From NCBI RefSeq assembly GCF_003669035.1, contig NZ_CP033070.1, forward strand, positions 2,480,001 through 2,544,000: a DNA stretch of 64,000 nt, written 5' to 3'. Origin of the DNA: Chryseobacterium sp. 3008163. GTDB lineage: Bacteria > Bacteroidota > Bacteroidia > Flavobacteriales > Weeksellaceae. The notes beneath the pieces were generated by a model. That model did not search any database and had not been told where the DNA came from. It worked only from the letters and a program-made list of their open reading frames with translations. A program made the translations under genes and the position numbers. Shown piece after piece: positions 1 through 64,000 of the stretch (position 1 is the first letter of the stretch; each line of letters starts with the position of its first letter).

Positions 1-252
1 GAAAGGGCTCATGAAATTTTCGGAGCAATGGATGTAAGAACGGATAAAATGTTGGCTTTGGCTTTAAACAAGGGAAATGAAACCTTAATTTTAGGAGCCT
101 GGGGATGCGGTGTTTTTAAAAATGATCCTAAAGAAATTGCGGAATTGTTTAAAAAGCATCTTCACGGAAAGTATAAAAATAAATTTAAAAGAGTGGTTTT
201 TGCAGTTCTGACGAAGAAAGAAGAAATGATAAAGCCGTTCGAAGGAATATAA
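1..252 (+). CDS. PARG-like hydrolase, TIGR02452 family (3' part only)
   Basis: The reading frame is open from base 1, so the gene starts before the window. The last 83 residues contain the GAWGCGVFKNDP segment followed by AELFKKHL, typical of the C-terminus of TIGR02452 proteins, bacterial relatives of poly(ADP-ribose) glycohydrolase with a macrodomain-like fold. Family members are thought to cleave ADP-ribose from proteins or free ADP-ribose derivatives. The stop codon overlaps the next start by one base (TAATG), so it is the upstream member of the ADP-ribose operon. The catalytic GGG-x-QEE part lies outside the window, so activity cannot be judged. Confidence 0.8.
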   Translation, partial: ERAHEIFGAMDVRTDKMLALALNKGNETLILGAWGCGVFKNDPKEIAELFKKHLHGKYKNKFKRVVFAVLTKKEEMIKPFEGI

Positions 253-1163
253 TGAAAACAGATAAACTCTTACTCGCTTCAAAATCTCTCATAGGAGTTT
301 CCATAGGGGATGCTTTTGGAGAAAGTTTTTTCGGGCATGAAGATTTGATGAAAAATTATATTCATCAAAAAATTCTTCCTGAAACTTCTCTTGACTTTAC
401 AGACGACACAATTATGTCGATTGCAACTTTCAAGTCTTTGGAAAAATTTGGCGTGATTAATCAGGATTTTCTGGCGAAAGAGTTTACAAAAAACTATTAT
501 TTAGATATAAACAGAGGTTACGGACCATCAATGCATCAATATTTCGGAGCTGTAAAAAGTGGAGAAAACTGGAAAGAAGTTTCTTATTCAAAATTTGAAG
601 GACAAGGTTCGATGGGAAATGGCGGTGCAATGAGAGCTTCTGTGATTGGGGCACACTTTTATGATGATTTGAATCAACTTAAAATCAATGCAGAACTATC
701 CTGTGAAGTGACTCACGCAAATAAAGAAGCAATAGAAGGAACAAAAGCAATTGCGCTGGCTGCAGCTTTTGCGATTCGGGAAAAGTTAGGAATTAAAAAA
801 TATTCTCAGGAAGAATTTATTCAAAAAATTCAGGATGAATTAAATGATTCTGATATGAAAAGTAAGCTTAATAAAGTTATTCACTTAAATGGAAATCCAA
901 GTATTGAACTGCTGGTAAAAACATTAGGAAACGGAATCAAAATGACCGCTCAAGATACAGTTCCACTTGTCATTTGGATGCTTTCGAGATATAGAAATAA
1001 TTTTGAAGAATGTCTTTGGAATACAGTTTCTGCATTGGGAGACAGAGATACAACCTGTGCAATGGTGGCAGGAATAAGTATTTTATGCTGCGATGAAAAT
1101 TCAATCCCAGATTGGACGGAGAATATTGAAAATTGGAAAAAAAGCAGATTTTATGAAGATTGA
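252..1163 (+). CDS. ADP-ribosylglycohydrolase family protein (DraG-like), copy 1
   Basis: A 303-residue protein of the DraG/ARH3 all-helical family, which removes ADP-ribose from modified residues or O-acetyl-ADP-ribose using two Mg2+ ions. Visible motifs are the N-terminal [10 protein letters not shown], the metal-binding DDT (in FTDDTIMS, near residue 51), [12 protein letters not shown] near residue 122, and the C-terminal GDRDTTCAM. The last corresponds to the usual GDTDTTA metal site, with Arg in place of Thr. Length is normal for the family. It overlaps both neighbours by a few bases, so translational coupling is likely. A second, divergent copy lies at 2935-3876; the two probably have different substrates. 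Confidence 0.9.
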
Positions 1164-1659
1164 ATTAATAAAAGCCGACATCACAAAAATAAATACAGAC
1201 GCCATCGTCAATGCTGCCAATTCTTCATTGCTTGGTGGCGGTGGAGTTGACGGTGCTATTCATCGTGCCGGAGGATCGCAGATTTTGGAGGAATGCAAAG
1301 AAATCAGAAACCGACAGGGAAAATGTAAAACAGGAGAAGCTGTAAAAACAACAGCCGGAAATCTTCCCGCAAAATATGTCATTCATACGGTCGGTCCAAT
1401 TTGGAATAACGATGAAGAAAAATCTTCACAACTTCTAGCAAATTGTTATAGAAACTCATTAAAATTGGCTGAAAGTTTAGATGTAAAAACTATTGCTTTT
1501 CCAAATATCAGTACAGGAGTTTATAGATTTCCAAAAGAATTAGCGGCGAAAATTGCTGTTGAGGTAGTGAAGAAGTTTGAATCAGATATTGTTGAGAAAG
1601 TTATTTTTGTATGCTTTGATGAGGAAAATGAAAAAATTTATAATAAGTTTTTACAATAA
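1153..1659 (+). CDS. Macrodomain protein, O-acetyl-ADP-ribose deacetylase type
   Basis: A 168-residue stand-alone macrodomain of the YmdB/MacroD type. I chose the ATG at 1153 because the domain begins at once there ([11 protein letters not shown]); a longer frame exists but its extra 20 residues only overlap the previous gene. Ligand-binding segments are visible: [33 protein letters not shown] and ISTGVYRFP. These match enzymes that hydrolyse O-acetyl-ADP-ribose and mono-ADP-ribosyl esters, the product made by the sirtuin encoded two genes downstream. The start overlaps the upstream stop by 11 bases and the stop overlaps the next start (TAATG). Confidence 0.93.
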
Positions 1660-2252
1660 TGGGGAACAATAATTTCAGATTTGTAGATGATCCTGAAAAT
1701 AAAAATGAAGGATTAACGGTTGAGGAAATTGATTCTCTCCAAGAAGAATCAAATTTGAGATTTCCCAAAATTTATATTTCTTTTCTTCAAAAAGCCGGCA
1801 AAAAATCAAATGTTTTTCAGGTTGAAACAAACGCTGAAATATTAAGAAAAATTCAAAATGAACTAAGATCAGAACTGGATAAACTTAATTTATTACAAAA
1901 TGAAAATATTCTTTGTATAAAAAAGTATGAAGTATATGAAGAATATTTCAATTCAAATTTTGAAACGTATTATTTTTTTAATCTTTCCGAAAATAAATGG
2001 AATCCTACACTTTATATTTTCGAGGAAGTCTGTATTAATGAAGGATGGCTTGCTTTCAAAAAGCAAATAAGAGAAACGAAGGAAAACAATTTTATAGCCT
2101 TCATAAATTGTGAGACAGAGAGAAAATATGGCTTAACACCAAAGCAACACCTGAAAAATTTTCCTCTGTACATAATTTCAATACCATTATCTCTTATTTT
2201 GCTAATCATATTACGATTCCAAATTTTAAAAGAAAAAATTAAAAACCAATGA
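1659..2252 (+). CDS. SMI1/KNR4-like protein with C-terminal membrane anchor
   Basis: A 197-residue protein without a clear enzymatic motif. The start (LTVEEIDSLQEESNLRFP, then YISFLQKAG) resembles the beginning of SMI1/KNR4 (SUKH) domains, which bind diverse partners and often act as immunity or scaffold proteins. Near residues 170-187 a hydrophobic stretch (LYIISIPLSLILLIIL) followed by lysines looks like one membrane helix with a cytoplasmic tail. It is coupled on both sides inside the ADP-ribose operon (TAATG before, ATGA after). The family call rests on a short N-terminal resemblance and is tentative. Confidence 0.5.
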   Translation: MGNNNFRFVDDPENKNEGLTVEEIDSLQEESNLRFPKIYISFLQKAGKKSNVFQVETNAEILRKIQNELRSELDKLNLLQNENILCIKKYEVYEEYFNSNFETYYFFNLSENKWNPTLYIFEEVCINEGWLAFKKQIRETKENNFIAFINCETERKYGLTPKQHLKNFPLYIISIPLSLILLIILRFQILKEKIKNQ

Positions 2253-2935
2253 AAAAACTAACCATATTAAGCGGTGCCGGAATCAGCGCCGAAAGCGGAA
2301 TAAAAACCTTCAGAGACGGAGATGGTCTTTGGGAAAATCACAGCATCACGGATGTAGCGAGTCCGGAAGGCTGGAGAAAAGACAGAGAACTGGTTCTTGA
2401 ATTTTACAACCAGAGACGTCGCCAGCTTCATGAAGTAGAACCGAATGATGCGCATAAGCTCATTGCCGATTTAGAAAAATATTTCGAAGTTCAAATCATC
2501 ACTCAAAACATCGATGATTTACACGAAAGAGCTGGTTCGGAAAATATCATTCACCTTCACGGCGAATTGTTTAAATCTTGTTCGTGCAATAATAAAAGCT
2601 TGATTTACGAACAAAAAGACGACATCAAAATCGGAGATAAAGCAGAAGACGGAGCACAATTGAGACCTTTCATCGTTTGGTTCGGGGAAGATGTTCCTTT
2701 GATGAAAGAAGCGACAGAAAAAGCAAGAGAGGCAGATATTTTTTTGGTCATCGGAACTTCTTTACAGGTCTATCCTGCTGCAGGACTGCTACACGACATC
2801 AAAGATGACTGTTTGCTGATTGTAATCAATCCCAACGAAACAGGTTTCGGGTACGGACAAAGGGCGGTTGTCATGAAAGAGACCGCAACGAAAGGAATGA
2901 AATTATTGTTTGATAAGCTTGTAAATCTAGCCTAA
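2249..2935 (+). CDS. NAD-dependent protein deacylase, sirtuin class III (CobB-like)
   Basis: A 228-residue Sir2 protein that removes acyl groups from lysines using NAD+, giving nicotinamide and O-acyl-ADP-ribose. Motifs in order: GAGISAESGIKTFRD (NAD site), FYNQRRRQL with the Y-x-x-R pair that marks class III (desuccinylase/demalonylase-type) sirtuins, TQNIDDLHERAG, the catalytic His in HLHGE, WFGE, and GTSLQVYPAAG. The zinc module is reduced: SCSCNN supplies Cys residues but the second CxxC is not visible. It overlaps the previous gene by ATGA and the next by TAATG. Its product is a natural substrate for the macrodomain and DraG-like proteins in the same operon. Confidence 0.93.
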   Translation: MKKLTILSGAGISAESGIKTFRDGDGLWENHSITDVASPEGWRKDRELVLEFYNQRRRQLHEVEPNDAHKLIADLEKYFEVQIITQNIDDLHERAGSENIIHLHGELFKSCSCNNKSLIYEQKDDIKIGDKAEDGAQLRPFIVWFGEDVPLMKEATEKAREADIFLVIGTSLQVYPAAGLLHDIKDDCLLIVINPNETGFGYGQRAVVMKETATKGMKLLFDKLVNLA

Positions 2936-3876
2936 TGGAAAATAGTGTAAAAGCCGGAATTTTTGGAGTTTGTATTGGCGATGCTTTGGGCGTTCCGGTG
3001 GAATTTAAGAAGAGAGAAGATCTGAAAAAATCCCCTGTTACCGGATATTTGGAATATATGTCATGGAATCAGCCCAAAGGAACTTGGAGCGACGACAGTT
3101 CTTTAACTCTTTGTCTTGCAGAAGTATTGGCAAAAGGCTACGACTTAGAAAAAATTGGAGAAAGCTTTGTAAAATGGAATAAATACGGACATTGGACAGC
3201 TCACGGAAGACTTTTCGATATTGGCGGAACAACAAGGCATTCCATTGCAAGATTGATTAAGGGAGAAAGTGCAAAATTTTCAGGAAATATTTTTGAAGAA
3301 GATAATGGCAATGGTTCTTTGATGAGAATCCTTCCCTTGGCTTTTTATCTTAAAGATGAAGAAAATATTGAAAAATTATATCAAATCGTAAAAGAAGTTT
3401 CGTCAATTACTCATGGACATTTTCGTTCTGTTTTTGCATGTTTTATCTATGTGATTTTTGCCATTGAATTAATTAAACAAAGAGATAAAAAAGAAGCATA
3501 TCATCATGTTCAAAAGTTTGTTTTGGAATATGCAGAATTTCAAGGATTTAACTTAAATGAGATTAAACTGTTTGAAAGAATTTTAATGAATGATATTTCA
3601 AAATACTCTGTAGATGAAATTAGAAGTAGCGGCTACGTTCTTCACAGTTTAGAAGCTTCATTATGGTGTTTCCTAAATTCCGAAAGTTATTCCGAAGCCG
3701 TTTTGAAAGCCGTCAATTTAGGAGAAGATACCGATACAACCGGAGCCATTACAGGCGGAATTGCAGGAATTTATTATGGTTTTGAAAATATTCCTGAAGA
3801 ATGGATTGCTGAATTAGTGAGGAAGGAGGATATTGAAAACTTATGTAATAAATTAGAGAAAAAAATAATGAAATAA
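2935..3876 (+). CDS. ADP-ribosylglycohydrolase family protein (DraG-like), copy 2
   Basis: A 313-residue DraG/ARH-type hydrolase, distinct from copy 1 at 252. Motifs: GDALGVPVEF at the N-terminus, WSDDSSLTLCLAE (metal-binding aspartates), GNGSLMRILPLA, THGHFRS, and the canonical C-terminal metal site GEDTDTTGAITGG. All metal-binding positions look intact, unlike copy 1, which has an Arg in the last motif. It is expected to hydrolyse ADP-ribose from proteins, nucleic acid ends or small molecules. It follows the sirtuin with a TAATG overlap and precedes the RNA phosphotransferase by 10 bases. Confidence 0.92.
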   Translation: MENSVKAGIFGVCIGDALGVPVEFKKREDLKKSPVTGYLEYMSWNQPKGTWSDDSSLTLCLAEVLAKGYDLEKIGESFVKWNKYGHWTAHGRLFDIGGTTRHSIARLIKGESAKFSGNIFEEDNGNGSLMRILPLAFYLKDEENIEKLYQIVKEVSSITHGHFRSVFACFIYVIFAIELIKQRDKKEAYHHVQKFVLEYAEFQGFNLNEIKLFERILMNDISKYSVDEIRSSGYVLHSLEASLWCFLNSESYSEAVLKAVNLGEDTDTTGAITGGIAGIYYGFENIPEEWIAELVRKEDIENLCNKLEKKIMK

Positions 3877-3886
3877 AGCACAAACC

Positions 3887-4435
3887 ATGAACGAACAACA
3901 TAAGAAAAAATTAAGCAAATTCCTGAGCTATGTTCTCAGGCATCATCCCGAACTCATCAATTTGAATTTGGATGAAAATGGATGGGCAGATGTTGATGAA
4001 TTAATCACAAAATCAAAAAGAGATTCTTATGAAGGCTTTACCTTTGAAGAATTAGATGAAATCGTACAAACTAACGAAAAAAAGCGTTTTGCTTTTAATG
4101 AAGATAAAACAAGAATCAGAGCCAGTCAAGGACATTCAGTTGAGATTAATCTGGCTTTAATTCCACAACAACCACCTGAATTTTTGTATCACGGAACAGC
4201 TCAAAGTAATATCGTATCCATTTTAGAAAAAGGTATTGAAAAAAGAAGCCGACAACATGTTCATTTAAGTCAAGATAAAGAAACCGCTACCAGAGTAGGA
4301 ATGCGCCACGGAAAACCGGTTATTCTAACGATCAGAACACAAAAAATGTTTGAAGAGGGAATTGAATTTTATCTTTCGGAAAACGAGGTTTGGCTGACGG
4401 ATTTTGTGAAGTCGAAATATATCACTCATGAGTAA
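3887..4435 (+). CDS. kptA: RNA 2'-phosphotransferase (Tpt1/KptA family)
   Basis: A 182-residue KptA. The family transfers an internal RNA 2'-phosphate to NAD+, producing ADP-ribose 1'',2''-cyclic phosphate and nicotinamide; some members instead ADP-ribosylate RNA or DNA 5' ends. Family features are KFLSYVLRHHPELI and ENGWADVDELI (winged-helix lobe), then YHGTAQSNI and QHVHLSQDKETA with GMRHGKP (NAD lobe). It is the last gene of the operon, 10 bases after the second DraG gene. The upstream macrodomain and DraG proteins are suited to dispose of its ADP-ribose product. Confidence 0.93.
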   Translation: MNEQHKKKLSKFLSYVLRHHPELINLNLDENGWADVDELITKSKRDSYEGFTFEELDEIVQTNEKKRFAFNEDKTRIRASQGHSVEINLALIPQQPPEFLYHGTAQSNIVSILEKGIEKRSRQHVHLSQDKETATRVGMRHGKPVILTIRTQKMFEEGIEFYLSENEVWLTDFVKSKYITHE

Positions 4436-4502
4436 TTGTTTTTCAATCTATTGGTATTGAAATATTTAATTAAAATAAATCTAGTCTTTTTCCTTCCGTG
4501 AT

Positions 4503-4521
4503 TCAGGTGTTTTTCCTGTAA
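4503..4521 (+). promoter_or_regulatory. Putative operator, CAGG-n7-CCTGTAA element (copy 1)
   Basis: The sequence TCAGGTGTTTTTCCTGTAA lies 57 bases before the start at 4579. It matches 18 of 19 bases of an element 124 bases before the caspase gene at 41968, the only difference being T/C at position 8. The CAGG and CCTG half-sites form a short inverted repeat. This suggests a shared regulator; the NarL-type regulator at 40995 is a candidate by location only. Confidence 0.5.
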
Positions 4522-4578
4522 GTTTTATGTTTTTATAGAGCGAAATTTGTTCTGTTAAACCATTAAAAACCAAAAATC

Positions 4579-4860
4579 ATGACAACTAAAAAACATTTTT
4601 TCGTTTCATTAGAAGGAGTAGATCTTAGCGACGAACAATTAAAAAACATCGACAAAAGAATTCAGAATGTAGTACTTTCTGAGCTTTCAAAAGTCGATAA
4701 CACGCAGTCTTTCTCTGCTCAACGAGATTTCAGAGCCATTATAAAGCCTCTTCGCATCAAAGACTGGTTTCCGTGGGGAATTGTCATCCTCAAACCGCAG
4801 ATTGACATTCAGTCTCAGTTAAAAGATATTCAGTCTCAAATCAAAGCTTATGGAGGCTAA
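4579..4860 (+). CDS. Conserved-looking small protein of unknown function
   Basis: A 93-residue soluble protein; I do not recognise a named family. It begins KKHFFVSLEGVDLSDEQL, has a mid-region rich in charged residues, a central DWFPWGIVILKP segment and a repeat-like tail (IDIQSQLKDIQSQIKAYGG). It has no signal peptide or membrane helix. Its last 11 bases overlap the start of the Cys-rich gene at 4850, so the two are coupled. The shared upstream element suggests co-regulation with the caspase/trypsin genes at 41968-43891, so it could be one of the small trypsin-co-occurring proteins of such systems; that is inference from context only. Confidence 0.7.
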   Translation: MTTKKHFFVSLEGVDLSDEQLKNIDKRIQNVVLSELSKVDNTQSFSAQRDFRAIIKPLRIKDWFPWGIVILKPQIDIQSQLKDIQSQIKAYGG

Positions 4861-5254
4861 AAACAGCTCATCAAAAAAGATGTGTCCCAGTTACTTAGGA
4901 AAAACCGGGGCGCAGCTTTTTGGAGTATTGGGAAAAGACGGGAAAGTGAATTTTATCACGCCACTTACCGTCACAGAAGAGTTTCTTGAGCTCAATAAAA
5001 AGAAAAGCAATCTCGAGCAGCGATTCCGTTTTACAGGAAAATGCGCAGAAAAAGGGTGTTCACAATGGAATAAAGAAGAGTCGAAATGTTCGCTCTCACA
5101 AAAAGTTCAAACACTTGAAAAAGACAGAGTACAGGAATTATCATTCTGCCCGATTCGTTCCCAATGCCGTTGGTTTTTTCAGGATAGAGAAAATGCCTGT
5201 TTTTCCTGCAACGAAGTAACCCGGAATATGGAAGAGTTACTTTTGAGTATTTAA
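4850..5254 (+). CDS. Cysteine-rich protein of unknown function
   Basis: A 134-residue cytoplasmic protein with nine cysteines. One is near the N-terminus (KKMCPSYLG). The others form clusters: GKCAEKGCSQW with a following KCSLSQ, and FCPIRSQCRWFF with ACFSCNEVT. The spacing suggests one or two metal or Fe-S sites. No signal peptide is present. It overlaps the 4579 gene and ends before a bidirectional terminator, so the two genes form a bicistronic unit. I cannot name the family; a redox or metal-sensing role is only a guess. Confidence 0.7.
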   Translation: MEAKNSSSKKMCPSYLGKTGAQLFGVLGKDGKVNFITPLTVTEEFLELNKKKSNLEQRFRFTGKCAEKGCSQWNKEESKCSLSQKVQTLEKDRVQELSFCPIRSQCRWFFQDRENACFSCNEVTRNMEELLLSI

Positions 5255-5292
5255 TTCTTGAGAATTTCAATTTAATTAATGATCTCAAAATA

Positions 5293-5322
5293 AAAATACG
5301 CTCCAATTAGAAGCGTATTTTT
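5293..5322. terminator. Bidirectional terminator
   Basis: AAAATACGCT and AGCGTATTTTT form a 10-bp stem around a 9-base loop, with T-runs on both strands. It separates the convergent genes ending at 5254 (plus) and 5323 (minus). Confidence 0.85.
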
Positions 5323-6207
5323 CTATCTTTTAGGTAACCCTTTTTTCAAAGCATAATTGGCTCTTTCAACGGCTTTTTTCTCTTTCCAGTCCATGTAGCG
5401 TTTTTTGTAACGACCTTTCATGAAATTATCAAAATTTCTCTGAACGGTCAGATTCCACAAAGAATTGGCTTTCACCGCCCATGATTTGTCCCATGCACGA
5501 AGCGAAATAGAGAAACTTCCATCCAGATATTTCATCCAGTGCCACCATCCTGTTGGCATAAACAAAGTGTCGCCGTGTTCTAGAAAACACTCAATTCCTT
5601 CTACACCGTCCAATGCCGGAAATTTTTCAAAATCAGGATTAGAAATGTCATAATCCTCCAATGCATACGTAGTATAAGGAAGTTTATACAACCTGTCTTT
5701 CCATTTGTATTCGAAAAGCAAAACATGTTTTCTTCCGTTAAAATGGGTGTGGAAAATATGAGCTAAATCGATATCGAAATGTAAAAAAGTTACAGAACCT
5801 TGACCTCCAAAAAACATTCCCGGATATTTATCCAAAAAACCACCCATCAGTTCTTTCGGTGGGATATACTCATCAAGTAATTTTGAAGCGTGTTTGATTG
5901 GGTCGAAAAAGAAAATTCGAAGATCAGTAGGTTCTCTTTGGATGAGATCTATATAATCTGCAAATTTCATTTCGGTAGTCGGTGTATTGATGGGAGCCGA
6001 AGGATCAGCCTTTGCGCTGTCATAAAGAGGAACGATAATGTCTCCTACCACTTCTTTCACATAATCCATCGTCCATTTTTGATAGGCTGGCCATTTTTTG
6101 GCCATATTTTTTATCACTACCGGTTTTCTTGGGATCAGGTATTTCTCGCGGAACTCTTCTTGAGTAATATCATCAACAATATCTATAGGTTTTAGAATAA
6201 CCCCCAT
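5323..6207 (-). CDS. Cupin-like (JmjC-type) Fe/2-oxoglutarate oxygenase
   Basis: A 294-residue protein of the cupin-8/JmjC type. The double-stranded beta-helix core shows an HxD iron motif in LHFDIDLAHIFHTHF, the segment GRKHVLLFEY, and a distal histidine in MPTGWWHWMKYL. Relatives hydroxylate protein or RNA side chains using Fe(II), O2 and 2-oxoglutarate. The N-terminus (REKYLIPRKPVVIKNMAKKWPA) is the usual entry strand of this family. It is a single gene between a terminator and a 306-base spacer. The substrate is unknown. Confidence 0.85.
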   Translation of the reverse strand: MGVILKPIDIVDDITQEEFREKYLIPRKPVVIKNMAKKWPAYQKWTMDYVKEVVGDIIVPLYDSAKADPSAPINTPTTEMKFADYIDLIQREPTDLRIFFFDPIKHASKLLDEYIPPKELMGGFLDKYPGMFFGGQGSVTFLHFDIDLAHIFHTHFNGRKHVLLFEYKWKDRLYKLPYTTYALEDYDISNPDFEKFPALDGVEGIECFLEHGDTLFMPTGWWHWMKYLDGSFSISLRAWDKSWAVKANSLWNLTVQRNFDNFMKGRYKKRYMDWKEKKAVERANYALKKGLPKR

Positions 6208-6513
6208 TTTTATAAATTTTATGTTACAAAATTATTAAATAAACTTATACGAAAATTGAAATATTGTTCTTTTTAATCTATGACCTTTATCATTTTTTAT
6301 TTAGATTGAGTATAAATTATTGTTCTAAATTATTTAAATTTATAGATGTATTTAATTACGAGGGAATTATTGCTAATTATATATTTTTATGTGTATAATT
6401 GTATGAAATTATAATCAATTTTTAAAAATTAGCGTGAATGATTAAAATTTGTTTTTCGAATATATAGGGTAAATGTGTATGTTTGTTGGACATTAAATTT
6501 TAAAATCAAAAAA
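6208..6513. other. AT-rich spacer, no gene seen
   Basis: This 306-base stretch separates the divergent cupin gene (minus) and a small secreted protein gene (plus). It is extremely AT-rich, must hold promoters for both, and shows no open frame or stable hairpin that I can support. Confidence 0.6.
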
Positions 6514-6786
6514 ATGAAAAAAGCTATTTTTATTTTGGTATGTTTTATTACATTATCATCTTTTACTTCTAAAGAAATTCAAACAAAAGAACTGCCATCA
6601 AACAGTCATTTTACATTTGGAAAGGTGTCAAAACAAAAAGTACAACTTAAAAAAGAAATGAAATACATTGAATTTACTACTTCATGTGGCATTCCTTGTT
6701 GGGCAGAATATGATACTGATTATTACAATGAAAACGATGTAATAGATATTATGCTTTATGTAGATGAATATTTTTGCGGAGAGTAG
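6514..6786 (+). CDS. Small secreted protein, unknown function
   Basis: A 90-residue protein. I chose the ATG at 6514 because it begins a Sec-type signal peptide (MKKAIFILVCFITLSSFTS); a longer frame from 6475 adds 13 residues that spoil this. The mature part is short, with three cysteines (TSCGIPCWAEYD near the middle, FCGE at the end) and many acidic and tyrosine residues. It is followed at once by a strong terminator, so it is monocistronic. I recognise no family. Confidence 0.65.
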   Translation: MKKAIFILVCFITLSSFTSKEIQTKELPSNSHFTFGKVSKQKVQLKKEMKYIEFTTSCGIPCWAEYDTDYYNENDVIDIMLYVDEYFCGE

Positions 6787-6807
6787 ATAAATTAAACAAT
6801 CATTCAT

Positions 6808-6849
6808 ACACAAAAAAACCTTGTATTTATTACAAGGTTTTTTTTGTGT
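6808..6849. terminator. Strong terminator
   Basis: A long perfect stem, ACACAAAAAAACCTTGTA pairing with TACAAGGTTTTTTTTGTGT around a 5-base loop, follows the small secreted protein gene. It is symmetrical, so it can act in both directions. Confidence 0.85.
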
Positions 6850-7031
6850 ATGGTAATCGGTTATACTAAAAGAGATAAATTTTTTCAAATATTAAAAAAA
6901 AGAGCTTCAAAATACAATTTATCACTATTTTTGTAGTCATAAAAATCAATTTAACCTTTGTTCAAAAATTAGATCTCTATAATGTGTAACAAAAAACAAG
7001 AACAAATAACTAATTACTCAAATAATAAATT

Positions 7032-9746
7032 ATGAACAGAAAAATTTCCTTATTTCTCATGGTATTTTTCTCAGTCATTGCTTTCGCACAGAAAACAGTT
7101 TCCGGGAAGATCACAGATGAAGACGGTGTGGCCATCCCAAGTGCCAGTGTAACGGTAGAAGAGCCCGGCAAAGATGCCATCCTTGCATACGGAATTACCA
7201 ATTCTAAAGGAGAATATAAGGTGACATTCACTTCTGCAGAATCTAATGTAGACCTGAAGGTTAAAGCTTTTAACCAAAAACCTCTAACAAAACAAATCTC
7301 AAACAGCGATCAGACATTAACGTTCAAAATGCAGTCTGAGGCAACAGAAATCAAAGAAGTTCAGCTGAAAACCAAAATGATTACCTCAAGAGGTGATACT
7401 ATTGCTTATGATCTGAAAGCATTTGACAGCAAAAACGACCGTACTTTGGCTGACGTAATGAAGAAAATTCCGGGAATTGAAGTGAACGCAGACGGTTCTA
7501 TTCTTTATCAGGGAAATGCCATCAACAAATTCTACGTCAACGGAAAAGATTTAATGGAAGGCGGTTACGGAACGATTAACAATTCGCTTCCAAAAGATGC
7601 TGTACAAAAAGTTGAGGTTCTTGAAAATCACCAACCCGTAAAAATGCTTCAGGGGAAAATTCCTTCTGACGCAGCAGCGATCAACATTAAGCTTAAAAAC
7701 TCAGTAACGATGACCGGTCGAGGTGAAGTTGCAAGCGGTTTTGGAGACCCTTGGCTTTGGAATGTGAAACTAACACCTATGTTTTTTGGTCAGAAAAGCC
7801 AATGGGTAGTTAACTATAAGACAAACAATGTTGGTGAACAGGTAGAAAACGAAGGAAATATATTGGGAAGTTATAATCAATGGGAAGGCAGAAGAGGAAA
7901 TGCTTCGCAGAATAATTGGCTAAGTGTAGAAAATGCAAGTGTACCTAATCTTCCGGTAAGAAGGTATTTATTTAATAATGTTCATTACTTATCAGCAAAT
8001 TATTTAACAAATATTGATAAGAAAAAAGAATGGGAATTGAAGGTTAACGCCAACTATACCAACAATGCCGTAGAAAGAGAATCCACTACAAATGTAAATG
8101 ACTTTCAGCAAAACACATCTTATGGATACAGTTTCTTAAACAACTTTTATACAGACAAATTAAAAGGAGAATTAATTTTCACTAAAAATGCTAAAAAAGG
8201 TTTTTTCAAAAACGTAACTACTTTCTCACAATTCTGGAATGCAGATCGATCTAATGCAAATAGATATGATAATATTGCAGGTAACAGATTTGGAAGCGAG
8301 GCAGTGCAATCACCTACATCATCTTTTCAGAACTCATTGAGTACGATTATTCCATGGAAAGAGAAAATGGTTAATTTAAAATCTTATATTAACTATCAGG
8401 ATGATTCTCAAACATTGCAGATTACTCCGGCAAATTATCTTCAAATACCTTTCAGAGCAACTCCTACAGGTCCACTTACGACGATTCCTTTTGCTCCTGG
8501 AAGTATGGCATTGCAAAATTACAGAATGAAAACTTTAGACACTTCACATTCTGCAAACATTAGCTTCACTACAAAAGGATGGACTTTTACACCGGAAGTT
8601 GGTGTAGATTTTTCAACTGACAACCTGACAACAAACTTTGATGGTGCTACTACAGGATCAACTCCTGATTTTGGAAGTTCGCTTTATGAAAACAGCTTAA
8701 AGTTCACAGAATTTAAGCCTTTTGCTTCAGTTGGTATTAACTATAAATCTGATGCATGGAGCATATTTTCTAGTCTACCCGTAAATTTTAATAATATAAA
8801 AGCTGAAGATCCTTCTAGAAGTGTTAATAAAACTTTGAGTAGAACTACTTTCACACCCAATCTATTTGCTCAATATTCTTTTGCATCTTTCTTTAAAGCA
8901 AGTGTAAACGGAAATATCAGCAACAACTTTGGAGACATTCAAACTGCTTATGCAGGGTATATTCTTACAAGTCCTGGTGGATTTAACGTAATGAATGCTC
9001 AAAATCCAATTCCTCAAACAACTACAAAAAGCTTAGGGGGAAGATTAGAGTATAGAAATCCACTAAATAACTTATTCTTTAACGCCGGTTACAGAATAAG
9101 TGACGCTAAAAATAACTTATTGGCTTCAAGTTCAGTAAATGCTTCAGGATTTAGTGTTATTGAATATATTGAGAGAGAAAACAAAAGAGAAACGAATACT
9201 TTATACGGGGAAGTTGGAAAATATTTTCCAAAATTCAAAACAAATGCATCCGTTACGTTTAATCAAGGGACAACAATATCTCAGTCTATAAGAAATAATG
9301 ATCTTTTAGATAATAAGAATTTATCAAATGCTTTAGGATTCAAATTCAACAATACCTATTTCTCTTGGATGAGCGTTGATTTCAATTTCTCTAAAACTTG
9401 GAGCAACAGAACCAATGGAATCTTACAGGGAGATTTAGGTAAAGCGGAAGGTTATACGCACAACTTAAATGTATTCCTTTATCCATTAGAAAACCATACA
9501 TTAGGATTCTATTGGGATCAAATCAATTCAAGTCAGGCAAATGAAGAATATAAAAACGGATTCTTTGATTTGTCTTACCAATACAGCTGGGCAAGCAAAA
9601 AAGTTGATTTTGAATTGAAATGGATGAATATTGCAAACAGAAAAGTATTTGAAAGAATAGACGTTGGCGATGCTTCAATAAGCCAGACGACAATGTTATT
9701 AAGACCAAGCCAAGTGATGCTGGCAGTAAAATTCAACTTCAAATAA
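7032..9746 (+). CDS. TonB-dependent receptor-like outer-membrane beta-barrel protein
   Basis: A 904-residue outer-membrane protein. It has a signal peptide (MNRKISLFLMVFFSVIAFAQ) and a carboxypeptidase-like regulatory domain (TVSGKITDEDGVAIPSASV, about residues 22-100). A plug-like region follows (VMKKIPGIEVNADGSI, then FYVNGKDLMEGGYG, residues 140-185), then a long barrel of alternating aromatic and polar strands ending in VMLAVKFNFK with a terminal aromatic, as the BAM machinery requires. No TonB box or SusD partner is visible. Proteins of this type are often neighbours of GLPGLI proteins, and a GLPGLI gene lies 0.7 kb downstream. The substrate is unknown. A TATTTTTG -7-like box lies at 6926-6933. 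Confidence 0.88.
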   Translation: MNRKISLFLMVFFSVIAFAQKTVSGKITDEDGVAIPSASVTVEEPGKDAILAYGITNSKGEYKVTFTSAESNVDLKVKAFNQKPLTKQISNSDQTLTFKMQSEATEIKEVQLKTKMITSRGDTIAYDLKAFDSKNDRTLADVMKKIPGIEVNADGSILYQGNAINKFYVNGKDLMEGGYGTINNSLPKDAVQKVEVLENHQPVKMLQGKIPSDAAAINIKLKNSVTMTGRGEVASGFGDPWLWNVKLTPMFFGQKSQWVVNYKTNNVGEQVENEGNILGSYNQWEGRRGNASQNNWLSVENASVPNLPVRRYLFNNVHYLSANYLTNIDKKKEWELKVNANYTNNAVERESTTNVNDFQQNTSYGYSFLNNFYTDKLKGELIFTKNAKKGFFKNVTTFSQFWNADRSNANRYDNIAGNRFGSEAVQSPTSSFQNSLSTIIPWKEKMVNLKSYINYQDDSQTLQITPANYLQIPFRATPTGPLTTIPFAPGSMALQNYRMKTLDTSHSANISFTTKGWTFTPEVGVDFSTDNLTTNFDGATTGSTPDFGSSLYENSLKFTEFKPFASVGINYKSDAWSIFSSLPVNFNNIKAEDPSRSVNKTLSRTTFTPNLFAQYSFASFFKASVNGNISNNFGDIQTAYAGYILTSPGGFNVMNAQNPIPQTTTKSLGGRLEYRNPLNNLFFNAGYRISDAKNNLLASSSVNASGFSVIEYIERENKRETNTLYGEVGKYFPKFKTNASVTFNQGTTISQSIRNNDLLDNKNLSNALGFKFNNTYFSWMSVDFNFSKTWSNRTNGILQGDLGKAEGYTHNLNVFLYPLENHTLGFYWDQINSSQANEEYKNGFFDLSYQYSWASKKVDFELKWMNIANRKVFERIDVGDASISQTTMLLRPSQVMLAVKFNFK

Positions 9747-9750
9747 AAAC

Positions 9751-9786
9751 AAAAAAACCAATCTCACTGAGGTTGGTTTTTTGTTT
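9751..9786. terminator. Bidirectional terminator
   Basis: AAACCAATCTC and GAGGTTGGTTTTTT form a stem around ACT, with T or A tails on each side. It lies between the receptor gene and the convergent DinB gene. Confidence 0.85.
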
Positions 9787-9790
9787 AAAT

Positions 9791-10288
9791 CTAAAAGTCC
9801 TGCAAATCCGCAGTAGGGCCATAACTTCCGGGCAGCTGAATATCATTTAATCGGTAATAAACTCCCAGCTGTGCACGGTGATGGGTAATTTGACTCAAAC
9901 TGTGACGGATGGCACCGTATTTTGTCCATGAAGATAGAGTATGTCCGTCATTTTTTAATGACCAGTTTGGTTCAAGATCTTCTTCTTTTGCTTTTTCTAA
10001 AGCTTCTTCGCTAGATTTGTAATTGTCTTCCAAAACTTTAAGCAAATCTTCCTTTGTGGTAAGCAGTTTTGGCTGCATTCCGCCTTGTGCAAGATCTATT
10101 TCAGAACTGTTCAGCATAAAACCTGCCCAACCAAAAATTTCCCCAATATGGGTCGCAAGATGTGCCATTTTCATGCTTTTAGGATGCGGACTGTACTCAT
10201 TTTTGTCTTCTGGATAGATTTCAAAAAACTTCTTTGTCGTCTGATACTCGGTTTCGAGTTCATCTCTGAATTGTTTTAATGGGTCCAT
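9791..10288 (-). CDS. DinB family protein
   Basis: A 165-residue four-helix-bundle protein of the DinB/YfiT-like type. The three metal-binding histidines fit HLATHIGEIFGW (early helix) and QITHHRAQLGVYYR (late helix). Family members are probable thiol- or metal-dependent enzymes, often acting with bacillithiol-like cofactors, but most have no defined reaction. It is monocistronic and convergent with the receptor gene. Confidence 0.85.
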   Translation of the reverse strand: MDPLKQFRDELETEYQTTKKFFEIYPEDKNEYSPHPKSMKMAHLATHIGEIFGWAGFMLNSSEIDLAQGGMQPKLLTTKEDLLKVLEDNYKSSEEALEKAKEEDLEPNWSLKNDGHTLSSWTKYGAIRHSLSQITHHRAQLGVYYRLNDIQLPGSYGPTADLQDF

Positions 10289-10414
10289 ACAATATTTGTT
10301 TTTAGGTACTTAAAGATAAAAATTTTAGATAAAATAATATCGAAAGAAATTTTAATTAAAAAAATCTGTAACAAAATTGTACAACAGCTAACTAATTATG
10401 TAAACGTTATTAAA

Positions 10415-11307
10415 ATGAAAAATTTATTTTCAATACTATTTATCGCAATTTTCACAATTGCTAACGCACAAGAAGCCAAAGAAAGCTCAAACCGTTTCTT
10501 TTATGAGCTTACTTTCAAACCAAAAAAAGATTCTGCCAAGCTTGATAAAGTAATTACTGTGTTGGATATTACAGACAAAAACAGATCTGTTTATCAGGAT
10601 TACACAGTGATTTCTCAAGATTCTATCACAAAAGTAGAAATTGAAACAATGCAAAAAGCAGGGGTATACAAAGACCTTTCAAAATCTCTTAAAACACCGA
10701 AGTTTTCAGCAAGAATTCATAAATTCTATCCAAGCATGAAAGTTGAATATGTAGATAAAGTAGCCAACGGAATGACTCCGGTAAACATCGCTTACACTGA
10801 AGATTTGAAATTTAACTGGAAAATATTAAATGATAAACAGAAAATTGGTGAATACAATACCCAAAAAGCAACCACAGAATATGGTGGAAGAACTTGGACA
10901 GCTTGGTTTTCTTCAGACATTCCCTTTCAGGATGGACCTTATAAGTTCAGTGGACTTCCTGGTTTGATTGTAAAAATTGAAGATGCCGACAAAAATTACT
11001 CTTGGGTACTACAGGGAAATAAAAAATAAAAGAATACAACGAGTTTTCTTACATAGAAGGGTTAATGCAGGCGACAGGTGGAAAACCAAAGGAACTTACA
11101 AGAGAAAAGTTTGACAAAACATTTAACGATTTCAAAAAAGATCCTTTTTCTTCGGTAAGACCAATGATGACACAGGAAATATTATCGAGACCAGTTCCCG
11201 GCACAGACGGAACAGTAGGAGATATGATGAAAAAGCAGGAGAAAATGTATAAAGATTTTTATAATGCAAATGATAACCCTATTGAAAAGTCTCAAGACAA
11301 AAAATAA
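10415..11307 (+). pseudogene. GLPGLI family protein, single frameshift
   Basis: The gene encodes a secreted GLPGLI protein: signal peptide MKNLFSILFIAIFTIANAQ, then RFFYELTFKPK, and the defining FSGLPGLIVKIEDAD. The frame stops at 11027, right after an A6 run (11021-11026). Adding one A restores GNKKIKEYNEFSY and the frame then runs to 11307. The homologue at 32079 reads GNKKIDNYNEFSF at the same place, which fixes the break point. The repaired product is about 297 residues. The function of the family is unknown; it is common in Bacteroidetes near TonB-type receptors. The break is probably a sequencing error. Confidence 0.85.
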
Positions 11308-11334
11308 CATTCATATTTAACTCAACTATATTGA

Positions 11335-11376
11335 AATAAACCCAAATGCAGAAATGTGTTTGGGTTTATTGTTTTA
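11335..11376. terminator. Terminator after GLPGLI gene
   Basis: AATAAACCCAAA pairs perfectly with TTTGGGTTTATT (12 bp) around an 11-base loop and is followed by GTTTTAAT. Confidence 0.8.
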
Positions 11377-11430
11377 ATAATTTTCTACAAATCTTTAAAA
11401 GAGCGTTATTTAGATTAAATTTAAATAGAG

Positions 11431-11438
11431 TATATTTG
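11431..11438 (+). promoter_or_regulatory. Bacteroidetes -7 box of the feo operon
   Basis: TATATTTG fits the TAnnTTTG box of the flavobacterial primary sigma factor and lies 20 bases before the feoA start. The -33 region is weak (TTTAG near 11409). Confidence 0.5.
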
Positions 11439-11458
11439 CACTTACAAAAATATAGGTA

Positions 11459-11713
11459 TTGAAAGATAACTATTTACAAACATTAAGCAACTTTCCTAAG
11501 AACAAACTTGGGAAAATTTTGGGCTATGACAATGATCATTTGAAGATGCCCAACAAAATTATAGAAATGGGGCTTTTGCCTGAAACTGTTTTCAGAATTC
11601 TGTACCAGGCACCTTTCAACGGTCCTCTTTACGTGGAGTTTGGCGAAGAAAAAAGCCGGATTGCACTGCGTAGAGAAGAAGGCGAGTTTATCATTGTAGA
11701 AGATTGGAATTAA
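11459..11713 (+). CDS. feoA: Ferrous iron transport protein A
   Basis: An 84-residue SH3-like FeoA domain (KLGKILGYDND, then KIIEMGLLPET, then EKSRIALRREEGEFIIVE). FeoA is the small cytosolic partner of FeoB and is thought to tune its GTPase or gating. The start is a TTG (LKDNYLQTL) just behind a -7 box. The stop overlaps the feoB ATG (TAATG), so the pair is coupled. Confidence 0.85.
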   Translation: MKDNYLQTLSNFPKNKLGKILGYDNDHLKMPNKIIEMGLLPETVFRILYQAPFNGPLYVEFGEEKSRIALRREEGEFIIVEDWN

Positions 11714-13746
11714 TGCAGCAACAAAACAAAAAACAGATACTTTTAGTCGGAAACCCAAACGTAGGAAAATCAACCGTTTTTAATGCGCTTTGCAACAAAA
11801 AACAGAAGACAGGAAACTATGCAGGGGTGACAGTTTCTAGCCATTCCGGGAATTATACGTATAAAAATGAAGAGGTTGAGGTTGTAGACCTTCCGGGGTC
11901 ATACAGCATTTATCCAAGTTCTGAGGATGAGGCGATTTTTTCTAAATTTCTTTTGGAAGGTCAGAAAGATTTTGCTGGGGTTGTCTATATTCTGGAAGCT
12001 TTAAGTTTAAAAAGAGGATTGCTTTTGTTTCAGCAAATTCAGGATTTGGGCGTTCCGATGATTTTGGTCGTTAACCAAGTGGATCAGGCAGAAAGAAGAG
12101 GAATTAATATCGATATCGAAAAGTTTTCTCAGGCTTTGAATATCAAAATTATTCAGACCAACGCCAAAGAACAGTTAGGAATTGAAGCCATTCAGGAAGC
12201 TGTTTTAAACAATGATTTTGCTAAAATAGAAAATCCTTCATTTGAAATCCCTGCAGAGCATAAAGATTTTTTAAATAAAATTTCTTTGCACAATCATTTT
12301 GAAAACGATTATAAAGCCTGGATGAGCATTTCTGTTGGTGCAGATATAAATAAATTAGATTCTGCGACAGATTTAATTACGGATTCTGAAGCTAAAAGTT
12401 TAGTTCCGAAGAGATTGCAGGTTCAGGAAGTGGTAAGGAGATATCAAAATATTGATAAAATTTTATCAAATGTTATTTCTAAAAAACCTCAGTTCAAAGA
12501 ACTTTTAACCGAAAAATTAGATAAAGTTCTCGTTCATCCGATTTTAGGATATGTTGTTTTTATTGGAATTTTGCTGGTTATTTTCAACAGCGTTTTCTTT
12601 CTCGCAGAATATCCGATGAACTGGATCGATGAGTTTTTTGCATGGCTTTCTGCATTTAGTAAAGAACATTTACCTGAAGGTCCGATCAATTCACTGATTT
12701 CAGATGGAATAGTCCCAGGATTGGGTGGAATCATCATTTTCGCACCACAAATCGGGATTTTATTATACTTCCTTTATCTTTTGGAAGATTCAGGATATAT
12801 GGCAAGAGTGATTTTCCTAATGGATAGATTCTTACGACCGTTCGGATTAAATGGAAAAAGCATCGTTCCATTGGTTTCAGGAACGGCTTGTGCAATTCCT
12901 GCCGTTATTTCAACAAGAAATATTGAAAATTTCAGAGAGAGATTGCTGACGATTTTGGTAACACCGTTTATGACTTGTTCGGCACGACTTCCGGTATATA
13001 GTATTATTATTGGGTTGATTATTTCAGATAAAACGATTTTCGGAATTCAATATAGAGCTTTGGTACTTTTAGGAATGTATTTGTTGGGATTTTTTGTAGC
13101 GCTTCTTTCGGCAGCGATTTTAAAAGGTTTCATTAAAAATAAAGGAAAAACCTACTTGGTAATGGATTTACCAACCTACAAAAAACCGCTTTTCGGATAT
13201 GACCTGAAAATGGTTTTGGGTAAAGTGTGGGACTTCATTACCGGAGCGGGGAAAATTATATTCATCGTGAGTATCATCATTTGGTGCTTAAGTTATTTCG
13301 GACCAAAACAAAACGACGATCAGATTGTTGCCACGGATGTTGAGCTTGATCATTCTTATTTGGCTAAAATGGGTAAAGCTATTGAACCTGCCATTGCTCC
13401 TTTAGGATACGATTGGAAAATGGGAGTCGGAATTCTGACGAGTTTCGTGGCAAGAGAAGTTTTTGTGGGAACGATGTCTACTTTATACAGTTTGGATGAC
13501 GATGCTCCCGAAGGTAAAGTAATCGATAAAATGCGAATGGATGTAAAACCCAATGGCGAAAAAGTTTTCAGTTTTGCAACAGGTATTTCGGTTTTATTGT
13601 TCTATGCATTTGCAATGCAGTGTGTTTCTACCATTGCAGTAGTTTATAGAGAAACCAAAAGCTGGAAATGGACAGGCTTTCAGGTGGTAATGATGACCGG
13701 TTTGGCATATTTTGTGTCACTAATAGCTTATCAAATCTTAAAATAA
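11713..13746 (+). CDS. feoB: Ferrous iron transporter FeoB
   Basis: A 677-residue Fe(II) uptake GTPase. The N-terminal G domain shows GNPNVGKSTVFNAL (G1), VDLPGSYSIYPSS (G3) and VVNQVDQAE (G4). After a spacer comes the membrane part with two Gate segments carrying conserved cysteines (SGTACAIPAV and TPFMTCSARLPVY). I place the start at the ATG that overlaps the feoA stop; a TTG nine bases earlier is also open. It is part of feoA-feoB-small partner. Confidence 0.95.
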   Translation: MQQQNKKQILLVGNPNVGKSTVFNALCNKKQKTGNYAGVTVSSHSGNYTYKNEEVEVVDLPGSYSIYPSSEDEAIFSKFLLEGQKDFAGVVYILEALSLKRGLLLFQQIQDLGVPMILVVNQVDQAERRGINIDIEKFSQALNIKIIQTNAKEQLGIEAIQEAVLNNDFAKIENPSFEIPAEHKDFLNKISLHNHFENDYKAWMSISVGADINKLDSATDLITDSEAKSLVPKRLQVQEVVRRYQNIDKILSNVISKKPQFKELLTEKLDKVLVHPILGYVVFIGILLVIFNSVFFLAEYPMNWIDEFFAWLSAFSKEHLPEGPINSLISDGIVPGLGGIIIFAPQIGILLYFLYLLEDSGYMARVIFLMDRFLRPFGLNGKSIVPLVSGTACAIPAVISTRNIENFRERLLTILVTPFMTCSARLPVYSIIIGLIISDKTIFGIQYRALVLLGMYLLGFFVALLSAAILKGFIKNKGKTYLVMDLPTYKKPLFGYDLKMVLGKVWDFITGAGKIIFIVSIIIWCLSYFGPKQNDDQIVATDVELDHSYLAKMGKAIEPAIAPLGYDWKMGVGILTSFVAREVFVGTMSTLYSLDDDAPEGKVIDKMRMDVKPNGEKVFSFATGISVLLFYAFAMQCVSTIAVVYRETKSWKWTGFQVVMMTGLAYFVSLIAYQILK

Positions 13747-13899
13747 ATGGATTTTTCTTTAATTTTTCAATATATTATCATCGCTCTTGTGGTGCTTTTT
13801 GCTTGTTATTCTCTATTCAGATATATCAGGAAAAACTTTGCACCCAAGAAATTTGATTCTAAAAGATCAGGTTGCGATAAGGATTGTGGGTGTTCTTAG
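13747..13899 (+). CDS. FeoB-associated Cys-rich membrane protein
   Basis: A 50-residue ORF that starts directly after the feoB stop (TAA ATG). One N-terminal membrane helix (FQYIIIALVVLFACYSLF) is followed by a basic region and a cysteine-rich tail (GCDKDCGCS). This is the layout of the small FeoB-associated proteins common in Bacteroidetes, which may act like FeoC in delivering or sensing iron. Confidence 0.85.
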   Translation: MDFSLIFQYIIIALVVLFACYSLFRYIRKNFAPKKFDSKRSGCDKDCGCS

Positions 13900-14013
13900 C
13901 GCTTTGACAGTTAAAAGATGATTCTATAGAGAAGAACAACTTACTAACGTTAAGCATATTTCATTATTCAATCTTTGTTTTATTCGTATTTTTGCAAAAA
14001 CATTTTTAATAGT

Positions 14014-15396
14014 ATGTCATTAATAAAAAGTATCTCTGGAATCAGAGGAACGATTGGTGGAAAAGTAAATGATAACTTGACGCCACTTGATGTCGTGAAA
14101 TTTGCATCTGCATTCGGAACCTGGCTTCAGAACAATAAAAATAAAAAAGATTTAACCTTAGTGATTGGCCGTGATGCCAGAATTTCTGGTTCAATGGTTA
14201 ATTCTTTAGTAACTGCAACTTTGCAGGGATTGGGAATTAATGTCGTTGATCTTGGACTTTCTACAACTCCAACGGTTGAGATTATGGTTCCTGAATTGAA
14301 TGCTGACGGTGGAATTATTTTAACGGCTTCTCACAATCCAAAACAATGGAATGCACTGAAATTATTAAATGAAAAAGGAGAATTTATCAACGGCGAAAAT
14401 GGTGCGGAAGTTTTAGCGTTGGCAGAAAATGAAGATTTCAATTATGCTGAGGTTGACGACTTAGGAAAATACGAAACAAGAGATGATGCTTTTGATATTC
14501 ATATTCAGCAGATTCTTGATTTGCAGATGGTGGATGTAGAAGCCATTAAAGCTAAAAAATATAAAATCGTTTTAGATGCTGTAAATTCTACAGGCGGAAT
14601 TGCAATTCCTATGCTTTTAGATAAATTGGGTTGTGAAACGGTAAAATTATACTGCGAACCCAACGGACAGTTTCCGCACAATCCTGAACCTTTGAAAGAG
14701 CATTTAGGAGACATTTGCGAATTGGTGATTAAAGAAAAAGCTGATTTTGGTGTTGTAGTAGATCCAGATGTTGACAGATTGGCTTTGGTAGACGAAAACG
14801 GAGAAATGTTCGGTGAAGAATATACATTAGTAGCCGTTGCTGATTATTTGTTGAAAAATAAAAACGGAGTTGCCATTTCAAATCTTTCGTCAAGTCGTGC
14901 ATTGAGAGATGTTGCCAGAACGCACAACTCAGAATACTTTGCAAGCGCAGTGGGAGAAGTGAATGTGGTGAATTTAATGAAAGAAAAAAATGCCGTGATC
15001 GGTGGCGAAGGAAACGGTGGAATTATCTATCCTGAGCTTCATTACGGAAGAGATTCTTTGGTGGGTGTTGCTTTGTTTTTGACGCATTTAGCTAAAGAAA
15101 ACAAAACGGTTTCCGAATTGAGAGCCGGCTACCCAAGTTATTTCATGGGGAAAAAGAAAATTGAATTAACTCCGGATATTAATGTTGATGATCTTTTAAC
15201 TAAAATGGAAAAAGAATATCAAAATGAAGAGGTTTCTACGGTAGACGGAGTAAAAATCGATTTTGAAAACAGTTGGGTTCACTTGAGAAAATCAAATACA
15301 GAACCGATTATCAGAATTTATACAGAGGCTTTCTCACAGGAAGAAGCCGACAAATTAGGCGATGATATGATAGCTAAAATCAGAAGTTTGATTTAA
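14014..15396 (+). CDS. glmM: Phosphoglucosamine mutase (GlmM-type)
   Basis: A 460-residue alpha-D-phosphohexomutase. I use the ATG at 14014 (MSLIKSISGIRGT); the longer frame from 13975 only adds promoter sequence, including a TATTTTTG -7 box at 13987-13994. Domains: substrate and phosphoserine loop GIILTASHNPKQWN, metal loop DPDVDRLA, sugar loop GEGNGGI, phosphate loop KSNTEPIIRIYTEA. It converts glucosamine-6-phosphate to glucosamine-1-phosphate for UDP-GlcNAc. A phosphomannomutase role cannot be excluded from sequence alone. Confidence 0.88.
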   Translation: MSLIKSISGIRGTIGGKVNDNLTPLDVVKFASAFGTWLQNNKNKKDLTLVIGRDARISGSMVNSLVTATLQGLGINVVDLGLSTTPTVEIMVPELNADGGIILTASHNPKQWNALKLLNEKGEFINGENGAEVLALAENEDFNYAEVDDLGKYETRDDAFDIHIQQILDLQMVDVEAIKAKKYKIVLDAVNSTGGIAIPMLLDKLGCETVKLYCEPNGQFPHNPEPLKEHLGDICELVIKEKADFGVVVDPDVDRLALVDENGEMFGEEYTLVAVADYLLKNKNGVAISNLSSSRALRDVARTHNSEYFASAVGEVNVVNLMKEKNAVIGGEGNGGIIYPELHYGRDSLVGVALFLTHLAKENKTVSELRAGYPSYFMGKKKIELTPDINVDDLLTKMEKEYQNEEVSTVDGVKIDFENSWVHLRKSNTEPIIRIYTEAFSQEEADKLGDDMIAKIRSLI

Positions 15397-15435
15397 TTCA
15401 GAATTTTTGTATATTTAGTATAGAAAAATAGCACA

Positions 15436-15660
15436 ATGACAATTACCATTAATCCTAAAAACAAAAAAGAACTTGCCAAAATAAAAGCGATTTTAAGGGC
15501 AGTTGAAATTGATTTTGTAGAAGAAATTCCAGATGAAGATTGGTATGATGAACTTTCAGATGCTGAAAAGAAATCAATAGAATTGGGATTAGAAGATATT
15601 GAAGAAGGTAGAGTAGTTGCCCATTCGGAAGTAAAAAAGCTTTATGAAAAGTGGTTATGA
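15436..15660 (+). CDS. Type II antitoxin
   Basis: A 74-residue acidic protein (NKKELAKIKAILRAVEIDFVEE, then DELSDAEKKSIELGLEDIEEGR, then a VKKLYEKW tail). This matches antitoxins that pair with ParE/RelE toxins in Bacteroidetes: an N-terminal DNA-binding part and a C-terminal helix that wraps the toxin. It overlaps the toxin gene by 17 bases, typical of co-translated TA pairs. The site is just behind glmM. Confidence 0.8.
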   Translation: MTITINPKNKKELAKIKAILRAVEIDFVEEIPDEDWYDELSDAEKKSIELGLEDIEEGRVVAHSEVKKLYEKWL

Positions 15661-15943
15661 AATCGTTTGGTCTGATCAATCACTAAAAGAGTTAGAAGAA
15701 ACAATTGAATATCTAGAGCAGAATTTTACAAATAAGGAATTGAGAAGGTTGTCGGTTGAGATTGAAAGAAATTTAGATATAATTTCAGAAAATCCTCTGA
15801 TTTTTTCAAGAACAGAAAAATTAGATATTCGTAAAGTGGTTATAGCAAAGTTTAATACTTTATACTATAAAATAGAAAATGAAAAGATTGAAATTATTTC
15901 ATTTTTTTCAAATCGACAAAATCCTAGCAATAGGAAAATTTAA
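15644..15943 (+). CDS. ParE/RelE family toxin
   Basis: A 99-residue protein with the ParE/RelE-type fold: YEIVWSDQSLKELEETIEYLEQNF at the start, ISENPLIFSRTE in the middle, and a KFNTLYYKIENEKIEII beta-hairpin, ending SFFSNRQNPSNRKI. Such toxins cleave mRNA on the ribosome or poison gyrase; the sequence does not decide which. It is coupled to the upstream antitoxin by a 17-base overlap. Confidence 0.85.
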   Translation: MKSGYEIVWSDQSLKELEETIEYLEQNFTNKELRRLSVEIERNLDIISENPLIFSRTEKLDIRKVVIAKFNTLYYKIENEKIEIISFFSNRQNPSNRKI

Positions 15944-16010
15944 TTAAAAAAAGTTTTTTCGAAGTTTACAAAGAAATTTTGAACTTTGAAAATAACGCTG
16001 AGATACTATA

Positions 16011-17393
16011 TTGGAAGAATATTTTGGAAATGAACTTGTAAAAAAGTTCGAGGAAATGATGGAAAATAATGATGAATTCTACTTCGATACAGAAGAATTA
16101 GATGATATTATTGTTTATTATCTGGAGTTGGGAGATTTTAATTATGCCGATATGGCAGTAACTTACGGTCTCAAACTTCATCCCAATTCTTTGGATATCA
16201 AGATCAAAAAACTTGAAGTGCTCTTAGAATGGGAAGATTATAATACGGCGAAGGAAATGATCGACGAGTTAAAAGGTTCTTCTATGGAGAATACAGACTT
16301 TTTGGTATGCTACGCAAAGTATTATTCGAATTTAGGAAACCCTAGAAAATCTATTGAAATCTGTAAAAAAGCTTTAGAATTAAATGAAGAAGAAAACTTC
16401 CTGAATAATTTTATTGCAGATGAATATGTGAATTTAGGAGATCCTTTTAACGCTCTTAAACATTATCAGCAGGCATTGAAAGACGACCCTACGGATGAAT
16501 ATTCGTTGGAAAACGCAATGATCTGCTTCAGTGATCTTAATAAGAGCGAGGAAGCTATTGCTTTCCTGAATGACTATCTTGATAATTTTGCCTACTCAGA
16601 AGTAGCGTGGAGCGAGTACGGACAGTACTATTTCAACAGAAAAAATTACGAAGAAGCCATCAAAGGTTTCGACTATATGCTGGCAATCAACTCCAGCGCT
16701 GTTGGAGTTTACGCAAGTAAAGCAGCCTGTTATGAAGCTTTAAATCAACACAAAAAAGCCATTGAAGTATATGAAGAAATGCTTGAGCTGGAATACACAA
16801 AAGCTTTTACATTTTATAAAATCGGATTGTGTTACAAGGCTTTAAAACAGCCGACCATAGCTTTGAATTATTTCCAGAAATCATTGAGAGAAGATCCTCA
16901 GTTTTATATGGCAATGATGGAGCAGTCTTATCTTTACGAAGAGATGGGCGGAATGCCGGAAGCATTGCACTTTGCAAGAGAAGCGACTTTGCTGAATGAC
17001 GGAAACCTTGAGTATCAGAAAAGACTCGCATTTTTATTTATCGATTCAGGAAAGTTTGAAGAAAGTCTTTCTTGTCTGAAAAAATTGGTAGATGCAGAAC
17101 CGTCAAGATTTTACAATTGGTATGCCTACACTGAAGTTTTGATGTTGGTGGGTGAATATGACGAAGCGGTAACTGTTTTGATTTCAGCTTTGGAACATCA
17201 CAACCGTGCAGAACTCTATTATCAGCTGAGTAATTGTTATTTTAATCTAAAAAATACAACCAAAGGCGCCGAAACTTTAGAAAAAGCATTAGAGCTTGAT
17301 CCTTCATTGATTACAGATATGCAGAAAAAATATCCGTATATCAAAGATGAGGTGAAAAAGGCTAAAGCGAAAGTGAAGAAAAAGAGTGAATAG
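16011..17393 (+). CDS. Tetratricopeptide repeat protein
   Basis: A 460-residue soluble protein made almost entirely of TPR helices; repeated cores such as NPRKSIEICKKALELNEEE, DPFNALKHYQQALKDDP and GAETLEKALELDPS are spaced about 34 residues apart. The start is a TTG (LEEYFGNEL). It has no signal peptide and a basic tail (KKAKAKVKKKSE). It should act as a protein-interaction scaffold; the partner is unknown. Confidence 0.85.
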   Translation: MEEYFGNELVKKFEEMMENNDEFYFDTEELDDIIVYYLELGDFNYADMAVTYGLKLHPNSLDIKIKKLEVLLEWEDYNTAKEMIDELKGSSMENTDFLVCYAKYYSNLGNPRKSIEICKKALELNEEENFLNNFIADEYVNLGDPFNALKHYQQALKDDPTDEYSLENAMICFSDLNKSEEAIAFLNDYLDNFAYSEVAWSEYGQYYFNRKNYEEAIKGFDYMLAINSSAVGVYASKAACYEALNQHKKAIEVYEEMLELEYTKAFTFYKIGLCYKALKQPTIALNYFQKSLREDPQFYMAMMEQSYLYEEMGGMPEALHFAREATLLNDGNLEYQKRLAFLFIDSGKFEESLSCLKKLVDAEPSRFYNWYAYTEVLMLVGEYDEAVTVLISALEHHNRAELYYQLSNCYFNLKNTTKGAETLEKALELDPSLITDMQKKYPYIKDEVKKAKAKVKKKSE

Positions 17394-17797
17394 AAGAAAT
17401 ATAAGAGCTTAAAATAAGAGTTTTATTTTGGGCAGTAATTTGACTTTGGCATTCGTCGAAAGCGGTTTAATATTATTTTTTATGGCAGCTTTTCCGCCTT
17501 CCGTTCCCAATCTTTTTGTTTTTCTAGAAAAAAACAAAAAGGATTTCCACTCAAGTCGGGCTGCAAAGTAGTCATCAATAAACGTTTTAATCAATTCAAA
17601 TAAAATAATCCTGCAGCAATGCGGGATTTATTTTTGAACAACAGTTATCAATCTAGCTAATGTAATCAAGAAACTTTGTGGTCTCTGCTAAGTGGAACGC
17701 CTTTGCGAACTTAAAAGCAGTTAATAGTTAAAAAAAATCTTAGCGAACTTTGCGTTTAAAACAATGCATTTAATCATCTAAATAAATAATCCAGCAT
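17394..17797. repeat. Intergenic stretch with repeat debris
   Basis: No gene is convincing here. The 20-mer TTTATTTTTGAACAACAGTT occurs at 17627-17646 and again at 17796-17815, where it is the 3' end of the EamA gene. Between the copies lie phrases (CTTTGCGAACTT at 17701-17712 and GCGAACTTTGCGT at 17741-17753) that look like the CTTTGCG-type interspersed repeats of flavobacteria. Confidence 0.5.
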
Positions 17798-18682
17798 TTA
17801 TTTTTGAACAACAGTTTTAGCCCTTAAAAAGATTAAACCTGCAATAATGACACTTGCTCCCGCAAATTGTAAAATCGTCAGTTTTTCGCCATCCAAAATC
17901 CCCCAAATGATTGCAACAATCGGCATCAGCAAAGTAACCGTCGATGCAAAAAGCGGAGTGGAAACTTTTAATAAACGATAATTCATCATCATGGCCAGTC
18001 CGGTTCCGAAAACGGAAAGTAAACTCACAAACATCAACCCCATCATATTTTCTTTTGAAAAAGTAAATGTTGAGACAAAACCTGTTGATATTAAGGCAAT
18101 AAGTGATGGCAAGAATAAAATAAAAGAGAATACAAATGCAGACAAAACCGTCGATGAAACTTCCATCAGCTTAGATTTTACAGTCGTTGTGCTGATTGCA
18201 TAACATAGTGTTGCCAAAAGTAAAAGCAGAATAGGGAATATTTTAAATGTAGAATCATCTCCGCCCCCGAAAGCAAGCAGACAAACTCCGGTGAAACTGA
18301 TGAAAATTCCGGTCATCTGTCTTTTGGTTGTTTCAAATTTCCAGAATAATGTTCCTACAATAATGACAAAAATAGGCATCATCGAATTGATAATTCCAGC
18401 AATACTGCTGCTGATCTCAGTTTCAGCAATAGGAAATAAGAACATCGGGATAAAATTTCCTGTAAATGCCGCTAAAATCAGCCATTTCAAATGTTTTTTT
18501 GGGAATAGTTTATATTTTGATATGGCGATCGGCATCAGAATGATTCCGGCTATTAAAACTCTCAACGCTCCGACCTGATAAGGCGTAAAATGGTCTAAAG
18601 ATTTTTTAATTAAAATAAATGATGAGCCCCAAATGATAGTGAGGGTAATCAGAAGAATCCATTTTTCTTTATCTGCGTTCAT
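17798..18682 (-). CDS. EamA family (DMT) transporter
   Basis: A 294-residue protein with about ten hydrophobic helices in two EamA repeats. The first begins WILLITLTIIWGSSFILIKKSL with the typical PYQVGALRVLIAG; the second is around AIIWGILDGEKLTILQFAG. It belongs to the drug/metabolite transporter superfamily of exporters. The start overlaps the aat gene by 14 bases, so both are probably one transcript. The substrate is unknown. Confidence 0.88.
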   Translation of the reverse strand: MNADKEKWILLITLTIIWGSSFILIKKSLDHFTPYQVGALRVLIAGIILMPIAISKYKLFPKKHLKWLILAAFTGNFIPMFLFPIAETEISSSIAGIINSMMPIFVIIVGTLFWKFETTKRQMTGIFISFTGVCLLAFGGGDDSTFKIFPILLLLLATLCYAISTTTVKSKLMEVSSTVLSAFVFSFILFLPSLIALISTGFVSTFTFSKENMMGLMFVSLLSVFGTGLAMMMNYRLLKVSTPLFASTVTLLMPIVAIIWGILDGEKLTILQFAGASVIIAGLIFLRAKTVVQK

Positions 18683-19322
18683 TGTTTTCGTGTAATGTTT
18701 TTAGAAATTCTTTTTTAGAAATCATGGTTGCGCCTAAACTTTCAAGATGCTCTGTGTGAGATTGACAGTCGATTAAAGCGAGATCATTTTTATGAGCTTC
18801 TACGAAATGAATAAATCCGGCTTTTGAAGCATTGCTTACTTTGGCAAACATACTTTCTCCGCAGAATACTTTTCCGACCTGCAAACCATAAAATCCACCG
18901 ACCAATTGGTCATTTTGCCAAACTTCAATGCTTCTTGCAAAACCATACTCATGAAGTTTCATAAAAGATTCCATCAGCTCATCCGAAAGCCAAGTTCCGT
19001 CTTGTCCTTTTCGACTGACCTGCTGACAGTTTTTGATTACCTCTCTGAAATTCTGATTTTCTGTAAATGTGAATAAGTTATTCCTCAAAATTTTCCTCAT
19101 CGATTTCGAAACCTTCAGTTCATTCGGAAATAAAACAAATCTCGGATCGGGACACCACCATAGAATTTCTTCATCAGGATTAAACCACGGGAAGATACCA
19201 TTCTGATACGCAAACCAAATTCTTTCCATAGACAAGTCGCCCCCGAAAGCAATAATGCCCTCGTGACCGTCATAAATCTGCGGGTTGGGAAACGAAATTT
19301 CTTTTGGGTCTAATCGAATCAT
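18669..19322 (-). CDS. aat: Leucyl/phenylalanyl-tRNA--protein transferase
   Basis: A 217-residue Aat enzyme, which adds Leu or Phe from aminoacyl-tRNA to N-terminal Arg or Lys of proteins, marking them for ClpAP. Conserved blocks are GIFPWFNPDEEILWWCPDPR, DELMESFMKLHEYGFARSIEVW and GGFYGLQVGKVFCGESMF. I start at 19322 (MIRLDPKEI) because the earlier ATG at 19340 lies inside the terminator hairpin of the upstream DUF3127 gene. Confidence 0.93.
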   Translation of the reverse strand: MIRLDPKEISFPNPQIYDGHEGIIAFGGDLSMERIWFAYQNGIFPWFNPDEEILWWCPDPRFVLFPNELKVSKSMRKILRNNLFTFTENQNFREVIKNCQQVSRKGQDGTWLSDELMESFMKLHEYGFARSIEVWQNDQLVGGFYGLQVGKVFCGESMFAKVSNASKAGFIHFVEAHKNDLALIDCQSHTEHLESLGATMISKKEFLKTLHENNERR

Positions 19323-19325
19323 AGG

Positions 19326-19355
19326 TGAAAAAAATCCCACTTAAAAAGCGGGATT
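19326..19355 (-). terminator. Terminator of the DUF3127 gene
   Basis: On the minus strand AATCCCGC pairs with GTGGGATT (one mismatch) around TTTTTAA and is followed by a T run. It stands between the DUF3127 gene and aat. Confidence 0.75.
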
Positions 19356-19376
19356 GTATTTGATAGTATGCTTTAA

Positions 19377-19760
19377 TTAAAAAGGTAAATCGTCATCGTC
19401 GTCTCCGGCAAAAGGATTTTCGTTAGAAACTGGCGAAGCAGATTGTTGAGAAGATGCTTGGGTTGGCTCAGAACCTGTACCGCCATCCATCACTTTTTCT
19501 ACTCTCCATCCTGTAATCGAGTTGAAGTATTTAGTTTCTCCTTGTGGCGAAACCCATTCTCTACCTCTGATGTTGATTCCTACCTTCACATTTTCTCCTT
19601 CTTTCAAAACATCCAATAAATTTATCTTATCTTGTAAAAACTCGATGTTTATTGGCTGTGGGTATTGTTCTTGTGTAAGAATAACCATTTCTCTCTTTTG
19701 GAAACCACTCGCAAATGTTTGAACATCAGTGATTTTCTTTACCGTTCCTTGTAATTCCAT
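19377..19760 (-). CDS. DUF3127 domain protein, SSB-like fold
   Basis: A 127-residue protein. I start at 19760 (MELQGTVKKITDVQTF); the longer frame from 19814 adds an unlikely Tyr/Ile-rich leader. The body (QKREMVILTQEQYPQPINIEF, then GENVKVGINIRGREWVSP) is an OB-fold of the DUF3127 type found across Bacteroidetes. It ends in a disordered acidic tail (NPFAGDDDDDLPF) strikingly like the C-terminal tip of single-stranded-DNA-binding proteins, so a role in nucleic acid binding and partner recruitment is likely. Confidence 0.85.
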   Translation of the reverse strand: MELQGTVKKITDVQTFASGFQKREMVILTQEQYPQPINIEFLQDKINLLDVLKEGENVKVGINIRGREWVSPQGETKYFNSITGWRVEKVMDGGTGSEPTQASSQQSASPVSNENPFAGDDDDDLPF

Positions 19761-19858
19761 ATCGTAAATATTAACTTTGTAAAAGTAGTAAATTGAAATG
19801 TAATAAAACAACACGGAAAGAAACTTTGTAAAAAAAATAAAATTTTTTGTGAAAACTC

Positions 19859-19888
19859 TTGCAAATAAAAATTATTGCCCTATATTTG
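19859..19888 (+). promoter_or_regulatory. Promoter of the tRNA operon
   Basis: TTG at 19859-19861, a 19-base spacer, then TATATTTG at 19881-19888. This is a textbook Bacteroidetes -33/-7 pair, 46 bases before the first tRNA. Confidence 0.8.
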
Positions 19889-19934
19889 CACTCACAAAAA
19901 CGAAAGAAGATCTTTAAAATAACTCAATAATAAT

Positions 19935-20016
19935 GCGGATGTGGTGTAATTGGTAGCCACGCCAGACTTAGGATCTGGTGCCGTGAGGCGTGGGGGTTCG
20001 AGTCCCTTCATCCGCA
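19935..20016 (+). tRNA. tRNA-Leu (UAG)
   Basis: An 82-nt tRNA with acceptor stem GCGGATG/CATCCGC, anticodon arm CCAGA-CTTAGGA-TCTGG giving anticodon UAG, a variable arm as expected for Leu, and the T-loop GGTTCGAGTCC. No CCA is encoded. Confidence 0.93.
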
Positions 20017-20025
20017 CTACAAATT

Positions 20026-20098
20026 GCGAAAATAGCTCAGCTGGTAGAGCACAACCTTGCCAAGGTTGGGGTCGCGGGTTCGAGTCCCGTTTTTCGCT
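20026..20098 (+). tRNA. tRNA-Gly (GCC)
   Basis: A 73-nt tRNA with acceptor GCGAAAA/TTTTCGC, D-arm GCTCAGCTGGTAGAGC, anticodon arm CAACC-TTGCCAA-GGTTG (anticodon GCC) and T-loop GGTTCGAGTCC. Confidence 0.95.
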
Positions 20099-20106
20099 CT
20101 CATCAC

Positions 20107-20188
20107 GCCCTGGTGGTGGAATTGGTAGACACGCAGGACTTAAAATCCTGTATCTTCGGATGTACGGGTTCAAGTCCCGTCTGGGGTA
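20107..20188 (+). tRNA. tRNA-Leu (UAA), island integration target
   Basis: An 82-nt tRNA with anticodon arm GCAGGA-CTTAAAA-TCCTGT (anticodon UAA), a long variable arm, and T-arm ACGGGTTCAAGTCCCGT. Its last 13 bases belong to the 57-bp direct repeat that is duplicated at 38746, so this gene marks the left border of the island. Confidence 0.93.
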
Positions 20189-20232
20189 CACAAAAAGACT
20201 GTTAATCATTGATTAGCAGTCTTTTTTGTTTT
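20176..20232 (+). repeat. attL-like direct repeat with tRNA terminator
   Basis: These 57 bases are identical to 38746-38802. They cover the 3' part of tRNA-Leu(UAA) plus a terminator hairpin: AAAAGACTG pairs with CAGTCTTTT, with inner TAATCA/GATTA pairing. The left flank of the second copy is unrelated DNA and carries no tRNA body, as expected for a tRNA-targeted integration event. Confidence 0.85.
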
Positions 20233-20268
20233 AATCAGTCACATAACAGTAACAAAAAACTTTTTCTT

Positions 20269-21042
20269 GTGAAAACAATTCAGTTTGATATAACTAGTAG
20301 TACTAAGTTTGATAACATTATTTCTTTGCTTGATTACAGTTTGGTCAAAAAAAAAATCATCTTGAATTACAAGTGTGAATTTATAAATGGTGAAGTTTTT
20401 GCACTAATCAATTCATATATTAACTATTTAAAGTCTAAGAATATTGAATTTGAATTTGAGAATTCAATGGAATGTGAGGCAAGTGATTATCTAGCAAGAA
20501 TTAATTTTTTTAAGAATATTGGAGTAGATTATGATGAAAAGTTTACAAAAACTAACACCTCTAACCTTATAGAGATTACTGAATTTACTTCTTCTAACAT
20601 GTATGATGTCACAACAAAAGTTAAGCAAAATTTGAAGTTAGACAATAGAATCTTAACATGTATTGATTATTGTTTGGGAGAGATTTTAGGCAATGTTGAT
20701 ATGCATTCAAATTCAAAAGCTGGTGGCGTTATTTTTGCACGAACTTTTAAAAAAAAGAAGTATATTAAGCTAATTATAATAGATAATGGAGATGGTTTTT
20801 TAAAATCATTTGAGAATGATAGTAGAGTTAAAGATTTATCAAAAGAGGAGATTTTAGAAAGGTCTTTACAAGAAGGATTTAAGAGTGCTAAGTCTGAGGG
20901 CAGAGGATATGGTTTGTTTCATGTTAAAGAATTTATTTCAAAATCTGATGGTATTTTTTATATAAATACTTGTGGGGCAGTCTTGTTTTCTAAGGGTGTT
21001 GAAGTTGTTGTTAAGCAATGTAATCATTATCGGTCTTTCTGA
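20269..21042 (+). CDS. GHKL ATPase domain protein
   Basis: A 257-residue protein starting at a GTG (VKTIQFDITSSTKFD); the longer frame from 20209 would start inside the tRNA terminator. A histidine-kinase-like ATPase domain is visible from about residue 125: N-box CLGEILGNVDMHS, G1 box IIDNGDGF, G2 box GRGYGLFHVKEF. No dimerisation/phosphoacceptor domain is seen, so it is an anti-sigma or regulatory ATPase rather than a sensor kinase. It is the first gene inside the left end of the island. The partner is unknown. Confidence 0.75.
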   Translation: MKTIQFDITSSTKFDNIISLLDYSLVKKKIILNYKCEFINGEVFALINSYINYLKSKNIEFEFENSMECEASDYLARINFFKNIGVDYDEKFTKTNTSNLIEITEFTSSNMYDVTTKVKQNLKLDNRILTCIDYCLGEILGNVDMHSNSKAGGVIFARTFKKKKYIKLIIIDNGDGFLKSFENDSRVKDLSKEEILERSLQEGFKSAKSEGRGYGLFHVKEFISKSDGIFYINTCGAVLFSKGVEVVVKQCNHYRSF

Positions 21043-21289
21043 TTTTTTACTTATTTCTTCAAAAAAAGATTTTGTGAATATTTTCAATGTTAAAAAAAGA
21101 TTGATATTACTGCTCAAGTTACTACTACAAAGTTGTTTATATGAATTTGGAAGATAGTAACAATAAGCACGTTGAGGAGAATGTATATAGATAAATTCAA
21201 CTTTTTTATTTTTTAAATTATTAACTTTCCTAAGGCTAAATATTTGATATTTATTTCTTTATTAATAATTTTAAAATTAATAAAATCAA

Positions 21290-21660
21290 GACTGTCTTGT
21301 ATTTGCAATTTTTTCACAGTCTTTCTCTGGACGCCCCTGCTTTTCAGGAATTCCTGCAACATTTGGGCAAGCGTCATCTTTATTTAAAACACTATCGCCA
21401 TCCGTATCTGGCGTTATTTTCTGATGGACCAACTACATCTACGCAAGCATCATCTTTTATCAATAACACCATCATCATCAGTATGTTCCATTAATCTTTG
21501 CAATACCCAATACTTTTGGACATTCATATAAGTAAAAACGATGACAAGTCTTTTTGCTAAATTCTTTTCTGCATTTTGCAAAAGCTTCTTTATTAGTAAT
21601 CTCCTGCGAAGAACAAAACAGAAATGCGAAAAATAATATGAATGAAAATATGGTTTTCAT
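21290..21660 (-). pseudogene. Remnant of a secreted protein with thrombospondin type 3 repeats
   Basis: On the minus strand a signal peptide (MKTIFSFILFFAFLFCSSQ) is followed by a short cysteine-containing segment. After a frame break come calcium-binding-type repeats split over three frames: DDDGVIDK, then DDACVDVVGPSENN, then DTDGDSVLNKDDACPNVAG. The breaks at about 21500, 21455 and 21420 look like single inserted bases. Such repeats occur in OmpA-like and adhesin proteins of Bacteroidetes. The 3' end is missing. Confidence 0.55.
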
Positions 21661-21696
21661 GGTTTTTGATACTTAGTTTTTTCTAGATCTAAAGTG

Positions 21697-21812
21697 CCGC
21701 GTATTAGCGTTGGGCGGAATTTTTAGCACTGAAGTTTAATTGAAGAAAAGAAGTTAAATTTTGCACTTCCGTTGATACGAAGCGGTTCAGCCCGCCTATT
21801 GCTAATACAAAG
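21697..21812. repeat. Imperfect 116-base inverted repeat
   Basis: The outer arms GTATTAGCGTTGGGCGG and CCGCCTATTGCTAATAC pair at 14 of 17 positions; an inner pair (AGCACTGAAGTTTAA with TTAAATTTTGCACT) extends the fold. It is much more GC-rich than the surrounding DNA. The layout recalls cassette recombination sites, but the core sites face inward, unlike a canonical attC. Confidence 0.5.
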
Positions 21813-21822
21813 CTGTATTTTT

Positions 21823-22260
21823 TTATTTATTGTTTAATGCATTCTTGTAGTCAAATTCGGATGATATTATCCATTTATCATTTTTAAATTGAAATATTTT
21901 GCGATACCACCAAATTCAAAATTATAGTAATAAAGAGTTCTAAGAACGTTGTTGTTTAATACCGCTTGTATATAGACTGTAGAATATACTCCATATCTTT
22001 TTTCATAATCATAATCAATAACTATATCTTTGCTAGTATTTTCCGTTGAAATATATTCAGTATTAATATCACTATTTCTTGATGTGTCTTTTATTTTTAT
22101 TCTTCCAGTGGGAAAATTATTTATTATGTTTTGGGGAAAATAATTTAGATCAAAATTTCTCGGACTATTGTAAAACTGAACAGTTAATATTTTTATGTTT
22201 TTATTAATTTTTTTATAAACTGGGAAAAATTATTAGAATTCCAAATATTATTAATGATGT
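21823..22260 (-). pseudogene. Membrane-anchored protein, unknown, frameshifted
   Basis: A reading frame hidden by two missing bases. From the minus strand: a hydrophobic start (SLIIFGILIIF), a break at the A5 run 22225-22229, then FPVYKKINKNIKILTVQFYN and about 110 further residues. These include NFPTGRIKIKD and LRTLYYYNFEFGGIAKYFN. A second break at the T5 run 21881-21885 leads into KNDKWIISSEFDYKNALNNK and a stop at 21823. Coding character is clear once both runs gain one base. No start codon is identified with certainty and the family is unknown. Confidence 0.5.
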
Positions 22261-22274
22261 TGAATCTTAAAGCT

Positions 22275-22652
22275 AAATCATCTGTATAAACGAAAGAAAT
22301 AGGAGAGAGCCTAAGACTAATATGCGTTGGGATTTCCGAACGCTTTGAGATTCAATTTGTATAAATTGGTTATGAGTGTGACCACGTTCATTTTTTAGTT
22401 CAAAATGTTCTAAGTATCTCGGTTTCAAAATTAGTAAGCCTGATAAAAAGTTTGAGTGCACGAGAATTATTTAAAGCACATCCAGAGATAAAAAGGATTT
22501 TATGGGGAGGCAATTTGTGGATAAGCGGGTACTATGCTAATACAGTTGGTCAATATGGAAATAAAGATGTTATTCGGAAATATATTGGAAACCAAGGGAA
22601 AGAGATAGAATATAAAAAAATCCACGGCGAACAACTCAAGCTATGGGATTAA
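22275..22652 (+). pseudogene. IS200/IS605 TnpA (Y1 transposase) remnant
   Basis: The frame holds the 3' two-thirds of an IS200-type transposase. CVGISERFEIQFV is followed by an in-frame TAA at 22362-22364; then come CDHVHFLVQ (the HUH motif), SKLVSLIKSLSARELFKAHP, LWGGNLWISGYYANTVGQYG (catalytic Tyr region) and an IGNQGKE tail. The N-terminal part is missing or unrecognisable, so the element is dead. Confidence 0.75.
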
Positions 22653-22655
22653 CCA

Positions 22656-22681
22656 ATACCTCGAGGCTAGCCTCGGGGTAT
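22656..22681. repeat. Hairpin at the IS200 remnant right end
   Basis: ATACCTCGAGGC and GCCTCGGGGTAT pair at 11 of 12 positions around TA, four bases after the transposase stop. Its position and GC-rich stem fit the end hairpin of an IS200/IS605 element; it may also act as a terminator. Confidence 0.6.
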
Positions 22682-23020
22682 TTTATTGATATGAGATTTT
22701 GAGAATGTTAACTAAAAAAATATGATTTCAAAGTTTACATCTTAGAAATTTCAAAATACTACCGTTTTTCTAACAAATTTCTTTAATAATTAAAGATCTT
22801 ATGCCTATAGTAATCGTAAATTCGAAAAATATCTTAAGATCATTTTTTGTTTGTGAAAAAAATGATCTATTACCAAAACCATAAATGAAACTAAAATCTA
22901 ATATCTTTGATGTAGAGTGGTGTTGCAAACTGTTGATTTTAAAAACTTTTGACATTTTGGTTAGTCAAGTTTGTATGTTAGCAATAGAATGGAAATGATA
23001 GTTAATGAGCTCATTGGTGA
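22682..23020. other. Spacer, no gene seen
   Basis: These 339 AT-rich bases hold an inverted repeat at 22838-22868 (AGATCATTTTTT with AAAAAAATGATCT) that could end the minus-strand RiPP operon. No credible gene is visible. Confidence 0.5.
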
Positions 23021-23941
23021 TTATATTAAATGAATTAAATTCTTTTTATCAAAATATTCAATAACTGCATTTGATTTAAAATTAATATTTAAATCTCTCA
23101 AAAACGGACCAACACAATAAATTTCATCAACATTCATAGACTCAATCTGTCCGATTAATTGATCTAACTGCAATGTCGTTGTTTCTCCGATTACAATATT
23201 CTCAATTATTGTCTGTTTTTTTGTAATAATATCAATATTTCTTACTGCACTTGCTATCGGAAACATAGGATCGTTTACTGTAATATTTTGTAGATAATCA
23301 TTCGTTTCATCAGCGACATGGTTTCTGAACCCAGAATGAAGCGCTGCTCTGCACATTTCTTTAGGCATAATATTAATATCTGCAGGACCTTGTTTTCCTA
23401 TAGTTTCTAGTACCCTTCTATGTCCGGATAACATCAACATTCTTCTCTTGCCAGAATCTATCGTACCAAAGTTCACGGCAATACCCATATCTTCAAATCG
23501 GGTAAAATATTCGTAATCTTCGTCTATATCAACATAAGTTAGAGCTACAGCTTCCGTATCACCTTCTGCTTCTTCTCTTAATTTTAATATATTAATAGAA
23601 TCTTCAAACCCGATTGCCTGTGATAAACAAACGGCATTAAGGTCTCCTAAACTTATTCCGCCACTAATAACAGGAGATGCTTTTTCTAATGAACAGATGT
23701 GTTCTGCAATTCCCAACATTCCGGCAAATAAACAGAATTTAATGATCTGAAAGTGTGAAAAATCAGTGTTGTTTTCCTGATCTTTTAATAATATTTTTAC
23801 AGGAATTCCTGTTAATAATGAGACTTCACCAATTCTTTTTCTTACAAAATCATTATAAGAGTATAATAATTTATAATCTTTCATGTCATGTGAAAGCACT
23901 GCAGGAGCAAAAAGTATAGCGTATCTTTTCATGGTCTTCAA
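23021..23941 (-). CDS. FabD-like acyltransferase domain protein
   Basis: A 306-residue protein with the malonyl-CoA:ACP transacylase layout. YAILFAPAV lies at the start, QIIKFCLFAGMLGIAEH before the nucleophile elbow, SGGISLGDLNAVCLSQAI with Ser as nucleophile (G-x-S-x-G), MLSGHRRVLE, and AALHSGFRNHV where FabD has its catalytic His. It is the last gene of the minus-strand RiPP locus. No acyl carrier protein is visible nearby, so it may load an acyl group on a peptide or on a carrier encoded elsewhere. The role in the pathway is inferred. Confidence 0.75.
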   Translation of the reverse strand: MKTMKRYAILFAPAVLSHDMKDYKLLYSYNDFVRKRIGEVSLLTGIPVKILLKDQENNTDFSHFQIIKFCLFAGMLGIAEHICSLEKASPVISGGISLGDLNAVCLSQAIGFEDSINILKLREEAEGDTEAVALTYVDIDEDYEYFTRFEDMGIAVNFGTIDSGKRRMLMLSGHRRVLETIGKQGPADINIMPKEMCRAALHSGFRNHVADETNDYLQNITVNDPMFPIASAVRNIDIITKKQTIIENIVIGETTTLQLDQLIGQIESMNVDEIYCVGPFLRDLNINFKSNAVIEYFDKKNLIHLI

Positions 23942-23989
23942 TGTTTAATAATTACTGCATATCATCATAACTTTTGAGTAAGGAAAAAA

Positions 23990-24810
23990 TTATGCTACAT
24001 ATTTTTCCTGAAGAATTTTTAATGGAGTTCCGTTAAAGTAATTGGCATACTTTTCCTTAAAAATGTGGTAATTTTCTTCGTTACTATCATCATTAAGATA
24101 AACATTCAGAAAACCGGATATTGGTTCGTTGTTTATAAGTTCTTTTTGATTTTTATAGATACTGAAAAGGTTATTTAATGCAATATCAAAGTCTGAATTT
24201 AAAAACATATAATTGAATATAAATTCGTTCAGGAAAAACTGCTTAAAATCGATAAATACATCTTCACTGATAATATGGAATGAGTTTTGTAATGGTTTTA
24301 ATTCTGTATTTCCGGTGAGTAAAAACCTTACTAATTCAAAAATTATGGTATTTGCTTCTTCTTTTTTATCCTGAAACATTAAGACCTTTAGTAGGTTTTG
24401 ATAATGAGAAATACTGTCAAAAACTAAAATCGGAAACTTTTCGTTGAGGTTTTTATTAATTTCAAGAGTATGATGTATCCTTTCAAAAGCTTTATCATAT
24501 TGATTAATTTTAAAAAATAATAAGATTTTGCTCTGTCGTAAGAATTAAAAATCAATTTCTTCAGTAAAACCTTGTCTTCCGGAATTTCGCACTGATAGCG
24601 TTCGCCAATTTCAAAGAAATATTCTGCTGCAGGAATATTGGTTCTTGCAAATTCTACGGCGTCGGTAAAATATTTAGCGATCATGTAAAGCGTTTGTCTA
24701 TCCTCAACAGGTAAATGGTCACGCAAAGAATTCATGTAAAAAAGAACATATCCACTTCTCTCGATAAGAGAATTTTTATGCCATTGAAGGCGGTCCTTAT
24801 GGTTAAGCAT
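23990..24810 (-). pseudogene. Unknown RiPP-locus protein, single frameshift
   Basis: Two frames, 24810-24424 and 24379-23990, join into one protein of about 273 residues if one base is added at 24508-24517 (T4/A6 runs). The bridge then reads SYYFLKINQYDKAFERIHH and continues through FPILVFDSISHYQNLLKVL. The product is helical and rich in aromatic and acidic residues, with TPR-like character, and lacks a signal peptide. Its start overlaps the 24803 gene by 8 bases, so it belongs to the operon. I recognise no family. The break is probably a sequencing error. Confidence 0.65.
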
Positions 24811-25459
24811 GTTTTGTATTGATTTTATATTTTAATAGAAGCATTAACTTGAAATTTTCAATAATAAGATCAAGGTTTTCTTTTGTGATCTTTCCCAACG
24901 TTTTGTATTGATGTAACGGTAAAAGGAAAGTAGTTCCAGAAGAAAATTTTTCAATTTTATCCTTGTAAAAGTCATAGTTTTTATAAGTTTCACTATCATC
25001 AATCGGGATAAAATCGATTTCGTCTTCTTGAATTAAAATTAATGAAGTATTGTAATCTTCTTCTAAAAAATCATACGTAATACCGTCATCAATAAGATTT
25101 AATAATTTTGAATTTTCTTTCTTTAAAAAATCATTCAATTTACTGTCATTGTGCGGTGAAGTCTGCTCCGAGTGAGATGAGCCGTTGTCATGATTAATTA
25201 ATAATCTTCTTACGTCTAAAAGATAATGTTCTTCGTTTTCTTTCTCGGGAATTATGATTTCGTAATGCATTAACATCGAAAAAATATTGTCTGGAAGCTT
25301 ATCAAATAGCTGTCTGTTCAGGATTTCGACTAATCCTGCATGAACTTTGATTCCCATTTTTTTTCTGCTGGAAAATAGAATTCTATATGCTTTTTTGTTG
25401 TCATCTTCTTCTTTGAAAATGTCGCTCAGAATTATATATTTTGATAGTTTAAATTCCAT
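24803..25459 (-). CDS. RiPP-locus protein sharing the N-terminal domain of the radical SAM enzyme
   Basis: A 218-residue protein of no named family. Its first 75 residues (FKLSKYIILSDIF, LVEILNRQLFDKLPDNIFSM, HYEIIIPEKENEE) parallel the start of the radical SAM protein at 26656 (YKLSHYLIFNDSL, EFHKLPNETLEKL, DRIIVNENEDE), so both seem to carry one domain, perhaps for leader-peptide binding. The remainder is acidic and ends in a hydrophobic helix (NLDLIIENFKLMLLLKYKI). It is coupled to the next gene and has one base between it and the P450. Confidence 0.65.
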   Translation of the reverse strand: MEFKLSKYIILSDIFKEEDDNKKAYRILFSSRKKMGIKVHAGLVEILNRQLFDKLPDNIFSMLMHYEIIIPEKENEEHYLLDVRRLLINHDNGSSHSEQTSPHNDSKLNDFLKKENSKLLNLIDDGITYDFLEEDYNTSLILIQEDEIDFIPIDDSETYKNYDFYKDKIEKFSSGTTFLLPLHQYKTLGKITKENLDLIIENFKLMLLLKYKINTKHA

Positions 25460-25460
25460 A

Positions 25461-26653
25461 TTATTTGGTATTTACTATTATTTTTTTTGGACCTCTTTGT
25501 ATGTATTGTTCATTTTTCCAAATCGGGTTTGAAATTTTTAGATCCTCTATATTTAAATTTTGAATAAGAACTTCAAAAGCGGTTGCAGACTGCAATTGTG
25601 CCAATCTTGCTCCAATACATCTGTAAGCTCCAAAACCATAACTTAAATGTTGAGGGCTTCTATCAATTTTTATCTCATCCGGATTTTGAAATTTATCTGG
25701 ATCTCTATTAGCAGAACCGGCACAGACAAGAAGTTGACAACCTGCGGAAATCTTTGTATCTCTTATAACAATGTCATTTTTTGTATACATCGTAAAAAAC
25801 TGAACTGGACTGTCATACCTCAATAGCTCGTCAATTGCATTTTGTATAAAATGAGGCTTCCCTTTTAATTCGTTGAAAACATGTGGATTGTTATATAAAG
25901 ATAGAAAACCATTGCCTAAAAAATTCATCATATTATCATGTCCCGCATAAAAAAGAAATATCAATAAACATAATGCGAAATCACTATTTTCGTCAGTCAC
26001 TTTACAAGATTCGATTAAAGCACTTGCCAAATCTTTGCCAAGAGAGTTTTCTTTTTTCTGAATAAATTTTCTTAGAAATAGAATAAAATCTTGCTCAGCC
26101 GGATCGGAAGTTTCCAGATTATTGATAAGTTTTAAATATCCTTTGTTTAGTTTAGAAACGACCTCCGTTAATTCTGCAATATCTTCTTCAGGAATCCCGA
26201 TGATTCTGCTTATTGTTTCGAACGTGTATTGATGTGCGAAATCATTTATAAAATCAAATTTCCCTTTTTCGAGGCATTCTTTTAGAAATTTTTCAGCTGA
26301 AGCTTTCATTTCGTCTTTTTCGAACTTCAAGTTTCTTGCAGCCAGACCATGTAATACGTTTTTTCGGTAAGGACTGTCTATTTCCGGAGCATAAGCATAC
26401 ATTGTTTTGGAAATCATACTTTTTTGTTTCCAAATAATGCATTTTGTGTTTCAGTATCTTGTCCCCAATGTGAAACAGAAGGATTTTGCATTAAAGAAAC
26501 GGCATCTTCATACTTCATAATCATCCATCTCATAGGAGAAATTCTATATAAAGGTGTTTTTTCTCTTAATTTTTTGTAATCTTTGTAAGGGTTCTTTTTA
26601 TTAAATAAATTAGGGATATCTCCTAAAAAGCTTTTCAGTAAACTGTTTTCCAT
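25461..26653 (-). pseudogene. Cytochrome P450, single frameshift
   Basis: A P450 of about 397 residues, split at the T6 run 26420-26425: ALFGNKK stops early, and one extra base gives ALFGNKKSMISKTMYAYAPE and the rest. Motifs: I-helix FYAGHDNMM, ExxR in IDELLRYDSP, and heme loop SYGFGAYRCIGARLAQ with the cysteine ligand. It should use O2 and outside electron donors; no ferredoxin lies nearby. Within this RiPP locus it probably oxidises the core peptide or an attached isoprenoid. The enzyme looks intact apart from the break, which is probably a sequencing error. Confidence 0.8.
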
Positions 26654-26655
26654 TT

Positions 26656-28062
26656 TTAACTATACTTCATGTTTTCAATTGCTAAACTCTGTTCAAAAGA
26701 ATCAAGAAGCTCAACTAATTCGGATTTGGTTTTGCTATGCATTTTAATTTCCTGCAATTGTATTTCTTCTTTTATGTTATACCTAGTTGTAGGACATGGC
26801 GGATTGCCTTCCATCCACGATTTTGGGCATGCACTACCACATATTGGAAATAATTTACATGAATTACATTGGGAATCTTTCTTTTCCCATACCTGATCAT
26901 ACCAGTTCAGATAACTTCTTTCATCGGATATGCTCTTATTAACGTTTCCTAATAAATATTTTGAATTTTTATATATATCTGTAAATGATACCTCCGTACA
27001 ACTGTATACGTTTCCATAGGTGTCATACATTTCAGAATCATTGCTTGTAAGTATACAGGTATTATGTTTTCTTTTAGTGATCTCATTGGTTTTATAGCCG
27101 TGTTTAATTTTCAGCAGTTCCCATTTCAATTTATAAAAAGCAAATTCTTCTTTTGAAAGTGATTGTTGGTGTGCGTTGTTTTGTGCCCAAGAATATATTG
27201 AAGCAAAATACAAATGTTCAATTTTATTATGCAGATTATCATTTGCCAGCTTTTTGATAAGTGGTTCTACGCCATCAAAATTTTTTGTGTCTACATTACA
27301 TCTTATGGTAATTTTTTGTGACCCCTCCGAATAAAAATCTGAATTTAAAATATTAGTGATATTCTTATAAATTAAATCAAAAGAACCTTCTTTGTCTTTT
27401 TTCAAATATCTATGATCGTCATGATAGCTGCCGATTCCATCAATTGTAATTTCAAATTGGCTAATCTTAAAATCTTCCACAAGCTCTTTGTAGATATTAA
27501 ATTTCAAACTCATGCCATTTGTAACTATGACCGAGTTTTTTAGTTCAATATTGAGATCTTCACAATGACGCTTAATGAGATTATTAAGTTTTCTCATTGT
27601 ATTCATACCTGTTAGTGGTTCCCCGCCAAACCAGCCAATCGCTAAAAATTTGTATTTAGAGTTCTTTTTTAATTTTTCAAATATTCTGTTAGCTATATTA
27701 TTGATTGTCTGATCAGATAAAAGATCTTTTTTATGAGCCTGCCCACAATAGTAACATCCAAGCTGGCACCAAGCACTGGGCTGAATAACTTCAAACAAAG
27801 TAGAATCTTTGCTGCTATGCTGTTTGTTTTCATTAATTACTGTAAGTAGCTCATCTTCATTTTCATTGACAATTATTCTGTCTGTTATTAGTTTTTCTAA
27901 TGTTTCATTTGGAAGTTTGTGGAACTCTTTTCTTTGTAACATACCCGCTAATAAATTTGATACTCTCAGCAACTTATTAGTAATTGTAGAATATATTAAA
28001 GCCTGATTTTTGTCAATAAGGCTGTCATTAAAAATTAGATAATGTGATAATTTATATTGCAT
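26656..28062 (-). CDS. Radical SAM/SPASM peptide maturase
   Basis: A 468-residue enzyme. Residues 1-75 form a domain shared with the 24803 protein; then the radical SAM core with CQLGCYYCGQ (CxxxCxxC, binding the SAM 4Fe-4S cluster) and GWFGGEPLTG; then a C-terminal SPASM region with the auxiliary-cluster cysteines (CNSCKLFPICGSACPKSW and PPCPTTRYN). Relatives modify ribosomal peptides by thioether or C-C crosslinks. It overlaps the M50 gene by 11 bases and is two bases from the P450. The likely substrate is the CW-tailed precursor pair at 31555 and 31846. Confidence 0.9.
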   Translation of the reverse strand: MQYKLSHYLIFNDSLIDKNQALIYSTITNKLLRVSNLLAGMLQRKEFHKLPNETLEKLITDRIIVNENEDELLTVINENKQHSSKDSTLFEVIQPSAWCQLGCYYCGQAHKKDLLSDQTINNIANRIFEKLKKNSKYKFLAIGWFGGEPLTGMNTMRKLNNLIKRHCEDLNIELKNSVIVTNGMSLKFNIYKELVEDFKISQFEITIDGIGSYHDDHRYLKKDKEGSFDLIYKNITNILNSDFYSEGSQKITIRCNVDTKNFDGVEPLIKKLANDNLHNKIEHLYFASIYSWAQNNAHQQSLSKEEFAFYKLKWELLKIKHGYKTNEITKRKHNTCILTSNDSEMYDTYGNVYSCTEVSFTDIYKNSKYLLGNVNKSISDERSYLNWYDQVWEKKDSQCNSCKLFPICGSACPKSWMEGNPPCPTTRYNIKEEIQLQEIKMHSKTKSELVELLDSFEQSLAIENMKYS

Positions 28063-29281
28063 AACGTTTTTTTAAATATTTTTTTAACCCCTGATAAAAA
28101 GAAATGATGAATATGATATAAAAAGCGAAGAAAGGCATCAAAGTAACAATGTTCTTTTTGTACCAATTAAAATCAGAAGGGAATTTTGTTATAATCTCAT
28201 GTACAAAAAGATAGAGGTTTTTTGGGAAATATATAATCGAATTATGCTGTCTTACTACCATGAATAATGCAAAATTTATCACTATAAGCAACGAAAAATT
28301 ACCATATAGTATTAAAAAAATCTCCTTTTTGGTTGGGCTAAAGCTTTTGTTGCGACCGATACACCATGCATAGAATTTTACAGAAGCTTTTGTTGCTCTT
28401 TCTCTTAAATTCGTAATATTGGTGCAATCGCTTAATGCCCAATATCCATCAAATCTAAGAAAGGGATTCAGATTAAAAAGAATACCAATTAAAATCAGAG
28501 AAATCAGGGATAAAATTTTAACATCATTATTGATTATAAAATAAATGCTAAGCAGAGCTGTTATAATTAACTGCAAATATATCCCGCCTAAATCGACAAT
28601 TAATCTTTCTTTTCTTCGTAACCTCCATGCATCGGACACGTCAGAAAAAAAAACAGGGGACATAATGTACAATCCAAATCCGATTTTACCGCTGTCGGCA
28701 CCATATTTTTCACATGCCGCTGAATGTCCGAATTCATGAAAAACCAGTGTCAGCAGGTTTATTATAATAAAGTTGACAAATAAATTCCCGTCTACTGCAT
28801 TGTAAACATTTGAGTAGTCTGCAAAAAGAAAGGGGATTATGGTAATGAAAAGAGAGGTCAACAATACCGGATAAAAAATTTTTTCACTGAAAACCGGAGT
28901 TAGAAATCTTGATACTTTCTTAACAATAGACCTGTTGAAGATTGTCATTTTCAACCATATATATTTGTTTTTAACTTTAATCCTGCTGTCATCATCATTT
29001 TCAAATATTCCATATCCAGATAAGTTTTTTTGAAATATTTTCAGTATCGTATCATCCGTTAATTTATACTTAGAGTTTTTATTATAGATTGTCTTGATTT
29101 CTTCTAAGGAATTGTTACCATCTATTAAATCTAACAATTCTATTACTTCTTTTGATATATATAGTTTTGAATTCCTATCTCCATCATCTATGCAGATAAG
29201 ATAGTTTTTTTCATCAAATTTTTTCCAAGTACAATTTTCATTTATTTTTAAAACCCTGGATAAATCAAGTACATTTTCCAT
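28052..29281 (-). CDS. M50-type membrane metalloprotease with PqqD-like N-terminus
   Basis: A 409-residue protein. The N-terminal 95 residues (YISKEVIELLDLIDGNNSLEEI) resemble a PqqD/RRE-type peptide-binding domain. Several membrane helices follow, with the zinc motif HEFGH in LLTLVFHEFGHSAACEKYG and the distal aspartate motif NPFLRFDGYWALSD. This layout fits M50 family proteases of RiPP loci, which remove leaders or help export. It shares one base with the terpene-synthase-like gene (start on its stop) and overlaps the radical SAM gene. Confidence 0.85.
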   Translation of the reverse strand: MENVLDLSRVLKINENCTWKKFDEKNYLICIDDGDRNSKLYISKEVIELLDLIDGNNSLEEIKTIYNKNSKYKLTDDTILKIFQKNLSGYGIFENDDDSRIKVKNKYIWLKMTIFNRSIVKKVSRFLTPVFSEKIFYPVLLTSLFITIIPFLFADYSNVYNAVDGNLFVNFIIINLLTLVFHEFGHSAACEKYGADSGKIGFGLYIMSPVFFSDVSDAWRLRRKERLIVDLGGIYLQLIITALLSIYFIINNDVKILSLISLILIGILFNLNPFLRFDGYWALSDCTNITNLRERATKASVKFYAWCIGRNKSFSPTKKEIFLILYGNFSLLIVINFALFMVVRQHNSIIYFPKNLYLFVHEIITKFPSDFNWYKKNIVTLMPFFAFYIIFIISFYQGLKKYLKKRYAI

Positions 29282-31281
29282 TATTTAACTTTTAATTTTG
29301 AAAACCTCCTAAATGCTCTGAGTGCTACACCAGTAGAAAATAAGGCATACTGTTCTCCCGTAACACTATTACCTGCGCCAAACATATTTTTATTGAATTT
29401 ATGATTAGATTTCCATTGCTTAATATTTGGATTTGGGATTACCTGATAGTAAGTGTTGTCAAATGATCCATTTGATAATTGATTTTCCATAAGCCAATTA
29501 CATAGTTTATCAGCTTTTTCCGAAAACTTATCAAAATATTTTCTTTCAAGAGATACAGTATCTAAAACAAGTGCTGAATAAAAAGCGCTTTCCTGTTTAC
29601 TGACCGGACAGCTAAAGCTCCCGTTGTCATTTTGCAAATCAAATAATATCTTTAATTTATCTTCTATCATATCATAAGCCTCTTTTTCCATGATCATTCC
29701 CTGAATAATAAAAGAAGTAGGATATATAGGAGATGTCCACCAATAAGCATCCCATATACCGTCTTTATTTGTATTGGAGAAAATATACGTTCTTAATTTC
29801 TGGATATCAATATGCTCTTCTATTTTTTTTGACACTACAAAATAATATGCTAAAGCACTTACACATACATGTGACTGAACCCAGCCTTTAATATTACTTT
29901 TTGTTAAATTCAACCTCCCTAATAATTCTGGATCATTATCTGAATAAGTACTGAATCCTCCGTTATTATTCTGTCCGGTCTGCCATTTTTCTATTAAATG
30001 AAAATCTTTTTTATTTTTCACCACATTAATAAGAGAGCAAGTAGTTGAATCATAATCATAGGACCAATCGGTATTGTACCCCCATAAATTATTTTGATGT
30101 GATTTTTTAAGGAATTCAATAGATTTATCCTTTTCAGCATCAGCATCATCTAAAAATAAAGAAATGAATCCGGTTGCCCAAGAATTACTGAATCCCTGTT
30201 TATTTAAATTTTCGTACCAGCTTCCGTTCTTAAATTGAAGATCATTAATATATTTTTTTGAGATGGAAATAGCATTTGGTAAATTATTTGAATTTAATTT
30301 ATCCACATTTTTCAATTTGTTTTTTATTAATACATCTATTCTATATGCTTCTATTTGAACTTTATAAAAAACAATTGTGTTTAACATTGACGACAACAGT
30401 TTTTTGTATTTAATCAATTTCGAGTCATATTTATCACACAGGTCAATTGCTTTTTTTAAATAATCACCTGATAAAGAAAGTAATTTCTCTAATTCTCCTG
30501 ATGAAATTAAAAGCTTCTCAAGTTGATCATTATTATAATCAGTGATATTAAGATTTTTTGATATCAACCAATTATTTAAAAATACATGTGCCAAATTATT
30601 TTTCTGAAAAATCAAATCCTTTTTAAAATCCTCAATATCGTCCTGAATACATCTTCCTATTGAAAAATAATTATTGATCTCTATGAGATCATTATACATT
30701 TCTTTATTTTCATTCTTAGTATAAAATTCAAAAACATCTACCGCTACGTTTGTAAAACTGCATTTTCCAATACATAAAGTTTCATATTCCTTGATCGTAA
30801 GAGATATATTGTATACACTATCCATCTGGATACTTTCTAAAAAGTCTTTATTCCTTTTACCCCATGTTTCCCAAAAATCATGATTCTTCCCAAAGTAAAA
30901 ACCCAATGTAATTAATGCCTGCTCATGATAGATGTGCGACTGTAAAATCTGCATCTTATACATATGTTTTTTCAAATTTTCATCTTCTATAATGGTATCC
31001 TGATCTGCTAATGAATCCAGACAAAGAAGATATCTAAAATAGAAGTAACCTGAATTACATATATCATTTATTGCTTTTTTATTTTTTATGCCATATATAT
31101 CTTTAAAAAATTTGGGCATAATAAAATAGAACTTGTGGTCTAAAAAATTTTCTGGAAAGACAATTTGTTTGAGAGTAAGTGGAATATTTACATTATCTAT
31201 CTGATTATATATATGATTTACTGAGGAACTTAAATCTTTTTCATCTAGATTAATCTGAAGTTTATTGGTTATATTTAACAT
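29281..31281 (-). CDS. Two-domain isoprenoid/terpene synthase-like protein
   Basis: About 666 residues (ATG at 31281; another at 31311 would add ten hydrophobic residues). The N-terminal half looks like a class I isoprenoid synthase: LLCLDSLADQDTI as a first Asp motif, ETLCIGKCSFTNVAV, and IGRCIQDDIEDFKKDL with a full DDxxD. The C-terminal half is an alpha/alpha toroid with QW-like repeats (LQFKNGSWY, QNNNGGFSTY, NKDGIWDAYW, LQNDNGSFSCP, NQLSNGSFDN). It carries a DYDSTT motif at the place of the class II DxDD acid. It should form or cyclise a prenyl chain. It lies directly behind the precursor genes and the terminator at 31415. Confidence 0.7.
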   Translation of the reverse strand: MLNITNKLQINLDEKDLSSSVNHIYNQIDNVNIPLTLKQIVFPENFLDHKFYFIMPKFFKDIYGIKNKKAINDICNSGYFYFRYLLCLDSLADQDTIIEDENLKKHMYKMQILQSHIYHEQALITLGFYFGKNHDFWETWGKRNKDFLESIQMDSVYNISLTIKEYETLCIGKCSFTNVAVDVFEFYTKNENKEMYNDLIEINNYFSIGRCIQDDIEDFKKDLIFQKNNLAHVFLNNWLISKNLNITDYNNDQLEKLLISSGELEKLLSLSGDYLKKAIDLCDKYDSKLIKYKKLLSSMLNTIVFYKVQIEAYRIDVLIKNKLKNVDKLNSNNLPNAISISKKYINDLQFKNGSWYENLNKQGFSNSWATGFISLFLDDADAEKDKSIEFLKKSHQNNLWGYNTDWSYDYDSTTCSLINVVKNKKDFHLIEKWQTGQNNNGGFSTYSDNDPELLGRLNLTKSNIKGWVQSHVCVSALAYYFVVSKKIEEHIDIQKLRTYIFSNTNKDGIWDAYWWTSPIYPTSFIIQGMIMEKEAYDMIEDKLKILFDLQNDNGSFSCPVSKQESAFYSALVLDTVSLERKYFDKFSEKADKLCNWLMENQLSNGSFDNTYYQVIPNPNIKQWKSNHKFNKNMFGAGNSVTGEQYALFSTGVALRAFRRFSKLKVK

Positions 31282-31414
31282 GATTATTATTGAGAATATA
31301 ATTAACAACAATTCACACTACTAAAATGTGAGTCATTAAAATGAGTTTATTATTGCTGGTTATTTTATAACGCTTGAAAGACCAATCAGAAGAATATTAT
31401 TCGCTTATTGGTAT

Positions 31415-31442
31415 ATAAAAAAATACCCTCTGACTGAGGGCT
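31415..31442 (-). terminator. Leaky terminator or attenuator after the precursor genes
   Basis: On the minus strand CCCTC-AGTCA-GAGGG is followed by TATTTTTTTAT. It sits between the second precursor gene and the synthase gene, a usual place to favour precursor over enzyme transcripts. Confidence 0.65.
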
Positions 31443-31554
31443 AAACTATAAGTTTATAGAGTCACTATATATCGATAAACCCTAATTTCAAATACGCTTT
31501 TTAAAATCACTTATTTACATTTTTCAGCTGCTAGAGCTTAAGCTTATTTTTGAA

Positions 31555-31737
31555 TTATTCGCCACCCCACCAGCAAATGTCGTTACCAATTGGTCCTTCA
31601 ATCGAACTAGGAGTAGTAACCCCTGCCATTTCCAATCTGCTTTCCAGTACTTCAATTTTGAAAAGTTCCAACATTTCTTGATCTGAAATATTCTCAACAT
31701 TTGAGATCTCGTTTATTTTTTGCTCATTACTGCTCAT
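31555..31737 (-). CDS. RiPP precursor peptide, CWWGGE tail
   Basis: A 60-residue peptide. The leader holds ENISDQEMLELFKIEVLESR followed by LEMA, nearly identical to that of the 31846 peptide. The core that follows (GVTTPSSIEGPIGND) ends in ICWWGGE, with the only cysteine of the peptide next to two tryptophans. Conserved leader with variable core, small size and position in front of radical SAM, P450 and protease genes identify it as a ribosomal natural-product precursor. It matches no class I can name. Confidence 0.85.
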   Translation of the reverse strand: MSSNEQKINEISNVENISDQEMLELFKIEVLESRLEMAGVTTPSSIEGPIGNDICWWGGE

Positions 31738-31784
31738 AAATATTAATATAATTAATTTGTCATTACTGATCTTAAGGAAAAACT

Positions 31785-31818
31785 AAAGGCTTCTTAGATA
31801 TTGTATTTAGAAGCCTTT
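31785..31818. terminator. Hairpin between the two precursor genes
   Basis: AAAGGCTTCT and AGAAGCCTTT form a perfect 10-bp stem around a 14-base loop, with T-rich flanks on both strands. It lies in the 108-base gap between the precursor genes and can act as an attenuator or RNA-stabilising structure. Confidence 0.7.
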
Positions 31819-31845
31819 ATTTTTAATGTTGTCTGTTTGCAGGGA

Positions 31846-32037
31846 TTATCCTATCCAACAAACTTTGTTGCCATCTGCTGCTTCAATTTGACTTGGAGCA
31901 ATTGCGGCCATTTCTAATCTATTTTCTAGTTCTTCAACTTTGAAAAGTTCTAGCATTTCTTGTTCTGAAATGTTTTCAATTTGCATGTTTACATCATTGT
32001 TCATGTTTTCGTTCATTTTTTGGTTGTTTTGATTCAT
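31846..32037 (-). CDS. RiPP precursor peptide, CWIG tail
   Basis: A 63-residue peptide with an Asn/Met-rich start, then the shared leader ENISEQEMLELFKVEELENR and LEMA, and a core AIAPSQIEAADGNKVCWIG. The single cysteine precedes the tryptophan at the C-terminus, as in the sister peptide at 31555. The two peptides share the sequence up to the LEMA site, where leader cleavage is plausible. It is the promoter-proximal of the two, 41 bases after a GLPGLI gene on the same strand. Confidence 0.85.
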   Translation of the reverse strand: MNQNNQKMNENMNNDVNMQIENISEQEMLELFKVEELENRLEMAAIAPSQIEAADGNKVCWIG

Positions 32038-32078
32038 AAATTTTAATTTAAAGGTTAGACATTTGTTTTTATAAGTCT

Positions 32079-32993
32079 TTATTTTTTCTTTTGAGTAATA
32101 TTTTGATTTTTCTCAATTGGATTAGTATTTGATCCTAATATTTTTTTTAAAACTTTATTCTGATTCTCAAACATTTGTCCATATGTAACATCACTTCCTG
32201 GCATTTTTTGAGATAGCATTTCAGGCTTAACCTGACCTTTCATTGCAGCTAAAGGATCTTTTTTATACTCGTTATATGTTTTTTCAAACTTACTTTTACT
32301 GATATACGTGATGTTAAAGTTTCCTCTATAATATAAATTATCAGTAAATGAAAATTCATTATAATTATCAATTTTCTTATTTCCTTTTAACAACCAAACA
32401 TAATCTTGTTCAGAATCTTCAATTTTAACAATTAAGCCAGGAAGTCCTCCAAACTTATATGGACCATCTTGAAAAGGCAGCTCTTGGGTAAACCAGGCAT
32501 TCCAAATTCTTCCTCCAAATTTTAAACTTGCTTTCTGGCAATTATAACCTTCAATAAAAGATTTGTCCTTTAGAATATCCCATGGAAGATTTATTTTTTC
32601 TTTATATCCATAAAAACTCTTTTCAATTCCATCAACATAAGCTATATTGTTATTATCTGGATAAAATTTATAAACTCTATAGCTGAATTTTGGCATTTTT
32701 ATCATTTTCTCCATTTCAGTATATACCCCGCTTTTTTGCATTTTCTCCATTTCAGATTTTAATATAGAGTCCTGAGCCATCACTGTATAATCGCGATAAA
32801 TCGACTTATCTTTATTAATATCTAGGATAGTTGTTGTTTTTTCTTTATCACTAAGAGCTTTGTCAGGTCTGTAAGTTAATTCATAATAAAATCTCTGAGC
32901 TGTTTGAGAATTATATAATACAGGAATTAAAAAAATTGCATAACAAATTTTAAGAAGAAAAACATTCATAAATTTTCTTTTAGAACAAACCAT
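32079..32993 (-). CDS. GLPGLI family secreted protein (intact copy)
   Basis: A 304-residue protein with a basic N-terminus and signal peptide (start at 32993, or 32969 for MNVFLLKICYAIF). The mature part carries QRFYYELTYRPDK, FGGLPGLIVKIEDSEQ and a Lys-rich tail. It parallels the frameshifted gene at 10415 over its whole length, including GNKKIDNYNEFSF at the site where that gene breaks. It lies upstream of the RiPP precursors on the same strand. The family's function is unknown. Confidence 0.85.
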   Translation of the reverse strand: MVCSKRKFMNVFLLKICYAIFLIPVLYNSQTAQRFYYELTYRPDKALSDKEKTTTILDINKDKSIYRDYTVMAQDSILKSEMEKMQKSGVYTEMEKMIKMPKFSYRVYKFYPDNNNIAYVDGIEKSFYGYKEKINLPWDILKDKSFIEGYNCQKASLKFGGRIWNAWFTQELPFQDGPYKFGGLPGLIVKIEDSEQDYVWLLKGNKKIDNYNEFSFTDNLYYRGNFNITYISKSKFEKTYNEYKKDPLAAMKGQVKPEMLSQKMPGSDVTYGQMFENQNKVLKKILGSNTNPIEKNQNITQKKK

Positions 32994-33220
32994 ATTTATT
33001 TTAAAATATTTTATATTATTGAATTATAATTTTGTGGTGAAGTGTTTTGAGAGATGTTTATATCACCATATCATTATTTAAAAAAGCCATTAAACGATTA
33101 TGATAGTACACGTTACCAACTCACTGGTGTGATTTATATCATTTTTGTATGGTTACAAATTTTCAAACAAAATTTATAATTTACAATTCCATTTTGGAAT
33201 ATTCGTGTGAAAATTTTTTT

Positions 33221-33249
33221 TTGATATTAAGAAAATGTTTTTATATTTG
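33221..33249 (+). promoter_or_regulatory. Promoter of the XRE regulator gene
   Basis: TTG at 33221-33223, 18 bases, then TATATTTG at 33242-33249, 32 bases before the start codon. It fits the Bacteroidetes -33/-7 pattern. Confidence 0.65.
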
Positions 33250-33281
33250 CTGTACCACACAATTATTAAATATGCAAAAAG

Positions 33282-33494
33282 ATGGAAAACATTGGTTTTA
33301 AATTAAAAAAACTAAGGGAAAGTAAGAACATTTCTCAAGAAGAATTAGCAGAAGAATTAGATATTTCGCAAAGTAAGCTATCCAAGATTGAAAATGGCAG
33401 GCTTAGACCTAGTGTTCCTTTCCTTTTTAGAGCATCACAATTTTTTTCTATTACCCTTTCTGATTTACTGCTAGTATTTCAAGATATACATTAG
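33282..33494 (+). CDS. XRE family transcriptional regulator
   Basis: A 70-residue protein that is a single Cro/CI helix-turn-helix: GFKLKKLRESKNISQEELAEEL and DISQSKLSKIENGRLRPS. It has no effector domain. It is placed between the two divergently arranged RiPP loci and has its own promoter, so it is the best local candidate for controlling one or both of them. Confidence 0.9.
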   Translation: MENIGFKLKKLRESKNISQEELAEELDISQSKLSKIENGRLRPSVPFLFRASQFFSITLSDLLLVFQDIH

Positions 33495-33721
33495 TTTGGG
33501 ATTCCAACAGGCAATTATCGAAGATTTTCCAGAATAACTTCTGATGAGTTGCGCAGTTTGGTGAAGAAAAAACAATGAAGAAATGGTTACGATCTTCATT
33601 TAGTGTACATATTGTAAAAAGGTAGATTTGAAAGATTACTGAAGGTGAAAAATAATTACTTAGATAAAGAAGTAGTACCAAAAAAACATAAAAATAGTGT
33701 AGTTCAGATTGAATTGATTAT

Positions 33722-34231
33722 ATGACTAAAAAAACAAACATAAAAGACTTATTGTATTGGTTTGCCATTTTCACAGTATCGGGTTCTATGCTTGTATATG
33801 GCGTAAGCAAACCTTTTCAATTTGAGAGTGTTGAAAAAATTGGAAATATTACTAAATTATCTGGTCAGGAAATAATGTGGGTTTTTTACGGTTATTCAAA
33901 ATCATATCCAATAATTGTAGGCATTTTTGAAATTATAGGAGCAATAAGTCTTTTATTTAATAAGACGAGAATTTTGGGTTGTTTAATATTAACTATAATC
34001 TTAATCAACGTTATTATTCAAGATTATATATATAATGTGGTAGCATTATCATCCGCTATTTACTATCAGATTTTAATAATTTTAATATTACTATTTGATA
34101 ATAAGAGGTTGAAAAATATAATTACAGCCTTATTCTATACCTATGATAAAAGCAAAACAAATATATTAATTATTAGCATTGCTTTAATTATTGCCATCAT
34201 CTTAAAATTTTATGAAACAAAACTAATTTAA
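33722..34231 (+). CDS. DoxX-like membrane protein
   Basis: A 169-residue protein with four to five membrane helices (YWFAIFTVSGSMLVYGVSKP, IIVGIFEIIGAISLLF, LGCLILTIILINVIIQDYI, a further pair near the C-terminus). The arrangement and the KPFQFE loop after helix one resemble DoxX/DoxD and MauE-like quinone-linked membrane proteins. It immediately precedes the lanthipeptide precursor gene on the same strand, so it may be an immunity or redox partner; that role is inference. Confidence 0.6.
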   Translation: MTKKTNIKDLLYWFAIFTVSGSMLVYGVSKPFQFESVEKIGNITKLSGQEIMWVFYGYSKSYPIIVGIFEIIGAISLLFNKTRILGCLILTIILINVIIQDYIYNVVALSSAIYYQILIILILLFDNKRLKNIITALFYTYDKSKTNILIISIALIIAIILKFYETKLI

Positions 34232-34281
34232 ATTTGTTTCCATTTATATTTCTTAAAAACATTAATTATTAAAATAGCATT

Positions 34282-34473
34282 ATGAAAACAGAAAAATCAA
34301 AATTTGAAAAATTTTTAAAAAAACCTATGTTAAACAAAGATTTATTAAATAGAATCAAAGGGGGTGTACAAGATGCAGAAATTGTTGCAGGTCCTATATC
34401 TTCAAACTGTGGAAATTGGTACACAATAAGTGGAGAATGTAGAAAAGATGGTAAAAGCTGTTGGCCTTTTTAA
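34282..34473 (+). CDS. Lanthipeptide-type precursor with GG leader
   Basis: A 63-residue peptide. The leader is basic and helical and ends LLNRIKGG, a double-glycine site for a C39 protease/ABC exporter. The core (VQDAEIVAGPISSNCGNWY, then TISGECRKDGKSCWPF) has three cysteines, four serines and one or two threonines, including SSNC and SGEC pairs suited to lanthionine rings. The DoxX-like gene ends 50 bases before it, the LanM gene starts 157 bases after it, and a hairpin follows. Confidence 0.8.
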   Translation: MKTEKSKFEKFLKKPMLNKDLLNRIKGGVQDAEIVAGPISSNCGNWYTISGECRKDGKSCWPF

Positions 34474-34500
34474 TTAAATAACTTTTTAAAATAGCAAAAA

Positions 34501-34534
34501 CGGGCTACTCATAAATTGAGATAGCCTTTTTTTT
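34501..34534 (+). terminator. Terminator or attenuator after the precursor
   Basis: GGCTA-C-TCA pairs with TGA-GA-TAGCC around a short AT loop and is followed by eight T. It separates the precursor from the LanM gene. Confidence 0.65.
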
Positions 34535-34629
34535 AACCCGTTGACAAGAGGAATCTCTTCCTATACTCATCTCAAATTTATTTCTAGAATTCTTTCGCAA
34601 AATATACCACGAAAATTTTTAATCAAAAT

Positions 34630-37393
34630 ATGGAATACAATTCACTCATTACCAATAAAAAAAGAAACCTTATTACCAGTGGGACTTATGAAAAAACTTT
34701 GTTTTTAAATTTGTTTACCGACTGGCTAGATGAAGCGCATGAAAGAATAATAGTAGTAGAAGGATTTGTAAATAGTGAGTCCATAAAATTGTCATTTAAC
34801 TCACTATATGATATTATCATAGAAATTGCGGAAAGAGCGTTGTTTGTTGAATATAAAGTTTTCGAAGAAAATATAAAAACATCTGTAAAATCTACTGCGA
34901 AGCTCTTATGTAAATTTGAAAAAAAACTTTTATCTGTTAAATACAGAAAATATTTATTAGATGAATATCCGGAACTTTTTAGATTGGTCTTTATAAATAT
35001 AAATTATTTCATTACTAATCTTAATGATATAATATCTTATTACATTAATGATTTTAATGAAATCAAGAAGATATTTGATCTTAAAAATTCTGGAATAGAA
35101 TATATCAAAATGGGATTGGGTGACAGACACAATAACAATAAAAGCACTACTTTATTACAATTAGAAGGAGAAAAAAAATAATTTTTAAACCTCGAGATTT
35201 AGGTGTTGAAGTGTGTTTTTCTAATTTCCTGTCTTATTATAATAAATCTTGTGATACCAATATATATTTGCCACAAACTTTATATAGAAAAAAATATTCT
35301 TGGACAGAATTTATAGAACAGTCCAATAATTCAAATCGAAATGCTAACTTATATAAAGAAATAGGACATATACTGTGCATTCTGTATTTTTTGAATGGAA
35401 CTGATTTCCACTATGAAAACATAATTGTAAATAATAAAAAAGGATTAGTTCTAATAGATTGTGAGTCAATTTTATACCCTTTCGACACCATAGCAAATGA
35501 GCACAATGTCTTGTCTATCGGACTTTTATCAAAAAAAATCAAAGTTGGAGATCATCAATTAGATTTCGGAGGGTTAAATATAAATGAAAATCTACCTCAA
35601 GAGTTTCCTGTATTAAAAGAAAGTATTCGTGTTGAGAATGGTGAAATCAAATTATTTAGTGAAAAAAGCAAATTGATAAAACCCAATAATTTGCAATCTA
35701 ATGAACCAGATAATATCAATGATAATATTGAAGAGATATTAGCCGGGTTCGAGAGATCTTATTTATTCTTAATGAAGAATAAGAAAAAGATTACACCATT
35801 TTTTAATAAAGACAACTTCAATTTTCCAATCAGATTTTTACTTAGAAATACTTTTCTTTATGCTCATGTTTTACATGAATCAATATCTCCAATCCTATTA
35901 ACGGATAGAAACGACAGGATTATTTTTATTGAACAATTAGATAAACCTTTTAATGAAAATAGTAATTTATTAGATTCTGAAGTTGCCGATATTCTTAACA
36001 ACGATATACCCTATTATTATAGTAATTTAAGATCTAGAGCTCTGCAAAGCAGCAGTGGATTTCAAGAAAAAAATTCTTTAAAAAAAGCCCATTAGATTCA
36101 CTTTTATATAAATTGAATAACAAAATATCTAAAGAAGATTTGCAACGACAATTACTACTAATCAAATATAATTTTGCTCAAAATACCACAGGAAATTCGC
36201 GTAATATTTTCACAAAAAAGCATATTTCAGAAAATATTAAATTAACATATGATTTTTTTAAAAATTTAATCGGAAAAAATGTAACATATTTAACGCTTCA
36301 GGAATCATATGATTTACCTAATCAATATAATTTTGAATATAGCAATAATGATATAATTAATGGTAAGTTTGGAGATTTGTTATTTTTAGCAGAAGCAAAT
36401 AAAAAATTTAATAATTCTTATATCGATAAAACTATCTTTCGAATTTATGATGAAAACATAAAGTATCTTTATAATTCTGATTATTTAGGCATGGCGGGCA
36501 TCGGGGGATCTATATATTTTCTATTACGAATGTATAAAATATATAATGATAATAAATTTATCAATGATGCATTAAACTACATCAATTCTTTAGATTTAAT
36601 AAATATTATTGAAAGTTCGAAGAATAATGGAATTATTTATGGAAGAGCGGGTTTACTCATTGCGCTAATTGAATTAGAAAAATTAACTGACTCTTTAGTT
36701 ATACATGAATTAGTACAATGTAATTATCATAAATTAATTTCATCTGCAATTAAATGTCCAGAAGGTATTTACTGGATGTCAGAATTCCACGATAAACCAC
36801 TATGTGGAGTTGCTCATGGGTCTTCGGGAATAATTTTAGCACTATCAAAATATTTTAAACAATCCAGAAATTTAGAATGTAAAAATATAATAAAACAAGC
36901 AGTACTGTTTGAGAACACATTTTATTGTGATAAAAATAAGAACTGGAAAGATAATAGAACTTTTATTTCTAAAGGACAAGAATTCTCCTCCTTTGGTTGG
37001 TCTCACGGAAGTCCCGGAATAGGTTTGGTTCGATTAGAATTAATTGAATCAGATATATTTCTTTCAGAAGAATTTTTGAATATTTTAAAAACAGATTTAA
37101 AAAACTGCGTTGAATCAACATTCAAAAACGGTCTGAAGGGAAAAGATTCTTTGATATATGGGAAATATGGAAATGTTGAACTTCTTGTGCGATTTTCCAG
37201 CTACACTAATAATCTTGAGATTTTGAATGAAATTGAAGGCTATCTAAATTCATTCAATAATTTATATTTTATCAAACAAAATAAAGGTCTTATTATACCT
37301 GGTCTTTTTAATGGAGTATCTGGGTATGGTTATCAATTGTTATTTTTTAACAACTACATAAAAAACTCAATTCTAACTTTCGACTGTCATTAA
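34630..37393 (+). pseudogene. Class II lanthipeptide synthetase LanM, two frameshifts, zinc ligands absent
   Basis: Three frames join into one LanM of about 921 residues when one A is added at 35171-35178 and one at 36080-36086. The dehydratase motifs are intact: GDRHNNNKS, IIFKPRDLG, NGTDFHYENII and LIDCESILYP. The LanC-like cyclase has CGVAHGSSGI and PGLFNGVSGYGY, but the zinc-site motifs are altered. GWSHGSPGI has Ser where the Cys ligand belongs, and SLIYGKYGNVELL has Ile-Tyr for the usual Cys-His. These are clean codons, not frame errors. It should dehydrate the 34282 peptide; ring closure by this enzyme is doubtful. Confidence 0.85.
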
Positions 37394-37404
37394 AATATAA
37401 TTAA

Positions 37405-38605
37405 ATGAAATCTAGGCCTCCATTCCCCAATTACCTTCAGCCTGATGCGGTCCCACATGTCTGAGAATAGTCAGCAAACATTACGGCAAAAGCATTTCCT
37501 TACAGCAAATCCGTAACCTTTCAGAAACGACAAGAGAATGAAGCAGTCTGCTTGGTTTGAGCGATGCTGCTGAAGATTTAGGCTTCCGTTCTTTGGGAGT
37601 GCAGATCGATTTTAATACATTGGCTGAAGAAGTTCCTTTCCCTTGTATTGTACACTGGAACAAAAATCATTTTGTAGTTGTCTATAAAATCGATAAAAAT
37701 AGCATTGTTTACATTTCAGATCCGAGTTATGGTTTAATTACCTACACAAGGGAAGAATTTATCAAACGATGGATCGGCGAAAATGCCAATGAAAATACAG
37801 AAGAAGGAATCGTATTGATCCTTGAAACCACACCTGCGTTTTTCCAAACTGAATTTGACGATCAGGAAAGTAAAGCTAGTTTTTCTTTTCTTTCAAAGCA
37901 TCTGCTTAAGTATAAATCATTGATCGTTCAGTTGGCGGTGGGTTTACTGGCGGGAAGTTTACTTTCTTTGATTCTTCCTTTCCTTACCCAAAGTATTGTG
38001 GATGTGGGGATTCAGAATCAGGATCTTAATTTTATCTATCTGGTTTTATTGGCTCAGGTTATGCTTTTTCTTGGCAGAATGGGAATTGAGGTCATCCGAA
38101 GCTGGATTTTGCTTCACCTTTCCACCCGAATCAATATCTCGATTATCTCAGATTTCTTTATTAAATTAATGAAGCTTCCCATCAGTTTCTTTGATACGAG
38201 AATGACGGGGGATATCATGCAAAGAATCAACGATCATCATAGAATTGAGCAGCTTTTGACCAATTCTTCTTTGAATACATTATTCTCATTAGTCAATTTG
38301 ATCATTTTCAGTATCGTTTTACTATTCTATGATTACAGATTATTTGTTGTTTATCTGGTTGGTGCGATTTTATATATCGGATGGATCACTTTTTTCCTCG
38401 GAAAACGAAAAGAACTCGATTACAAAAGATTTTCACAGGTTTCCCAAGAACAAAGCAAAGTTATTGAGCTCATCAACGGTATGCAGGAAATCAAAATGCA
38501 CAACGCCGAAAAACAGAAACGTTGGGATTGAGAGTTTCTTCAGGTTAAATTATTTAAGCTCAGAATAAAATCTCTTTCACTTGAGCAATGGCAAAGTTTA
38601 TTTAG
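37405..38605 (+). pseudogene. LanT-type C39 peptidase/ABC exporter, ruined
   Basis: Starts MKSRPPFPNYLQPD, then shifts frame into CGPTCLRIVSKHYGKS with the C39 catalytic Cys at 37446. It meets an in-frame TGA at 37539, continues SLLGLSDAAEDLGFRSLGVQ and NKNHFVVVYKI with the His, then the membrane domain (FFDTRMTGDIMQRINDHHRI). A second TGA at 38529 interrupts WD-E; the frame ends after SLSLEQWQS. The entire ATPase domain is absent. Unlike other breaks here, these are substitutions and deletions, so the gene is dead. Its composition is less AT-rich than the LanM gene. Confidence 0.85.
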
Positions 38606-38745
38606 TTATAAAAAGGGGGAACAAATTTTTAACTTAAAATGATTAAAGTTCTAAAAATAAACATTCCCGAAATAGCCTATAGCTCAAATATACTGAATAT
38701 AAATGAGTTAAAAGTAACTAAAAATGAGAAAGAATTAATATTACC

Positions 38746-38802
38746 CCCGTCTGGGGTACACAAAAAGACTGTTAATCATTGATTAGCAGTCTTTTTTGTT
38801 TT
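38746..38802 (+). repeat. attR-like direct repeat
   Basis: Identical over 57 bases to 20176-20232: the 3' end of tRNA-Leu(UAA) plus its terminator hairpin. Here it is an orphan fragment without the tRNA body. Together the copies bracket 18.5 kb. Confidence 0.85.
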
Positions 38803-38895
38803 GTGGTCTTAAAAAAAATTATCCAATTATTAGTTTCACTAATTTTTCATAATTGACAGTCTTATTCAGGGATTATTCTTATTATTTCAGTAATT

Positions 38896-38916
38896 ATTCA
38901 GGATCGTTTTCGGTAA
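38896..38916 (+). promoter_or_regulatory. Weak third copy of the CAGG element
   Basis: ATTCAGGATCGTTTTCGGTAA matches the 4501-4521 element at 15 of 21 positions, keeping ATTCAGG and the GTAA end. It lies 83 bases before the 38999 gene. Without a wider alignment it could be chance. Confidence 0.3.
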
Positions 38917-38998
38917 ATTTTCAAAAACAGTGATTTTCCCCTTTTGTATATTTAAAGAGTTAACTACTTTTGTTAGATAACCTTATAAAACAATATCC

Positions 38999-39562
38999 AT
39001 GAAAACTCCTTTTTTATTTAAGAATGTAAGTTCGTTTATAGGAATGCTTGCGCTGTGTTTAGTTGTGTTCACTTATGTACGCTGTACTCCGCCTCCACCT
39101 GAAAATCCTGTAGATGATAGTTATAAAAAGAAACTCATCACGCACGAGGATGCACAGATTCTTTTTGATGAATATACAAGAACCAATAACAAAGTTCTAG
39201 CAGACTCCAGAAACGGAAATCCCGATTCAAGATGGTATTCTTTTACCATTGAAGAAATGGAAGGATATATTCAATATGTAAAAGAACAGGCAAAAGAACA
39301 GAACATTAAAAATGTAGGAATTAAAATTTATATGGGGAAATACCCAGCAAATCATCCAACAAACAAAATGGCAAAACCTGAATTTGGCGGCTATCAAACA
39401 ATCTTTTTAATGCCTACAGCTAAAAAGAAAGGAACTTCTGATGCGACAATGAAAAGACGTGGAGCAACTGAAGAAGATGAAAAGATAGAGTCTATACAGC
39501 CGATGAATATGACAAACCTTTCACCACCTCCTAATAGTTTGTCTGCAAACTCTTTGAATTAG
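38999..39562 (+). CDS. Lipoprotein-like exported protein, unknown function
   Basis: A 187-residue protein with an N-terminal hydrophobic segment (SFIGMLALCLVVFTYVRC) and a Pro-rich stretch after the cysteine, suggesting a lipoprotein although the lipobox (YVRC) is poor. The body (HEDAQILFDEYTRTNNKVL, RWYSFTIEEMEGYIQYVK, VGIKIYMGKYP) is a small alpha/beta domain; the tail is low complexity (NLSPPPNSLSANSLN). It is the first gene to the right of the island, in front of a membrane protein and a two-component pair. The function is unknown. Confidence 0.65.
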   Translation: MKTPFLFKNVSSFIGMLALCLVVFTYVRCTPPPPENPVDDSYKKKLITHEDAQILFDEYTRTNNKVLADSRNGNPDSRWYSFTIEEMEGYIQYVKEQAKEQNIKNVGIKIYMGKYPANHPTNKMAKPEFGGYQTIFLMPTAKKKGTSDATMKRRGATEEDEKIESIQPMNMTNLSPPPNSLSANSLN

Positions 39563-39573
39563 AAATTATAGCC

Positions 39574-40225
39574 ATGGCTTGGAATGTAGAACTAGGGAAA
39601 CAGATATCGATGATCGTTTTGGTCATGACGATGATTTTGATTATTGTAAAATATAAAAAAATCGAAAAAATAAATCTGTTTTTTTTATAGGATATTTCAT
39701 GCTATCATTGAATGATCTTTTTTTTTTCTATTATGCGAAATTAAAGAATTTGCCAACGGAGAAATATTATAGTATTTGTTTTGCAATCGTTTTTTTTATT
39801 TACTTGATTTATTACTATAAGTTGCTGTATATATCTTCGTTGAAAAAAATACAACAAATAATTTTGTGCTTGTTTTTTGTCAATATTTTTGGGATATCCC
39901 TGGTAGAAGAAAATTTTTTTCAACGTTTATCCTTCAATATGTTCTATCTGAATATTCTTTTGTTAATATTTTCAATCATATTATTTTTATATCAGACATT
40001 CAATTCAGATAAAATATTTGAGATTAAAAATTATCTACCTTTTTGGATTTCTGTTGGTTTGTTTATTTTTTACATAGATATTATTCCAATCCTTTATTTT
40101 AGAACTACAGTTTCGGAAGATATTTACTACTTTTTTTATTTTTATTAAATCTTATCCATAATGGAGTGATTATTTTCGGATTGTTTGGGAGCAAATCAGA
40201 TATTGTTAAACTAGAAGAATTATGA
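39574..40225 (+). pseudogene. Polytopic membrane protein, two frameshifts
   Basis: A frame hidden by two missing T. MAWNVELGKQISMIVLVMTM starts at 39574. A base added at the T8 run 39679-39686 joins KINLFFFIGYFMLSLNDLFF, and one at the T7 run 40131-40137 joins YYFFLFLLNLIHNGVIIFG. The frame then ends VKLEEL at a TGA overlapping the kinase start (ATGA). The repaired product is about 217 residues with six or seven membrane helices. Coupling to the histidine kinase suggests a membrane sensor that feeds it, since the kinase itself has only one helix. The breaks are probably sequencing errors. Confidence 0.65.
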
Positions 40226-40998
40226 AGGACGATCAGAATGATTTGGTAATAATTTTTACAGTTACTTTATTGATAATTGTGTTAACGATGATTTTCGTTT
40301 ACGTTATTTTCATACGGAAAAAAACCAAGCTGTTAATTGAGCAGAAAGAAAAAGACTTACATTTTGAAAAAGAATTGGCCACTTCCCAGGTAGAAATGAA
40401 AGAACAGACGCTCAATTATATCGGGCAGGAGTTGCATGACGATTTAGGACAAAAACTCTCAGTTGTAAGATTAAGACAAAATCAATTGATTCCAAAGCTG
40501 GCAAATACAGAAAAAGAAGAGTTAAGCGAATTAAATGAATTATTAGGCGAATGCATCCAGGATGTCAGAAATTTATCTAAAACTTTAATTACAGAACAAA
40601 TTATTCATTTCGGATTAATAGAATCTATCGAAAGAGAAATTAAAAGGATAAAAAAGTTGCGATTATTGACCATAGATTTCATTTCGCAAAAGCATGACAT
40701 TGATATTACACCAAAACATGGGTTGATTTTATTCCGAATCATTCAAGAAAGCATTAATAATATTTTGAAACATTCAAGAGCCAAAAATGTAGCCATAAAG
40801 CTGGAAGACGACCACGATACGTTACAAATTACAATTACAGATAATGGAAAGGGCTTCAATACCAATATTATAAATGACGGTTCAGGATTAAAGAACATGG
40901 AGTTAAGAGCCAAATTGATACACGCAGAATTTTCTATTCAGTCAAAGCTTGAAGAAGGAACCAAAACCACAATCACATACCACAAAAACTTACCATGA
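40222..40998 (+). CDS. Sensor histidine kinase (NarX/DesK type)
   Basis: A 258-residue kinase with one N-terminal membrane helix (TVTLLIIVLTMIFVYVIFI), a coiled-coil linker, the HisKA_3 phosphoacceptor motif ELHDDLGQKLS, and an ATPase domain with ESINNILKHSRA (N box), DNGKGF (G1) and GSGLKNMELRA (G2). No periplasmic sensor domain is present, so sensing is through the membrane or a partner, possibly the 39574 protein. It overlaps the regulator gene by 4 bases (ATGA). Confidence 0.93.
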   Translation: MKDDQNDLVIIFTVTLLIIVLTMIFVYVIFIRKKTKLLIEQKEKDLHFEKELATSQVEMKEQTLNYIGQELHDDLGQKLSVVRLRQNQLIPKLANTEKEELSELNELLGECIQDVRNLSKTLITEQIIHFGLIESIEREIKRIKKLRLLTIDFISQKHDIDITPKHGLILFRIIQESINNILKHSRAKNVAIKLEDDHDTLQITITDNGKGFNTNIINDGSGLKNMELRAKLIHAEFSIQSKLEEGTKTTITYHKNLP

Positions 40999-41639
40999 AA
41001 ACAATTCCGATTGCAATAGTTGACGATCATACTTTAATGTCTAAAGCATTAGAAAGTATGATCGCAGAAAACCCAAAATACCGTGTGGTAATGAATCAGC
41101 CAAATGGGGAAGATTTCATCTCTGGGTTAGAAAATATTTCCGAACTGCCCGCAGTTGTTTTGATGGATATCAATATGCCCTACAAAAACGGCATTGAAAC
41201 GACAGAATGGCTTACTGAGCATCATCCAGACATCAAAGTGATTGCTTTAACGATGGAAGACGATGAGAAAGTACTAATTAGAATGTTAAAAGCCGGTGCA
41301 AAAGGTTATTTGCTGAAAGATATGCAGCCTTCTATACTTTTTCAGGCAATTGATACCGTTTTTGAAAAAGGAAGTTTCTATACTGATTTTGTTGCCCAAA
41401 AATTGTTGAAAGTACAAACTGAGGATGCAAAAAATGCCTCACTTCTATCAGATTTAAAAGAACGCGAAAAAGAATTTATCAAATTAGCATGCAGTGAGCT
41501 AACCTACAAAGAAATCGCTGACAAAATGTGCCTCAGTCCAAAAACCATCGATGGTTACAGAGATTCTGTTTTTGTTAAATTAGAAATAAAAAACAGAGTA
41601 GGTCTTGTACTTTTTGCTTTAAAACATAATTTGTGTTGA
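40995..41639 (+). CDS. NarL/FixJ-type response regulator
   Basis: A 214-residue regulator. The receiver domain shows VDDHTLMSKAL (acidic pocket), VVLMDINMPYKNGIE (phospho-Asp in MDIN), ALTMED and KGYLLKDM (conserved Lys). The C-terminal LuxR helix-turn-helix is LKEREKEFIKLACSE, LTYKEIADKM and LSPKTIDGYR. Coupled to the kinase. It lies directly before the caspase/protease genes and a repeated operator-like element, which are its likely targets. Confidence 0.93.
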   Translation: MKTIPIAIVDDHTLMSKALESMIAENPKYRVVMNQPNGEDFISGLENISELPAVVLMDINMPYKNGIETTEWLTEHHPDIKVIALTMEDDEKVLIRMLKAGAKGYLLKDMQPSILFQAIDTVFEKGSFYTDFVAQKLLKVQTEDAKNASLLSDLKEREKEFIKLACSELTYKEIADKMCLSPKTIDGYRDSVFVKLEIKNRVGLVLFALKHNLC

Positions 41640-41824
41640 TTTAATTTAAATACAAAAATAATCACATGAATTTTTGCTCTAGCGGAGCAATTGTTTGTAG
41701 TAATATGTAACCCATAATTTAGAGTTCCGTAGGAATGACACTTAGTTTTAAAACAATCAATCCTTACCAATTTTTGGTGAGGATTTTTTATGCTCCAAAT
41801 CTTTTCTAAAATTAAAATTCCTAC

Positions 41825-41843
41825 TCAGGTGCTTTTCCTGTAA
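41825..41843 (+). promoter_or_regulatory. Putative operator, CAGG-n7-CCTGTAA element (copy 2)
   Basis: TCAGGTGCTTTTCCTGTAA, 18 of 19 identical to 4503-4521. It lies 124 bases before the caspase start. The half-sites CAGG and CCTG are inverted. Confidence 0.5.
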
Positions 41844-41909
41844 CAATTAAGGTTTTCTCCTCTATTCTCATGTTATTGAATATCAGAATTTTGTCATGTA
41901 AAATTAAAG

Positions 41910-41927
41910 TTACAGGCAGAACCTGAA
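41910..41927 (-). promoter_or_regulatory. Related inverted copy of the CAGG element
   Basis: On the minus strand TTCAGGTTCTGCCTGTAA keeps TTCAGGT and CCTGTAA with a spacer two bases shorter. It is 40 bases before the caspase start and faces the 41825 copy. Confidence 0.4.
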
Positions 41928-41967
41928 AAGCCAAAACAGAGTAAGGAAAATTTAAAAAACTAATACA

Positions 41968-42813
41968 ATGAAAAAAGCACTTATCGTAGGAATCAATGAC
42001 TACGCGCCCATCGGATCAGGTGGTCCCGATTTAAACGGATGCATCAATGACGCACGTGATATGGCAAACACCTTGGTAATTTGTGGTTTTGCACCTTCAC
42101 AAATCAGAATTTTGACCAATCAAAATGCTACAAGGGCCAATATTTTAAATTATCTGAAATCTTTGGTGAACACCAGTGTTAAAGGCGATTCGTTGGTGTT
42201 TTATTATTCAGGACACGGAACGAGAGTTGCCAACATCGGAACAGATTTAGAGATTGACGGTTTAGATGAAGCTATTTGTCCACACGATTATGCAAGCGCA
42301 GGAGTTATTCGTGATGATGATTTTAAAGCTGTTCTCAGTAAACTGAAAGCCGGAGTAAATCTTGAAGTTGTCTTCGACTGCTGTCACTCCGGAACCGGAA
42401 CAAGAAAAATGGATTTAGGACTGAGCGTAGATTTTTCTTACGAAACAGCACGTTTCATTCCGCCCATGTTGGAAGACGAGTTTTATATGACCTACGCCAA
42501 CGAAATTCCATTATCTAAAACTTCAAAAAAATCAACATTTACCACAAAAGCTCTGGTTCCTGTTGTAGGTATGAATCATACGTTGTGGGCTGCTTCTAAG
42601 GATAACCAGGTTTCTATGGAAGGAAGTATGAATGGGCAAATCAGAGGTTATTTTACCTATCATTTCTGCAAAATTTTGCGTGCGACCAATGGTAATATTG
42701 TCAGAAAAACGCTTGACAACCAAATCGCAATGGCATTAGCAACAATGGGAGCGGCGCAAAGCAACCAGACTGAAAGCATCAAAACAGAATTTTCACAAAA
42801 AATATTTTCATAA
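41968..42813 (+). CDS. Caspase family (metacaspase-like) protease
   Basis: A 281-residue C14-type peptidase: ALIVGINDYAPIG at the start, GCINDARDMANTL, the catalytic His in LVFYYSGHGTRV, acidic pocket DGLDEAICPHD, and the catalytic Cys in FDCCHSGTGTR. Both catalytic residues are present. It has no signal peptide or extra domain, so it acts in the cytoplasm. It has its own control region and is followed after 70 bases by the trypsin-like gene. Such pairs are known from bacterial stress or conflict modules. Confidence 0.92.
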   Translation: MKKALIVGINDYAPIGSGGPDLNGCINDARDMANTLVICGFAPSQIRILTNQNATRANILNYLKSLVNTSVKGDSLVFYYSGHGTRVANIGTDLEIDGLDEAICPHDYASAGVIRDDDFKAVLSKLKAGVNLEVVFDCCHSGTGTRKMDLGLSVDFSYETARFIPPMLEDEFYMTYANEIPLSKTSKKSTFTTKALVPVVGMNHTLWAASKDNQVSMEGSMNGQIRGYFTYHFCKILRATNGNIVRKTLDNQIAMALATMGAAQSNQTESIKTEFSQKIFS

Positions 42814-42883
42814 AAATCAAACTGGCGGAATCCGAAAAGCCATCCAAAGAGTAGGAAAAAACTGATTAAAACACCAAATAATC

Positions 42884-43891
42884 ATGTCTAATATTGAAAA
42901 AAACAACCCAATGTCTGCTGAAGAAGTTTTAAAACTTAAAACTATCAAAGCAAAATCAGCTGAAAAATCAGCCAATTTAAAATTATCAGCCAAAGAACCG
43001 GAAATGGAAACCATCGATGGAAGAGCTTATCCAAAAGGAATGAAGTCTGTAGCTATCACAATGAATGAGAAATCAGCTGTCGATGAAAACCTTGAAACAG
43101 ATTTTTTCTATCCAACTCATTCAGACTTCGAATATCAACCAAAATTAGAACCTAAAAAAGACCGTAAACCAAAATTTATTGAAAGAGAAAATTTCTTAAG
43201 TGCTGAAGGGGCAAGAACAATCTTCGGAGTTGATCAGAGAAAAGTATTCAATTCTACAGCTTACCCGTGGCGTTGCGTCGGAAGAGTAGAGAGCTCTTTA
43301 GGAATTGCGAGTGGTGTTATGATTGGCCCGAGACATCTCTTGACTTGTGCACATATCATCGATTGGAAACCCAATAATCAAACAGGCTGGTTAAAATTCA
43401 CACCTATGTATTATAATGGTAGCGCGCCTTACGGAAGTTCTTGGGGAATTCAAACCTACTACAAACATAAAGTTGCTGGTCCTACGATTGATGGCACAGA
43501 AGTTCAGTTTGATTATGTGGTAGTCGTTCTCGACAGACCCATTGGAAACAGTACAGGCTGGTTAGGTTCTAAATCTTACTCTGATTCTTGGGACGGACAG
43601 GCTTCTTTTACTCACGCTGGTTATCCTGCAGATTTAACGGGAACGCAAAGACCTACTTATCAAACAGGCATTGCTTTAGATGGTGATTTCTGGAGTCCGG
43701 ATGATAATCAAAGTATTCAACACAAAGCTGATATCTGGCCCGGACAAAGCGGTGGCCCGTTTTGGGGGTATTGGAATGGTTCGCCGTATGCAGTTGCCAC
43801 TCAAAGCGCACATAATCCAAGCATTAATTTTGCAAGCGGGGGTTCAGATTTAGTTGGTCTCGTGACAAGAGCAAGAAACGAATATCCTTAA
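42884..43891 (+). CDS. Trypsin-like serine protease
   Basis: A 335-residue protease. About 110 residues of charged, disordered N-terminal region (EEVLKLKTIKAKSAEKSANL) precede the S1 domain, which shows HLLTCAHIIDW (His), VQFDYVVVVLD (Asp) and WPGQSGGPFWG (Ser). The fold resembles glutamyl endopeptidase-type enzymes. No Sec signal peptide is seen, so the long N-terminal part may be a propeptide, possibly cut by the adjacent caspase; that is inference. It is co-directional with the caspase gene. Confidence 0.9.
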   Translation: MSNIEKNNPMSAEEVLKLKTIKAKSAEKSANLKLSAKEPEMETIDGRAYPKGMKSVAITMNEKSAVDENLETDFFYPTHSDFEYQPKLEPKKDRKPKFIERENFLSAEGARTIFGVDQRKVFNSTAYPWRCVGRVESSLGIASGVMIGPRHLLTCAHIIDWKPNNQTGWLKFTPMYYNGSAPYGSSWGIQTYYKHKVAGPTIDGTEVQFDYVVVVLDRPIGNSTGWLGSKSYSDSWDGQASFTHAGYPADLTGTQRPTYQTGIALDGDFWSPDDNQSIQHKADIWPGQSGGPFWGYWNGSPYAVATQSAHNPSINFASGGSDLVGLVTRARNEYP

Positions 43892-43961
43892 ACATTATTT
43901 TGTTTTATAAATGGAGAGTCTGGTTTTTAGAATCGGGCTCTTTTTTGTTTTTATAATTAAA

Positions 43962-43990
43962 AAAACAGCACCTTAAAAAAGTGCTGTTTA
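43962..43990. terminator. Terminator between convergent genes
   Basis: AACAGCAC and GTGCTGTT pair around CTTAAAAAA with A/T runs at the sides. A second, weaker hairpin (GAGAGTCTGG with GGGCTCTTTTTT) precedes it at about 43913 for the protease gene. Confidence 0.75.
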
Positions 43991-43999
43991 ATATGTATA

Positions 44000-44449
44000 T
44001 TATTTTCTAAACATTTCCGTGTGCGGAATATTGTCTTCCAAATATTTCTTTCCGGTATCTTCAAAACCAAATCCTGAATAAAATCTTAAAAGATAATCTT
44101 GGGCAGAAATTCTCACTTCGCTTGTATGAAAGCGATTTTCGATGGTTTCTACTGCGTATTGGATCAGTTGTTTGCCTAAGCTTTTTCCTCTGGCTTTTTC
44201 CGTTGTTAAAACTCTTCCGATAGAAGTTTCGGGATACTTTATTCCTTTATTAAAAACTCTGCAGTACGCTAAAACATTTTTATCTTCTTCTGCCCAAATA
44301 TGTATTGCCTGCTGATCATATCCATCCAAATCATGATAAGGACAATCTTGTTCTACCACAAAAACATCAACTCTCGCTTTAATGATTTCGTAAAGTTCAG
44401 AAGTGGTAATCTCTTCAAAACTTTTTATTTTCCAAACAATATTATTCAT
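44000..44449 (-). CDS. GNAT acetyltransferase, ElaA type
   Basis: A 149-residue acetyltransferase. YEIIKARVDVFVVEQDCPYHDLDGYD is the characteristic ElaA start; acetyl-CoA binding fits VLTTEKARGKSLGKQLI; the end (YLLRFYSGFGFEDTGKKYLEDNIPH) is typical as well. The substrate is unknown. It overlaps engB by 8 bases. Confidence 0.88.
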   Translation of the reverse strand: MNNIVWKIKSFEEITTSELYEIIKARVDVFVVEQDCPYHDLDGYDQQAIHIWAEEDKNVLAYCRVFNKGIKYPETSIGRVLTTEKARGKSLGKQLIQYAVETIENRFHTSEVRISAQDYLLRFYSGFGFEDTGKKYLEDNIPHTEMFRK

Positions 44450-45065
44450 TGAAAGTCACGCCGTTATTAACCAAAAATTCATTCGTTTTTTGAATGAAAC
44501 TTAAAATCTCATCTGTTCCGGTTTTCTTTTCAGCAGATGTTACATAAATTTCTGGAAGATCTTCCCATGTTTTGTGAAGTTCAGCTTTGTAATCTTCAAC
44601 GTTTTTTATGGCGATATTCGGTTTTAGTTTATCAACTTTCGTGAAAACTATTGAAAACGGGACACCACTTTCTCCACACCATTGGATAAATTCCAAATCA
44701 ATATTCTGAGGGGTGTGACGAGAATCAATCAAAACAAAAAGATTCACCAGATTGTTTCTATTTAAAATATAGTTGTTAATTAATTTTTCAAAATCACGTC
44801 TCATTACTTTTGAAACCTTTGCATATCCATATCCCGGTAAATCGGTAAGATACCAGCTTTCATTAATGATAAAATGATTAATCAACTGAGTTTTCCCCGG
44901 AGTTCCCGAAGTTTTTGCCAAATCTTTCCTGTTGAGCATTCCGTTGATCAATGAAGATTTTCCTACGTTTGAGCGTCCGATAAAAGCATATTCAGGGATG
45001 GTTCCTTCGGGGCATTCCTGCCATTTTCCACTGCTTTTTACAAACTCTGCTGTCTTTATAACCAT
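44442..45065 (-). CDS. engB: Ribosome biogenesis GTPase EngB (YsxC/YihA)
   Basis: A 207-residue GTPase needed for 50S subunit assembly. G motifs: FIGRSNVGKSSLI (G1), TSGTPGKTQLINHF (G2), LTDLPGYGYAKVS (G3), FTKVDKLK (G4) and TSAEKKTG (G5). Length is normal. Its gene is coupled to the ElaA-type gene downstream. Confidence 0.95.
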   Translation of the reverse strand: MVIKTAEFVKSSGKWQECPEGTIPEYAFIGRSNVGKSSLINGMLNRKDLAKTSGTPGKTQLINHFIINESWYLTDLPGYGYAKVSKVMRRDFEKLINNYILNRNNLVNLFVLIDSRHTPQNIDLEFIQWCGESGVPFSIVFTKVDKLKPNIAIKNVEDYKAELHKTWEDLPEIYVTSAEKKTGTDEILSFIQKTNEFLVNNGVTFNE

Positions 45066-45094
45066 TTTGTCTTGATTTTATTTAGAAAAATAAA

Positions 45095-45115
45095 CCATTA
45101 AGAAATTCTTAATGG
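45095..45115 (-). terminator. Hairpin between hydrolase and engB
   Basis: CCATTAAGAA and TTCTTAATGG form a perfect palindrome. On the minus strand it is followed by TTTATTTTT, as for a terminator of the hydrolase gene. Confidence 0.65.
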
Positions 45116-45127
45116 CTTACTGTCAAT

Positions 45128-45889
45128 TTATATTTTATCTTTTACCCAATTGTATAGAATCTCGTTGAATTCATCGGGTTTTTCCATCATTGCAGCATGT
45201 CCGCATTTATCAATCCAGAAAAGATCTGAATTTGGGATAAATTTATGCATATCAATAGCAACTTCAGGAGGTGTTACGTTATCCTGTTTCCCCCAAATCA
45301 GGCACGTCGGGCGCACAATTTTAGGAAGATCGTTTAACATATTGTGTTTAATTGCGCTTCTTGCCAACATCACCGTTTTGATTCCTTTCATCCTGTCATT
45401 GACCACACTGAAAACTTCGTCTACCAAAGCTTCTGTAGCAACTGCAGGATCGTAGAAAACTTCTTCAGCTTTCTTTCTTATATATGAACGGTCATTTTTT
45501 CTCGGGAAACTGTCACCAAATGCTCTTTCGTATAATCCAGAGCTTCCGGTAAGAACTAAGTTTTTCACCAAATCTGGTCTTGCCAAAGTCAAAATAAGTC
45601 CCACATGACCACCCATAGAATTTCCTACAATGGTTACGGGTTTGCCAATTTCGCTTTCGATAAATTTAATTACGTATTTGGCGATTGTTGTAAGATTGGT
45701 ATTGAGTACCGGCAAATCATAGATGGGGAGCTGAGGTACATAGACCTTAAACCCTTTCTCTGAAAAAAAATTCACCATCTTGTCAAAATTGCTCAACCCA
45801 CCCATCAAACCGTGCAAGAGCACCAATGGATGTCCTTCCCCAGCTTCAATGAAGGTATATTTCTTATCTTTTTTTGTACTAAATATCAT
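45128..45889 (-). CDS. Alpha/beta hydrolase
   Basis: A 253-residue hydrolase. Oxyanion region VLLHGLMGGLSNF, nucleophile elbow GNSMGGHVGL (Ser), acid in WGKQDNVTPPEV, and His in KCGHAAMMEKP, so the triad is complete. No signal peptide. It stands alone upstream of engB behind the mraZ control region. The substrate cannot be told from sequence. Confidence 0.88.
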   Translation of the reverse strand: MIFSTKKDKKYTFIEAGEGHPLVLLHGLMGGLSNFDKMVNFFSEKGFKVYVPQLPIYDLPVLNTNLTTIAKYVIKFIESEIGKPVTIVGNSMGGHVGLILTLARPDLVKNLVLTGSSGLYERAFGDSFPRKNDRSYIRKKAEEVFYDPAVATEALVDEVFSVVNDRMKGIKTVMLARSAIKHNMLNDLPKIVRPTCLIWGKQDNVTPPEVAIDMHKFIPNSDLFWIDKCGHAAMMEKPDEFNEILYNWVKDKI

Positions 45890-46114
45890 AAAATCGCTTT
45901 AATAAAGCATTGCAAAAATACAAATTATACACCAAAAATTTTTTGATATCTCTAATTTAAAATAAAAATAATATAATAAGGCTTTTCTTACAGTCTTTTT
46001 TAAAAATCTTTTTATTATTCGACGAATAGCAGGGCTTGTAAGTCTTTTCGAATCAAATATTTAAACCGCTTTTGTTGACTCTGGTGTAAAACTTATTAAC
46101 ATTAAGTCAAAAAG

Positions 46115-46139
46115 TGGGAAAAAGTGGGAGCTTTTGGAA
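46115..46139 (+). promoter_or_regulatory. MraZ operator: three direct repeats
   Basis: TGGGA (46115), TGGGA (46125) and TGGAA (46135) are spaced exactly 10 bases apart with 5-base spacers. This is the arrangement known for MraZ binding upstream of dcw clusters. A -7 box TAATTTTG lies just behind it at 46149-46156, only seven bases from the mraZ ATG, so the message may be leaderless. Confidence 0.8.
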
Positions 46140-46162
46140 AAATTTGTATAATTTTGTCCCAA

Positions 46163-46621
46163 ATGAGAAATTTCATTGGAACATATGAGTGCAAAATAGA
46201 CGACAAAGGTCGCCTAAAGGTGCCTTCATCGCTAATTAAGCAGATGGAGAACTTTGAGGAGAAAGTCTTTGTGGTAAAGCGTTCTGTGTTTCAACCGTGT
46301 CTCGAAGTTTATCCTATGAAAGCATGGGATAAGCTTATGGAAAAGATTAATAAACTAAACAGATTCATTAAAAAGAATGCTGATTTCATCAGGATGTTTA
46401 CTGCAGGTGTAAAAACTGTAGAACTAGACAGTGCCGGAAGACTGCAGATTTCAAAAGATCTTACGCATTATGCAAATCTTACGAAAGAAATTGTAGTGAC
46501 AAGTGCAGGCGAACTTTTCGAGATTTGGGATAAAGATGCCTATGAAAAGGTAATCGCAACCAATGAAGAAGATTTTGCAAGTCTGGCAGAAGATGTAATG
46601 GGCACTTTTGATGAAGAATAA
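46163..46621 (+). CDS. mraZ: Transcriptional regulator MraZ
   Basis: A 152-residue protein with two SpoVT/AbrB-like MraZ repeats: FIGTYECKIDDKGRLKVPSS and, later, KTVELDSAGRLQISKDL. It represses or tunes its own dcw operon by binding the TGGGN repeats just upstream. I start at 46163 because the longer frame from 46124 contains the operator and -7 box. Confidence 0.93.
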   Translation: MRNFIGTYECKIDDKGRLKVPSSLIKQMENFEEKVFVVKRSVFQPCLEVYPMKAWDKLMEKINKLNRFIKKNADFIRMFTAGVKTVELDSAGRLQISKDLTHYANLTKEIVVTSAGELFEIWDKDAYEKVIATNEEDFASLAEDVMGTFDEE

Positions 46622-46636
46622 ATAAAAGTATCACAA

Positions 46637-47536
46637 ATGAGCATATATCACAACCCCGTTTTATTGAAGCAAAGTGTGGATGATTTGGTGACGAATCTGG
46701 ACGGAATATATGTGGACTGCACATTTGGTGGTGGTGGTCATTCACAGGAAATTTTAGACAGGCTTTCTGAAAATGGAAAGCTGTACGCATTTGATCAGGA
46801 TTTGGATGCACTAAAAAATACAATTGATGACCCGAAGTTTACCTTAATCAATCAAAATTTTAGATTTCTTGAAAATTCTCTTTTGATGTACGGGGTTGCG
46901 AAGGTTGACGGTGTTTTGGCTGACCTTGGCGTTTCTTCTCATCAGTTTGATGAAGCGGTCAGAGGGTTTTCTACAAGAAACAATGCGCCGCTCGATATGA
47001 GAATGAATGTGATGCAGAGTTTGGATGCTAAAAAAGTAATCAATGAGTATGAAGAGGAAGCTTTAGCGGATATTTTTTATTACTATGGTGAATTGAGAGA
47101 AGCGAGAAAACTGGCGAGAGACATCGTTCATCACAGAAAAATAAAAGCAATCAATACAACGGAAGATCTGAAAAAACTCTTCAGCTTTCTTCCGCCGCAT
47201 AAAGTGAATAAATTTTATGCACAGCTTTTTCAGGCGATCAGAATTGAAGTCAATCAGGAACTAGAAGTTTTGAAGGAAATGCTCGTTCAGGCTTACAATG
47301 TTTTGAAACCGGGAGGAAGACTAGTGGTGATTTCTTATCATTCTTTGGAAGATCGTTTGGTCAAAAGATTCCTGAAAAACGGAATGTTTGAAGGAGAACC
47401 GCAACGTGATATCTACGGAAATTATGCGAAAGCATTTGAACTTGTAAAAAGCAAAGCAATCATTCCTGATGACAAGGAAATTGAAGAAAACTCAAGAGCC
47501 AGAAGTGCTAAAATGAGAACAGGAATAAAATTATAA
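46637..47536 (+). CDS. rsmH: 16S rRNA m4C1402 methyltransferase
   Basis: A 299-residue RsmH (MraW). SAM-binding YVDCTFGGGGHSQEILD, VDGVLADLGVSSHQFDE, GFSTRNNAPLDMRMN, and the C-terminal ISYHSLEDRLVKRFL and SRARSAKMRT are all present. It is the second gene of the dcw cluster, 15 bases after mraZ. Confidence 0.96.
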   Translation: MSIYHNPVLLKQSVDDLVTNLDGIYVDCTFGGGGHSQEILDRLSENGKLYAFDQDLDALKNTIDDPKFTLINQNFRFLENSLLMYGVAKVDGVLADLGVSSHQFDEAVRGFSTRNNAPLDMRMNVMQSLDAKKVINEYEEEALADIFYYYGELREARKLARDIVHHRKIKAINTTEDLKKLFSFLPPHKVNKFYAQLFQAIRIEVNQELEVLKEMLVQAYNVLKPGGRLVVISYHSLEDRLVKRFLKNGMFEGEPQRDIYGNYAKAFELVKSKAIIPDDKEIEENSRARSAKMRTGIKL

Positions 47537-47553
47537 ACCACAGAGTGAGAATT

Positions 47554-47608
47554 CCCCTCCTCTGGAGGGATGTCAAAAATTCAAGCGAATTTTTGACGGG
47601 GTGGTTTA
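47554..47608. repeat. Interspersed hairpin repeat
   Basis: CCCCTCCTCTGGAGGG is self-complementary in part, followed by CAAAAATTCAAGCGAATTTTTG, a second hairpin. This two-hairpin unit resembles interspersed repeats of Chryseobacterium and sits in the 113-base rsmH-ftsL gap. Confidence 0.5.
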
Positions 47609-47649
47609 AAAAGAATAATTAATAATAAAAATAAAATCAGACAAAGTCT

Positions 47650-48015
47650 GTGGCAAGAAAACCAACATATCGTCCTCAAAAAAGACTCACTTTTATAGAT
47701 ATTATAAAAGGGAATTTTCTGAACCGTGATGAGTTGACCACGCATTATAAGTTTTTCTTATTGATTTTTGTTTTGATGATGGGGATGATTTATTCAAACC
47801 ATTTGGTGAACAAAAAAATTAAAATTGTTAATGCTTTAAAAGAACAAACAGAAGAGTTTAAATCAAGAAATGCTTACGCACAAAGTAAGCTCATTAAAGT
47901 AAAAATGGAATCTGAGTTGGGGAAACAGGTTGCCGCAGATTCATTAATGACCTTAGAAAGTCATCCTCACAAATTGTTAATAAAATTGGACAGTACAGAT
48001 GCAAAAGCCAAGTGA
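47650..48015 (+). CDS. ftsL: FtsL-like cell division protein
   Basis: A 121-residue bitopic protein with a GTG start. The basic cytoplasmic part (ARKPTYRPQKRLTFIDII) is followed by one helix (FFLLIFVLMMGMIYSNHLV) and a periplasmic coiled coil (NALKEQTEEFKSRNAYAQ). Position between rsmH and ftsI and this layout identify it as the FtsL equivalent. It overlaps ftsI by 17 bases. Confidence 0.85.
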   Translation: MARKPTYRPQKRLTFIDIIKGNFLNRDELTTHYKFFLLIFVLMMGMIYSNHLVNKKIKIVNALKEQTEEFKSRNAYAQSKLIKVKMESELGKQVAADSLMTLESHPHKLLIKLDSTDAKAK

Positions 48016-49990
48016 ATACGACAACAAACGTAAAAAAACGTTACGATGGGGCTACCTCTTTGCAGTGGGGGCTCTTTGCGTGTTTGTGCTTTTCATTGGA
48101 AGAATTATTCTTCTGCAGAATACCAATGTTCAGGAAATTAAAGACGATTATATCAATAATAATTACCGAAACGCCACTTTAAAAGCCGCAAGAGGAAATC
48201 TGTATGCTTCAGACGGTTCTATTTTGGCGACGACGGTGATGCGTTATGATGTTTATCTTGATTTTAAAACAATTAAAGATACGGTCTACACGAACAATAT
48301 CGGTCCGCTCACAGATTCTTTAAGCAAAATGTTCGGAAAACCGAGAGCTGATTTCAGAAAAAGATTTGACGAGCAGAGAAAAAAGAAAAACCAGTATTAT
48401 TCTTTGGTAAAAGGGTTAGATTTCGATGAATACGACAGAATCAGAAAATTCCCGATTTTTAAAAGAGGAAAAAATAAAGGTGGTTTCATCATCGACAGAA
48501 ATTATAAAAGAGAATTAGCAACTTCAGAAATTGGAGCCGGAACGATAGGAATCGATAACGGAGTCGCAAAAGCCGGACTTGAAGGAGCGTTTTCAAAATA
48601 TTTAACAGGAATCGACGGAAGCAGATACGAACAAAGAGTAAACTCTTCTCAGTGGAAACCGATTGATTTTTGGAAAGTAAACGAACCTACAGATGGTCAG
48701 GATGTTTATACAACTTTAGATCTTAGAATTCAGGATATTGCCCATTCGGCTTTAGAAAAACAACTGATAAATTTTGAAGCAAAGCACGGAACGGTGATCG
48801 TCATGGAAGTGGCAACCGGAAAAGTGCGTGCTTTGGTTAATTTAAGAGAAACCGAGCCGGGAGTTTATGAAGATGCTTATAACTATGCATTAAAAGATAA
48901 TATTGAACCAGGGTCTACGTTCAAAACGATTTCGCTTTTGGCGGCAATGGATGACGGATTTATCGATGAAAATACAACCGTAAACGTAGGAAACGGAGTG
49001 TGGGTGTATGCAAAACAGAGAATTTCTGACGGTCACGGCGGTGGAACTTATGACATCAGTGATGTTTTGGCAAAATCAAGCAACGTGGGGACGGCAAAAT
49101 TGATTACTAAGTTTTACGCTGACAAACCGGAAATTTTTCTCGATCATTTAAGAAGATGGAAACTGTTTGACAAAATGGATATTGAACTTCCGGGAATTAC
49201 AAAACCAAGAATTTTAACTCCAAAAAGCAAATCGTGGAACGCTGCAACATTAGCCTCAATAGGTTATGGATATGCAACGAACATCAACCTTCTGCAATTA
49301 GCAACCTTTTACAACGGTGTAGCCAATAAAGGAAAAATGCTGAAACCGATCTTCATTGATAAAATAATGAAAGATGGGAAAACTGTTTTCGAAGCGAAAG
49401 AAGAGGTGATGGTTAAAAAAATGGCTTCTGATAAAGCCATTCAGATGATGACGAGCGCTTTAACGAAAGCGGTTGAAAAAGGAACGGGAAGAAGTATTTT
49501 CACACCCAATCTGAAAATGGCGGGAAAAACAGGAACGGCAAGATTTGAATACTGGTTGCCTGGTCCGATGAAATACAGAGCGTCTTTCGCAGGTTTTTAT
49601 CCGGCAGACAATCCGAAATATACTTGCTACGTGATGATCAGCGAGCCGAATGTTTCAAAAGGATTTTACGGAGGAACAGTTTCCGCACCGGTTTTTAAAG
49701 AAATTGCCGGAAAGACTTTCCTGAAAACACCTCAAAATGTTGAAAAGGAAATGCTGGTAGACAGAAAGGTCAATCTGAATAAAATGGTTGAACCGAATGT
49801 AAAAGTAGCAGTTAATAATAAACAAATGCCAAATGTAGTGGGACTGATTGGTAAGAATGCTATTCCACAATTGGAAAATTTAGGATATCGTGTAGACTTT
49901 AAAGGAGTTGGAAGAATTAAAGAACAATTTCCACTTGAAGGCACAACAATCAGTAAAAACCAGAGAATTTATTTGTCTCTGCAAAATTAA
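47999..49990 (+). CDS. ftsI: Penicillin-binding protein, FtsI/Spo0VD type with PASTA domain
   Basis: A 663-residue class B PBP, the septal peptidoglycan transpeptidase. One N-terminal helix (WGYLFAVGALCVFVLFIG), a pedestal domain, then SxxK in EPGSTFKTIS, SxN in AKSSNVGTAK and KTGT in MAGKTGTARFE. A C-terminal PASTA domain (QMPNVVGLIGKNAIPQLENL) closes it. It stands between ftsL and murE. Confidence 0.94.
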   Translation: MQKPSEYDNKRKKTLRWGYLFAVGALCVFVLFIGRIILLQNTNVQEIKDDYINNNYRNATLKAARGNLYASDGSILATTVMRYDVYLDFKTIKDTVYTNNIGPLTDSLSKMFGKPRADFRKRFDEQRKKKNQYYSLVKGLDFDEYDRIRKFPIFKRGKNKGGFIIDRNYKRELATSEIGAGTIGIDNGVAKAGLEGAFSKYLTGIDGSRYEQRVNSSQWKPIDFWKVNEPTDGQDVYTTLDLRIQDIAHSALEKQLINFEAKHGTVIVMEVATGKVRALVNLRETEPGVYEDAYNYALKDNIEPGSTFKTISLLAAMDDGFIDENTTVNVGNGVWVYAKQRISDGHGGGTYDISDVLAKSSNVGTAKLITKFYADKPEIFLDHLRRWKLFDKMDIELPGITKPRILTPKSKSWNAATLASIGYGYATNINLLQLATFYNGVANKGKMLKPIFIDKIMKDGKTVFEAKEEVMVKKMASDKAIQMMTSALTKAVEKGTGRSIFTPNLKMAGKTGTARFEYWLPGPMKYRASFAGFYPADNPKYTCYVMISEPNVSKGFYGGTVSAPVFKEIAGKTFLKTPQNVEKEMLVDRKVNLNKMVEPNVKVAVNNKQMPNVVGLIGKNAIPQLENLGYRVDFKGVGRIKEQFPLEGTTISKNQRIYLSLQN

Positions 49991-49996
49991 AAAAAA

Positions 49997-50040
49997 GTCC
50001 TGAAGGGACGACCTAAAAAAGTATAGGATGAAATCCTATT
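49997..50040. repeat. GTCCCGAAGGGAC-type intergenic repeat, copy 1
   Basis: GTCCTGAAGGGAC, then a spacer, then TAGGATGAAATCCTA. Both halves are hairpins. It is close to the copies at 55465 and 59389. Confidence 0.75.
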
Positions 50041-50083
50041 AAAATAAACGGTCATAAAAAATAAAATAAACCGCATCAAAGAA

Positions 50084-51544
50084 ATGCAATTAGTTGAATT
50101 ATTAAACAGAATTCCAGTACTAGAAATTCACGGTGAAAATAACCGTGAGGTTTCCGAAATGGTTTTTGACAGCAGAAAAGTTTCCGAAAACTCTTTGTAC
50201 ATCGCATTGAGAGGAACGGTTGTAGACGGACATTCATTTATTGCATCTTCAATTGAAAAAGGCGCAAAAATTATTGTTTGCGAGGAACTTCCTGAAAATT
50301 TAAATGAAGACATTACTTACGTTAAAGTAAAAGATGCTTCTAAAACTTTAGGTCACTTGGCTTCCAATTTCTATGGAAATCCTTCTGAAAAGTTAAAGTT
50401 GATCGGCGTTACCGGAACTAACGGGAAGACCTCTGTTTCGACTTTGCTGTTTGATGTGTTTAAAAATTTAGGCTACGATTCAGCTTTATTGTCAACAGTA
50501 GAAATCAGAATCGGAGAAAAAATAATTCCGGCGACACACACGACTCCGGATGTAATTACCATCAATAAAATTTTGGCTCAGGCTGTTGAGGAAGGATGCG
50601 AATTTGCTTTTATGGAAGTGAGTTCTCATGGCATTGCCCAAAACCGAATTGAAGGTCTGACTTTCAAAATTGCCGGGTTTACAAATCTTACACACGATCA
50701 TTTAGATTATCATAAAACGTTTGATGAATATTTAAAAATCAAGAAAAGGTTTTTTGATGAGTTAAATGAAAATGCAATCGCCATCACTAACGTAGACGAT
50801 AAAAACGGAAACGTAATGCTTCAAAACACAAAGGCTGCAAAAAGGTCTTATGCTTTGAAAACGATGGCGGATTATCACGGAAGAACTCTGGAAGTTGATT
50901 TCAACGGAATGCTTTTGAATTTCAACGGAAAAGAGTTCTGGACGACTTTAACAGGAAAGTTTAATGTCTATAATCTATTGCTTGTTTTCGGAATTGCTTC
51001 TGAATTAGGATTTGAACAGGATGAAATTCTTCAGGCAATCAGCATTCTAAAAAGAGTTTCCGGGAGATTTGAAACTTTCAAATCTGATGGCGGAATTTTC
51101 TTCATCGTCGATTACGCGCATACTCCTGATGCGTTGGAAAATGTGTTAGACAGCATCAATGACATCAGAACAAAAAATGAAAGACTGATTACAGTTTTCG
51201 GTTGTGGAGGCGACAGAGATCACTCCAAAAGACCTGAAATGGGAAATATTGCATCAAAGAAATCAACTTTGGCAATCATCACTTCAGACAACCCGAGAAC
51301 GGAAGATCCGAACCAGATTATCAAAGAAATTGAAGCAGGTGTTGAACCTCAAAACTTTAGCAAATACACTTCAATTCCAGACAGAAGAGAGGCCATTAAA
51401 ATGGCAATCAAATTCTCTGAACCGAAAGATATTGTTCTCGTAGCCGGAAAAGGGCACGAAAATTATCAGGAAATCAATGGTGTGAAACATCATTTTGATG
51501 ACAAAGAAGTGATTAATGAGTTATGGCAATTAATGAGCAAATAA
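50084..51544 (+). CDS. murE: UDP-MurNAc-tripeptide ligase MurE (meso-DAP type)
   Basis: A 486-residue Mur ligase that adds the third amino acid of the stem peptide. ATP loop GVTGTNGKTSVSTL, substrate loop ATHTTPDV, EVSSHGI, and in the C-terminal domain TSDNPRTEDP. The DNPR sequence is the signature of enzymes specific for meso-diaminopimelate. Length is normal. Confidence 0.95.
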   Translation: MQLVELLNRIPVLEIHGENNREVSEMVFDSRKVSENSLYIALRGTVVDGHSFIASSIEKGAKIIVCEELPENLNEDITYVKVKDASKTLGHLASNFYGNPSEKLKLIGVTGTNGKTSVSTLLFDVFKNLGYDSALLSTVEIRIGEKIIPATHTTPDVITINKILAQAVEEGCEFAFMEVSSHGIAQNRIEGLTFKIAGFTNLTHDHLDYHKTFDEYLKIKKRFFDELNENAIAITNVDDKNGNVMLQNTKAAKRSYALKTMADYHGRTLEVDFNGMLLNFNGKEFWTTLTGKFNVYNLLLVFGIASELGFEQDEILQAISILKRVSGRFETFKSDGGIFFIVDYAHTPDALENVLDSINDIRTKNERLITVFGCGGDRDHSKRPEMGNIASKKSTLAIITSDNPRTEDPNQIIKEIEAGVEPQNFSKYTSIPDRREAIKMAIKFSEPKDIVLVAGKGHENYQEINGVKHHFDDKEVINELWQLMSK

Positions 51545-51563
51545 ATTTTAAATAAAAAGCATT

Positions 51564-52805
51564 ATGCTATATTATCTATACGAATATCTAACGAGCCAAG
51601 GCATCCACGTTCCTGGGATGGGAATGTTGAAGTATATCTCTTTCCGTGCGGGGATGGCGGTTTTGTTGTCTTTGACGATAGCGCTTATTTATGGAAAAAG
51701 CATCATCAATTATCTGCGAGGAAAACAGATGGGCGAGTTGGTTCGTGATCTTGGATTAGACGGACAAAAACAAAAAGAAGGAACGCCTACAATGGGAGGT
51801 TTCATCATTATTATTGCGACTTTAATTCCTGTTTTGTTATTTACAAGAATTACCAATATTTATATAGTTCTTCTGATTGTAACCGTAGTTTGGATGGGCG
51901 CCATCGGATTTTTAGATGATTATTTAAAGAAAATAAAGAAAAATAAAGACGGATTAAGCGGAAAATTTAAAATTGTCGGACAAGTCGGTTTAGGGTTAAT
52001 TATCGGAGTTACAATGTATTTCCATCCCGATATTACGGTTAAAAGAAAATATGCAGATACAAAAGTGGTCAACAGAAACAATGTAGAGCAAAACTTCATG
52101 CCTGCTGAGAAAATCACTGTTTCTACCGTTCCTTTTGCTAAAAATAATGAGTTTGATTATAGTGGAGTTTTATTTTGGATGAATGACGAAGATGCCCACG
52201 AATGGGCTTGGATTGTATTTATCCCTATCGTTATTTTCATCGTAACAGCCGTTTCAAACGGAGCCAATATTACCGACGGAATTGATGGTCTTGCAGCCGG
52301 AACAAGTACGGTTATTTTACTGACGTTGGCATTTTTTACCTACGTTTCCGGGAACATCATCTTTGCAGATTATCTCAATATTATGTTCCTCCCAAACATG
52401 GGTGAAACCACGATTTTTGTCGTCGCAATGGTGGGAGCTGTTATCGGATTCTTTTGGTACAATACGTATCCTGCACAGGTTTTCATGGGAGATACCGGAA
52501 GTTTGATGTTGGGTGGTGTAATAGCTGTTTTGGCGGTTATTTTAAGAAAAGAATTAATGATTCCTGTGCTTTGCGGAATTTTCTTAATAGAGAATGTTTC
52601 AGTGATGTTGCAGGTGGTTGTATTTAAATACAGAAAAAGAAAATTTGGGTTAGAATATGCCCAGAACAATAGATTGTTTAAAATGTCCCCATTGCATCAT
52701 CATTATCAGAAGGATGGTTTTCACGAAAGTAAAATCGTCAACAGAATGATCATTATTGGTGTAATGTTAGCGATTGTATGTCTTATTACATTGAAAATGA
52801 GATAA
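51564..52805 (+). CDS. mraY: Phospho-MurNAc-pentapeptide transferase MraY
   Basis: A 413-residue polytopic membrane enzyme that makes lipid I. Conserved loops: [36 protein letters not shown], and [16 protein letters not shown]; the final [13 protein letters not shown] loop is present. It is longer than the E. coli protein because of a loop after [12 protein letters not shown], usual in Bacteroidetes. Confidence 0.96.
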
Positions 52806-52861
52806 AATTAGCAGTAAGTGATAAGCTTTAAGCTTAAAGCCTAATGCGTAAAGCAAATTAT

Positions 52862-54208
52862 ATGAAAATAGTTGTTTTAGGAGGTGGAGAAAGCGGTTGT
52901 GGTGCTGCTTATTTGGCTAAAAAGAAAGGTTTGGAAGTATTTCTTTCAGACAAAGGAGCCATTAAGGATAACTATAAGCAGTTTCTGACAGAAAATGAAA
53001 TTGAATTTGAGGAAGGAAACCATGATGAAGCAAGAATCTTAAGTGCAGATTGGATTGTAAAAAGCCCCGGAATTCCGAAAAAGGCAGAGATGATTCACAA
53101 AATTCATATGAAGGGAATCAGAATTTCTTCGGAAATAGAATTTGCTTCAGAATTTACCAACGCAAAGATTATCGCCATCACCGGAAGCAACGGAAAAACA
53201 ACGACAACGTCTTTGATTTACTACATTCTGAAAAGTGACGGAATGAATGTAGGTTTGGGCGGAAACATTGGTTACAGTTTTGCAAAGCAGGTAGCAGATG
53301 AGAATCATGAATATTATGTTTTGGAGGTAAGTTCTTTCCAATTGGATGATATTCAGAACTTCAGACCATATATTTCTTTACTGTTGAATTTGTCTCAGGA
53401 TCATTTAGACCAATACAATTACAACTACGAAGAATATGCTTTGGCAAAATTCAGAATAGCTGAAAATCAGGAAAATGATAATTTTTTCATCTATAATAAA
53501 GATGACGAAATGAGTAAAAATATTCTTGAAAAGTTTGAAATCAAAGCGAAAATGATTCCTTTTTCTACTAAAGAAAAATTGAGTGAAGGAGGTTTTATTG
53601 ATGATGAAGAATTAATTGTAAAGCTTAAAGATCAATTCTCGATGAAAATTGAAGAATTGTCATTAATGGGAACCCACAACGTTGCCAACAGCTTAGCCGC
53701 TTCAATTGCAGGTAAAATATTGGAAATCAATAATGAAAGTATCAGGAATTCATTAATGACCTTTCAGGCGGTTGAGCACAGACTGGAATTGGTAACTGAA
53801 ATTGATGGTGTAAAATTCATCAACGACAGCAAAGCAACTAATGTGAATGCAACATATTACGCTTTAGAAAGTATGAAAACCCCAACCGTTTGGATCGTTG
53901 GCGGACAGGATAAAGGAAATGACTACTCAGAAATTGAAAATTTAGTTAAAAGAAAAGTAAAAGCAATTGTTTGCCTAGGACTTGACAATCAAAAAATTAT
54001 AGACTTTTTTAAAGACAAGAAAGAGTTTATTTATGATACTTCCAGCATGGAAGAAGCGGTGAAAATTTCAAAATCATTAGCCAAAAATGGCGATACGGTT
54101 TTATTATCACCATGTTGCGCTAGCTTCGATTTATTTAAAAATTACGAAGACCGCGGCAATCAGTTTAAAGAACAGGTTTTAAGAGCAACAGCTAATAGCA
54201 ATAGCTAA
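52862..54208 (+). CDS. murD: UDP-MurNAc-L-Ala:D-Glu ligase MurD
   Basis: A 448-residue Mur ligase. I start at 52862 (MKIVVLGGGESGCG); the upstream ATG at 52844 lies in repeated AAGC-type DNA. ATP loop ITGSNGKTTTTSL, EVSSFQLD, NLSQDHLDQY, and FINDSKATNVNAT with VGGQDKGNDY. It adds D-glutamate to UDP-MurNAc-Ala. Confidence 0.95.
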   Translation: MKIVVLGGGESGCGAAYLAKKKGLEVFLSDKGAIKDNYKQFLTENEIEFEEGNHDEARILSADWIVKSPGIPKKAEMIHKIHMKGIRISSEIEFASEFTNAKIIAITGSNGKTTTTSLIYYILKSDGMNVGLGGNIGYSFAKQVADENHEYYVLEVSSFQLDDIQNFRPYISLLLNLSQDHLDQYNYNYEEYALAKFRIAENQENDNFFIYNKDDEMSKNILEKFEIKAKMIPFSTKEKLSEGGFIDDEELIVKLKDQFSMKIEELSLMGTHNVANSLAASIAGKILEINNESIRNSLMTFQAVEHRLELVTEIDGVKFINDSKATNVNATYYALESMKTPTVWIVGGQDKGNDYSEIENLVKRKVKAIVCLGLDNQKIIDFFKDKKEFIYDTSSMEEAVKISKSLAKNGDTVLLSPCCASFDLFKNYEDRGNQFKEQVLRATANSNS

Positions 54209-54220
54209 AAGCAAAGAAAT

Positions 54221-55461
54221 ATGAACGAACAATACACAGAAGAAAACAAATTTGAATATCTAAAGGGCGATAAAGTGCTTTGGATGGTCATTATTGTGAT
54301 CTCTATTTTCTCGATTTTCCCGGTGTATTCTGCAAGTTCAAATTTGGAATACATTGTCAATAACGGAACCACAACGGGTCACGTTATGAAGCATATGTTT
54401 TTTGTGGTCTTAGGTTTAGTTATCATGAGATTCGTTGGTGTGGTCAAATACGAATACATTGGCAAACTCAGCAGTATTTTGCTTGGTTTAATGATCCTCT
54501 TATTGGTCGTTACGATGTTTACCGGACAAACGATTGACGGAGCGAGTGCCTCAAGATGGTTGAAAATTCCGGGAACACCGATTTCATTTCAGCCTTCATC
54601 ATTTGCTTTCCTGATGTTGATTATTTACTTGTGCAGATATTTAACTAAAAGATAACCAGAGAGCGTACTGTTGGTGAAAATGTCGGTTTTATTTTTGGGC
54701 CGATTTTATTGGTTTTTGTACTTGTTGCGAAAGATAACGGTTCTACGGCTTTGATGATTTTAATGGTTTCAGTAATCGTTTTGATCATCGGACAGCTTCA
54801 CTGGAAGTACATTGCAGGATTTATTTCGTCTTCATTTGTAGCGATTGTTCTGTTTTTATTGGTTGCATTAAATACCAATTTGATCGGCGGAAACCGTGTA
54901 CATACATGGATGAGCCGTATTGAAACTTTTACCTCAAGCAAAGCAAAAACTGCCGATGTTGATGATGAAAGTGTAAAGGCAAAAAACTATCAGGTAATGC
55001 AGGCAAAAGCTGCGATCGTTCACGGTGGAATTACCGGAATGGGACCTGGAAAAAGCGCATTAAAACAAATGCTTCCACAGTCTGCCTCAGATTTTATTTT
55101 TGCAGTAATTGTTGAAGAATATGGCGCAATAGGAGCGGTTTTCCTGATCAGTATGTATCTCATTATGATTATCAGAATAGTGATGATTGCGAGTAAGATG
55201 CCCGCATTTTTCGGGTCGTTGCTCGTGCTCAGTCTCGGGGTGATGATTTTTGTGCAATTAGCGGTTAATATTGCCGTTGCAGTCAATCTGATACCGGTTA
55301 CCGGACAGCCGTTGCCATTAATAAGTTATGGTGGAACATCCATGTTGGTAACCTATTTACAGTTAGGAATTATTTTAAATATAAGCTCAAGAATCCAGAT
55401 ATACGATGAAGAAGGAATGGGCAAAAAACAAAGCATTGTCGAAATAAACGACATTGCTTAA
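54221..55461 (+). pseudogene. ftsW: FtsW lipid II polymerase, single frameshift
   Basis: A SEDS protein of about 413 residues after one A is added to the A4 run 54647-54650. The first frame ends IYLCRYLTKR; the repaired join reads LTKKITRERTVGENVGFIFG and continues VAKDNGSTALMIL. Signature parts: GASASRWLKIPG, KDNGSTA, AIVHGGITGMGPGKSALK, AVIVEEYGAIGAV and GQPLPLISYGGTSM. As ftsW is essential, the break is almost surely a sequencing or assembly error. Confidence 0.92.
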
Positions 55462-55464
55462 GTA

Positions 55465-55509
55465 GTCCCGAAGGGACAATTTAATAAAGGATAGGATAAA
55501 ACCTTATCA
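55465..55509. repeat. GTCCCGAAGGGAC-type intergenic repeat, copy 2
   Basis: GTCCCGAAGGGAC, a spacer, then GGATAGGATAAAACCTTATC. It is close to the copies at 49997 and 59389 and lies between ftsW and murG. Confidence 0.75.
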
Positions 55510-55537
55510 AAAAAACGAATCAATTAATTGATATAAA

Positions 55538-56698
55538 ATGAACAATCAATCAGCAAACAGCCAAAAGCCAAAAGCCATCCGTGTATTATTATCCGGAGGG
55601 GGAACAGGAGGACACATCTTCCCGGCGATTGCTATTGCAGATGAGATCAAAAAAAGATTTCCTGATGCAGAATTTTTGTTCATTGGTGCCAACGGAAAGA
55701 TGGAAATGGAAAAAGTTCCGCAAGCTGGCTACAAAATCGAAGGAATTGACATTGCTGGAATCGACAGGGGAAATATGTTATCCAATTTAGGTTTGCCTTT
55801 CAAGATTTTGAAAAGTTTATCTAAATCTAAAAAAATAATTAAAAATTTCGCTCCGGATTTCGCAGTCGGAACAGGCGGTTTTGCGAGCGGACCGGCTTTG
55901 TACGAAGCGAGTAAAATGGGAATTCCGATTTTTATTCAGGAGCAGAATGCGCATGCAGGAGTGACGAATAAAATATTAAGTAAAAAAGCAAAAGCCGTTT
56001 TTACAGCCTATCCGAAAGTGGAAGGTTTTCCGTCAGAAAAAATAAAGTTTTTAGGTAATCCGATTCGTGAAAATATCATTTCAGGAATGCAGCAAACCTC
56101 TCATGCAAAAGAAAAAATGGGTTTGGATCAAAATAAACTCACCATTCTTTCAGTAGGCGGTTCTTTGGGCTCCAGAACATTAAACAACGGCTGGAAAGAC
56201 AATTTAGATAAATTAAAAGAAAAAGGATATCAGTTAATCTGGCAAACCGGAAAATTGGACTACAAAGAGATTGTTGATAGTTGTCAGTTGTCAGGTGATG
56301 GAAATTCAGGCAATCAACAACCAACAACTAGCAATCAGATCCAAATAAAGGAATTCATCAAAGACATGGAAACTGCCTATTCAGCAGCAGATGTCATTGT
56401 TTCAAGAGCTGGAGCGATTGCCATTTCAGAGTTGGCTGTTGCTCAAAAGCCGGTTTTGTTGGTTCCGTTTCCATTTGCGGCGGAAGATCATCAAACTAAA
56501 AATGCGATGAATTTGGTTGAGAAAAATGCAGCCAAAATGGTCAAAGACTCTGAAATGCAGGATAAATTCTGGGATACATTATCAGGAATCTGCGAAAACG
56601 AAAATGTAAGAAAAGAAATGTCTGTCAATCTGAAATATTTTGCCAAACCCAATGCGGCGAAGGAGATTGTGGATGAGATTTTTAAAGTGATTAAATAA
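55538..56698 (+). CDS. murG: UDP-GlcNAc:lipid I transferase MurG
   Basis: A 386-residue glycosyltransferase that makes lipid II. LSGGGTGGHIFPAIAIAD, VGTGGFASGPALYEA, QEQNAHAGVTNKIL, GGSLGSRTLNNGW and SRAGAIAISELAVAQKPVLL are the expected motifs. Between KLDYKEI and IQIKEFI an in-frame low-complexity stretch (VDSCQLSGDGNSGNQQPTTS) is present that appears to derive from a non-coding repeat. Its stop overlaps the murC start (TAATG). Confidence 0.94.
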   Translation: MNNQSANSQKPKAIRVLLSGGGTGGHIFPAIAIADEIKKRFPDAEFLFIGANGKMEMEKVPQAGYKIEGIDIAGIDRGNMLSNLGLPFKILKSLSKSKKIIKNFAPDFAVGTGGFASGPALYEASKMGIPIFIQEQNAHAGVTNKILSKKAKAVFTAYPKVEGFPSEKIKFLGNPIRENIISGMQQTSHAKEKMGLDQNKLTILSVGGSLGSRTLNNGWKDNLDKLKEKGYQLIWQTGKLDYKEIVDSCQLSGDGNSGNQQPTTSNQIQIKEFIKDMETAYSAADVIVSRAGAIAISELAVAQKPVLLVPFPFAAEDHQTKNAMNLVEKNAAKMVKDSEMQDKFWDTLSGICENENVRKEMSVNLKYFAKPNAAKEIVDEIFKVIK

Positions 56699-58350
56699 TG
56701 AGTAACATAAATACAGATCTTGATAATGTTTTAAATCTTTATTTGAAACAATTTGCAGAATATTTGGATACAAATCCAAGTAGTAATGAAGTATTTAATG
56801 AACTCTCAAGTAGTAGTTATAATCTTAGGGAAGAGCTAACTAAAATTTATGAAGAAAGAGGAATAAAAGGATATAATGAAATAGAGGTTTTAAAAAACTT
56901 TTACGAAGGACAAATTAACTTCATTGATTATAGCCAAAAATATAGCTCAGAAGCAGAACTATTAATTAAAAATTATTTTTCATCTAAAAAAACGAAAATT
57001 TTAGAAACATATCAAAATTTTTACTTCGTCGGAATCGGAGGTATTGGGATGAGTGCTTTGGCGCGTTATTTCCATGCTTCGGGAAAGAAAGTTTTGGGGT
57101 ACGATAAAACCAATACAAAATTGACGACGGCTTTGATGGAAGAGGGAATTGATATTGTTTTTGAAGATATTATTGATGATAAAATCACGTCACTTCAGCA
57201 AGAAAATACATTGGTCATCTACACTCCGGCAATCAAAAAGCTTGGGATTTTAGATTATTTTAATGAAAATAGCTTTGAAGTTTTAAAACGTGCAAAAGTT
57301 TTAGGTTTAATCACCGATAATACAGACTGCATCGCAGTTGCAGGAACTCATGGAAAGACAACAACGTCTACTTTGGTTTCACATTTATGCAAAGAAGCAG
57401 ATTTGCCTTTCTCATGTTTTTTAGGTGGAATTTCTGAAAATTTTAAATCAAATTTCCTTTATAATGGAACTCAGTATTCTGTGGTGGAAGCCGATGAATA
57501 CGACAGAAGCTTCCTCAACCTTTCTCCGGATTGGGCGGTGATTACTTCAACAGATGCAGATCATCTGGATATTTATGGAGATAAAAATACAATTGAAGAG
57601 GGTTTCAGACAGTTTGCAGCTTTGGTTCCTGATGATAAACAGCTTTTTGTAAGAAAAGGAATTGAGATTGGAAGAGCACATAAAACTTACGCTGTGAATG
57701 AAGTTGCAGATTATTACTCAGACAATCTTCGTATGGATTATGATAAAATCTACTTCGATTTTCATACTCCGACAGAAACTATAAAAGATTTTGTCTGGGA
57801 TGTTCCTGGAATTCACAATGTCGAAAATGCCACGGTTGCGTTGGCAATTCTGAATAATCTGGGAGTTGATTTTGAAATTTTAAAGAAAGCAATTGCCAAT
57901 TTTAAAGGCATAAAAAGAAGATACACGAAACATATTTATCCGAGCGGTAAAATTTACATTGACGATTATGCTCATCATCCGACAGAAATAAATGCTGTAG
58001 TTGGTTCGATCAAAACGTTTTATCCAGATAAAAAATTGTTGGTTGTTTTTCAGCCGCATTTATTCAGTAGAACGAGAGATTTTGTGGATGGATTTGCTGA
58101 AAGTTTAAGTAATTCTGAAGAATTGATTTTGCTCGACATTTATCCGGCAAGAGAACTTCAGGAAAATTTTGAAGGTATTACTTCAGATTGGTTGTTGGAA
58201 AAAGTGAGTTTAGATAAAAAAGAAATTTCAGGTTTGTCTGAAGCTTTTAATAAAATAAAAGAAAAGGAGTTTGATATTTTACTCACGGTTGGTGCAGGAA
58301 ATATTGATACACTGTATGACCCGATTTGTGAGTGGTTAGGAAATAATTAA
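56698..58350 (+). CDS. murC: UDP-MurNAc:L-alanine ligase MurC with N-terminal extension
   Basis: A 550-residue protein, about 100 longer than usual. The MurC part begins near residue 100 (KILETYQNFYFVGIGGIGMS) and has VAGTHGKTTTSTL, VEADEYDRSF and IDDYAHHPTEI, complete for activity. The first 99 residues form a helical acidic region (LNLYLKQFAEYL, YNEIEVLKNFYEGQINF) that I do not recognise. The codon where MurC normally starts is ACG at 56992 (ATG expected), so the extension cannot be dropped there. The start overlaps the murG stop. Confidence 0.9.
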   Translation: MSNINTDLDNVLNLYLKQFAEYLDTNPSSNEVFNELSSSSYNLREELTKIYEERGIKGYNEIEVLKNFYEGQINFIDYSQKYSSEAELLIKNYFSSKKTKILETYQNFYFVGIGGIGMSALARYFHASGKKVLGYDKTNTKLTTALMEEGIDIVFEDIIDDKITSLQQENTLVIYTPAIKKLGILDYFNENSFEVLKRAKVLGLITDNTDCIAVAGTHGKTTTSTLVSHLCKEADLPFSCFLGGISENFKSNFLYNGTQYSVVEADEYDRSFLNLSPDWAVITSTDADHLDIYGDKNTIEEGFRQFAALVPDDKQLFVRKGIEIGRAHKTYAVNEVADYYSDNLRMDYDKIYFDFHTPTETIKDFVWDVPGIHNVENATVALAILNNLGVDFEILKKAIANFKGIKRRYTKHIYPSGKIYIDDYAHHPTEINAVVGSIKTFYPDKKLLVVFQPHLFSRTRDFVDGFAESLSNSEELILLDIYPARELQENFEGITSDWLLEKVSLDKKEISGLSEAFNKIKEKEFDILLTVGAGNIDTLYDPICEWLGNN

Positions 58351-58410
58351 AAATAAATAAAATTTTAAATGTCTGAAATTTGACGTCTAAAATCTACCAT
58401 CTTAGAAACA

Positions 58411-59382
58411 ATGAAAAACAAATACAGAATTTTAAAAATTGCCATCACAGTGATCATTCTTGGGTTCCTGCTGAGTTTCTCGTTGAAGAAATTCAGTGGT
58501 CAGAAGATTACGGATGAGAAAATTTCTGTAAAAATGAATGAGAAAACTCCGGTGTACTTTATTGACGAAAAAGACATCAAACAAATCGTCATCAAAGAAA
58601 ATCCGTCAGGAAAAGTTGGAGATTTAAATATTCCGGAACTGGAAAAAAAAATCAATGCACTTCCGGCGGTCGACAGCGCCAATGTTTATTTAAATTTAAA
58701 TGGAAAACTGAATTTAGATATCAAACAGAGAGTTCCTGTTTTTAGATTAAATTATAATGGAAAAGATTTTTATGTAGACGAAAAAGGAACAGAATTTCCT
58801 ATCTCAAGAACGTATTCTCATCCATGCATGCTGGTGACGGGCGATGTGAAGAAAGATGAATATGAAAAGCTGGCAGAATTGGTTGATAAAATTGACAAAG
58901 ATGATTTCAGCAAAAAATATTTTATTGGAATTTCAAAATATAAAGACAGCTACAATCTTTTGACGAGTGAAGGAAATTATAAAGTGGAGATTGGAGATTT
59001 AGATAATATTGAATTAAAAGTAAAAGGTTTTAAAACGTTTGTTGAGAAATATCTTGTGTTTCAAGACCCCCAGAAGTACAGTATGGTTTCTGTAAAATAT
59101 CAGAATCAGATTGTAACGACTTTGAATCCTTATTTTAAAGAGAATGACAGTATTTTAAAAGCAGGACATAAAGATTTGGCTAAAACTCCAGTTGCAGTGG
59201 CTCCTGTTAAAAAAGCAGAAGTCAATCTGAAACCAGCAGTAAAAAAGGCGAGTTCAACTTCTTTAAAACCAAAAGAAAATACAAAGCCTAAAGCAGTCGT
59301 CAAACCAAAGGAGAAAAAGAAAACTCCTGAAAAGAAACCGGCCACAAAGCCAAAGCCGAAGGCAAAGGTCAAGATAGAATAA
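58411..59382 (+). CDS. ftsQ: Cell division protein FtsQ
   Basis: A 323-residue bitopic protein: short basic cytoplasmic end, one helix (IAITVIILGFLLSFSLK), POTRA-like and FtsQ domains (NIPELEKKINALPAVDSANV, LDIKQRVPVFRLNYNGKDFY, VDEKGTEFPIS). It has a long Lys/Pro/Ala-rich tail of about 65 residues (KPKEKKKTPEKKPATKPKP) that should be disordered in the periplasm. The position between murC and ftsA confirms the call. Confidence 0.9.
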   Translation: MKNKYRILKIAITVIILGFLLSFSLKKFSGQKITDEKISVKMNEKTPVYFIDEKDIKQIVIKENPSGKVGDLNIPELEKKINALPAVDSANVYLNLNGKLNLDIKQRVPVFRLNYNGKDFYVDEKGTEFPISRTYSHPCMLVTGDVKKDEYEKLAELVDKIDKDDFSKKYFIGISKYKDSYNLLTSEGNYKVEIGDLDNIELKVKGFKTFVEKYLVFQDPQKYSMVSVKYQNQIVTTLNPYFKENDSILKAGHKDLAKTPVAVAPVKKAEVNLKPAVKKASSTSLKPKENTKPKAVVKPKEKKKTPEKKPATKPKPKAKVKIE

Positions 59383-59388
59383 AAAAGA

Positions 59389-59432
59389 GTCCCGAAGGGA
59401 TGACTTAACAAAGGATAGAATAAAATCCTATC
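59389..59432. repeat. GTCCCGAAGGGAC-type intergenic repeat, copy 3
   Basis: GTCCCGAAGGGATGACTTAA, then GGATAGAATAAAATCCTATC. It is the third copy in the dcw cluster, in the ftsQ-ftsA gap. Confidence 0.75.
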
Positions 59433-59495
59433 AAATCAAAAAAATAGGCAAGCCTATTAAATTAAATAAGTAATTAAATCAAATCGATATACACA

Positions 59496-60881
59496 ATGGA
59501 AAATCAAGAGTATTCAGTAGGTCTTGACATCGGGACAACCAAGATTGTCGCCATTGTCGGAAGGAGGAATGCACACGGGAAAATAGAAATTCTCGGTGTT
59601 GGTAAGGCCAAAAGTCTTGGAGTTCATAAAGGAATTGTGAATAATATTTCACAAACCATTAACTCTATTAAAGCAGCTGTGGCAGAAGCACAGTCAAGTG
59701 CAGGTGTACCTATCCATAAGGTCACTGTAGGAATTGCGGGTAAACACATTCGTTCATTGCAGCATTCAGATTATATTATGCGTGAGAATCCGGACAGATT
59801 CATCACAGATGATGACATTGAAGCGTTAAAAGACCAAGTGAAAAAACTGGTTATGTTGCCGGGCGAGGAAATTATCCACGTTCTTCCGCAGGAATATAAG
59901 GTTGATTCTGAAGGTGAAATTCAGGAGCCTGTCGGGATGCACGGAAAACGTCTTGAAGCCAATTTCCATGTTGTTGTAGGACAAATGGGAAGCATCAGAA
60001 ACATCGCAAGATGTGTAAGAGAAGCAGGTTTGGAGATGGAGGCGCTTACTTTAGAGCCTTTAGCATCTTCTGAAGCCGTTTTAACTAAAGAAGAAAAAGA
60101 AGCAGGAGTAGCAATTGTAGACATCGGTGGTGGTACTACAGATATTGCTATTTTTAAAGATAATATCATCCGTCATACTTGCGTCATCCCTTACGGAGGC
60201 GGAATTATCACGGAAGACATCAAAGAAGGTTGTTCAATTATTGAAAAGCATGCCGAGCAATTAAAGGTTAAGTTCGGTTCTGCAGTTCCTGAGTTGGAAA
60301 AAGACAGCACATTTGTTACCATTCCAGGACTTCACGGAAGACCTGATAAAGAAATTTCCCTTAAAACTTTAGCGCAGATCATCAATGCGAGAGTGGAAGA
60401 AATTTTGGAAATGGTGAACACTGAATTAAAGGCTTACGGAGCATTTGAACAGAAGAAAAAACTGATCGCTGGAATTGTTCTGACAGGCGGTGGTTCAAAT
60501 TTGAAACATCTTCGTCAGCTGGCAAATTATACAACAGGATTCGATAGTAGAATTGGTTTCGCAAATGAATATATTGCAAACGATAAAAACCAGTATCTTA
60601 AAGGACCGGAATTTGCAACGTCTATCGGTTTGCTGATGGAAAGTTTGAAAATCAGAGATAAAAAAACGGTTGCTGTAGAAGAGGAACTTGAAATTCAGGT
60701 TGAAGCGAAAGTTGAGCAAAAAGAGCAACAAGCTATTGCTAGTTCTGAATCTCAAACTTCAGTTAATCAAACTATTGAAGAAGAGTTTAAAGCTCCTGTA
60801 ACAACATCAAGACCTTCGAAACCTACTTTCGGGCAGTCTCTGATGGAAAAGGTGAAAAAATTCTTTGAAGAAGTAGAATAA
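59496..60881 (+). CDS. ftsA: Cell division protein FtsA
   Basis: A 461-residue actin-like protein that tethers FtsZ to the membrane. ATPase motifs: GLDIGTTKIVAIVG, VDIGGGTTDIAIFK and VLTGGGSNLKHL; the 1C-type insertion is present. A linker rich in Glu/Gln/Ser (VEQKEQQAIASSESQTS) leads to an amphipathic membrane helix SLMEKVKKFFEEVE at the end. Confidence 0.96.
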   Translation: MENQEYSVGLDIGTTKIVAIVGRRNAHGKIEILGVGKAKSLGVHKGIVNNISQTINSIKAAVAEAQSSAGVPIHKVTVGIAGKHIRSLQHSDYIMRENPDRFITDDDIEALKDQVKKLVMLPGEEIIHVLPQEYKVDSEGEIQEPVGMHGKRLEANFHVVVGQMGSIRNIARCVREAGLEMEALTLEPLASSEAVLTKEEKEAGVAIVDIGGGTTDIAIFKDNIIRHTCVIPYGGGIITEDIKEGCSIIEKHAEQLKVKFGSAVPELEKDSTFVTIPGLHGRPDKEISLKTLAQIINARVEEILEMVNTELKAYGAFEQKKKLIAGIVLTGGGSNLKHLRQLANYTTGFDSRIGFANEYIANDKNQYLKGPEFATSIGLLMESLKIRDKKTVAVEEELEIQVEAKVEQKEQQAIASSESQTSVNQTIEEEFKAPVTTSRPSKPTFGQSLMEKVKKFFEEVE

Positions 60882-60964
60882 AAATATAAATGATGAATGA
60901 TAAGCGATGAAAGATATGCTCATCAGCTATCATAGTCGATTATCAATTATAAAAAAATATAAGT

Positions 60965-62869
60965 ATGGAAAATATAGGCACACAAGGATTTTCATTTGAT
61001 CTGCCAAAAGGAAATTCTTCGATCATTAAAGTTATCGGTGTTGGTGGCGGTGGAAACAATGCCCTAAAACACATGTACGAAAAAGGAATTCACGGGGTAG
61101 ATTTCGTGATTTGCAATACCGATGCGCAGACTTTAGATAATAATCCGGTTTCAAATAAGGTTCAGTTGGGAATAAACATTACTGAAGGTCTTGGAGCAGG
61201 TGCAGATCCTGAAGTGGGTGAAAAAGCAGCGATAGAAAGTATTGAAGAAATCAAAGCTGCAATGGGACAAAACACCAAGATGGTTTTCATCACCGCAGGA
61301 ATGGGTGGTGGTACCGGAACGGGTGCTGCTCCGGTTATTGCTAAAGTTGCCAAAGACATGGGAATTCTTACGGTAGGTATCGTTACCGTTCCTTTCAGCT
61401 TTGAAGGGAAAAGAAGATTGGATCAGGCAGAACTTGGACTAGAAAAATTAAGAAATAATGTTGATTCATTAATTGTGATCAACAATGATAAATTAAGACA
61501 GCAATTCGGAAATCTTGGTTTCAAACAAGGATTCTCAAAAGCCGATGAAGTTTTAACCAACGCTGCAAAAGGGATGGCAGAGGTTATTACCGGTTACTTT
61601 GATGTCAACATTGACTTTAGAGATGCTAAATCTGTGCTTCAGAATTCAGGTACGGCATTAATGTCTACAGGAACAGCTTCAGGTGAAAATAAAGCTGAAG
61701 AAGCGGTTAGAAAAGCATTAGATTCTCCATTATTGAATGACAACAAAATTACAGGCGCAAGAAACGTGTTATTGTTGATCAGAAGTGGTGTAGAAGAAGC
61801 TACGATGGACGAAATCGGTATCATCATGGATTACATCCAGAAAGAAGCTGGTCACACAGCTGATATCATTTTTGGAGTTGGTGCTGATGAAGAATTGGGC
61901 GATGCTGTAAGTGTATTGGTGATTGCGACTGGTTTTTCTAATGATAACCAAAAGTTTTCAGGTCCTACCGAGAAAATCAGAATTGGCTTAAATGATGCTT
62001 TGGATAACCCAAAATCGTCTCCTTTCAAAACAAGAGATGAGAGAGAAGTAACGCCTGAGCAGGGGTATGATTTTGGAGGAAAAAACCTTTTCAGATTAGA
62101 TGATGAAGATCAGGATGCGTCACAATTTAAGATGTCGGCTTCTGAAAAAAAATGATGATCGAGGATGAAGATGTGAAAACTGAAATAAAATTCTCTGATA
62201 GAGAGGAAGATACATTAGAAAGCCCTATTCAGAGCTGGAGAAACGAAGAACCAAGTGCTCAAGACGATGTTAATTTGTTTTCTTTTGATGACGATCCGAA
62301 TGATTTAGAAATTCAGTCGTTCTCTTTCGATTTTGAAAATAAAAAGAAGAGCCAAAAGAAAATTCTTTCAGCAATAATTTTTCGAACGAAAAAGCTGTTG
62401 AGTTTAATTTTACCGTTAACGAACCGATTGCTGAACCTAAATATGATTTCGGACAGCCAAAAAATGAGGTTGAAACTTCTGCGGTAATCGAGAGAGTAGA
62501 GGAAATAACTCATAAAGTTGAAACGTTCTATCAGACTCAAGAGCAGCCAAAAGCTGAAGAAAAACCTGTTGTTGAAAAAGAGTAGAAATTGAAACTACGA
62601 GACATACAGAATCTGAATTCACTTTCGTTAACAAACCTGCAGATCAGGAAAGAGCATCAGAAAGAAGAAACAAGCTGAAAGAATTCAACTCTCGTTATCA
62701 GAATTTTGATCATGTGAATGAGTTTGAATCTGTACCTGCCTTCAAGAGAAAAAACATCTCTATCGACGGTTCCAATGCATCAGACCAAAATATAAACACC
62801 TATTTGTCTGATAACAACGGAAATATGCAGATCAGAGAAAACAGATTTTTAAATAAAGACGTAGACTAA
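60965..62869 (+). pseudogene. ftsZ: Cell division GTPase FtsZ, three frameshifts in the C-terminal tail
   Basis: The GTPase domain is complete (IGVGGGGNNALKHM, AGMGGGTGTGAAPVIA, NIDFRDAKSVLQNSG). After KMSASEKK the frame breaks at the A8 run 62145-62152, again at the A4 run 62354-62357, and at the A5 run 62575-62579. Adding one A to each gives a continuous tail through FENKKKSQKENSFSNNFSNE and VVEKRVEIETTRHTESEFTF. It then runs to a conserved-looking end NGNMQIRENRFLNKDVD at 62869. The repaired product has about 635 residues, normal for flavobacterial FtsZ with its long linker. The breaks are probably sequencing errors. Confidence 0.92.
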
Positions 62870-62872
62870 AAT

Positions 62873-62953
62873 AATGTACCAATGTAACAACCTCGAATTG
62901 TCATGCTGAGCTTGTCAAAGCATTTCATTGGTAAACTGTTACATTGATACATT
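62873..62953. repeat. Inverted repeat with interspersed-repeat core
   Basis: AATGTACCAATGTAACA and TGTTACATTGATACATT pair at 16 of 17 positions around a 47-base core (TGTCATGCTGAGCTTGTCAA...), a phrase common as an interspersed repeat in flavobacteria. It lies between ftsZ and yqeY and may end the dcw transcript. Confidence 0.65.
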
Positions 62954-62968
62954 GTTAAATTAATTAAT

Positions 62969-63415
62969 ATGAGTTTAGAACTTATTATAAGCGAAGCAAT
63001 AAAAATAGCGATGAGAGCAAAAGACAGAGTGGCTTTAGATTCTCTGCGTGCTGTAAAATCTCAGATATTATTGCTGAAAACCGAAGCTTTAGGAGCTGAA
63101 GTTTCACCTGAGCAGGAAATTGCAATTTTGCAGAGAATGATTAAACAGCGTAAAGATTCTTATGAGCAGTTTACAGCTCAGGGAAGAAACGATTTGGCGG
63201 AAGTGGAAGATGCTCAGATGAAAGTCATTGAGAAATTTTTACCTGCACAATTATCTCCTGAAGAATTAGAAGCAGAAATCAAGCAGATTATTTCCGAAAC
63301 TGGCGCTGAATCTATCAAAGATTTAGGAAAAGTGATGGGATTGGCTTCAAAAAACTTAGCCGGAAAATCTGACGGAAAAAGTATTTCCGAGATGGCTAAG
63401 AAGTTACTTTCATAA
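62969..63415 (+). CDS. GatB/YqeY domain protein
   Basis: A 148-residue YqeY protein: AMRAKDRVALDSLRAVKSQI, EQEIAILQRMIKQRKDSYEQF, then FLPAQLSPEELEAEIK and GKVMGLASKNLAGKSDGKSI. The domain is shared with the tRNA-binding tail of GatB, which points to tRNA-linked work. Its position after ftsZ is usual in flavobacteria. Confidence 0.93.
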   Translation: MSLELIISEAIKIAMRAKDRVALDSLRAVKSQILLLKTEALGAEVSPEQEIAILQRMIKQRKDSYEQFTAQGRNDLAEVEDAQMKVIEKFLPAQLSPEELEAEIKQIISETGAESIKDLGKVMGLASKNLAGKSDGKSISEMAKKLLS

Positions 63416-63519
63416 ACATGATCGATGAATGATAATTGATGTTTGATATCATTCATCAATTATAAATCATCAATTATATTTTTTTGGATATTCAACCTTT
63501 GCATATCGATTTGATTAAC

Positions 63520-63548
63520 GAAGCCCGAAACATTATGTTTCGGGCTTC
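63520..63548. terminator. Hairpin, probable terminator of yqeY
   Basis: GAAGCCCGAAACA and TGTTTCGGGCTTC form a perfect 13-bp stem around TTA. The T tail is poor, so termination is likely but not certain. Confidence 0.65.
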
Positions 63549-63847
63549 ATATATTTGATAGACTCCTCATAATTACCGGTTTGTTATTCTAAAAACTTAC
63601 TGATTGATAATTAAAAGGGTTGGGAACTATACAACATTTCATATCATATTTATTCTGATATGTCTTAGAAAATTTAATTAATAAGTTTTTTTTCATGGGA
63701 ACTCGTTTTTAGAATCATTTCAAAATTAGTAAAAAATTATTATATATTAACTAAATATTTTTATTAATAATTAAATTATTGTGTGATTTAAATATGTAAT
63801 TATTGTTTTTAATTTTGTTTTGCGAACTCATCAATAGTTTTTATTAA

Positions 63848-63878
63848 TTGAGATAAATTTAGAAATGTTGTAAATTTG
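63848..63878 (+). promoter_or_regulatory. Promoter of the bacilliredoxin gene
   Basis: TTG at 63848-63850, 20 bases, then TAAATTTG at 63871-63878; the start codon follows 23 bases later. Confidence 0.65.
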
Positions 63879-63901
63879 TCTACAATTAAAAATTACAAGA
63901 A

Positions 63902-64000
63902 ATGTATCCATCAGATTTAGTATTGCCGATGAAGGCTGAACTTACAGATAAAGGTTTTCAGGATTTAGAAACTCCTGCACAGGTAGAAGATGCTTTGAAG
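63902..64000 (+). CDS. BrxA/BrxB family bacilliredoxin (5' part only)
   Basis: The first 33 residues only (MYPSDLVLPMKAELTDKGFQ, then DLETPAQVEDALK). This is the typical start of BrxA/BrxB (YphP/YqiW) proteins, thioredoxin-fold disulfide isomerases that remove bacillithiol from oxidised proteins. The active-site CGC lies beyond the window. Confidence 0.85.
   Translation, partial: MYPSDLVLPMKAELTDKGFQDLETPAQVEDALK

What the first reader, a model, noticed from the sequence alone, without database searches (positions are those of the whole stretch)
23021..32037. Undescribed RiPP locus combining CW-tailed precursors, radical SAM, P450, M50 protease and isoprenoid-synthase chemistry
Seven overlapping or closely spaced minus-strand genes follow two short peptides that share a leader (ENIS-QEMLELFK ... 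RLEMA) and end in a lone Cys next to Trp (CWWGGE, CWIG). The enzymes are those of peptide maturation (radical SAM/SPASM, P450, M50 protease). Added to them are a two-domain terpene-synthase-like protein and a FabD-like acyltransferase. I know of no named RiPP class with this set. A peptide carrying a crosslinked or prenylated Cys-Trp tail is a reasonable hypothesis.
Basis: partly seen in the sequence, partly recalled or inferred. Interest (0 to 1): 0.92.

Follow-up and report, generated by a model that had tools for sequence, protein, structure and literature searches.

The report
Terpene-tailed, ring-bearing peptide gene cluster
This bacterium carries genes that probably build a small peptide whose last tryptophan gets a cyclised terpene and whose neighbouring cysteine is probably tied into a ring, a branch of a recently described peptide class in which the cysteines follow a strikingly simple sequence rule.

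Summary
In detail: two CW-tailed precursors stand before a terpene-synthase-like enzyme, M50 protease, radical SAM/SPASM, P450, a short rSAM paralogue, an unknown protein and a weak FabD relative. The interpretation needs three corrections. (1) The class is in print: the synthase has the architecture of ChrPC (trans-prenyl-synthase plus MstE-like cyclase), which prenylates a RiPP Trp and cyclises the chain; I know that paper (Hubrich 2024) only through a 2026 review. (2) The acceptor is probably Trp, not Cys: 60 of 63 precursors in related loci carry a core Trp, 26 of them without Cys. (3) The Cys is probably tied to Asn/Asp three residues upstream, not to Trp: in 81 Trp-late precursors 140 of 145 Cys have N/D at -3 (shuffles: mean 25, maximum 39). 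The rule follows this rSAM clade into loci without the synthase (38 of 42 Cys) and fails beside other rSAMs (11 of 117) or none (3 of 41). New here: a C-terminal [N/D]xxCW sublineage and an rSAM substrate code. Chemistry is inferred; nothing was measured. P450 and one other gene are frameshifted, probably assembly error, since ftsW is split too.

The parts
31846..32037 (-). precursor peptide A (63 aa), leader ...LFKVEELENRLE, tail NKVCWIG
   Evidence: homologue P0046
31855..31869 (-). N-x-x-C-W motif of precursor A
31555..31737 (-). precursor peptide B (60 aa), leader ...LFKIEVLESRLE, tail NDICWWGGE
   Evidence: homologue P0047
31570..31584 (-). N-x-x-C-W motif of precursor B
29281..31281 (-). 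fused prenyltransferase-terpene cyclase (PC enzyme, 666 aa): residues 6-304 trans-prenyl-synthase fold, 330-664 MstE-like class II terpene cyclase
28052..29281 (-). RRE-like domain fused to M50 protease (409 aa), HEFGH; residues 9-96 like lasso-peptide RRE TbiB1, core like SpoIVFB/RseP
26656..28062 (-). radical SAM/SPASM maturase (468 aa), CQLGCYYC; in the clade associated with [N/D]xxC precursors
26414..26653 (-). cytochrome P450, first part (frame broken)
25461..26417 (-). cytochrome P450, second part, with heme-site motif FGAYRCIG
24803..25459 (-). short rSAM paralogue (218 aa), resembling only the N-terminal domain of the rSAM; the Parachryseolinea copy (387 aa) keeps SPASM-like cysteines but no CxxxCxxC
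24424..24810 (-). uncharacterised protein, first part (frame broken; 271 aa intact in L005, no Pfam match)
23990..24379 (-). uncharacterised protein, second part
23021..23941 (-). weak relative of malonyl-CoA:ACP transacylase; found in 2 of 4 loci of the sublineage, membership in the pathway uncertain

Best explanation
A RiPP cluster with two maturation chemistries on one short C-terminal motif. The leader (L-F-x-[VI]-E-x-L-E-x-R-L-E) is held by the RRE-like domain of the M50 protease and probably by the N-terminal domains of the rSAM and its short paralogue. The radical SAM/SPASM enzyme joins each Cys to the Asn/Asp three residues before it, probably as a thioether ring [N/D]-x-x-C. The fused enzyme transfers a prenyl chain (C10-C20 in the characterised relative) to the neighbouring Trp with its trans-prenyl-synthase domain, then folds it into rings with its class II cyclase domain, with D411 as the acid. 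The P450 oxidises the product and the M50 protease cuts it from the leader. Shown by computation: gene set, folds, conserved catalytic residues, leader, Trp rule, [N/D]xxC rule and its link to the rSAM clade. Inferred: thioether nature, prenyl length, P450 target, cut site, order of steps, bioactivity.
Against: No product or enzyme assay. Three of 63 precursors lack Trp, in two loci whose enzyme ORF has no cyclase. Trp, even as CW, is not exclusive to the PC enzyme: 4 of 15 cores beside close rSAMs and 26 of 27 beside more distant rSAMs contain Trp without a PC gene in the 1.5 kb flanks. Three Gly-rich loci have an rSAM inside the 16-row clade but only 7 of 13 Cys fit, and most of their precursors have no Cys. 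Distant rSAMs beside PC enzymes do not follow the rule (1 of 13). Five of 145 Cys break it. The rSAM scores below the cut-off of every named maturase. By the contig-length proxy the P450 is found with only 12 of 23 enzymes on contigs of at least 9 kb. P450 and one other gene are frameshifted here.
Confidence: 0.6

Rival explanations
1. The prenyl acceptor is the cysteine (as in eukaryotic CaaX prenylation), and Trp is only a recognition residue.
For: Cys stands directly before Trp in 66 of 81 Trp-late precursors. Enzymes lacking the cyclase occur with Cys peptides that have no Trp.
Against: 19 of 32 Trp-early homologues and 26 of 60 Trp-bearing precursors in read loci have no Cys. All characterised trans-prenyl-synthase-like peptide prenyltransferases target Trp (PMC13290415). 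The Cys obey a rule tied to the rSAM.
Confidence: 0.1
2. rSAM or P450 joins Cys directly to the adjacent Trp.
For: CW adjacency in 66 of 81. CW units also recur in peptides beside more distant rSAMs without a PC gene in the flanks (for example QNDCWGFGGTQTCSGNECWSYN), so CW may itself be an rSAM target in that group.
Against: The [N/D]xxC rule holds equally for Cys far from Trp (98 of 103 Cys in multi-Cys cores) and for peptides without Trp beside close rSAMs (L121-L123, L128, L129: 30 of 30 Cys). 15 of 81 tails have no CW. The group with other CW peptides lies outside the clade of this rSAM and does not follow the rule.
Confidence: 0.15
3. Pearlin-like scaffold pathway: the long variable spacer is only a carrier, and the M50 protease releases a very small product made of the last residues ([N/D]xxCW).
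For: Conservation is confined to the leader and the last five residues or so; Trp is the last residue in 37 of 81 and has at most three residues after it in 72 of 81; spacer 14-53 residues. M50 proteases TglG and TmoG cut modified residues from the C-terminus of scaffold peptides (PMC10885120 passages).
Against: No PEARL-type amino-acid ligase was seen among the operon proteins scanned. Window tails have extra residues after CW. EpeP is an M50 protease thought to serve cleavage and export of an epipeptide.
Confidence: 0.25
4. The cluster in this genome is decaying and makes nothing.
For: P450 and one other gene are split. An outer-membrane-type protein present in L005 and L058 after the unknown gene is missing here.
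Against: Essential ftsW is split in the same window, and so is a lanthionine synthetase (DUF4135 in two frames). Precursors, PC enzyme, rSAM and M50 are intact.
Confidence: 0.15

Closest known systems
ChrPC and NctPC, fused prenyltransferase-terpene cyclase RiPP maturases (Hubrich et al. 2024, Chem 10:3224; known to me only through review PMC13290415)
   Same: ChrPC: trans-prenyl-synthase-like N domain fused to a cyclase domain, Trp of a RiPP modified (NctPC: other prenyltransferase fold, MstE-like cyclase)
   Different: here Trp is C-terminal in [N/D]xxCW, and rSAM, P450 and a short rSAM paralogue are added; whether that paper covers this branch I could not check
ComQ/ComX and PalQ/PalX Trp prenylation (PMC10853753 passages, PMC13290415)
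   Same: isoprenoid-synthase fold, Trp acceptor; PalX has a C-terminal Trp
   Different: no fused cyclase described for ComQ or PalQ; other leaders (PalX has an NHLP leader)
MstE monodomain class II terpene cyclase (6sbb and related entries)
   Different: MstE acts on a prenylated dihydroxybenzoate (entry titles), not on a peptide
Ranthipeptide maturase PapB and other SPASM rSAM maturases (TIGR04463, Clo7bot, CefB)
   Same: rSAM/SPASM; fixed spacing between Cys and a partner residue (for PapB recalled, not read here)
   Different: [N/D]-x-x-C with the partner before the Cys; scores far below every equivalog cut-off
SpoIVFB/RseP site-2 proteases; EpeP, TglG and TmoG in RiPPs
   Same: M50 core with HExxH
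   Different: here fused to an N-terminal RRE-like domain

Membership tests
Fused prenyltransferase-cyclase (ChrPC-type) RiPP maturase | N domain with trans-prenyl-synthase fold | tested here: met
Fused prenyltransferase-cyclase (ChrPC-type) RiPP maturase | Asp-rich motifs and Gln just before the second one | tested here: met
   D89, D93, D214, D215, D218 invariant in 32; Q213 in the window protein, though Leu at that place in P0006 and P0007 and varied in the remote members
Fused prenyltransferase-cyclase (ChrPC-type) RiPP maturase | MstE-like class II cyclase domain with catalytic Asp | tested here: met
Fused prenyltransferase-cyclase (ChrPC-type) RiPP maturase | precursor with core Trp beside the gene | tested here: met
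   2 of 2 in the window; 60 of 63 across 37 loci
Fused prenyltransferase-cyclase (ChrPC-type) RiPP maturase | Trp carries a cyclised prenyl group | not testable with these tools
   needs mass spectrometry or NMR
ComQ/ComX | free-standing prenyltransferase without cyclase | tested here: not met
   fused cyclase domain
rSAM thioether RiPPs (ranthipeptides/sactipeptides) | rSAM with CxxxCxxC and SPASM | tested here: met
   Radical_SAM 1.3e-09, TIGR04085 SPASM 1.2e-09, CQLGCYYC in the sequence
rSAM thioether RiPPs (ranthipeptides/sactipeptides) | Cys at fixed distance from a partner residue | tested here: met
   140 of 145 Cys with N/D at -3
rSAM thioether RiPPs (ranthipeptides/sactipeptides) | member of a named maturase equivalog | tested here: not met
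   best TIGR04463 178.4 bits against cut-off 525; PapB 91.5 against 340
rSAM thioether RiPPs (ranthipeptides/sactipeptides) | thioether in the product | not testable with these tools
   needs product analysis
Daptides | daptide M50 equivalog NF041824 | tested here: not met
   140.9 bits against cut-off 300
Pearlins | PEARL amino-acid ligase in the cluster | tested here: inconclusive
   no such family among the operon proteins scanned; genes outside the operon were not all scanned

The most novel reading that the evidence does not exclude
A hitherto unrecognised RiPP sublineage in which one five-residue tail, [N/D]xxCW, carries both a radical-SAM-made Cys-to-Asn/Asp ring and, on the next residue, a polycyclic terpene built by a fused prenyltransferase-cyclase. 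It is then oxidised by a P450 and released by an RRE-bearing M50 protease as a very small terpenoid cyclopeptide. The two codes are modular: this rSAM clade reads [N/D]xxC and the fused enzyme reads Trp, on one shared leader type.
Probability: 0.3. Interest if true: 0.85.

Novelty: new variant of a known kind. Interest (0 to 1): 0.66.

Why it matters
It gives a simple, falsifiable substrate code for a clade of radical SAM maturases that matches no named equivalog (Asn/Asp exactly three residues before nearly every Cys), in two leader contexts (GG-type and ELExRLE) and with or without the terpene enzyme. It also points to peptides that should combine a Cys crosslink and a cyclic terpene on adjacent residues, which would give compact enzymes for late-stage peptide lipidation and ring formation. 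If the product is only the tail, it joins RiPP chemistry to indole-terpenoid chemistry.

Tried and rejected
Considered and set aside. (a) Cys prenylation and (b) direct Cys-Trp crosslink: see rivals. (c) Quorum-sensing ComX-type locus: the enzyme is a fusion with a cyclase, and none of the operon proteins scanned matched a kinase family. (d) FabD relative as a sign of fatty acylation: the match is weak and it is in 2 of 4 loci. Its GISLG and LHSGF stretches look like the Ser/His pair of the family; that comparison is recalled and read by eye.

Led nowhere. The rSAM has no PDB relative by sequence at E 0.001. Genome searches around G070 and G282 gave no new member of the sublineage. The Gln said to mark Trp recognition did not separate enzymes with and without cyclase: a Gln is kept at -3 of the second motif in the cyclase-free ones. 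RRE218 hits to full rSAMs came from a profile widened by iteration; I rely instead.

Mended counts. In one search I first cut four cores to 30 residues and wrongly scored them as Trp-free; one search used full cores. The peptides had been listed by a filter that asked for two Cys and one [N/D]xxC, which favours the rule; one search repeats the count by leader motif alone, without that filter (38 of 42 Cys in 15 cores from 9 loci; 11 of 117 in 27 cores from 11 loci; L141 gave no peptide), and those numbers are used. That recount also showed CW peptides in the group outside the clade, told in the Against line; I lowered the best reading from 0.62 to 0.60 and raised the Cys-Trp rival from 0.12 to 0.15 for it. 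The Trp-early/Trp-late split (first Trp at or before residue 9 after the leader, or later) and the cut between 36 close and 8 remote enzymes are mine. Co-occurrence rests on equal contig lengths, a proxy that misses true pairs: L058 has a P450 that the proxy did not score. The 113 of 113 Trp figure comes from a search seeded with CW precursors; the fairer figure is 60 of 63, although that profile too was started from the window's precursor. Of the four homologues added to L010 and L011, P0122 has the contig length of L010; the loci of the other three were not read. The 41 Cys without rSAM include L008, whose contig ends 1.1 kb after the M50 gene; without it the count is 3 of 39. Loci dropped before counts as near-copies: L068, L023, L072, L073, L082. 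Eight of 45 loci had no precursor found: five on contigs under 5 kb, two with a broken enzyme gene, one remote planctomycete.

Paper searches (all ten used) listed no paper on an rSAM-bearing terpene RiPP, but the key paper is not held, so I do not claim that it is unpublished. Also looked at by passages without use: PMC12715784, PMC11002830, PMC13252029.
Full report
What is there. On the minus strand, two short peptides (31846-32037 and 31555-31737) precede a chain of closely spaced genes: a 666-residue two-domain enzyme, an M50 protease, a radical SAM/SPASM enzyme, a cytochrome P450, a short protein resembling the rSAM N-terminus, an unknown protein and a weak malonyl-transacylase relative. 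The genome is one contig of 4.56 Mb. The nearest cluster found is in Chryseobacterium sp. ISL-6 (78% identity for the enzyme). In that relative the P450 and the unknown protein are intact, whereas here each is split between two frames. The essential gene ftsW is split in the same window (two pieces matching profile positions 3-122 and 146-352), and a lanthionine synthetase too, so I take these breaks as probable assembly errors.

Precursors. In 46 aligned precursors the leader core F-x-x-x-x-L-E-x-R-x-E is invariant. After removal of near-copies, 37 of 45 loci with the enzyme family have such a precursor and 41 of 45 have the M50 protease. Of 63 precursors, 60 carry a Trp after the leader against 21 expected from composition, and 26 of these 60 have no Cys. 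In 55 the first Trp stands at positions 3-8, and in the five distinct cores of the window's sublineage at 19-20. The three without Trp are in two loci whose enzyme ORF has no cyclase domain (L067, L074). In Chryseobacterium, 9 of 173 genomes have a match to the enzyme alignment (in one of them, G523, it is a cyclase-free ORF), and all nine are among the 14 with a precursor match. Of the other five, three have a cyclase-free enzyme with M50, one has an M50 with other neighbours, and one was not looked at.

The CW sublineage. A database search seeded with its six precursors gave 113 homologues: 66 with a late CW, 15 with a late Trp but no CW, 32 with an early Trp. In the 81 Trp-late ones, Trp is the last residue in 37 and has at most three residues after it in 72; the spacer from the leader varies from 14 to 53 residues; the conserved tail is N/D-x-x-C-W. 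In a tree of 57 enzymes, the 14 labelled Trp-late (four by their locus, ten by the contig-length proxy) fall in one 20-row clade with support 100/100; the other six rows of that clade have no assigned precursor. In the four loci of this kind that I could read (window, L005, L007, L058), rSAM, P450, rSAM paralogue and unknown protein are present in 4 of 4, and P450 was found in none of the other 41. By equal contig length, 20 of the 36 closest enzymes share a contig with a Trp-late precursor and 13 with a close P450, against 0 of the 8 remote ones for both.

A substrate rule for the radical SAM enzyme. In the Trp-late cores, 140 of 145 Cys have Asn or Asp exactly three residues before them. The other offsets from -6 to +6 show 4-31%, and shuffles that keep Cys and Trp in place give a mean of 24.7 and a maximum of 39. 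After thinning to 25 cores below 50% identity the count is 47 of 50. The two Trp-early loci with a close rSAM obey the rule (6 of 6 Cys in L010 and L011; 12 of 12 with homologues added). Trp-early precursors in loci without rSAM do not (3 of 41), nor those with distant rSAMs (1 of 13). A scan of 22 loci called rSAM-less for CxxxCxxC proteins of at least 280 aa gave three hits: the M50 of L014, an ORF at the far edge of L016, and a HemN-type radical SAM protein in L022. As a further test I searched the rSAM in 173 Chryseobacterium genomes (27 with E at or below 1e-30). Nine relatives with 39-42% identity have no PC enzyme next to them; 8 of these 9 genomes have none at all at the threshold. They sit beside peptides with GG-type or ELEERLE leaders, and 38 of 42 Cys obey the rule; beside eleven relatives at 35-38% identity it is 11 of 117. 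In a tree of 27 rSAMs the 13 rule-followers lie in a 16-row clade (99/98) that also holds three Gly-rich loci, where only 7 of 13 Cys fit. The simplest reading is that this rSAM clade joins Cys to Asn/Asp at -3, probably as a thioether. Among its better NCBIfam matches is the ranthipeptide maturase PapB, a thioether-former as I recall. The bond type is inference.

Results that cut the other way. Trp is not exclusive to the terpene enzyme: 4 of 15 cores beside close rSAMs and 26 of 27 beside the more distant ones contain Trp, many of them as CW, with no PC gene in the 1.5 kb flanks. In those distant groups CW may be an rSAM target of its own. In the window's clade, Trp-free peptides beside close rSAMs follow the [N/D]xxC rule in 30 of 30 Cys (L121-L123, L128, L129), and many Trp precursors with the PC enzyme have no rSAM, so I keep the two rules apart.

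Verdict. The class of terpene-bearing RiPPs is already in print. What is new, as far as the held papers show, is a sublineage with a C-terminal [N/D]xxCW tail that pairs that chemistry with a radical SAM enzyme and, in the loci read, a P450, and a sharp [N/D]xxC rule that travels with the rSAM clade.

Noticed in passing
L116 8968-10041 (window's own genome, G000:C1 about 1812967-1814040); also L113, L114, L115, L117, L074: Free-standing prenyl-synthase-like enzyme (270-317 aa, no cyclase) plus M50 and short peptides EFT[FC]YC..P.PC-like, with a related leader but no Trp. Characterised relatives are said to use Trp, so the acceptor here may be Tyr or Cys.
   Followed up: partly
L118 6672-9574: Leader-type peptide without Trp next to an M50-like protein and a 328-aa protein without Pfam match: the leader and protease seem shared by several RiPP chemistries.
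   Followed up: no
L121-L129: Chryseobacterium rSAM loci with short Cys peptides obeying [N/D]xxC without the terpene enzyme; L128 and L129 have tandem copies with core like GDNYCCTGSD.C.
   Followed up: yes
L130-L138, L142: More distant rSAMs beside GG-leader peptides with repeated CW units such as SGNECWSYN, which do not follow [N/D]xxC; N often stands at -2 of the Cys instead.
   Followed up: no
L069, L070, L079: Gly-rich precursors (NGG repeats, up to 76 residues after the leader), most starting LGSW, with PC enzyme, rSAM and M50; mostly without Cys, so the rSAM may do something else there.
   Followed up: no
34282-38531: A neighbouring lanthipeptide-like cluster: KGG-leader peptide ending CRKDGKSCWPF (weak plantaricin C match) and a LanM-type synthetase broken over three ORFs (DUF4135, DUF4135, LANC_like).
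   Followed up: partly
54221-55461 and elsewhere in the window: ftsW split into two ORFs, and further splits or apparent splits (34630-37393; 10415-11307): this assembly probably carries many one-base indel errors.
   Followed up: partly
L005 17330-19993, L058 957-3608, L010 14561-17023: A large outer-membrane-type protein (CarboxypepD_reg and Plug weak matches for L005; the other two by eye) beside the cluster in relatives but absent from it here; a similar-looking ORF at 7032-9746 and GLPGLI-like proteins at 10415 and 32079 are in the window.
   Followed up: no
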